A stretch of DNA of 27,243 bases from a virus: positions 1-27,243 of the IMG/VR virus record IMGVR_UViG_3300002231_000719; one strand, 5' to 3'. Numbering within the stretch: the first letter of the stretch is position 1; each line of letters opens with the position of its first letter. Positions 1 through 27,243 of the stretch are shown here, in pieces. A model generated the notes under the pieces. It was not told the DNA's origin. It saw only the letters and a program-made list of their open reading frames with translations, and made no database searches. The position numbers and the translations under genes were made by a program.

Positions 1-59
1 CCACGAGCCGATGTCTCGTGCCATTGTTGGTCTGGGCGGAACCGTGGGAGCTTCTTCAT
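1..59 (-). CDS. partial tail-module gene, N-terminus only
   Basis: Only the first 19 codons lie in the window (it begins MKKLPRFRPDQQW), and the frame stays open to the left edge. The ATG overlaps the stop of the upstream gene as ATGA, the same coupling used through this operon, which is the main support for the start. Its place downstream of the tape measure and a distal-tail-like gene suggests another tail or tail-tip protein. Nothing in the 19 residues identifies a family. Confidence 0.5.
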   Translation of the reverse strand, partial: MKKLPRFRPDQQWHETSAR

Positions 60-919
60 ACCACTACTGCGAAATCAAACAACTCTAAGAATGTGACGGT
101 TGCGTAAGTGTTCGTGGAACCCGTGCTTGCATTTTCGAGTCGCTGCCAAGGGGTCGCATGCCCCGGCCGGAAGAATTCGTTCCATCCAATCCCTGGCACC
201 ACAGCCCCACCGCCACCGGGATCGTACGTGATGTTTCTTTCGACGAACTCATAGACGAGAGTGTAGAGCGCCACGCCGTCGGTATCGTAGTCAATCTGCG
301 AAGAATACCCAACGAACAGCACCGTCTCCGGCTCCGCTCCGAAGAAGGCATTGGTATTGATGCAACCGATCTTTTCCCGCAGCGCAGCCCAAGGCGGTTC
401 GGTCACGTTAGACCATGTTAGCCGATGGGTAATGGTAGGTATCTTGATCGCCGTGTCGATGTCTGCCGGAAGGGGGTCTTTCGGTGCCGTGGACCATACG
501 AAGCCATGATTCGGGATCGTCATCATCTCGATAGATGCCTCGCGGTCGTGCGACAAGAACGTACCGCTAGGCGTCTCGGGATCGTTATCCGGGTCCTGGT
601 TGCCCTCAAGCTGCCGCCCCTCGTAACTAACCACCGCCTTAACAAACTCGTACTCCGTCCCACTATGCGGCGGATCATGCGGCTCCCAGACCTCAAAGTT
701 GCAACTAACCGCGCTCATCCAATCGTGATCGGGATGCCGGGCCCTCTGCTTGGTGGTGAAGCCCTGGCCCGGAACAAACCCCACGTCGAACAGGTCACTG
801 AGCAATTGCTCCTTCTCGGCAGCGGTGCCGGCGATTTGCAGCTCACGAGTCGCCGTCGCTCCCGACAGCGTGAAGTTCGGGCCAGTCCGTTTCAATTCCG
901 CTATAATTGTTGCGGACAT
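56..919 (-). CDS. putative distal tail / minor tail protein
   Basis: A 287-residue protein rich in Gly, Thr and aromatic residues and looking mostly beta-stranded, with no signal peptide or membrane segment. Near the C-terminus it has a G-W-N-x-F-F-R-P segment and then a hydrophobic end. It starts by a TAATG overlap with the tape-measure stop, so it is coupled to that gene. In siphoviruses the gene after the tape measure usually encodes the distal tail (Dit) or another baseplate protein; this position is the basis of the call. I recognise the general type from environmental phage tail modules but cannot name a family. It could be a Dit, a tail-tip hub component or a receptor-binding scaffold. 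Confidence 0.6.
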   Translation of the reverse strand: MSATIIAELKRTGPNFTLSGATATRELQIAGTAAEKEQLLSDLFDVGFVPGQGFTTKQRARHPDHDWMSAVSCNFEVWEPHDPPHSGTEYEFVKAVVSYEGRQLEGNQDPDNDPETPSGTFLSHDREASIEMMTIPNHGFVWSTAPKDPLPADIDTAIKIPTITHRLTWSNVTEPPWAALREKIGCINTNAFFGAEPETVLFVGYSSQIDYDTDGVALYTLVYEFVERNITYDPGGGGAVVPGIGWNEFFRPGHATPWQRLENASTGSTNTYATVTFLELFDFAVVV

Positions 920-3117
920 TAGGTCCCCAATCCTTTTCCGATGCCTTTGGTATTTTCGGCGATCTTCTCCAACTCCGTATTCCGCTTGGCGTCCTTGGCC
1001 TGGGCTTCCTTGAGTAGCTTGAGCTTTTCCTTATCGCGTGACTCTTCCGCCGTATCGAATAGGCTTGTTTGAATGGACTTAGCGAACTCCTGGAGACCGC
1101 TGAAGCTGACCCGTTCGGGAGGTTTTTCTAATGCCGCGATCGCTGCCCCCCGGGTTTCCATCCTGGCCTCGATGGCCTTCCGTGCCGCGACAGATTGAGC
1201 AGATTGAGCCTCACGTACTCCAGCGTCAATCGCCGCCCCGAAGTCAACTACCGCCTGTTCCCTTCGTCGTCGTCGTCGCGCTATGAGGTCAGCTTGCTCT
1301 GCCGCCCTTCTAGCCTGCCGTTCCCGCGCGAATGCTGCCGGCTCTGCGGGAGCCACCTTCGTGCGAGTGGCGGGCCCAAATTCTGGCCGCACGGCGGTCA
1401 TCTCAGCTATTACCTGATTCGCTCCCTTGAGGCGACGCTCTGCCATCTTTAAGTCTCGCTCGGCTTGCTCTTGACGACTGAGCCCGCCAACCAACGATGC
1501 GGGTTGCTGGAAGGCAAAACCGAGTTCTCGTGCCCCTTGCACGAAGCCGAAAGACTCTGCGCGTATTCGCTCGACCTTCTCCCTAGCCTTACGTTCCTCC
1601 CGTATGGCAATGGCTTGGATTTTCTTCGCCGCTGTGAATTTCTTTGCTGCTGCCTGCGGATCGCTCGGGTCAGGTTTCGCGGCCAGCGCCGCACGCGCCT
1701 TCTGAAGGTCGATCTGGTCTTGCGTAACCTTATTTAACCCGAGCATCGCGTCGATGTTATGCTTTAGCGTATCAACGAACGACTCGCCCTTGATGCGAGA
1801 TTCTACCCACGCTCCGCCCAACAATGTTACGGCTGTAGTAAGCGCAATGACGGCCAATACTGCCGGGTTCAATGCAGCCCCAGACATAACGGCCACTACA
1901 GCCCGCATGGCGATAGCCACCTTGGGTAACGCCACCAGGAGAATCAATAGCTTTGCAACTAATTTCGCCGTGCTGATTGCGTTTTGCACAGATGCCTCGT
2001 CCCATTTACTCAACCCAGCCGTCCATGTCGTGATGGTTACTACGAGTTTCCGAATCGCTGGGAGCATCTTCTCGCCAAACGTGATTGCCGCACCCTCCGC
2101 CGCTGACTTAAGTTTAATGAATTGCCCTTGGAGCGTGTCGAGTTGTACCGTGGCAATCCTCTCGGCCGTGCCCGTCGAACCCTGCAATGCCGACTCGAAT
2201 TTGCGTATCTGGTCACCGCCTTGCTCCATTAGAGCAAGGAACCCGGCAACCGCACGAGTGCCCGCAAGCTGACCGATTACCGCATTCCTTTGTACGTCGC
2301 CCATCTCCGACGTTGCGGCGTTCACTTCGTCGATTATCTGCGCGAGTGGCTTCATCTTCCCGGCACTGTCGGCAATCGTGATGCCCATGTCCTTCAACGC
2401 TCCAGCCACTTCGCGGGGCTGTGACTGAAGCCGCAAGAGGATGTTCCGCAGCGACGTCCCGGCCATCTGTCCTTGGATACCCGCGTTGCTCATCACTTGA
2501 ACCGCGGCGGTCAATTCCTCGATGCTTTTACCGGCAGCCTTGCCGACCGGGCCAACGAACTTCATGGCGCCGCCTAATTGCACTAAGTCGGTATTGCTCG
2601 TCGTGAATGCCTTCGCGAGTACGTCCACCGTATGGGTTAGGTCCGCAGCTTCAAGCCCCATGCCAGCCATAATCTTGGCTGTGATGTCGGCGGCTTGTGC
2701 CACGTCAAGTTGGCCGGCTGCTGCGAGATTCAAAGTGGCGGGCATCGAGGCCATGATCTTCTCGGACTTGAATCCAGCGAGGGCGAAGAATCCCATGGCG
2801 TCTGCGGCCTGCCGAGCAGAGAACACGGTAGTCGCCCCAAGCTCTTTGGCCTGGTTCCGCATCGCGTCGAACGCCGCGCCGCTCTCTCCAGTCAATGCCT
2901 TCACGCGAGCCATCCCTTGCTCGAAATTGGCCGCGATCTTCGTAATGACCCCAACTCCAGCCGCACCGGCAAGCAGTGCAATCTTTGCCTGGTTTGCGAC
3001 GGCTTGCATCTTCTGGATGCCAGAAGTGAACGCGACGTGGGCCTTGCCCATTTGGGCCTGAAATCCAGCCAAATCGATGTTGATAAACGCGAATGCTTGT
3101 CCGAGTTTGGTTGCCAT
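919..3117 (-). CDS. phage tail tape measure protein (TP901 type)
   Basis: A 732-residue protein that sets tail length and is packed inside the tail tube. Residues about 60-340 match the TP901 tape-measure core: alternating Ala/Gly-rich helices, an A-T-T-V-F-S segment near 95-100 and the familiar G-T-S-L-R-N-I-L-L-R-L segment near 220-230. Residues about 384-436 form a long hydrophobic stretch, as in tape measures that also act during DNA ejection. The C-terminal 300 residues are charged, Ala/Arg/Glu-rich and likely coiled coil. At about 1.5 angstrom per residue, the known relation for siphoviruses, the tail would be roughly 110 nm. The start overlaps the upstream stop as TAATG. No lysozyme or peptidase domain is visible. 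Confidence 0.93.
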   Translation of the reverse strand: MATKLGQAFAFINIDLAGFQAQMGKAHVAFTSGIQKMQAVANQAKIALLAGAAGVGVITKIAANFEQGMARVKALTGESGAAFDAMRNQAKELGATTVFSARQAADAMGFFALAGFKSEKIMASMPATLNLAAAGQLDVAQAADITAKIMAGMGLEAADLTHTVDVLAKAFTTSNTDLVQLGGAMKFVGPVGKAAGKSIEELTAAVQVMSNAGIQGQMAGTSLRNILLRLQSQPREVAGALKDMGITIADSAGKMKPLAQIIDEVNAATSEMGDVQRNAVIGQLAGTRAVAGFLALMEQGGDQIRKFESALQGSTGTAERIATVQLDTLQGQFIKLKSAAEGAAITFGEKMLPAIRKLVVTITTWTAGLSKWDEASVQNAISTAKLVAKLLILLVALPKVAIAMRAVVAVMSGAALNPAVLAVIALTTAVTLLGGAWVESRIKGESFVDTLKHNIDAMLGLNKVTQDQIDLQKARAALAAKPDPSDPQAAAKKFTAAKKIQAIAIREERKAREKVERIRAESFGFVQGARELGFAFQQPASLVGGLSRQEQAERDLKMAERRLKGANQVIAEMTAVRPEFGPATRTKVAPAEPAAFARERQARRAAEQADLIARRRRRREQAVVDFGAAIDAGVREAQSAQSVAARKAIEARMETRGAAIAALEKPPERVSFSGLQEFAKSIQTSLFDTAEESRDKEKLKLLKEAQAKDAKRNTELEKIAENTKGIGKGLGT

Positions 3118-3902
3118 TAACTTTTACCTTTCCTTGCCCTCTCCCGTTTCATCCGTCGCCACTCGGCAGCACTCACTAGATACTCCCCACCCAGGTCCTT
3201 TTCGTTTCGTAGGAATATCTTGATCTGATACAACGTCATTTGTCCAACTTCCGCAGCCGTGAACCCGAAGTCATTGGCTAGTCGCCGGATGATTCGTCGC
3301 CAGGGGATGGGCTTGTCGAGGTCGCCTGGCCCTCCCCCGCCATCGGGTTCGGGCCAGTCGAGTTTCCCAAGCCGTCCTCGCCGGACCCAAGCCCCTAATT
3401 GACTTTGCACGCGGTCGATGATTTGAGACTCGGCGGCTACCATGGCGTCCTCAATGGAGATGCCCTCAATCGTTGCGATGATAGCGTTAAGCGCTTGCTC
3501 AAAGTCGTCGAGCATCTTCTCCTTGATGAATGCGGGCGTGATCGTAGTAGCTGATCCACCAGGGTTGGACTCGTTATAGGTCGGATCGTTGTGCCGAATC
3601 TGGAGCCACGAGACAAACGCGGTCCCGTCCATCGAGTCCATCCACTCAGCCAATTCCCGGCGGGTGACGGACTTCGCTCGACACCGTTCTGCCATCGCGA
3701 CTTCGATGATTTGCGTAATGACCGCTGGGTCGGTTTCGCCAACAATCGATTCCTTGGCGACCTGCATTGGGTTCTCGCGTTTCGAGAGCAGGTGAGCCTC
3801 CATCTCGCCATAGTAAGCGGCCACGCGCGGGCGCACGGTGTACTCGACACCGCCCAACGTAACCGTCGTTGGGGCCGCAAAGGCTCGGCTTGCACCGTCC
3901 AT
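3117..3902 (-). CDS. tail assembly chaperone-like protein
   Basis: A 261-residue protein between the tail-tube gene and the tape measure, where siphoviruses encode chaperones (lambda G/GT equivalents) that coat the tape measure during assembly. The N-terminus carries a short beta-rich stretch of the V-T-L-G-G-V-E-Y type, common in such proteins. The middle is helical and acidic. The C-terminal 50 residues (F-G-F-T-A-A-E-V-G-Q-M-T-L-Y-Q-I) resemble the short helical T part, ending in a basic tail. I saw no need for a -1 frameshift because both halves lie in one frame. The start at 3902 is preceded by a good GGAGG. Function rests on position and weak resemblance. Confidence 0.6.
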   Translation of the reverse strand: MDGASRAFAAPTTVTLGGVEYTVRPRVAAYYGEMEAHLLSKRENPMQVAKESIVGETDPAVITQIIEVAMAERCRAKSVTRRELAEWMDSMDGTAFVSWLQIRHNDPTYNESNPGGSATTITPAFIKEKMLDDFEQALNAIIATIEGISIEDAMVAAESQIIDRVQSQLGAWVRRGRLGKLDWPEPDGGGGPGDLDKPIPWRRIIRRLANDFGFTAAEVGQMTLYQIKIFLRNEKDLGGEYLVSAAEWRRMKRERARKGKS

Positions 3903-3943
3903 TGATCATCCTCCAAAGGGGGTTTACGTAAATCGGAGGAAAA

Positions 3944-4345
3944 CTACGACGGGTCGGTGACCGTACCATCCGATTGCCAGCTTGCCGTCCAGCGGGTCGG
4001 GTCGCCCGACGTGCTGTCAACCACCACGTGGAAGTCCGTGATTTCGAGCGTCAGCGTGTAAAACCTCGCGTCACCGCCGGCCACGGTAGACAGGTACAAC
4101 TCGGCCGCGTACTTGGTGCCAACCACGATGTTGTCTTCAGCGGGAGAGTCGAAGTCGTACGGACCCTCGATTGTCCCTGTCGCACCCTTCGCGCCTGTCG
4201 TGCTATATTTCCACCCACCACTCCCAAACGTCGGGAATTGCGCGGCGTCGGCCGCGATGGCCATATCCCACTTGTCGGCCTCAGCCACCACAACGGCAGC
4301 AAGTTTAAGCCGGCCGTACTTGCCCGTTCGGTAATCGTTACTCAT
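3944..4345 (-). CDS. putative major tail (tube) protein
   Basis: A 133-residue beta-rich protein. Features typical of small tail-tube proteins are a central segment on the pattern G-x-x-G-A-T-G-T-I-E-G-P-Y-D, then a strand-rich stretch with G-T-K-Y-A-A-E-L-Y-L, and a C-terminus with W-x-x-S-W-Q-S-D-G-T-V-T. A start at 4378 is possible but would read through a terminator hairpin. The ATG at 4345 sits behind AGGAGG at 4353-4358 and is chosen. Order (terminator, this gene, chaperone, tape measure) fits the tube role. The hairpin directly before its ribosome binding site suggests separate control. The neighbouring 190-residue gene is the other candidate for the tube. Confidence 0.62.
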   Translation of the reverse strand: MSNDYRTGKYGRLKLAAVVVAEADKWDMAIAADAAQFPTFGSGGWKYSTTGAKGATGTIEGPYDFDSPAEDNIVVGTKYAAELYLSTVAGGDARFYTLTLEITDFHVVVDSTSGDPTRWTASWQSDGTVTDPS

Positions 4346-4363
4346 CAGGCTTCCTCCTATCAC

Positions 4364-4396
4364 AAAAAAAGGGCCCAACCCTTTCGAGTTAGGCCC
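4364..4396 (-). terminator. intrinsic terminator-like hairpin before tail-tube gene
   Basis: On the minus strand an 11-bp stem (arms 4386-4396 and 4371-4381, two G-U pairs) closes a GAAA tetraloop and is followed at once by seven U (4370-4364). The U-tract ends only a few bases before the AGGAGG of the tail-tube gene. The form is that of a Rho-independent terminator, yet essential tail genes follow, so it probably acts as an attenuator or partial terminator. It carries the same upstream box as the hairpin at 18064-18100. Confidence 0.85.
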
Positions 4397-4412
4397 AGGT
4401 GCTCTGGTACCC
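4392..4412 (-). promoter_or_regulatory. conserved 21-base box, copy A
   Basis: Read on the minus strand the box holds a GAGCACCTG core flanked by GGGTA and GGCC. It matches the box at 18099-18119 at 18 of 21 positions, and in both places it runs directly into the 5' arm of a terminator-like hairpin followed by a Shine-Dalgarno and an ATG. It lies between the stop at 4435 and the start at 4345. It could be part of a structured RNA, an antitermination signal or a protein binding site. Nothing in the sequence decides between these. Confidence 0.65.
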
Positions 4413-4434
4413 TAGCATTGGTTTGCGGTTGCGA

Positions 4435-5007
4435 CTACGAGCCGATCAGCATAATGTCGTACTCAATGTCACCACCTGAGGCAACGGACCCATCCCACAG
4501 AACTTGAAGGATGTCGTCCGTGCCCGCTATCACTCTATACCCATCCTGTGGGGCGGTCAATAGGAACATGCTCCCTGATCGTACCCGTACCTCTGCCCCG
4601 GCCGTCTCGTTCAACCAAACGTCCCACGCGTTGGAAGCCGCACCACCCACAAGGAGGTCCTGCCCGGCGGCCTTCGTCCAGGTGTCACTACTTGTCCCGT
4701 CGTTCCCCGCTGCCGGGAGACCTTTGTTCTCAACCAACATGATGTTGATCTTGGAGAATGTTAAGGTGTTGCCGAACGCGTCCACTAGCCCCCCCGCGAG
4801 GTCGAGCAGGTCCGTCCCGGTATTCGCGGTCAGCGTCCGCCGGTCGCGGTACATTTTATCCGCCTGGTCCACGCCCGTCCCGTTGGTAAACGCGAATATG
4901 TATCGGAGTTCATCATTGTCCTTCGGTGTACTCAAGCCGGGGTCCGTCGTGTCCTCGAATGTCCAGGACTGCCGAACGAGCGATCTGCCTTTGAGTGTCG
5001 TGCTCAT
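4435..5007 (-). CDS. putative virion (tail) structural protein
   Basis: A 190-residue protein. Its C-terminal half follows a pattern I know from many phage structural modules: D-L-A-G-G-L-V-D-A-F-G-N-T-L-T-F, a Gly/Ala-rich loop, R-V-R-S-G-S-M-F-L-L-T-A-P, then an Asp/Gly-rich stretch and a final Y-D-I-M-L-I-G strand. The family is a common but poorly characterised virion protein. Start 5007 overlaps the upstream stop as ATGA and has a GGGGAGG ribosome binding site. It precedes the terminator-like hairpin and the tube gene. It could be an alternative tube protein, a minor tail protein or a tail decoration. Confidence 0.55.
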   Translation of the reverse strand: MSTTLKGRSLVRQSWTFEDTTDPGLSTPKDNDELRYIFAFTNGTGVDQADKMYRDRRTLTANTGTDLLDLAGGLVDAFGNTLTFSKINIMLVENKGLPAAGNDGTSSDTWTKAAGQDLLVGGAASNAWDVWLNETAGAEVRVRSGSMFLLTAPQDGYRVIAGTDDILQVLWDGSVASGGDIEYDIMLIGS

Positions 5008-5417
5008 GTCCTCCCCTCTGCGTATTTGTACTCGTAATCGATCTCAGCTTGCCACAGGGCGGTCTCCAATCCCTCTTCGACTTCCTCGTAGCGCGTCGCC
5101 AATTCTTCTAAGAGGTAGACCGAGATGCCCGTAACTGTCAATTCCTTCTCGGCGTCTTTGAACGCCGCGACGATATGATCCCGGAACGTCTTGCAATCTT
5201 CCTGCGTGTCACCCGTAACTTGGAACGTGAACTGGCCCTCGTGCATTTTTACGCTAAACGTATTCCCGACCTTCTCTTCCTCGACGATATTAAACGAACA
5301 GAACGGCTTATCCTCACCACGGAATGCCCGTTCCTGGAAAAGCTCTGAGAATCCATCCGCCGTCAACGCCGTGTCGGCGTCAAATCGTGTCTTGATTGTG
5401 TCAAAGAATGTTGCCAT
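5004..5417 (-). CDS. putative tail terminator / tail completion protein
   Basis: A 137-residue acidic protein in the slot between the gp10-like gene and the tail proteins. The N-terminus (M-A-T-F-F-D-T-I-K-T-R-F) and the alternating beta segments (F-C-S-F-N-I-V, G-Q-F-T-F-Q-V-T-G) followed by a helix with F-R-D-H-I-V-A-A-F-K-D resemble tail-terminator proteins of the lambda gpU / HK97 gp10-neighbour kind, which cap the tube and join it to the head. Start 5417 overlaps the previous stop as TAATG, and its stop overlaps the next start as ATGA. The call rests on synteny and general fold pattern. Confidence 0.55.
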   Translation of the reverse strand: MATFFDTIKTRFDADTALTADGFSELFQERAFRGEDKPFCSFNIVEEEKVGNTFSVKMHEGQFTFQVTGDTQEDCKTFRDHIVAAFKDAEKELTVTGISVYLLEELATRYEEVEEGLETALWQAEIDYEYKYAEGRT

Positions 5418-5977
5418 TACCTAATCATCCCCATGCGGAAACCGGCACCCATGCGAGCCCGCGCCGGTCGAACTATCAATGCCATTAACTTGCGGCGGTT
5501 CTGCGTTACCGTGCTCCAGATATACGGACGGGGCTTAATTGCTCCCTGCGCATGCCCTTTGCTGAACCGCCATCTCCCACCAACGCCGAACACTAGCACT
5601 TTCTTTTGTTTTGGTCGAATAAATGTGCCGCCTCTAACGCCTTTTTCTAACGCCGCTCCGTACTTTAACGTCGTGCCCACCTCGCCTCGCAACGCCGTCA
5701 CCGACACCTGCCCATAAATCGATTGCCTCAATTTGCCGGTGTCCGATCGAGGCGGCTCACCCGGTCTGCTGTGCTGGAACCTCATCGGCTTCCGGCCACC
5801 CTTGGTTGGTGACCTCGCGCCGCCACCCACCCTACTGCTCTTGCTAATTCGCTTGACGATCCGCTTTCGTGTCCACGCCGTCGCAAGCCGCAAGCCCCTT
5901 ATGAGGTCGCGACGCAACTGTCGCGTAACCGCCGGGCCGTACCATTGCACCGTCGCCTTGCCCGTTCGTGGTGTCAT
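5417..5977 (-). CDS. HK97 gp10-like tail completion protein
   Basis: A 186-residue very basic protein. The middle contains S-R-P-G-E-P-P-R-S-D-T-G-K-L-R-Q-S-I, a hallmark of HK97 gp10-like head-tail joining or tail completion proteins, followed by a T-T-L-K-Y-G-A-A-L-E-K-G segment and a P-R-P-Y-I C-terminal motif, both typical of the family. A start at 6013 is possible, but the ATG at 5977 overlaps the upstream stop as ATGA and has GGGAG just before it, so it is preferred. It is flanked by head closure and tail terminator genes, as expected. Confidence 0.82.
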   Translation of the reverse strand: MTPRTGKATVQWYGPAVTRQLRRDLIRGLRLATAWTRKRIVKRISKSSRVGGGARSPTKGGRKPMRFQHSRPGEPPRSDTGKLRQSIYGQVSVTALRGEVGTTLKYGAALEKGVRGGTFIRPKQKKVLVFGVGGRWRFSKGHAQGAIKPRPYIWSTVTQNRRKLMALIVRPARARMGAGFRMGMIR

Positions 5978-6309
5978 TGCTCCCTGCCTTTCTCCAGCGC
6001 GAATAGCTTCCACAGCCGGTCGTCCTCAATTGTATTCGTCGCCGGGTTCGTGACAAAGAACTTCCTGCTCCCGAACGTAATCTTGTCTCCAGCCGCAAGC
6101 CCCGGGTCGTGGTCATAGTAGATGGTATGACTAATCTCTGAGTCAAACTGCCCAGCCACCATCCGGTCATTCGCCGTCGCTGGCTGAATAAAGCACGTAT
6201 GCACCGCCCCCGATGTCTGCGTTGGCGAGATGCTACCTGCCGTGCCGGTCGTTTCCGACTTTGTGAAATGTTGCACCGCGTGTCGGCTACAAAGTGATGA
6301 TATACTCAT
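5974..6309 (-). CDS. head closure protein (SPP1 gp16-like)
   Basis: A 111-residue protein with the short beta-barrel pattern of phage head closure or head-tail joining proteins: T-C-F-I-Q-P followed by an H-T-I-Y-Y-D-H-D-P-G-L-A-A-G-D-K-I segment, then F-G-S-R-K-F-F-V-T-N-P-A-T-N. The G-D-K-I-x-F-G-x-R-x-F-x-V core is typical of the family. It plugs the portal-adaptor channel after DNA packaging. It starts by TAATG overlap with the adaptor gene and ends by ATGA overlap with the gp10-like gene. Length matches the family. Confidence 0.78.
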   Translation of the reverse strand: MSISSLCSRHAVQHFTKSETTGTAGSISPTQTSGAVHTCFIQPATANDRMVAGQFDSEISHTIYYDHDPGLAAGDKITFGSRKFFVTNPATNTIEDDRLWKLFALEKGREQ

Positions 6310-7052
6310 TACATGAACCTCGAATATCTGACGTATGGGCGTAGGTATTTCTTCGCCCTTTTCGGCAACTCGCTGGCCTGCTCGATAGCGTAAGTCACGG
6401 CATAGTCACCCAGCTTCTCTGACTTAACTTCACCGCCGTCCGTCCCCCGCTGAGAAAATGCGTTCTGAATCGCGATGAGCGCCGCCATCTTGATGTCTGC
6501 TGCGATGCCCGCCGTTCGATTCGTTGCGTCGTAGGTTAATTCCGCTTGGCTGTAGCCCGCCGTATAGACGACTTTTACGCTCCGTGGGGTCGCAGGCCAG
6601 TATGACGTCTGGCGGACTAACTTCCCCGACCGCGAGATGCCATCGGCCAGAACGTCTAGCCAGTAGTCATCCCCAGCCGTGAGGTTGTCGCCCGCGAAAT
6701 CGTCTGCCCCCTGGCCGCCCGATGCCCCCTCATCTACATTCACGCTCGTAATGGTACGCACCGGGCGCTCGGGGAGGTAGAGGTATTGGCTTTCGATTAC
6801 GCCGCCCGCCGACATTGCAACTGCATTGTTGCCGCGAACATCCCAAGTACGAATATCTACGTTCGCCCCTCGCCGCCTCTGTTCCGGCAGGTAGTGAGTG
6901 TAAGACACCTGCGGCTCTAAGTTGCAGCCGCAATAGGATTTGATCGCCCGCTCTACCATCGGTTGGATCATGGTGAGGAACGCGGACTCAGCGTCAGTTA
7001 GGGTGCTGCCCTTACCCAAGAAGACAGCGATCTCGGCAACATCCAGTATCAT
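6309..7052 (-). CDS. head-tail connector / adaptor protein (gp6-like)
   Basis: A 247-residue protein with an N-terminal helical region (L-T-D-A-E-S-A-F-L-T-M-I-Q-P-M-V-E-R-A-I-K) typical of gp6-like DNA-packaging adaptors that bind under the portal. It is followed by a strand-rich insert with L-P-E-R-P-V-R-T-I-T-S-V and V-K-V-V-Y-T-A-G-Y, and a C-terminal helix bundle with I-A-A-D-I-K-M-A-A-L. The V-Y-T-A-G-Y motif and the L-P-x-R-P-V segment are characteristic. It heads the connector cluster. Start 7052 has TAGGA upstream. It is somewhat longer than minimal adaptors because of the beta insert. Confidence 0.82.
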   Translation of the reverse strand: MILDVAEIAVFLGKGSTLTDAESAFLTMIQPMVERAIKSYCGCNLEPQVSYTHYLPEQRRRGANVDIRTWDVRGNNAVAMSAGGVIESQYLYLPERPVRTITSVNVDEGASGGQGADDFAGDNLTAGDDYWLDVLADGISRSGKLVRQTSYWPATPRSVKVVYTAGYSQAELTYDATNRTAGIAADIKMAALIAIQNAFSQRGTDGGEVKSEKLGDYAVTYAIEQASELPKRAKKYLRPYVRYSRFM

Positions 7053-7063
7053 CTTATTTGTTC

Positions 7064-7444
7064 CTACGTTTTTCCAATATCCCCAGAAGAACTCGGTCGG
7101 ACGGTTATAGCCCCCTTTTCAAAGCTCTTGATCGCATCTGTTGGGTGGGTCTCGCTATCGTCTACCAACATCACCTCGGCAGAGTAGACCCCGTAGAGGC
7201 TGAGAAGGTCCGCTTGTGCAAACCTGATAGTCACTTCGTTTGAGCCGTTCGACGCCGTGATGAAACTCCCGCCGGTCAGTCGGTCTACGCTGTCGATGTC
7301 CAAGATCGGCGTGCCGCCATCGCGAGATAGCTTACACCGCACCACGTCACCAGTAACGAAGTTGACTGCCGTACTTCCGTCACTTTCGTATAAGCTCACG
7401 GTGAAGTCGGTCGTTCGGTTTGCGTCGAGTAATGCCTCGAACAT
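7064..7444 (-). CDS. hypothetical small beta-sandwich virion protein
   Basis: A 126-residue Ser/Thr/Asp-rich protein with a strand pattern like phage Ig-like or BppU-type N-terminal domains: D-F-T-V-S-L-Y, V-V-R-C-K-L-S-R-D-G, then V-T-I-R-F-A-Q-A-D-L-L-S-L-Y-G-V-Y-S-A-E-V-M-L-V-D. This is a pattern often seen in phage fibre or baseplate modules. It lies between decoration-like genes and the connector genes. The start at 7444 follows a GGAG. I cannot assign a specific function; a virion accessory role is inferred from position. Confidence 0.55.
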   Translation of the reverse strand: MFEALLDANRTTDFTVSLYESDGSTAVNFVTGDVVRCKLSRDGGTPILDIDSVDRLTGGSFITASNGSNEVTIRFAQADLLSLYGVYSAEVMLVDDSETHPTDAIKSFEKGAITVRPSSSGDIGKT

Positions 7445-7447
7445 GGC

Positions 7448-7810
7448 TCACTCCACCAGGCTGTAGACGAGCACGCCGCTGACCGCGACGGCTGCGCTTA
7501 GGTTGATCTGCAAGTCCTTCCCATTCGCGGTCTGCCCCCAGCCCATCAGGCTCTCGTTCAGCACGAAGCCGGAGGGGGCCGTGATGCCGGTCTTGTCGAG
7601 CGGGATCGGGTTCGTTGAGTCAGCCACAATGGCGTTGCCGTCCTCGTCTCGCAGGTACACATCCACGGTGCCGCCAGCCACAAGAAAGAGCTGGTGTACC
7701 CGGATCGCCTTCCCGCTTTCTGTGTTCTCCACAAGCCGTTGGTGTCCGCTGTGCGCGCTACTCACCACGATGGAATGGACCTCGCCACTCGCTGTCTTCA
7801 TTCTGGTCAT
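7448..7810 (-). CDS. hypothetical small beta-rich virion protein
   Basis: A 120-residue protein with alternating strands, including V-D-V-Y-L-R-D-E-D-G-N-A-I and an A-A-V-A-V-S-G-V-L-V-Y-S C-terminal strand. It has no Cys, signal peptide or membrane segment. AAGGAG lies at good spacing before the ATG at 7810. Its neighbours are a LamG protein upstream and an Ig-like small protein downstream, so it probably belongs to the surface decoration set. Proteins of this look occur as capsid-decoration or fibre-base proteins in other phages, but no specific family is recognised. Confidence 0.5.
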   Translation of the reverse strand: MTRMKTASGEVHSIVVSSAHSGHQRLVENTESGKAIRVHQLFLVAGGTVDVYLRDEDGNAIVADSTNPIPLDKTGITAPSGFVLNESLMGWGQTANGKDLQINLSAAVAVSGVLVYSLVE

Positions 7811-7820
7811 GTTAAACTCC

Positions 7821-8507
7821 TTATAGAATCCCGATGAAGCCGGGGGTGTTGTTAGATTGTTGAATCAGGTCCGAGGGTTGCGCCTGCCAGGTCGGCGAGT
7901 TGAACTCGGTCAGATCGTAGCTGCCGACCACGTCGTTCGCGTTGTCGCCGTACTGACCGCCGAGCGGCCAGAACGCCACGATGTTGTCACGCTCTACCAG
8001 AAACGGGTGCCAGCCGAGAGCGAGGTTATTCGCGTCGGCCTCTGTCAACGCTATATTCCACATGCAGGCCCACGCGAGATTGCCGGACCAGTAGCGGATT
8101 GGGCTTGAGTCCGCCATCCTTCCGAGCGCCACTCGGTCGACACCCGCTGGCGAAACATCGTTAGTGTTGGTCTTCTTCGACCCGCCGGAATACAAAGTCC
8201 TGCTATTGGATGCGGCTGCGACGCCGAGCGCGTGGTGCCAGGTGCCCGCAGAGATGGGCGACAGAATAGCTTTGCCGTGGACGGCCGCAGCGAAGGCGTC
8301 CCAGACTAGATTTTGCGTAACCGGCTTGTACCTAAAGGAGTAGTAGTGCTGCGGCACGTCTTTGTCGCCGCACCACCAGATCGTCTGGTTCGCCGCCACT
8401 TCATCGTCGGACTTGAACCAGATCGAGAGCGAGAACGGCGGCCCCGTAACCGGTGCAGCGTCCGTCTGCAAGTATTGGCTCGATGCGTCGTCTAATATCA
8501 CTGCCAA
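7821..8507 (-). CDS. LamG / concanavalin A-like lectin domain protein
   Basis: A 228-residue protein that is almost entirely one LamG (concanavalin A-like jelly-roll) domain. Visible signatures are F-S-L-S-I-W-F-K-S-D near residues 25-34, G-T-W-H-H-A-L-G-V in the middle, and late in the protein L-A-W-A-C-M-W-N-I-A-L-T-E-A-D, the usual W-N-x-A-L-T/S-x-x-E end of such domains. These domains bind glycans, and in phages they sit on fibres or capsid surfaces. The chosen start is TTG at 8507 behind GAGGTGG; a GTG two codons later is an alternative. There is no signal peptide. It lies in the decoration block next to a repeat protein and an 830-residue fibre-like protein. Confidence 0.82.
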   Translation of the reverse strand: MAVILDDASSQYLQTDAAPVTGPPFSLSIWFKSDDEVAANQTIWWCGDKDVPQHYYSFRYKPVTQNLVWDAFAAAVHGKAILSPISAGTWHHALGVAAASNSRTLYSGGSKKTNTNDVSPAGVDRVALGRMADSSPIRYWSGNLAWACMWNIALTEADANNLALGWHPFLVERDNIVAFWPLGGQYGDNANDVVGSYDLTEFNSPTWQAQPSDLIQQSNNTPGFIGIL

Positions 8508-8516
8508 TTCGCCACC

Positions 8517-8741
8517 TCAACTACCCTTTCTAGCAAAGATCACGCCACCCGGCCCGTTGCGATTGAATGTAGTATCGCCCGGTCCGTCTTTGTTGAACGT
8601 AGTGTCTCCCGGCCCATCCCTACTCCAACTTGTATCGCCTGGGAACACCTCGGTGGGCACACCCCGTACATCCCAATTGAACGCCAAGCCAAGGCCCCCG
8701 TGAAACTGAAATACATCCGGTTCGTTCCAATCTAAGATCAT
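8517..8741 (-). CDS. small decapeptide-repeat protein
   Basis: A 74-residue protein. Its C-terminal half is a tandem 10-residue repeat on the pattern P-G-D-T-T-F-N-x-D-G, seen three times clearly and a fourth time as P-G-G-V-I-F-A-R-K-G. The regular Gly-Pro turns and alternating Thr-Phe suggest a stacked beta or triple-stranded fibre-like structure. It starts by ATGA overlap with the stop of the 830-residue gene and has no strong ribosome binding site, so it is probably translated by coupling. Its unrepeated N-terminus (residues 1-32) is Trp/Phe-rich. I infer a role as a small fibre or linker component; no family is recognised. Confidence 0.6.
   Translation of the reverse strand: MILDWNEPDVFQFHGGLGLAFNWDVRGVPTEVFPGDTSWSRDGPGDTTFNKDGPGDTTFNRNGPGGVIFARKGS
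8548..8637 (-). repeat. three tandem 30-bp units
   Basis: Units at 8548-8577, 8578-8607 and 8608-8637 each begin CCCGG on the plus strand and encode one decapeptide of the small repeat protein. The units differ at many third positions, so the repeat is old or kept at protein level. Partial units flank it on both sides. Confidence 0.8.
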
Positions 8742-11230
8742 GTCGGTTGATTCACCAGTGTTATGAATCGATCGTCGGCACCCGTCGCCGTAAACCGCAG
8801 AGTCACGGTATTGGCGTTCATCTCAGTTGCCGTGATGGTTATGTAGTACATTCCAAAGGCCAGCTCCGTCGCTGGGGTGTTGTCGAGTGCTGCGAACGCT
8901 CCGTTGTCCTTGCTTATCTGCCCCGCTACAGTCAGCCCCGCAAGCCCCGTTTTGGAGTCGTCTTCATCAACCATCAGGACGGGCAAGGTAAAAGCCACGC
9001 CTTTGGTTGGCACGTTTGGGTTGTCGGCAATGAGCGTCGCCAGGTTTCCGAGGGCTGAGGTAACCCCCGTCTGCACGCCGTCAACCTTTCCGTCAGTGGT
9101 CGCGTGCAAGCCCGCCGCCGTGCCTGCCGCATCGGGGGTCACCGAATTCCGGCTGCTGATTGCCGCGTCGAGGTAGGCTAGCTGCGTATCGAGGTCCAGC
9201 TCACCGGCATCGGAAATCGGCAACCCACCAGCGGCGTCTGGGGCCGCAGACGGTAACGCCAACCTGACCGCATCAACGATTGCATCCAACCGCCGCCCAT
9301 CTTCCCAGTCAATCGTCGGAGCACGGCCGAACAGCATCACTTCTACACTCGTATCGGCCACGGGGACGGCTACGGCAACCACTCCGATTGCATAGCGGCG
9401 TTCTGACACCTTGGCAACCGTCTGGTCGAGGAGTTGGTTGCCGCCGGTCTCGTCGGGGCCGACCAGTTGTCCGACCGTGTAGGTGTCGCTTGGGCAAGTG
9501 AATGTTCGGACACAGCGGGATGCAATCATTCCAAAACCAGCAGGTACGACAGGGGTGCTTACGCACACTCCAACAAAGTTTTGTGCGAAAGTCTCCTGGT
9601 TGCTAGGTTCACTTCCCGCGTCGGCTTGCTGGCTGGCTTCCTGGACGACGTTGTTGGAATCCATGTAACACAAATCGCCAATGGCAACGGTCGCCCCGAT
9701 CTCGTAGAAATAGCGATCTTCGGTTTCCAGGGAAGCAATCAGCTTGTCGGGGGCGTCGGCATCGCCGGCTAACTGAATAGTATTCACGTCAAGATTATCG
9801 CCACCGTCAATCAGGGCGTTGTTGAGTGCCGCTGCCCTAAATCCAATCGTCGGCCCCCGCCACGGCAGTACGTTATCACAGACACCCGTGAAGTATCCGA
9901 ACCCTTCGGTGTCGTTGTTGATGCTCGCCCCACCGGACGCAGGAATCTCGATGGTATACATCCCATGATCTTGGTGTGCCCAATCGTAATCGCCTCCGGT
10001 CGTTGGGGTGACGGACGTGACTGACGTAGCTCCACCCGTAGTCGTGAAGTGCCAATACAAGTCCATGCCGGATTCGTTGTAGGCAATCCCTTCGTCTACG
10101 GTCTTGAAGTCCGAATCGGAAATCAGCGGACAACAGTTGACCGGCACTTCGCTTAACGCGGCGTCTACGTCCATCCAGATCACACTCATGCCACTACCCT
10201 CTCTTGTGCCCCGGTAGTACCAGTCAGTTGTTACCGCTTCCTGCAAGTCTAAATTTTGCACGTAGCCAGATAGATTGTCGGTGGTATTGTATCCATCTTC
10301 ATTTACCGCCCAGATATACCGCCAAGTGCGACCGCTGACTGCCGTGGTGGTGAGCGTGTCTTTCAGCGTGCCGCTATGGCTGCCCGTCCGTACTTCGTTT
10401 TGCAGCACCGTCGCGGCTCGCGTGGTGGTGTGGAAATACAGCGTTCCAAGCACGCCGCTTGTCCAACTGTCATAGGCCGTTTGCTCGTAGTCCATTATGT
10501 AGTGATGTGAGTGGCCGCGAAGCACATACCCCGCGTTCTGAACTGGCGTTCCCCACCATTGATACCGCCCGTACAATCCTGCCGTTGTGGGATCAGTGTT
10601 ACCTACAACCCACGGGCACATCCACCCGCCAGCGTTCACGGTAATGCAGGATTCCCAAAGATGCACGAAGTCGCCGAAGTGCCCGGCCCCCTTGTCGCTG
10701 TATACTCGCGTCCGGTCGTTGCGCTCTAAGGCGGTGAACGTGACCTTATTGGCGATGACCGTTAGCCGGGACTCGTCGTCGATCGTCAGAAAGTCGCCAT
10801 CCGGGGGCGCTCGGAAATCTTCCGGCGGGTCAGGAATCTCGGGAGCGTCGGTGCGGATACTTGGTAGCGGTTTGTCGAGGTATTCCTTGTCGGGATGCTG
10901 CTTGAGTTTCGCCCACTCGGCTGCGATGATGTCAGAGCGGGGATCGTCGATGTCAAACTTCGCGTTCCGCAGGGCCGTGACGTGGTGCAGGCGGCGTTTC
11001 CATGAACTGCACGACGCTGGGAAGTTCACCCTGGAATCGCCGAGCGTTTTCAGAACGTCCGGGGTGGGTTTTATGGCGTGCCTCGCCGCCAGTTCACGGC
11101 GGGAAATGTCAAGCTGTGACGGTGCGAAGATATTGCGCCGCCAGGCCGGATCGTCACCGAACCCCGGCCGATTGTGTAACCGCCGTCGCTTCTCGCGCTG
11201 TCCCAGTGCTGTAGCGAGTTGGTCAATCAC
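8738..11230 (-). CDS. large multidomain fibre / head-decoration protein
   Basis: An 830-residue modular protein. Residues 1-150 are basic and helical and end in a Pro-rich linker. Residues about 150-390 are rich in W, Y, G and T and look like a jelly-roll or lectin-type domain. Residues about 400-490 form a small beta domain with Y-x-x-S-G-M-D-L-Y-W. Residues about 490-650 resemble capsid-decoration domains of the DUF2190 kind (I-G-D-L-C-Y, Y-T-V-G-Q-L-V-G-P). Residues about 660-760 form an Ala/Asp-rich helical stalk. The last 70 residues form a beta domain with G-M-Y-Y-I-T-I-T-A-T-E. The start is GTG at 11230, overlapping the previous stop, behind GGGGGAAG. I infer a receptor-binding or head fibre; domain names are tentative. 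Confidence 0.65.
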   Translation of the reverse strand: MIDQLATALGQREKRRRLHNRPGFGDDPAWRRNIFAPSQLDISRRELAARHAIKPTPDVLKTLGDSRVNFPASCSSWKRRLHHVTALRNAKFDIDDPRSDIIAAEWAKLKQHPDKEYLDKPLPSIRTDAPEIPDPPEDFRAPPDGDFLTIDDESRLTVIANKVTFTALERNDRTRVYSDKGAGHFGDFVHLWESCITVNAGGWMCPWVVGNTDPTTAGLYGRYQWWGTPVQNAGYVLRGHSHHYIMDYEQTAYDSWTSGVLGTLYFHTTTRAATVLQNEVRTGSHSGTLKDTLTTTAVSGRTWRYIWAVNEDGYNTTDNLSGYVQNLDLQEAVTTDWYYRGTREGSGMSVIWMDVDAALSEVPVNCCPLISDSDFKTVDEGIAYNESGMDLYWHFTTTGGATSVTSVTPTTGGDYDWAHQDHGMYTIEIPASGGASINNDTEGFGYFTGVCDNVLPWRGPTIGFRAAALNNALIDGGDNLDVNTIQLAGDADAPDKLIASLETEDRYFYEIGATVAIGDLCYMDSNNVVQEASQQADAGSEPSNQETFAQNFVGVCVSTPVVPAGFGMIASRCVRTFTCPSDTYTVGQLVGPDETGGNQLLDQTVAKVSERRYAIGVVAVAVPVADTSVEVMLFGRAPTIDWEDGRRLDAIVDAVRLALPSAAPDAAGGLPISDAGELDLDTQLAYLDAAISSRNSVTPDAAGTAAGLHATTDGKVDGVQTGVTSALGNLATLIADNPNVPTKGVAFTLPVLMVDEDDSKTGLAGLTVAGQISKDNGAFAALDNTPATELAFGMYYITITATEMNANTVTLRFTATGADDRFITLVNQPT

Positions 11231-11466
11231 GGGTGGCTTCCCCCGTTCTTTCGCCAGATGTCGTAGACCCGCTGGTCAATCCGGTCCACCTTCTGGTCTA
11301 TCGTTTCGATCCGCTGGCCGTGAATGGCCGCCTTATTGCTCGCGTCGATTGAACGCTCTATCGCAAAACCAGTGCAAACGGTAATCGTTCCCATGGCAAC
11401 CAAGATCAACGTCACCACTGCCCACAGCCGGCCATGCCGCTTGTCGCATTGCTCCTTGGTCGTCAC
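11227..11466 (-). CDS. small membrane protein with coiled coil (holin candidate)
   Basis: A 79-residue protein with a short polar N-terminus, one transmembrane segment at about residues 14-35 (L-W-A-V-V-T-L-I-L-V-A-M) and a C-terminal heptad-like helix with I-E-T-I-D-Q-K-V-D-R-I-D. The GTG start at 11466 has GGGGGA at good spacing, and its stop overlaps the next GTG. Phage proteins of this build include BhlA/UviB-like holins and membrane anchors. No endolysin is visible in the window, so the holin idea is weak. A membrane-tethered assembly or infection factor is equally possible. Confidence 0.6.
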   Translation of the reverse strand: MTTKEQCDKRHGRLWAVVTLILVAMGTITVCTGFAIERSIDASNKAAIHGQRIETIDQKVDRIDQRVYDIWRKNGGSHP

Positions 11467-11477
11467 GGTAATCCCCC

Positions 11478-11609
11478 TTATTTTGTAGCGTATCCTTTGC
11501 CCTTACCGTTACAGATCGGGCAGGGGATAGTTTGCTTTTTCCTCTTGGTTGACTTCACTAGACCTGTCCCGCCGCACTTGCGGCACAGTCCTTTCGTAGG
11601 GGTGCGCAT
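11478..11609 (-). CDS. 43-aa mini-protein with two CXXCXGXG zinc motifs
   Basis: A short frame gives 43 residues starting M-R-T-P-T-K-G-L. It has C-R-K-C-G-G-T-G at residues 9-16 and C-P-I-C-N-G-K-G at 30-37, i.e. two CXXCXGXG repeats as in the zinc-binding domain of DnaJ, separated by a basic linker with K-S-T-K-R-K-K. The four Cys could bind one zinc ion. The ATG lies inside the end of the glycosyltransferase gene (52-base overlap, other frame), with AAAGG about 11 bases upstream, so initiation by coupling is likely. The frame ends 11 bases before the GTG of the membrane protein. The regular motif spacing makes chance unlikely; function is unknown. Confidence 0.65.
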   Translation of the reverse strand: MRTPTKGLCRKCGGTGLVKSTKRKKQTIPCPICNGKGKGYATK

Positions 11610-12550
11610 AATTCAATCAGCCTTTCGCACTGTCGCTCAATGGTATGTTCGCCCATCACCCAACGCCGGGCAATAGTTCCTTGTGCCGCCCTAGCCCCGC
11701 GATCCGCACGCAACTGCTTGATGGCGAGCAGCATTTCAACCGAACTCTCGTAAGTCCGAACGGCGTGCGGATGGTTCGGCATCCCCGGCCAGCGGCGGGC
11801 CAGGACGCAAGCACCCATCCCCAGAGCTAACCAAAACCGATCGCTCGTGTACCCGTCCATATCACTCCGCAGGTTCACGCAGAGAGTTATCGCGGCCCTT
11901 GATGCCAATGCCGGCAGTTCGGCAGGCGGGCACCAAGGCAAGGACAGGCACGCGGTTGGGAAACTCCCCGCCGCGTGACCTGCCCAGGCAACCGCAAACC
12001 CCTCCCCACAAATATCACTGACATCATGCCGCCGTTGACGCCACGCCTTGCTAGTAGTCCCGTACACGAGAACGTCCCACTCCGGTATCTCCCGATGCTC
12101 ACACTTACCTAGCCAGGACGGGCAGCCCTGGTCCAACCATTGGGCGTTGACGCCGAGGTCCCGGTACTCACCGAGTAGCCCTCGCTCCTTGACGAATACC
12201 GCATCCAACGCCCGCATGAGTACCAGGTCGTCAGTGGGTTCCCAAATCTGCTGGGAAGTCCAAGTCTGCAAGCTGCTCTGCTCGGCCAGCGGCTTGTTAG
12301 CTTCAATCGCCAACAGGTCGAACCACCAGGCCACCCACGGGCAAGTTCTCTTTTGCGATAGAGTCACCACGTCAGTACCGTTCACCCCGGCACCCTTGTG
12401 GGCGAAGACGACAAGATCGCATTCGGCATTCGCTAGCTTCTCGACGGTGCGGATAACCTCGACCTCGTGGCCCAGGTTCCGTAGGGCACACGCCACCCAT
12501 CGCATCTTAGGCCAGCGTCGTACGTCGGGATAGACTATGCCAATCCGCAT
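11558..12550 (-). CDS. glycosyltransferase (GT-B, CgeB-like)
   Basis: A 330-residue protein with a Rossmann-like N-terminus (M-R-I-G-I-V-Y-P-D-V) and a GT-B-type donor-site region at about residues 229-257: D-G-Y-T-S-D-R-F-W-L-A-L-G-M-G-A-C-V-L followed by P-G-M. This resembles CgeB and Glyco_trans_1_2 proteins. It would transfer a sugar to a protein, DNA or surface glycan; the acceptor cannot be read. It lies two genes after the capsid gene and just before surface-protein genes, so modification of virion proteins is a reasonable inference. Start 12550 has GGGGGC close upstream. The last 16 codons overlap the zinc mini-protein in another frame. Confidence 0.78.
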   Translation of the reverse strand: MRIGIVYPDVRRWPKMRWVACALRNLGHEVEVIRTVEKLANAECDLVVFAHKGAGVNGTDVVTLSQKRTCPWVAWWFDLLAIEANKPLAEQSSLQTWTSQQIWEPTDDLVLMRALDAVFVKERGLLGEYRDLGVNAQWLDQGCPSWLGKCEHREIPEWDVLVYGTTSKAWRQRRHDVSDICGEGFAVAWAGHAAGSFPTACLSLPWCPPAELPALASRAAITLCVNLRSDMDGYTSDRFWLALGMGACVLARRWPGMPNHPHAVRTYESSVEMLLAIKQLRADRGARAAQGTIARRWVMGEHTIERQCERLIELCAPLRKDCAASAAGQV

Positions 12551-12558
12551 CGCGCCCC

Positions 12559-13143
12559 CTATGCGTCGCCCTGCGATTGCAAGGCGAGCCGCTGCATTAA
12601 GCTACGGCTGCCTTCGAGCACATTCAAGTCCCCGCGCGTGATCGGCCAGTCATGGCGAGCGTTCCTTGGTGCGACAATTGGATCGGCCGGCAAGTCACCA
12701 AAGGGATGGCCCTCACGAACCTCAACGTTCGGTAATTTGGCCGACCCATCAAGTAGCTTGGCCTCACCCTTCTTGACGAGCCTCACCATCCAGTACGCCC
12801 AACTCGCAACGGCTGTGTCGCTGAGCCCCTTGCAGATTTCCTCGGGGACGGGTTCAAGGCCGGGCTGGTACTCACGCCAAGTCAGTTTTACGGCATCGTT
12901 CTCTTTGTATTCCAACGGATCGACGATCCGGCCGACGCCTGTTTGCATATTGAGAAACACCTGCATGCCGGGCAAATCGGGCATGCGAGGCAAGCATGAG
13001 TTCTTGGCCATCGTGCCGTGTGTCACATTGCCCCACGACCAGAAGCCGCGCAGAGTTTTGGACATCGGCTTAAAGTCGGGGTTGCAATTTTGCTGGTCAC
13101 CAACCTCGATACCGATCTCGCCGGGTTTGCAATGTCGAGTCAT
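12559..13143 (-). CDS. hypothetical protein following the capsid gene
   Basis: A 194-residue protein with no recognised family. The N-terminus has several Cys (T-R-H-C-K-P-G-E-I and N-C-N-P). It has a W-S-W-G-N-V-T-H motif, a W-A-Y-W-M-V-R-L-V-K-K-G segment that looks helical, and a charged C-terminus. An upstream start at 13254 would read through the large hairpin at 13201-13242 and lacks a ribosome binding site. The ATG at 13143 has GAGGA at good spacing and is preferred. Directly after the major capsid gene one expects head proteins or connectors, so a virion role is inferred from position only. Confidence 0.6.
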   Translation of the reverse strand: MTRHCKPGEIGIEVGDQQNCNPDFKPMSKTLRGFWSWGNVTHGTMAKNSCLPRMPDLPGMQVFLNMQTGVGRIVDPLEYKENDAVKLTWREYQPGLEPVPEEICKGLSDTAVASWAYWMVRLVKKGEAKLLDGSAKLPNVEVREGHPFGDLPADPIVAPRNARHDWPITRGDLNVLEGSRSLMQRLALQSQGDA

Positions 13144-13200
13144 TGTAGAGTCCTCTTCGATAGGGTTTGCGGTAGAAAATAATACAGGGGTTTGTGTGGC

Positions 13201-13242
13201 CCACGCCGAGCCGGGGTCTGCGGTCAAGACCCCGGCTCGTGG
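13201..13242 (-). other. large intercistronic hairpin after capsid gene
   Basis: The arms are 13201-13205 plus 13209-13219 and 13227-13242. They form 16 base pairs, interrupted by one three-base bulge, closing a seven-base loop. The hairpin is very GC-rich and begins 17 bases after the capsid stop. No U-tract follows on either strand, so it is not a standard terminator. It may protect the capsid mRNA 3' end or limit read-through. Confidence 0.8.
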
Positions 13243-13259
13243 CATGGTGACCAATAAGA

Positions 13260-14222
13260 TCAGCCGGTCTGGGCACCGTCAGTCATCTTGGCGAAGGCGC
13301 CCGCACGTCGTACGCGCCCACCATAGCGGGCCCGCATTACAAGCAGTTGCGTGTTTTTCAGCGCCAGCGTTTGACCACCGGTTACCATCTCGAATCTCAT
13401 TCCGAGGCGGCGATACATCGTGTACCACGCGAAGTTTCCGAACGCCACCCGCCCGTTGCTGATGTCGTCCTGAATCTTGAATGGGTACCCCAGCGCCACG
13501 TACTGCTGGATATTCGAGCCGTCCTGGCTGAAGAGGCGGCGGTCGTCGCTCGTTGTAATCGGCACAGCACGGACCCGCTTGTACCCCGTGTCCGAGGATA
13601 CGAACGCGTTGCGGTTTCCGCCTTTGCTGTTCCGGTACGCCTTTGACACCTTCCAGGCGAGGTCTTCCATGTCGCCAATGGTGTACGGCCCCGAGGTCCC
13701 GTTCGCTGAGGCGACGCTCAAGAGGCCGCTGGCGGTGAAGATGCCCTCGGGTTCGGTCGTTCCGTCCCCGTTGGCGATCTGGTTGTCCAGCCATTCCTTG
13801 AATGACTCGCCGATGTTCTCGGCAAGGGCTCGCCCGAAATCCATGACGCTGTCGCTTTCCCAGTCACGACCCCATTCGACGCCTGCCGTGGCGGCGAAAA
13901 TGCTGGTGTCGAAGTTCCCGATGAGCGACGCAGTCGATGTCAGGGACAACGCGGTTCCTTCCACATTGCTGCTGCCGTGCCCCGAAAGAATCGGTACCTG
14001 GGCCAGCGTGAAGGCATCCACTTGGCTGGTCTTCGCCTGTTGGAGATCAACCAACGGGAACAATTCGCCGTAGAGCAACGGAACCAGGATAGCGGCTTCG
14101 TCCAACTCTTGCGGGACGCTGTAGCTACCCCCTGAGGTCGCATCGTCGAGTACGGCCTTGGCACTGACGTCGTTGAGTACCGTCCGCATCTCACGGTCGG
14201 TCAACGTCTCATTTTCCTTCAT
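13260..14222 (-). CDS. major capsid protein, HK97 fold
   Basis: A 320-residue protein with the HK97 capsid pattern. T-S-G-G-S-Y-S-V-P-Q-E-L-D near residues 30-42 and then L-Y-G-E-L-F-P-L-V are the classic start of the mature capsid domain. The middle has W-E-S-D-S-V-M-D-F-G-R-A-L-A-E-N, E-W-L-D-N-Q-I-A-N-G-D-G-T and E-P-E-G-I, and the C-terminal part has G-Y-P-F-K-I-Q-D-D-I and T-M-Y-R-R-L-G-M-R-F. Length fits a mature HK97-like shell protein. A longer frame to 14336 is unlike any capsid N-arm. The ATG at 14222 follows GGGGGAACC and overlaps the upstream gene by 14 bases. The upstream gene holds what looks like this protein's own N-terminal domain, one base out of frame. Confidence 0.9.
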   Translation of the reverse strand: MKENETLTDREMRTVLNDVSAKAVLDDATSGGSYSVPQELDEAAILVPLLYGELFPLVDLQQAKTSQVDAFTLAQVPILSGHGSSNVEGTALSLTSTASLIGNFDTSIFAATAGVEWGRDWESDSVMDFGRALAENIGESFKEWLDNQIANGDGTTEPEGIFTASGLLSVASANGTSGPYTIGDMEDLAWKVSKAYRNSKGGNRNAFVSSDTGYKRVRAVPITTSDDRRLFSQDGSNIQQYVALGYPFKIQDDISNGRVAFGNFAWYTMYRRLGMRFEMVTGGQTLALKNTQLLVMRARYGGRVRRAGAFAKMTDGAQTG

Positions 14223-14970
14223 GGTTCCCCCGGTTCGCTTCGCTGCGAAAACCGATTTCACCAGACCACTTGCCCTCATGGATCGCGTGAAGCACGAGGT
14301 CCCGTTCGTGGTCGGGCATCCGCGACAAGTCGCCACGGTAGCCCCACGGCGAGGTGAACTTAGCCCACGCGCCGATAATGGCGTAGTCTTTTTCCGTCGG
14401 CATGTTCAACTCACGCCCCTTGTACCCGTACTCAAGGGCGGGCAGCCCCTTTCTCGGGTGCGGCATATCGCCCTTTCGGCCCAAGTGTTGCGGGCAGATC
14501 GCGGCGGTCTTGGTGTCGCGGTATCGCTCGACAGCCTTCTTTACCCGGACGTTGCCCTTCCCGCTGGCAATGAATGCCATCGAGTCGAACGGTGCCGGTT
14601 GTGCCGGGGCCTGAATCCCCTCCACCGCCTTGGCAACGGCTGCCTCGACGATGGCGTTGACGTCAGCCGAGTCCTTCTCGGGGGCGACTGGCGGGTCGGC
14701 GGGCGTATCGGCCGGCTGCGCTGCCATGCTCGTCGCCAGCTTTTCCAATGCGGCGGCAATCGGGGCGTTCGCTTCGGCCACGGCCGTGCCCACGAGGTCC
14801 GCTAGTTCCTTCTTTTTGTCCGGGGTCGTTTCGGCCAACTTGGCGTACTCCGCATCAGACAGGCTCTTGTCGGCAAGCGCGGTCTCCAACGCTTTCTCGA
14901 ACACTTCGTCCGAGGCGTCGGCGGCCACCCCGCTGTTGGCAATGAGCCATTTCGTTAATCTCTCGTTCAT
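14209..14970 (-). CDS. scaffold / delta-domain protein (likely 5' part of capsid gene)
   Basis: A 253-residue protein. Residues about 10-130 are Ala/Glu/Lys-rich and helical, with a Pro-rich linker (T-P-A-D-P-P-V-A-P), as in the delta scaffolding domain of HK97-type capsid precursors. The C-terminal 70 residues (T-E-K-D-Y-A-I-I-G-A-W-A-K-F, then M-P-D-H-E-R-D-L-V-L-H-A-I-H-E-G-K-W) look like the N-arm that normally lies directly before the capsid domain in one chain. The frame ends TGA 14 bases into the capsid gene. Removing one base near the G5 run at 14227-14231 would fuse the two. The ATG at 14970 has AAGGAGG at ideal spacing, better than a TTG six codons upstream. Confidence 0.75.
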   Translation of the reverse strand: MNERLTKWLIANSGVAADASDEVFEKALETALADKSLSDAEYAKLAETTPDKKKELADLVGTAVAEANAPIAAALEKLATSMAAQPADTPADPPVAPEKDSADVNAIVEAAVAKAVEGIQAPAQPAPFDSMAFIASGKGNVRVKKAVERYRDTKTAAICPQHLGRKGDMPHPRKGLPALEYGYKGRELNMPTEKDYAIIGAWAKFTSPWGYRGDLSRMPDHERDLVLHAIHEGKWSGEIGFRSEANRGNHEGK

Positions 14971-14998
14971 CTCAACACCCTCCTTCAAGGGAAATAGT

Positions 14999-15015
14999 GG
15001 CGGGCCGCGCCCACC
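14999..15015 (-). other. short GC hairpin before scaffold gene
   Basis: A seven-base-pair stem (arms 14999-15005 and 15009-15015, one G-U pair) closes a three-base loop in the 52-base gap between the ATPase stop and the scaffold start. It is followed by ACUAUUU, which is not a full U-tract. It may be a weak pause, attenuator or processing site. Confidence 0.4.
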
Positions 15016-15022
15016 GAAAAAG

Positions 15023-17623
15023 TCACAAGTTCAAAAGATCGGCGACTGCCTCGCGTTCGAGGATGGTTCGCCGACCTTGGGTTACGTTGATCGCTTTGCC
15101 TATGTCATCTCGTGTCGCTCGGGCTAAGTAGGCTAGCACGTCACCAATGCCCGTACTCGCCTTACCTTCTTCGTTGTCTTCATTACTAACGGAACTCAGT
15201 ACCGTTGTTAATGCGCCCTTCGCTTGACGGGCAAGAGCTAAGGCAGCACGAGGTACGTTGTCTGTTGCTATGATCGCTTCCACATCTTTAAGTGCATCGG
15301 TGACTCGCTGCTCGTTTGCCTTAGAAAGGGCCCGGCCGGATTTCCCGAGCAGCTTCCTTGCTTCGGTAATGAGCCTATCAGCCTGCAATAGAAACTCGGT
15401 TCGCTCGTCTTCATCCTTGCACTTCCTTGCCTCATCGACATACATGCCAGCCTCGCTGAGCAGTTGGTTAGCATCTGCGGCGGGGATATTGTTGGCAAGG
15501 GGATCGCGGATCGCGGATTTCTGTATGATGTCATCGGCGTGCTTATAGTTGCTTCCCTCAAGCTGTGCTGCGTCAATCAAGTCCCGTTGTTCTTTGATCT
15601 TGCTGAGCGCTTCCGTTAGCGCTTTATCCCATGCTACATCCCCGTCTTCAACGAGCATGCGAGCCAAATTCGCCAACTCGTAAAGGTGGGCCCCGCTGTA
15701 GCCCTCCGTCTCTGTGACCGCTTGCGCTCGTGCCTGCTCGCCAACTTCAGCAATCCATTTGGTGAGCATCTTGCTACGAATGGCTTTGTCCGGCAGATCG
15801 AATTTCAACACATCATGGAATCGACCCGGGCGATCAATCAACGCCTCGGGTAACAGTTCCGGGTAGTTTGTTGTCAGAATCGTTGTGACGCCAGCATGTT
15901 GGGTGATGCCGTCCATTTCCGTCTTGAGTAAGTCAACTGTGTGGCTATTCATCCAGTTGTCCACGTCCTCAACAAATAGGAGCGACGGGGCAAGCTCGCG
16001 GGCCATACTGAATGCCTCCATGAATCCACCGAACGCACCCATGTAATAGAAGTCCCTTGCAGAAACCCAAATGAACGTCGTGTTCGCCTCATTCAACATA
16101 ATGCGACCGGACAAAGTTTTCCCGGTTCCGGGGGGACCCATGAAAATCATGCCGCGATTTGGCGCCTTTGAGCCCTTGGCATTCAATTTATCTACCGCAC
16201 GCTTGATTGGTTTCATGTTCTTGTCACTAAGAAACACGTCAGCCCAACCCGTGTCGCCTCGCGGCAGGAACTCACCGCATAGCGAGAATGCTTCACCCTT
16301 TAGGAAATTGTTCTCTTTCGACCATTGATGCACGTCATAAATCATCTTGCGGTTCAGGGCCTTCTCGTCATGCGACGTGTAGACGATAATCCGAATACCT
16401 TTCCAGGACGGTGCAATGCGGATACACAGCCGCTCTTTGCCACGGCGGCAGAACATGATTCCATGCACAAGGAAATCATCGTTCAATTTGCTGTTGAGTT
16501 GAATAACCTCGTAGTGCGGCGGAGCCTCGTTGCCCTGTTCGGTAATGTTTCGTGTATCGGTAATGGTCCAATCGTGCAGCCAATGCCGAAGGCCCGTCAG
16601 CCAGGTACCCATCCGGGCGCTTGCGATAACGAAGCTCGTGCGGAATAGGTCCTTGACTTCGCAACCGATGAACCGAGCACACCAATCGTATTCCAGCTTA
16701 GACGGCTCAAGGAACTCACTCGTCACTTCAAAATGTTTGCTGAGGGTGCGATTCCACCGCCTCATCTTCTGTGTCGGTGCTCGCCTCTTTAGTTCCGGCG
16801 GCTCCTTATCCATATCCCGAATGTGTTTGGCCGCGTGATTCCAGATAGCTTGCCGCACGCTTTGCGAAGGTTCCGGCTTCAACCCGCCACGGCCCCCGTT
16901 TAGTATCGCGATAACCGCAACGTTCGCTCGGAAATTCGCCTTGCCATTGGCCTCATGGTGTAGAAGCTTGTATCCACCCTTCGTCTCATCATTCTTTTTG
17001 ACCACGACCGCCGTGTATTTTTTCAAGTCCTCAATGTCCATCTCTTTCCGCTCCGCACCCTCATCCCACTCGTTGTCGGTGTCTGCGTTGCCGAAGTCCT
17101 TATATGGGATGCTCTTGTAGGTATCGTCGGTGGCTTTGTCGGTATCGACCGGAACGTCTGGTTCAGTCCCCGGGTCTTGCATGATGATGTCTGTTATCAC
17201 GTGCCCCTCTGCATCTACGTCGAACCCCTTGACGCTAACTATCCTGGCATCATGCAGCGACTTCGCCCAACTCTTCATAGTCGGGTGGAACAGCTTCTCC
17301 CGAGAGAACGCCGTAATGATCGCGTCGGTGTTGCTCGGCACGCTGACCAACGACACTTCAATCATGTCATACTTCGTGATATGGAATCCAAGGAACTCGT
17401 CGGACTTCTTGTCGCGCCGCTCCTCCCACTCTGAAGGAATGAACCCGTGGCTAATCCGTAGCGCGCCGAACTCCACGAGCGTCGCGGCATCGTTCGCCAG
17501 CGCGGTATTGGCAAGTGCGAACCGAGCTTTGACCCGCCTGTTATTCTGGACTAGCACCTCCACTAGCTTGCCGATGGGTTCCCACGGAGTGTGCTGCCAG
17601 AGCAGTGCGAGATTGGTGTCCAC
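15023..17623 (-). CDS. prohead protease C-terminal part fused to AAA+ ATPase
   Basis: An 866-residue open frame. Residues 1-110 are the body of an HK97-type (S78) prohead protease: L-L-W-Q-H with the catalytic His at 11, P-I-G-K at 16-19, R-I-S-H-G-F with the likely nucleophile Ser58, and E-V-S-L-V-S-V-P-S-N at 89-98. Residues about 200-280 carry a domain often found behind such proteases (N-G-G-R-G-G, E-P-P-E-L). Residues about 290-480 are unassigned. A full AAA+ module follows: Walker A GPPGTGKT 496-503, Walker B LLFVEDVD 548-555, sensor 1 T-T-N near 585, arginine-finger region R-P-G-R-F 598-602 and sensor 2 G-Y-S-G-A-H near 641-646. The last 170 residues are helical. The N-terminal part is in another frame upstream, so the GTG at 17623 is not a true start. 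Confidence 0.82.
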   Translation of the reverse strand: MDTNLALLWQHTPWEPIGKLVEVLVQNNRRVKARFALANTALANDAATLVEFGALRISHGFIPSEWEERRDKKSDEFLGFHITKYDMIEVSLVSVPSNTDAIITAFSREKLFHPTMKSWAKSLHDARIVSVKGFDVDAEGHVITDIIMQDPGTEPDVPVDTDKATDDTYKSIPYKDFGNADTDNEWDEGAERKEMDIEDLKKYTAVVVKKNDETKGGYKLLHHEANGKANFRANVAVIAILNGGRGGLKPEPSQSVRQAIWNHAAKHIRDMDKEPPELKRRAPTQKMRRWNRTLSKHFEVTSEFLEPSKLEYDWCARFIGCEVKDLFRTSFVIASARMGTWLTGLRHWLHDWTITDTRNITEQGNEAPPHYEVIQLNSKLNDDFLVHGIMFCRRGKERLCIRIAPSWKGIRIIVYTSHDEKALNRKMIYDVHQWSKENNFLKGEAFSLCGEFLPRGDTGWADVFLSDKNMKPIKRAVDKLNAKGSKAPNRGMIFMGPPGTGKTLSGRIMLNEANTTFIWVSARDFYYMGAFGGFMEAFSMARELAPSLLFVEDVDNWMNSHTVDLLKTEMDGITQHAGVTTILTTNYPELLPEALIDRPGRFHDVLKFDLPDKAIRSKMLTKWIAEVGEQARAQAVTETEGYSGAHLYELANLARMLVEDGDVAWDKALTEALSKIKEQRDLIDAAQLEGSNYKHADDIIQKSAIRDPLANNIPAADANQLLSEAGMYVDEARKCKDEDERTEFLLQADRLITEARKLLGKSGRALSKANEQRVTDALKDVEAIIATDNVPRAALALARQAKGALTTVLSSVSNEDNEEGKASTGIGDVLAYLARATRDDIGKAINVTQGRRTILEREAVADLLNL

Positions 17624-18050
17624 GGCCGTCGCCCTTCGGTTCTAACACGTCGCGGTCCCGGTCCTCGCTATTGCTGGTCACTACGGCATCGAACTCTAAT
17701 ATCGAACCCTCCACCGGGGTCCGCTTCTTCTTGAGTTGCAAAACGTGAAGCATCTCGCCGCTCGGGGACTTGAACGGCACTACGTCAAACCCAACCCCCG
17801 CTTCCTTGCCAGTCATTTGATTCACGTCGATGTCAACCGGCCGCATGTCCGGATCGCAGAACGTCAGTTGCCGCTCGGCTTCCGACAATGCCTTCTGCCA
17901 CTTCGCTTCGGACATCGAGCCCTTGACCGCGCTCTCGATCTGCCGGAGGTAGACAGCAGCAGTTCCGATCCCCCAACGGTCACGCGTCTTGCCTAACGCA
18001 TCGGATTGGTTGCGCTCTGCCAACCTAGTGAAGATGTCAGTGAGGTCCAT
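17541..18050 (-). CDS. N-terminal part of prohead protease-ATPase, frame-broken
   Basis: The frame starts at ATG 18050 behind GGAGG. About 115 unassigned residues precede E-G-S-I-L-E-F-D-A-V-V-T, then S-E-D-R-D-R-D-V-L-E-P-K-G, the first conserved block of HK97-type prohead proteases (x-D-R-D-x-D-V). After that block the frame turns into nonsense, while the next conserved block (L-L-W-Q-H) continues one base away in the frame of the 866-residue gene. Removing one base near the GGG at 17632-17634 restores a protein of about 1000 residues. The true boundary is near 17635; sequence down to 17541 is out-of-frame read-through. It lies directly after the box-plus-hairpin element at 18064-18119. Confidence 0.75.
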   Translation of the reverse strand: MDLTDIFTRLAERNQSDALGKTRDRWGIGTAAVYLRQIESAVKGSMSEAKWQKALSEAERQLTFCDPDMRPVDIDVNQMTGKEAGVGFDVVPFKSPSGEMLHVLQLKKKRTPVEGSILEFDAVVTSNSEDRDRDVLEPKGDGRGHQSRTALAAHSVGTHRQASGGASPE

Positions 18051-18063
18051 GTAGTCTACCTCC

Positions 18064-18100
18064 AAAAAAGAAAACCCACACCGGCGATTGCCGATGAGGG
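18064..18100 (-). terminator. terminator-like hairpin before protease gene
   Basis: On the minus strand the arms 18090-18100 and 18075-18085 form an 11-position stem (one T-T mismatch, one G-U) with a four-base loop, followed by UUUUCUUUUUU at 18074-18064. The U-tract runs straight into the GGAGG of the protease gene. It is the same arrangement as the hairpin at 4364-4396, which suggests attenuation between portal and protease genes and not operon end. Confidence 0.82.
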
Positions 18101-18119
18101 CTCAGGTGCTCCGATACCC
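18099..18119 (-). promoter_or_regulatory. conserved 21-base box, copy B
   Basis: It matches the box at 4392-4412 at 18 of 21 positions, with the core GAGCACCTG identical and located at the same place relative to the hairpin. It begins 8 bases after the stop of the small gene at 18126-18338. No third copy was found by eye on either strand of this window. Confidence 0.65.
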
Positions 18120-18125
18120 GTTATC

Positions 18126-18338
18126 CTAAATCGTTGTTGGCTGGACGGAATGCCTGATCTCTACGATCTGCCCAGCCTTCCATAGGAGTTCGACATTACT
18201 CTTTCCGAAAAACTCACGCCCAGCTAACGACTCAATGTGTTGGTCTATGATTGTCAACGCCTCGCCAGCCAATTCATCCGTCCGCCTGTTGACTTTATGC
18301 ACTGGCGGCCCAGCATCGATCTTGAGAATATCAGCCAT
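18126..18338 (-). CDS. hypothetical 70-aa protein
   Basis: A small protein of 70 residues between the portal-MuF gene and the protease gene. The first half is helical (E-L-A-G-E-A-L-T-I-I-D-Q-H-I). The C-terminal part (L-L-W-K-A-G-Q-I-V-E-I-R-H-S-V) has a strand-turn-strand look weakly like small DUF2292/YezD-type proteins, which often occur at this position in phage head modules. No strong ribosome binding site is visible before the ATG at 18338. The true portal-MuF stop is probably at 18359, only 20 bases upstream, so coupling is possible. The function is unknown. Confidence 0.5.
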   Translation of the reverse strand: MADILKIDAGPPVHKVNRRTDELAGEALTIIDQHIESLAGREFFGKSNVELLWKAGQIVEIRHSVQPTTI

Positions 18339-18358
18339 TGCGTTACCGTGTCAATACC

Positions 18359-18434
18359 TTATTTGCTGATCACCGAGACCGTCGTGCAACGACAATTTGC
18401 CCGTTCCTTGGCCGGCAGCCCGAAGTAGCCCGGA
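18359..18434 (-). pseudogene. out-of-frame C-terminal end of the MuF domain
   Basis: In another frame than the portal reading, this segment encodes Y-P-G-Y-F-G-L-P-A-K-E-R-A-N-C-R-C-T-T and ends TAA at 18359. The N-C-R-C motif is the standard end of MuF domains, so this is the true C-terminus. Between 18482 and 18435 a third frame gives V-T-D-D-F-N-V-G-G-F-P, which also suits the family. Two single-base removals, or one single-base addition, reconnect the protein. Confidence 0.75.
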
Positions 18435-20685
18435 TACGGACGCCGGGAACCCCCCCACGTTGAAGTCGTCCGTCACTGGTTATTCTTTTGCCATTCAACG
18501 GGGCCCGATGCGTGTCCCGCGTGTTTCCGTCGATAATACTCACCCATTCCTTTTGCTCTATTAGGCCATCGTCGAATAGCCCAGTTTGGGTAGCTTGGTG
18601 TCCAGCATTCAATGCTCCTGTCGTTTCTGTGCGAGCGATCATCTTAGCCCGGACGACATTCCGTACCATGCCCAGGACCCCTTCCTCGGCGCCCGGTACA
18701 GTCGGAGCCACGCCGATCCGCACGCTCAATTCGTGCAGGCTTTCCCCGTTCGCAATCCCCTCATTGATCGTGGCCGCAAGCTGCTGTCGCGTGGTCTCGT
18801 GAATATCCTGCCAGTACGGCCGGGACATGATCGTGTCCACTTCCGCCCGGACGTAGCCAGCGACCTCAGGCGGCAGTTCCATCAGCGGGTCAAGCGCCTT
18901 GCCCGTTGCCTGGTCAACAAGAATCTGTTCGTCAAGGGCTCCGCGTACCGCCAGCGTTAGAACCTCTGGGGCCAACGCCTTTCCCCAAATCTCGTACCAG
19001 TCAGCCGGGTGGAACAATAGATCAACAAGCCCTTCCGTCGGCGACTTGGACCGCTCGAACATCTCACGCAGGTTGGCTATGACCGACTTGCGTTGCTGCT
19101 CAAACAACCCCTCTACAATCTTGGCAAACGCCATCTCTGCCTTTGTCTGCACCTTAAGCCACACGACTTCAGCGGCCCTCGCCATGGATTTCCGAGACAT
19201 ACCCTTCGCCTTGCCGCCCATCTTGCTGGCCTGGGGGATAAGCGGTTCGAGTGCTTCAGCCAATCCCACGTAGACGTTCTGGCCGTCCTCAAGCGGTGGC
19301 AGATGAGCCGAACCGCGAAGCGTCGCCCGCATTTCGTCACGGTTGATCGCCTTCCCCTTCACGAGAGTCTCCACGTCCTTTCTGGTTTCCTCTCTGTCTT
19401 CCGGTTCGTATGGGTCGATCCAAAGGAACAGCTTCTCGTTGCCCTTCGCCAACCGTGGGGCAACGAACGCCGTCAATATCTGACTGATGAGTTCGATCTT
19501 GGGATTGATGGTGAAATTTGCAAAATGGTGTCTCGCCATCGCTGACGCCGCCCGGCTGCCCGGCTCCGATTCGCCGATGATGTACCCGCTAGTGCCGAAC
19601 CCAGTGAGGATTCGCTTCTTCGTAATCTCCCCCGAGTTCTGGAAATCCATCTCATGCGGCTTGTTGCCGAGTTCCTTCACGTCTCGGAGCAAGCGGTCGA
19701 GGATAATCGGCTCGCCCGCCTGCATGGTGCCGCCGTACATTTGCTTCAGTAGGCTAAATAGCTCATCCCGCTGCCACTGCTCCATGAGCGGCCGCCCCAT
19801 ACTATCGCCGTCCGGGTCTTCAATATCCCCGGCAATGAACGCATAACGCGGCCAAATGCTATTCTCCATGATCCGGTGCTGCGCCTGCTGGATCAACTCG
19901 TCGGTGAGAATTGCCCGGGCTTGGGCTCCGAGTGGTGATACCGCCCCGAGTAGGTCGGCCGGATTGCAGTAGTGAATTGGTACGACCTCATCGCCCGGCA
20001 CCTCGATCGGCTCACCCGTGCCACCCGGCTTGACAGCCCATTGTGCGAATGCCTTTGGGTTTCCTTCCTTGTCCTTGTGTATCGGCGACACCCACGACGT
20101 TGGGAGCGGCCACACTACCCGCCGCCCATCGGCGAACGTCAACCACAAATGGCTCCAACCGGTCAGTTCTAGCGAGCCGATCATAGAGTACAGCAATTGC
20201 CATGTGACCATTAGGGGGTTGGGGTTCCGCAGCACATCAAGTAACGGGTGCTGAGAAAATAGTTCCAACCCCTCCGCCGGCCGCTTGAGTTGCTGGGCCA
20301 CGAACTTAGGTACAAGGTACGTGCCTTGACCGGGGACTGCTAGTAGGTCTTCCCGCGCTGCATTCTTTCGGAGCTTGCCGCAAACCGAGTCGGCCGACTT
20401 GGCACCGCCAGGCATCTTGGCCAGCATGAACGATTGCCCGGCGACGGTCTGTGCTATCGGTCGAATCGCCGCGAAGGGCCAGCCGACGAACTTGCTCTCC
20501 TGCTCCGCGTGGTCACGGGACTGCCTCCACTTGTCAAGGAAATGCTCGTTACTGCCGATCCCGATGCCACCCGCCCCGAGGCCTGCCATAGGATCAGGAG
20601 CCATCATCGCCTCGGCCTTGAACCTACTGATGGCCGCCGCCGCAACTCCCGCTTCCTCTCGGCTCGCCGTATCGATGAGCGTCAT
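18370..20685 (-). CDS. portal protein fused to MuF-like head domain
   Basis: A 771-residue product. The N-terminal 450 residues are a phage portal: Y-L-V-P near 120, L-L-Y-S-M-I-G-S-L-E-L-T-G-W near 160-175, V-P-G-D-E-V-V-P-I-H-Y near 230-240, a helical stem region, and R-I-L-T-G-F-G-T-S-G-Y-I-I-G-E-S. A long helical linker leads to a C-terminal MuF (SPP1 gp7-like) domain: A-R-T-E-T-T-G-A-L-N-A-G-H near 685-697 and W-V-S-I-I-D-G-N-T-R-D-T-H near 715-728. The portal forms the DNA entry ring; MuF domains are minor capsid proteins ejected or retained with it. The last 35 residues as read are out of frame. Start 20685 overlaps the upstream stop as ATGA and has GGGGGAGA. Confidence 0.9.
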   Translation of the reverse strand: MTLIDTASREEAGVAAAAISRFKAEAMMAPDPMAGLGAGGIGIGSNEHFLDKWRQSRDHAEQESKFVGWPFAAIRPIAQTVAGQSFMLAKMPGGAKSADSVCGKLRKNAAREDLLAVPGQGTYLVPKFVAQQLKRPAEGLELFSQHPLLDVLRNPNPLMVTWQLLYSMIGSLELTGWSHLWLTFADGRRVVWPLPTSWVSPIHKDKEGNPKAFAQWAVKPGGTGEPIEVPGDEVVPIHYCNPADLLGAVSPLGAQARAILTDELIQQAQHRIMENSIWPRYAFIAGDIEDPDGDSMGRPLMEQWQRDELFSLLKQMYGGTMQAGEPIILDRLLRDVKELGNKPHEMDFQNSGEITKKRILTGFGTSGYIIGESEPGSRAASAMARHHFANFTINPKIELISQILTAFVAPRLAKGNEKLFLWIDPYEPEDREETRKDVETLVKGKAINRDEMRATLRGSAHLPPLEDGQNVYVGLAEALEPLIPQASKMGGKAKGMSRKSMARAAEVVWLKVQTKAEMAFAKIVEGLFEQQRKSVIANLREMFERSKSPTEGLVDLLFHPADWYEIWGKALAPEVLTLAVRGALDEQILVDQATGKALDPLMELPPEVAGYVRAEVDTIMSRPYWQDIHETTRQQLAATINEGIANGESLHELSVRIGVAPTVPGAEEGVLGMVRNVVRAKMIARTETTGALNAGHQATQTGLFDDGLIEQKEWVSIIDGNTRDTHRAPLNGKRITSDGRLQRGGVPGVRIRATSGCRPRNGQIVVARRSR

Positions 20686-21029
20686 GGTCGTCTCCCCCTG
20701 GTAGGTGGCGGATTATTGTCGCCGAATGCTTCGCGCCGTGCGGCGATAGCCACGTCCTTCCGGTATTGCGCTCGCATGTTTTCTAGTGATGCAAGGGCAA
20801 TTTCGATTTCCTTCTTCGCCATTGATGCCTGGGCCTCGGCATCGTCGATCGACACCTTGAGTTGCCGGTTTTCCTTCGCTAGCCATTCTAACCGCCGGTC
20901 CTTTTTGGCGGACTCAGCGATTGCCGTCCGGAGCCGTGAGCGAAGCTCGGCGTTCTCAATCTCGGTCGGGGTTCGGCGGATCGGCCACAATAGCCAATTG
21001 CACACAAAACGCAGGGGGTTGGCAGTCAT
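20682..21029 (-). CDS. small coiled-coil protein upstream of portal
   Basis: A 115-residue protein. The first 20 residues form a short hydrophobic or amphipathic stretch with three Trp and one Cys (V-C-N-W-L-L-W-P-I). Residues about 22-100 are a long heptad-like helix (E-N-A-E-L-R-S-R-L, E-N-R-Q-L-K-V), and the tail is Pro/Arg-rich. It is the first gene of the leftward head operon, and its stop overlaps the portal start as ATGA. There is almost no ribosome binding site; the start codon lies only a few bases after the predicted transcription start, so it may be leaderless. A scaffold- or membrane-associated role is conceivable but not shown. Confidence 0.55.
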   Translation of the reverse strand: MTANPLRFVCNWLLWPIRRTPTEIENAELRSRLRTAIAESAKKDRRLEWLAKENRQLKVSIDDAEAQASMAKKEIEIALASLENMRAQYRKDVAIAARREAFGDNNPPPTRGRRP

Positions 21030-21039
21030 GGATGATAGG

Positions 21040-21066
21040 GTAATACGGGGGGGGCGTAGATGTCAA
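21040..21066 (-). promoter_or_regulatory. leftward promoter for the head operon
   Basis: On the minus strand a perfect TTGACA lies at 21066-21061. TATTAC at 21045-21040 is a possible -10 with a short 15-base spacer; TACCCT with 18 bases is the alternative. The spacer contains a run of eight C, whose length may be misread. Transcription would start close to the ATG at 21029. Confidence 0.5.
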
Positions 21067-21086
21067 TAGGAGAATTCGGCGGGTAG

Positions 21087-21095
21087 TGGTATAAT
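21087..21095 (+). promoter_or_regulatory. rightward extended -10 promoter
   Basis: TGGTATAAT is a perfect extended -10 (TGN plus TATAAT). No good -35 is seen, which extended -10 promoters tolerate. Predicted start is near 21102, giving a leader of about 58 bases before the GTG at 21160. It faces away from the leftward promoter in the 130-base divergent region. Confidence 0.6.
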
Positions 21096-21159
21096 GCGGG
21101 ATGTGGTGATTGATCGACGTGTGCAGCCGCGCCCATGAATTCACCCAAAAGAGGGAAGC

Positions 21160-21487
21160 GTGACGAACCCTAAACGCTGGCGACGGCTTATCTCATGGCT
21201 ACGGCGGGAGTTTCCTGCCCGGTACCCCGTCACTGTAGCAAGCATTCCCCAAGTGATAGCGGGTCCACACAAAAACGATGGGGCATCAAGCCTTTCCCGC
21301 AACCGCTTCCTCGTCGAGGTCCGCCGTCGTACTGTGCTTCGCGTTGCGTATCGATGCGCTCATGCACGAGTGGGCACATTGCCTGACGTGGCAAGGGGCC
21401 GAGGCGGACGAGGATCACAGCAACGAATGGGGGATTGCGTACGCGCGCATCTACCGCGAATTCTTGAAATGGAATTGGGGGAAATAA
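21160..21487 (+). pseudogene. small HExxH metallopeptidase-like protein, frame-broken
   Basis: The gene starts GTG at 21160 behind GAGGGA. The first frame gives a basic N-terminus (W-R-R-L-I-S-W-L-R-R) and R-F-L-V-E-V-R. The conserved part continues one base away: L-R-I-D-A-L-M-H-E-W-A-H-C-L-T-W and N-E-W-G-I-A-Y-A-R-I-Y-R-E-F, ending TAA at 21485-21487. HEWAH is an HExxH zinc motif, and the later E-W-G could supply the third ligand, as in SprT-like phage proteins. Removing one base between about 21325 and 21350 yields a protein of about 108 residues. A single 189-residue frame to 21729 joins the N-terminus of this gene to the next gene and is not real. Confidence 0.7.
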
Positions 21488-21729
21488 TGGCAAGCCCGGG
21501 CCAACCACCCAAACGTAAGTCGCTATTGCGGCAAGCACAATCGGAACCCCCGACCGGTCGTTTCGCCTGGTTCCGCTCGCTATCCACTGAACTGCAAGGG
21601 GAATTGCTGGAACTGAAGGAGGCTCACCAGCGCGGAGCAATGCAGCATACTGTTCGCGGCTTATGGGAGATCGCGAGTCGGAACGGGGTCAAGGTCAGCC
21701 TGGAAGCCTTTACGCATTGGATGAAATGA
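21487..21729 (+). CDS. hypothetical 80-aa protein, HTH-like
   Basis: An 80-residue protein starting at ATG 21487, overlapping the previous stop as TAATG, with GGGGGAA as ribosome binding site. The N-terminus is basic and Pro-rich. It then has W-F-R-S-L-S-T-E-L-Q-G-E-L-L-E-L-K and a helical second half (G-L-W-E-I-A-S-R-N-G-V-K-V-S-L-E-A-F) that resembles a helix-turn-helix. Such proteins occur near terminase genes in phages and could be a small terminase subunit or a regulator. The cassette lies next to terminase but on the other strand, so this stays a suggestion. Its stop overlaps the next start as TGATG. Confidence 0.6.
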   Translation: MASPGQPPKRKSLLRQAQSEPPTGRFAWFRSLSTELQGELLELKEAHQRGAMQHTVRGLWEIASRNGVKVSLEAFTHWMK

Positions 21730-22835
21730 TGGCAAAGCGCACCCTCAAAGAGCAAGCCGAAGATGCCCGCCGCGTTGAGTCACTCATGGCAACGATCAAG
21801 ACGCTGCAAGCGGATAAGCGGCGGTTGAATAAACGGATCGGGAACTGGGACCGACTTGTGGACGCATTTACGGCGCGCGTCCCCACGCTACCGACACCTA
21901 AGCGAATCCGGCTGACCGCACGACCAAGCAAGGGCACGCAAGAAGTGGTCGCTCTTCTGTCCGACACTCACGCCACCGAGTTCTGGACGCGGAGCCAGAC
22001 GGACGGTCACACTGAGTACAACTTCGAGATTTTCTGCGAGCATCTTCACTATTACGGCCAAGAAATCGTGCGCGTAACGCAAGAGGACCGAGGCAAGTTT
22101 GGCCTGAAGCATCTCCACGTCGATATGTTAGGTGACATTTTCCAGGGCGTCTTGCGAGTCGAAGATGAAGTAACGAACGAATTTCCTACCGTGCTGGGGT
22201 TGATTCACACGGGGTGGGTTCTCTGGCAATGGCTGGTGGCCCTGTCGGAGCATTTCGATACCGTTACTGTCACGGGCATGGCAGGCAACCATGGCAGGCT
22301 GCACCAGAAACCGCAGGCCAAGAGATACACGGCGGAAAACCGCGACACGCTCTTGTATCTGACGTTGCAGAAATATGCCGCCGTAGCTGGCCTCACTGAT
22401 AGAATCAAAGTGCGAGTACCGGGCTCGCGTGTACACACGCTTTCCCGATTGGGGCATCGCATTAAGCTGGGGCACGGTGATCACGTTAGGGGCGGCAACT
22501 CTATCGCTGGCCTGCCAATTTACGGATTGTCGCGGGAGATGTTACGGCAGTTCCGTAAGGAATTGCACGACGATCGGCGGCGCGGTGGCATCGCGTTAAT
22601 TGAGTACGGACACTGGCACCAGTATTCGTTTCTGGAAAATATGCTCATCATCAACGGGGCCCTCTGCCCAACAGACCCCTATGCGTTCGATCAGTTAGGC
22701 GCGCTAGCCGACCCTACCCAATTAGTGTATTACACCTCGCGCAAGCACGCCATTGGGTGGCGGTGTCCATTCTCGCTGAAGTGGGGTGCCGGGCAATCGC
22801 ACCCCTTCCAATATGATAGAGAGGCTTTGACATGA
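21729..22835 (+). CDS. calcineurin-like metallophosphoesterase
   Basis: A 368-residue protein. A coiled-coil N-terminus (about 1-50) precedes a full metallophosphoesterase set: S-D-T-H with Asp79 and His81, L-G-D-I-F-Q near 134-139, G-N-H-G-R at 186-190, L-G-H-G-D near 247-251 and G-H-W-H at 294-297. These bind the two metal ions and the phosphate. The substrate is unknown; phage relatives act on nucleotides, RNA ends or DNA ends. ATG 21729 (or 21726) overlaps the upstream stop, and a frame extending to 21663 runs into the previous gene and is rejected. The stop overlaps the next start as ATGA, so it is part of the rightward operon. Confidence 0.85.
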   Translation: MAKRTLKEQAEDARRVESLMATIKTLQADKRRLNKRIGNWDRLVDAFTARVPTLPTPKRIRLTARPSKGTQEVVALLSDTHATEFWTRSQTDGHTEYNFEIFCEHLHYYGQEIVRVTQEDRGKFGLKHLHVDMLGDIFQGVLRVEDEVTNEFPTVLGLIHTGWVLWQWLVALSEHFDTVTVTGMAGNHGRLHQKPQAKRYTAENRDTLLYLTLQKYAAVAGLTDRIKVRVPGSRVHTLSRLGHRIKLGHGDHVRGGNSIAGLPIYGLSREMLRQFRKELHDDRRRGGIALIEYGHWHQYSFLENMLIINGALCPTDPYAFDQLGALADPTQLVYYTSRKHAIGWRCPFSLKWGAGQSHPFQYDREALT

Positions 22836-23362
22836 GTGACAACCCGCTAGATCGACAAGTCGGCGGCGGCCATTACACGAAGTACCGAATCCAGCCAAAG
22901 CAATTCTACCACGCCAACAAAGTTCCAGCCTTGGAGTCGCAGGCGATAGACTATATCCTACGGCATGGTGACAAGGGTGGCGAGGAAGACTTGCACAAGG
23001 CTATCCATATCCTGGAAATCCTCATCTACCTGGAATACACCTGCGCCGAGCCTCGCCCCTCAAAGCGGGAACCAACGCAGACTACCTTGCCCCAAACCAA
23101 CTTAACCGTTCGCCAAGGGCAGGAACCGGGCGAACGCTCGCTATTGCACATCCTGCAAACGACGTTCGACCGCCATGAGTTCGACAAGGAAAAAAACAAT
23201 GCAGGTGACATTGTTGAGGCGTTACGTGCCGACAGGGAACATGCGACGGCCGACTGGATTGTCGGCTACCTATCACAGAATCAAATGAACGACAGCGTTT
23301 GGCTTCAATCTCTTTTCGATTGTCTATCAGGGGGGCCAGAATGCAAGGAATGTGGGGGCTAA
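22832..23362 (+). CDS. DUF3310-domain protein
   Basis: A 176-residue protein. The N-terminal 70 residues are a DUF3310 domain: Q-V-G-G-G-H-Y-T, I-Q-P-K-Q-F-Y-H-A-N, then D-Y-I-L-R-H-G-D-K-G-G-E-E-D-L-H-K-A-I-H. This domain is common in phage early regions and is related to T7 gp1.7, a nucleotide kinase. The linker is Thr/Pro/Gln-rich, and the C-terminal 70 residues form a separate acidic helical part (I-V-E-A-L-R-A-D-R-E-H-A-T-A-D-W-I-V-G-Y) ending in C-K-E-C. The start overlaps the phosphoesterase stop as ATGA. A nucleotide-metabolism role is inferred from the family. Confidence 0.82.
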   Translation: MSDNPLDRQVGGGHYTKYRIQPKQFYHANKVPALESQAIDYILRHGDKGGEEDLHKAIHILEILIYLEYTCAEPRPSKREPTQTTLPQTNLTVRQGQEPGERSLLHILQTTFDRHEFDKEKNNAGDIVEALRADREHATADWIVGYLSQNQMNDSVWLQSLFDCLSGGPECKECGG

Positions 23363-23727
23363 TCCTACTGGCTGCGATCGCGGCCGAACCCGAACCAACC
23401 ACCGTCTGCCTAACCCAACTGTGGGAATTCTATGACTACGACGACGAGTACCAAGACGAAACCGGCAGCTACGCCGAATTGGTGACATGGGCGTGGACGG
23501 TCGAGGTCAAGCAAGACATCCCCGGTAGCGAGTTGGCGGGCTGGCGGTACGTCGGCTTCATTCAGCTAACGCGCATCCTCTGGTACGATAACGATGAGGA
23601 AGAGGCTACGGCGTGCTGGCGAACTGAGGGCGGGAAATGCGGCACTACGGGCACGGCCGAGGATGCCGCCGGGAAAATCCTCAAGCTCTCTGGCTACCCT
23701 GGGGATTTTGATATTCACTGGCGCTGA
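23341..23727 (+). CDS. exported acidic protein with signal peptide
   Basis: A 128-residue protein starting at ATG 23341 with AGGGGGG upstream and overlapping the previous gene by 22 bases. The N-terminus (M-Q-G-M-W-G-L-I-L-L-A-A-I-A-A-E) looks like a short signal peptide with cleavage near A-I-A. The mature part is very acidic (Y-D-Y-D-D-E-Y-Q-D-E), rich in Trp and Tyr, with a few Cys. Exported proteins are unusual in phage early operons, and superinfection exclusion or another periplasmic role is possible but not shown. A start at 23299 adds 14 basic residues before the hydrophobic core and is less likely. No family is recognised. Confidence 0.6.
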   Translation: MQGMWGLILLAAIAAEPEPTTVCLTQLWEFYDYDDEYQDETGSYAELVTWAWTVEVKQDIPGSELAGWRYVGFIQLTRILWYDNDEEEATACWRTEGGKCGTTGTAEDAAGKILKLSGYPGDFDIHWR

Positions 23728-23738
23728 GCGGGTATAAT
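23708..23738 (+). promoter_or_regulatory. promoter for a leaderless methyltransferase mRNA
   Basis: TTGATA at 23708-23713 and TATAAT at 23733-23738, 19 bases apart. The predicted start, about seven bases after the -10, falls on the A of the ATG at 23745, so the transcript would be leaderless. No clear ribosome binding site lies before this ATG. The 8-base GGTATAAT is identical to that at 21088-21095. Confidence 0.5.
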
Positions 23739-23744
23739 AACACC

Positions 23745-24953
23745 ATGAAATGCTACCGCTGTAATTGCTGGCCGTGCGAGTGCAAGGATGGGTGTACGAT
23801 CATTCACGGGGACTGCCGAGAGATTGCCCCGCAGCTATCGGGATTCACGGCTTGCGTGACAGACCCGCCGTATGAACTCGGCTTCATGGGGAAACAGTGG
23901 GATAAGGCGGGCGTGGCGTTCGACCCGGCGACGTGGAAGGCGATTATGGCCCCTTGCGTCCCCGGTGCCCACCTACTGGCGTTTGGCGGCACTCGTACCT
24001 TCCACCGGCTAGTATGTGCCGTGGAAGATGCTGGGTGGCAGATTAGGGATGCGGTGGCATACCTATGGGGGCAGGGAACAGGATTTCCAAAAAGTTTGGA
24101 CGTATCGACAGCGATCGACAAGGCGGCGGGGGTGGAGAGGGAGGTTATAGGGTACAAGCCAAGCGATAGGCCGAACCGTGTTGGCAGACAGGGTGGGAGT
24201 ATGCGTGGAGCCGAAACGCGAGCGGTTGACACCGCCCCTGCCACCCCCGAGGCCCAAAAGTGGGACGGTTGGGGCACTGCCCTGAAACCAGCCATCGAAC
24301 CCATCACCCTTGCTAGGAAGCCGTTGCGTGGGACCGTAGCGGCGAACTGCTTGGAACATGGGGCCGGAGCGTTGAATGTGGATGGGTGTAGGGTGGGGAC
24401 TAACCCAGGCTATAAATATCGGGCAGACGCAAACGGGACAACCTTCCACGGGCAACAAGGTGAGCGAATTAAGCAGACCGCTGAAAAAAAAGGCGCAAAG
24501 TTTATTGAATCCACTCAGGGCCGCTGGCCGGCCAATCTCATAACGGACGGCAGCGAGGAAGTGGTGGGGCTGTTTCCGGAGAGCGACGCGGGGCAACCGC
24601 ACGCTCTCCCGCGAACACGCGAAAGGCAATCGGGGTTTTGTTTGACATCCGGCAAGGGGCCCATCGGCGATTCCGGCTCTGCCGCCCGATTTTTCTATTG
24701 CGCTAAAGCGAGCCGACAGGAACGCGGCAAGGGCAACACACACGCCACGGTTAAGCCCCTCGCCCTAATGAGCTACCTCTGCAAGCTACTCGCCTCGCCG
24801 GGCTACACCGGCGCATTACTCGACCCGTTCATGGGGAGTGGTTCAACGCTCTTAGCGGCAACCAAGTGGTTTGAGCGGGTGGTAGGAATTGAAGCGGAAG
24901 AACAGTATTGTGAGATCGCAGCGGAAAGGTTGCGTCAAGGAGTGCTGTTGTAA
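23745..24953 (+). CDS. site-specific DNA methyltransferase, beta class
   Basis: A 402-residue amino-methyltransferase. Catalytic motif IV, DPPY at 40-43, comes first. A long central region with target-recognition character follows, and then the SAM-binding motif I D-P-F-M-G-S-G-S-T at about 360-368 with V-K-P-L-A-L-M before it. The order IV, recognition, I is that of beta-class N6-adenine or N4-cytosine enzymes. The N-terminus is a Cys cluster (C-Y-R-C-N-C-W-P-C-E-C near 3-13) that may hold zinc. No restriction gene is adjacent, so it is probably an orphan enzyme protecting phage DNA. It has its own promoter-like element and no clear ribosome binding site, and it ends the rightward cassette. 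Confidence 0.88.
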   Translation: MKCYRCNCWPCECKDGCTIIHGDCREIAPQLSGFTACVTDPPYELGFMGKQWDKAGVAFDPATWKAIMAPCVPGAHLLAFGGTRTFHRLVCAVEDAGWQIRDAVAYLWGQGTGFPKSLDVSTAIDKAAGVEREVIGYKPSDRPNRVGRQGGSMRGAETRAVDTAPATPEAQKWDGWGTALKPAIEPITLARKPLRGTVAANCLEHGAGALNVDGCRVGTNPGYKYRADANGTTFHGQQGERIKQTAEKKGAKFIESTQGRWPANLITDGSEEVVGLFPESDAGQPHALPRTRERQSGFCLTSGKGPIGDSGSAARFFYCAKASRQERGKGNTHATVKPLALMSYLCKLLASPGYTGALLDPFMGSGSTLLAATKWFERVVGIEAEEQYCEIAAERLRQGVLL

Positions 24954-25009
24954 TGGCCATGCAAATCAAGTGCCCCTGTTACGGCAACCCCAAAGCAACG
25001 GAGACTCTT

Positions 25010-25192
25010 CTAGCCCTTCTTCCCGAGCACCCGTTCCCGCAGCTTACCCCGCCACGCGTCGCGCCTAGCTTTCTCGTCTTCCGGCAACGCGGCTTCCTCT
25101 GCCTTTTGCTGTGCCTGCGGCCGTTCAATTAGGGACTGCCTTGCTACCGGGCGCAGCCGGCCGGGGCCGAAGATAGCGTAGTTGGCGAGCAC
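25010..25192 (-). pseudogene. out-of-frame C-terminal end of large terminase
   Basis: This frame, open upstream to about 25240, reads S-I-K-G-I-L-G-R-S-P-D-R-A-D-A-V-V-L and then A-N-Y-A-I-F-G-P-G-R-L, ending in a charged tail and TAG at 25010. G-R-S-P-D-R-A-D is the conserved last motif of terminase large subunits and supplies the third catalytic Asp of the nuclease. It lies one base out of frame with the main terminase frame and must be its true C-terminus. A start at 25192 is an artefact of the break. Confidence 0.8.
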
Positions 25193-26648
25193 AACCGCGT
25201 CGGCCCTGTCTGGGGATCGGCCGAGTATACCCTTGATACTTGGTGCTTTCGAGTTCGGCTTGGGGGTCTTTCCGCATTATCAACAACCGTCCTTGGTCGT
25301 CCTGAATCGGCAGGCACGTCAACTCTTCGCGTAACTGGTGCTCTCGTAACGGGATGGAAAAGAAGCGTTCGTGAACGTCCCGGCCCTCGGCATCTACAAT
25401 CTTTGACCAACGGTTCTGGTCCATCGCCTGCCGCAGTCGCCAGTACATCTCGGCCCGGCAGTTCTTATACGTCTTGCTATCAACAGCCGCCCCACCAAAG
25501 GCAATAGCCCGCACCATGTAGCCTTGGTTCCGTAGTAGGTCGGCGTACTGCTTGCCGCCCGCGCCTCGGTCAAACGCCACCCGCCCGGGCGACACGTTGT
25601 ACTCGTCCATGATCTTCAATGTCTCTGGCACAATCACGGCCGTGTTCGGCGTGTCCATTACCTTGATCTGAAATAAACCGAACCTGTCAACCAGCGCCCA
25701 GCATGAGAAATCTCGACCGCCCTCGGCAACATCGACGCCAAGCCCAAACGGACCGCGCGCCAACTCTGTGGCAACTTCATACATTTCCTCGCATCGGTCT
25801 AACCAGTCGGCGGGGAACATCATCGACTTGCCGCTTGTGTCGAACTTGCCGTGCAACCGCTGAAGCTTCCATAACGGCTCACGAGTAGCGACGTGGTGCC
25901 GGTACTTAGACCAAGAGAGCATGCCGGGGATCGGTTGCGGCGGCGTCCCCTTCCCCCCGGCCTTCGCCCACTTCCTGCCAGCTTTGATGTTCGCGGTATC
26001 GTCGGCATCAACGTGTATCACCTTGCGGAAGAGCTTGGTGGGATCATCCGGGTCTGCCAAGTCGCCACGCTGACAGAAGTGATAGAACCAGTTGGTTGTC
26101 GAGAGTGGGTTGCCGATACCAAGGATGCGATCCGCAAAGCTAACGGCCCCGTCATAGAACTCGTCTGCTATCAAGCTGGCCTCATCGAATAGCACGAACA
26201 CGCGCGGGATGTCGGCGTTCTCATGTACCCCCTGGAAATTCTCCACGTCGTTGGTTGTAAAGAACTTCGCAAAATGATCATCGTAAGGCCGCTTAGTCAC
26301 GGGGTCCATCACGCGAAGGTTGCGGTGCTTGACGTGCAGCCCGAGCGGCACTACGGCATTGCGGATAAGCTTGGTCACTTCCGGCCACAGTGCGATTTCA
26401 AGCTGTTTCGTTGACGAACTGCTAGCAATGATGCGAGCGGGGAACCGGGTAGTGATGAACCAAAGAACGGAGAGTGCGGCGGATCGGGTTTTGCCCAGCG
26501 TGTTGCCGGTATGACAAAGAGTTTCCGGTACGTCGGCAACTGACTGGAGGATGGCCGCTTGATGTTTGTCAAGCATCATAGTCGGCCAGAAGTAGGTCGC
26601 CCAACCAAGCGGGTCGCGTGCCCAGGCTTTGAGTTCCGTAGGGGTCAT
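25125..26648 (-). CDS. terL: terminase large subunit
   Basis: As read, 507 residues, of which about the first 470 are genuine. The ATPase domain has a variant Walker A G-N-T-L-G-K-T at 48-54 and Walker B F-V-L-F-D-E-A-S at 151-158. The RNase H-like nuclease has G-V-D-V-A-E-G-G-R-D with Asp306 and V-A-F-D-R-G-A-G-G-K-Q with Asp360. The third nuclease motif lies one frame away downstream; the last 30-40 residues here (after E-S-T-K) are nonsense. The enzyme cuts and pumps DNA into the prohead through the portal. Start 26648 has little ribosome binding site. It converges on the methyltransferase gene with no terminator visible between. Confidence 0.92.
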   Translation of the reverse strand: MTPTELKAWARDPLGWATYFWPTMMLDKHQAAILQSVADVPETLCHTGNTLGKTRSAALSVLWFITTRFPARIIASSSSTKQLEIALWPEVTKLIRNAVVPLGLHVKHRNLRVMDPVTKRPYDDHFAKFFTTNDVENFQGVHENADIPRVFVLFDEASLIADEFYDGAVSFADRILGIGNPLSTTNWFYHFCQRGDLADPDDPTKLFRKVIHVDADDTANIKAGRKWAKAGGKGTPPQPIPGMLSWSKYRHHVATREPLWKLQRLHGKFDTSGKSMMFPADWLDRCEEMYEVATELARGPFGLGVDVAEGGRDFSCWALVDRFGLFQIKVMDTPNTAVIVPETLKIMDEYNVSPGRVAFDRGAGGKQYADLLRNQGYMVRAIAFGGAAVDSKTYKNCRAEMYWRLRQAMDQNRWSKIVDAEGRDVHERFFSIPLREHQLREELTCLPIQDDQGRLLIMRKDPQAELESTKYQGYTRPIPRQGRRGCARQLRYLRPRPAAPGSKAVPN

Positions 26649-26681
26649 GGCTACGAGTGTAACTAATCGAAGGCGTGATGG

Positions 26682-26897
26682 CTACCCCGGCTCCGTCTTC
26701 GGTACCCATTCCTGTAACTCGTTGGCACACCTTCGAGCGTCGGCAACCTTCTCCGGATCAACCCCGGAAGCCTCAGCGATGTCTGCCCAAATACGAACGG
26801 CAAGCGCGGCGAACCTGTCCCGGCCAACAAGACAGAAGATTGGCTCATCGTCTGCGGTCTTGGCCAGTACGGTGCTATTCGCTTTCGTGTATGTCAC
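26682..26897 (-). CDS. hypothetical 71-aa protein upstream of terminase
   Basis: A 71-residue protein with GTG start at 26897, behind a strong GGAGGGGG, overlapping the end of the previous gene. A start at 26975 would add 26 residues overlapping the neighbour and is unlikely. It has a strand-like beginning (E-P-I-F-C-L-V-G-R-D) followed by an amphipathic helix F-A-A-L-A-V-R-I-W-A-D-I-A-E-A and a helical end. Small proteins with an L-V-G-R-D-x-x-A motif are common next to phage terminases and have no assigned role. A small terminase function is possible but there is no clear DNA-binding motif. Confidence 0.6.
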   Translation of the reverse strand: MTYTKANSTVLAKTADDEPIFCLVGRDRFAALAVRIWADIAEASGVDPEKVADARRCANELQEWVPKTEPG

Positions 26898-27243
26898 TGT
26901 CCCCCTCCAATCTGGCGGCTGCCTCTTGTGCCCATCGAGCAAGCCAGCCGTTGGAAAACTGATAGGCGGCTCCATCCTGCGCCACCTCCGCGAGTACCCT
27001 TTCGGCCGCGCCGGTGGTGATCAGGTCACGGGCCAACAAGTACAGGAATTGCACTAGCGGTCGGCTGTCAATCACGTCACGCACCTGCCCCTTAGCTAGT
27101 GCATTTCGCTCCTTCCGGTATCTCGCTGCCTGGTCCCGGTACCGCTGGACGTGCCCGCTTAGGCTGTTGATCTCTCTCTGCTGGTTCAAGAGGCGGTCAA
27201 GCAAGGCGGTAGTATCAGGTGGCACCCTAGCGGCTTCCGGCTC
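26875..27243 (-). CDS. coiled-coil protein, 5' end beyond the window
   Basis: The frame is open to the right edge. A GTG at 27225 could start a 116-residue product but has no proper ribosome binding site, so the gene probably begins outside. The N-terminal half is a basic coiled coil (L-L-N-Q-Q-R-E-I-N-S-L, Y-R-D-Q-A-A-R-Y-R-K-E-R-N). The second half is helical with F-L-Y-L-L-A-R-D-L-I and W-L-A-R-W-A-Q-E-A-A-A-R-L. It overlaps the next gene by 23 bases, so they are one operon leading to terminase. No family is recognised. Confidence 0.55.
   Translation of the reverse strand, partial: EPEAARVPPDTTALLDRLLNQQREINSLSGHVQRYRDQAARYRKERNALAKGQVRDVIDSRPLVQFLYLLARDLITTGAAERVLAEVAQDGAAYQFSNGWLARWAQEAAARLEGDSDIHESE

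What the first reader, a model, noticed from the sequence alone, without database searches (positions are those of the whole stretch)
15023..18050. HK97-type prohead protease fused to a complete AAA+ ATPase
After repair of one frame break, a single chain of about 1000 residues carries an S78-type prohead protease and, some 400 residues later, an intact AAA+ module (Walker A 496-503, Walker B 548-555, R-P-G-R-F 598-602 of the downstream frame). Prohead proteases normally end after 200-250 residues. A AAA+ engine tied to the capsid protease could unfold or extract scaffold domains during maturation, similar in logic to FtsH or Lon but with an unrelated peptidase. The region at about 290-480 between the two is unassigned and could be the substrate adaptor. 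The fusion itself is seen; the mechanism is inference.
Basis: partly seen in the sequence, partly recalled or inferred. Interest (0 to 1): 0.85.

Follow-up and report, generated by a model that had tools for sequence, protein, structure and literature searches.

The report
Phage capsid protease with built-in AAA+ motor
A large group of uncultured bacterial viruses carries the enzyme that matures the virus shell in the same protein chain as an ATP-burning ring-type motor, a combination we found in no cultured virus and no paper, which suggests that shell maturation in these viruses is powered or timed by ATP.

Summary
Window 15023-18050 (- strand) codes one ~1000-residue protein, broken by a single frame break at ~17,631-17,635. 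It carries a Peptidase_S78 prohead protease and a complete AAA+ ATPase. The fusion is not an artefact: 84 clusters of viral contigs (<90% identical) carry the same AAA+ plus a new middle domain. In 73 the protease is in the same uninterrupted ORF (2 of these: AAA+, protease and major capsid protein in one ~1100-residue chain), in 7 it is the adjacent gene, and 4 are undecidable. A search seeded only by the middle domain gave 60/60 loci with AAA+ in the same ORF and protease in the same (58) or neighbouring (2) ORF. Protease His/Ser/Glu are kept in 81/82; Walker A/B, sensor 1 and two arginines in 84/84. Portal lies upstream, capsid gene downstream. Structure comparison puts middle+AAA+ closest to YjoB and Bcs1, not FtsH or Lon, and no pore-loop aromatic is conserved. 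I favour a Bcs1/YjoB-like, ATP-driven remodeller of the capsid precursor coupled to the protease, over a threading unfoldase. No relative was found among 50,697 phage records or in papers searched. Mechanism is inference.

The parts
17631..18050 (-). N-terminal part of the gene: helical N-terminus and first strands of the protease (up to '...VVTSNSEDRDRDVLEPKG')
   Evidence: ATG at 18050 with GGAGG upstream; L013 residues 18-109 align here in frame -2
17631..17635 (-). approximate place of the single frame break
   Evidence: switch of frame in tblastn with intact relative L013; intact single-ORF relatives exist
17306..17614 (-). S78 prohead protease core; catalytic-type His (LLWQH, 17605-17591), Ser (RISHGF, 17458-17441), Glu (EVSLVSVP, 17359-17336)
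   Evidence: Pfam PF04586 E=5.7e-11; PHROG head maturation protease E=2.6e-14; positions; conserved 81/82 in family
16778..17110 (-). linker with a mobile accessory domain, found after the AAA+ in L017 and here before it
   Evidence: 40% identity to L017 residues 744-853, E=2e-18
16169..16738 (-). middle domain, conserved, no Pfam family; Bcs1/YjoB-like by fold
   Evidence: family alignment A8 of 83 members, no Pfam hit; Foldseek to YjoB/Bcs1 over ~400 columns
15551..16159 (-). AAA+ ATPase core and lid: Walker A 16138-16115, Walker B 15982-15959, sensor-1 N at 15868-15866, RPGRF 15832-15818
   Evidence: Pfam PF00004 E=1.7e-20; positions; invariant in 84/84
15023..15550 (-). variable C-terminal tail
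   Evidence: no family match; variable in length among relatives
13260..14988 (-). HK97-type major capsid protein with N-terminal extension, itself split by a frame break (14209-14988 and 13260-14336)
   Evidence: PF05065 E=1.3e-23; L013 capsid protein aligns in two frames
18370..20685 (-). portal protein with Mu-F-like C-terminal domain
   Evidence: PF04860 E=1.9e-28, PF04233 E=3e-8
25125..26648 (-). terminase large subunit
   Evidence: phrog_2 E=1.1e-19

Best explanation
SHOWN: this is a head-maturation (S78) protease joined in one chain to a conserved Bcs1/YjoB-like middle domain and an intact AAA+ ATPase, encoded between portal and major capsid protein, and it represents a large family in uncultured tailed phages. 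INFERRED: the AAA+ halves assemble a ring, with the middle domain as its substrate chamber, that binds the capsid precursor (most likely the N-terminal extension of the capsid protein). By concerted, ATP-driven shape changes, as in Bcs1, rather than by threading, the ring remodels or gates that region. This couples assembly and timing to cleavage by the attached protease. The whole chain, or a fragment after self-cleavage, would act inside or at the wall of the procapsid.
For: Fusion: for the window; intact ORFs of 743 aa (L005), 830 (L013), 983 (L017) and 901 (L018). Family: 84 clusters, of which 71 protease-N-terminal, 2 AAA+-protease-capsid, 7 split but adjacent, 4 undecidable. Independent retrieval by the middle domain: 60/60 with AAA+ in the ORF, protease in the same ORF in 58 and the next ORF in 2. 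Active-site conservation. Capsid gene downstream with a 90-305 residue N-terminal extension in 57 of 61. Triple fusions L084 and L067/L069 put the AAA+ on the protease-capsid precursor itself; L084 and L067 are not sisters on the tree, which suggests repeated joining. AAA+ and protease distances are correlated (r=0.44, no permutation reaches it). Model of L005 protein: pLDDT >90 over protease and middle+AAA+. Foldseek's best matches are YjoB and Bcs1 over ~400-420 columns, against ~245 for FtsH. No conserved aromatic in pore loop 1: at most 29/84 at any loop position, 20/84 at the hydrophobic position. No transmembrane-like stretch. The Bcs1 mechanism (folded substrate, concerted cycle) is from PMC10567702 and PMC12219900.
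Against: No oligomer, ATPase activity or substrate has been shown for any member. The closest cultured protease-capsid fusions (e.g. PAJU2, 45% identical to the L084 half) do the job without an AAA+, so the motor is not needed for this reaction in general. The structural match to YjoB has 8.4 A rmsd over two domains (TM 0.54 by target length), so it shows domain folds, not the same arrangement. By sequence alone the AAA+ core scores best with CDC48, PAN and FtsH, and the middle domain finds nothing in PDB or Pfam. Protease and capsid co-vary more tightly (r=0.84) than AAA+ and capsid (0.47), so the AAA+ may be exchanged between head modules.
Confidence: 0.45

Rival explanations
1. Classical ATP-fuelled unfoldase-protease (works like FtsH, Lon, ClpXP): the AAA+ ring threads scaffold or N-terminal domains of the capsid protein through its pore into the attached S78 protease.
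For: Same chain carries AAA+ and protease; AAA+ core is closest by sequence to CDC48, PAN and FtsH; all ATPase residues intact.
Against: No aromatic is conserved in pore loop 1 and the loop is deleted in several members; whole ATPase half matches Bcs1/YjoB best; in 7 clusters protease and AAA+ are separate chains; the linker varies from 39 to 327 residues, which does not suggest a fixed coaxial chamber.
Confidence: 0.22
2. Dedicated assembly chaperone: the AAA+ folds or delivers the capsid protein, as a Bcs1/YjoB-like chaperone might, and the protease is joined only to co-produce and co-package the two.
For: Bcs1/YjoB-like fold; triple fusion with the capsid protein; separate adjacent genes in 7 clusters.
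Against: Does not explain why the joint partner is nearly always the protease (73 of 80 decidable clusters) rather than the capsid protein alone.
Confidence: 0.15
3. Zymogen lock or organiser: the AAA+ ring holds the protease inactive until nucleotide state or procapsid closure releases it.
For: Order and linker vary, but a cis link is nearly always kept.
Against: Other S78 proteases are timed without an ATPase; no direct evidence.
Confidence: 0.1
4. The AAA+ is cargo: the protease domain carries it into the procapsid, it is cut free, and it is ejected with the DNA to act in the next host cell.
For: Some members have very long extra tails (2035 aa in L138) or a DNA-ligase domain next to the AAA+ (L086, 1814 aa).
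Against: Split and AAA+-first arrangements put the AAA+ outside a protease-led cargo layout; its permanent place beside the capsid gene and the triple fusion point to head assembly.
Confidence: 0.06
5. Artefact: mis-assembly or a chance run-on of two genes.
For: The window copy has a frame break, and so has its capsid gene.
Against: Intact single ORFs in dozens of independent contigs, with invariant active sites.
Confidence: 0.01

Closest known systems
S78 (HK97-type, PF04586) prohead proteases
   Same: Fold, catalytic His/Ser, gene place between portal and major capsid protein
   Different: Followed in the same chain by a middle domain and an AAA+ ATPase; total length 676-2035 aa
Prohead protease-major capsid fusions (phrog_617; PAJU2 ORF003; NF045541)
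   Same: L084 and L067 contain this fusion; the L084 half is ~45% identical to PAJU2-type proteins, in the same gene order; S78-capsid fusions are described in PMC6563490
   Different: L084/L067 add a complete AAA+ in front; the window type has the AAA+ behind the protease and a separate capsid gene
Bcs1 (mitochondrial, heptameric) and YjoB (Bacillus) AAA ATPases
   Same: Best PDB matches of the middle+AAA+ half; E-D Walker B (84/84); no conserved pore-loop aromatic
   Different: No transmembrane helix, no Bcs1 N-terminal Pfam domain, joined to a protease, in phage head operons
FtsH, Lon, ClpXP, IetA-type ATPase/protease pairs
   Same: ATPase and peptidase in one machine; AAA+ core similarity
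   Different: Peptidase is the unrelated S78 capsid protease; no zinc or Lon peptidase; no pore-loop aromatic; scores far below the curated cut-offs (e.g. FtsH 79 against 600)
Standalone phage AAA ATPases (e.g. Stenotrophomonas phage ANB28, PA5oct)
   Same: AAA+ core, 24-33% identity
   Different: No protease. Of those whose neighbourhood I looked at (ANB28, NatCom_11578), neither is beside annotated head genes

Membership tests
S78 prohead protease (PF04586) | Profile match above curated cut-off | tested here: met
   43.3 bits against 21 for the window, 37.8 for L013, 24.5 for L005; some divergent members fall below the cut-off (L018 18.5; L017 no match)
S78 prohead protease (PF04586) | Catalytic-type His and Ser conserved | tested here: met
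   81/82 each, plus Glu 81/82
S78 prohead protease (PF04586) | Encoded next to portal and HK97-type capsid gene | tested here: met
S78 prohead protease (PF04586) | Cleaves the capsid protein's N-terminal (delta) domain in the procapsid | not testable with these tools
   substrate-like N-terminal extension present in 57/61 neighbours; cleavage itself not testable
Classical AAA ATPase (PF00004) | Walker A, Walker B, sensor 1, arginine fingers | tested here: met
   invariant in 84/84 clusters
Bcs1/YjoB family | Bcs1-type domain before the AAA core (fold) | tested here: inconclusive
   Foldseek top matches YjoB/Bcs1 over 390-424 columns, E 2e-17 to 8e-16, but rmsd 8-14 A; no sequence match to PDB or Pfam
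Bcs1/YjoB family | Transmembrane helix (Bcs1) | tested here: not met
   no 19-residue window above 1.8 on the Kyte-Doolittle scale in the window or 73 representatives
Bcs1/YjoB family | Heptamer or hexamer with substrate chamber | not testable with these tools
   only single-chain models could be made
Energy-dependent AAA+ proteases (FtsH/Lon type) | Family peptidase domain (zinc M41 or Lon S16) | tested here: not met
   only S78 found in Pfam scans
Energy-dependent AAA+ proteases (FtsH/Lon type) | Aromatic pore loop 1 for threading | tested here: not met
   no loop position has an aromatic in more than 29/84; loop deleted in some members
Protease-capsid fusion (phrog_617) | S78 and HK97-fold capsid protein in one chain | tested here: not met
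   not in the window (separate capsid gene); met by L084

The most novel reading that the evidence does not exclude
An energy-dependent capsid-maturation machine: in a large, uncultured group of tailed phages, removal of the capsid protein's internal domain is powered or timed by a Bcs1/YjoB-like AAA+ ring built into the prohead protease, and in some into the capsid protein precursor itself.
Probability: 0.5. Interest if true: 0.88.

Novelty: new variant of a known kind. Interest (0 to 1): 0.78.

Why it matters
To my knowledge, prohead maturation proteases are treated as ATP-independent enzymes timed by assembly. A conserved protease-ATPase chain, sometimes fused to the capsid protein as well, would add an ATP-driven step to HK97-type head maturation. 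It would also extend Bcs1-like ATPases, known for moving folded proteins, into virus assembly. The family is large, has intact compact members (743 aa), and makes the question directly testable in a two-gene expression system.

Tried and rejected
Chance or mis-assembly: rejected by dozens of intact relatives. FtsH/Lon membership: rejected (no family peptidase, no pore-loop aromatic). Search of bacterial genomes: two scans of genome contigs found nothing, but the automatic patterns were narrow, so absence from prophages is not shown. The genome search 'relatives' is not available for a virus record. Plasmid search gave only generic AAA+ hits. First structure model from 7 sequences was poor (pLDDT 53) and was replaced by one from 83 (pLDDT 85). 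L009/L010, found with the protease half, are protease-capsid fusions without AAA+. L020-L024 and L008 are unrelated P-loop proteins. Middle-domain profile against PDB and Pfam: no match. Ten literature searches found no description of this fusion; only open-licence papers are held, so prior description elsewhere is possible.

Full report
What is in the window. The window is part of a 29,256-base virus record. Its structural genes run on the - strand: terminase 25125-26648, portal with Mu-F-like tail 18370-20685, the finding at 18050-15023, the major capsid protein at 14988-13260, a head-tail adaptor at 6309-7052 and a tape measure protein at 919-3117. The ORF 15023-17623 (866 codons) matches Peptidase_S78 at 4-106 (E=6e-11) and AAA at 492-609 (E=2e-20). 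The first ~140 residues lie in another frame, starting at ATG 18050 with GGAGG upstream. The intact relative L013 aligns to both parts and places one frame break at ~17,631-17,635.

The fusion is a family. The first scan of viral contigs found four near-identical relatives with one intact 743-aa ORF, in the order terminase, portal, two small ORFs, protease-AAA+, capsid. An alignment of the ATPase part found intact fusions of 830, 983 and 901 aa in unrelated contigs, two of them 97-99 kb. Two motif-centred scans gave 187 and 119 confirmed stretches (80 kept each). With HMMs built from these, I found 84 clusters (AAA+ domain below 90% identity; median pairwise identity 50%, minimum 36%) that carry the same middle domain. 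In 71 the protease is N-terminal of the AAA+ in the same ORF. In 2 the order is AAA+, protease, capsid protein. In 7 the protease is the adjacent gene. In 4 a frame break or contig end prevents a decision. As a test not seeded by AAA+ motifs, a scan with a 28-residue piece of the middle domain gave 60 loci: all had AAA+ in the same ORF, 58 had the protease in the same ORF and 2 in the neighbouring ORF. Many of these contigs are the same as before, so this is a check of retrieval bias, not 60 new cases.

Both halves look active. Protease His, Ser and Glu are kept in 81 of 82; Walker A Lys/Thr, Walker B Glu-Asp, sensor-1 Asn and both arginines of the RPGR motif in 84 of 84. Protease distances and AAA+ distances are correlated (r=0.44 over 73 fused representatives, best of 2000 permutations 0.13).

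Triple fusion and repeated joining. L084 (1100 aa) matches AAA at 229-346, S78 at 497-607 and Phage_capsid at 828-1090. Its protease-capsid half is 45% identical to the known protease-capsid fusion of Pseudomonas phage PAJU2, in the same gene order, where no AAA+ is annotated beside it. L067 and L069 have the same layout by sequence and by the protease profile. On the tree of middle+AAA+ domains L084 and L067 each sit beside members with the usual order, and the state (order/split) changes at least 7 times. Protease and capsid co-vary more tightly (r=0.84) than AAA+ and capsid (0.47). Together this suggests that the AAA+ has been joined to head proteases more than once, which is stronger evidence of a working partnership than one inherited fusion; the tree has many weak forks, so the count is approximate.

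What the ATPase is. The model of the L005 protein from 83 sequences has pLDDT above 90 over protease and middle+AAA+. The rmsd over both domains is 8-14 A, so I read this as the same domain folds in a different relative pose. By sequence the AAA+ core is closest to CDC48, PAN and FtsH, and the middle domain has no match in Pfam or PDB. Pore loop 1 has no conserved aromatic, and it is shortened in L037, L064, L077 and L103. There is no transmembrane-like stretch. Bcs1 moves a folded protein by concerted ring motions rather than hand-over-hand threading (PMC10567702, PMC12219900).

Mechanism. The partner genes and the capsid protein's N-terminal extension (90-305 residues in 57 of 61 neighbours) point to the capsid precursor as substrate. 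I favour a Bcs1/YjoB-like ring that remodels or gates the precursor and couples this to the attached protease (0.45), over a threading unfoldase (0.22), a plain assembly chaperone (0.15), a protease lock (0.10) and an ejected cargo (0.06). Shown: identity of domains, one chain, conservation, gene context. Inferred: ring, substrate, ATP dependence and location in the procapsid.

Novelty. No record among 50,697 phages covers 80% of any of five queries; AAA+ hits are 24-35% identical standalone ATPases or cellular FtsH/CDC48-like genes, and protease hits are ordinary proteases or protease-capsid fusions. Ten literature searches found S78 proteases beside or fused to the capsid protein (PMC6563490) but no AAA+ fusion. 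The parts are known kinds; the combination, its spread and its coupling to head maturation are new as far as I could test.

Noticed in passing
window 13260-14988 (-): The major capsid gene is split in two frames as well (L013 capsid protein aligns in frame -1 over 14988-14251 and frame -2 over 14267-13311), so this contig has at least two frame breaks in adjacent essential genes.
   Followed up: partly
L084:2699-6001; L067:1010-4306; L069:7068-10346: AAA+, S78 protease and HK97-type capsid protein in one ~1100-residue ORF.
   Followed up: partly
L086:361-5805: 1814-aa ORF carries an ATP-dependent DNA ligase domain (PF01068, residues 633-818) and the Bcs1-like AAA+ module; the protease is the next gene.
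   Followed up: no
L138:5964-12071: 2035-aa member with a long repetitive C-terminal tail after the AAA+; no separate capsid gene recognised downstream in the stretch held.
   Followed up: no
window 11558-12550 (-): Glycosyltransferase-like ORF (PF13524, E=3e-13) inside the structural gene block, between capsid and tail genes.
   Followed up: no
window 21663-24953 (+): Exonuclease, a short nucleotide-kinase-like ORF and a DNA methyltransferase on the opposite strand between portal and terminase.
   Followed up: no
window 16778-17110 (-): Accessory domain between protease and middle domain that in L017 lies after the AAA+ (residues 744-853, 40% identity): a mobile domain of unknown role.
   Followed up: no
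L009, L010: Protease-capsid fusions (685-687 aa) without AAA+ in other uncultured phages.
   Followed up: no
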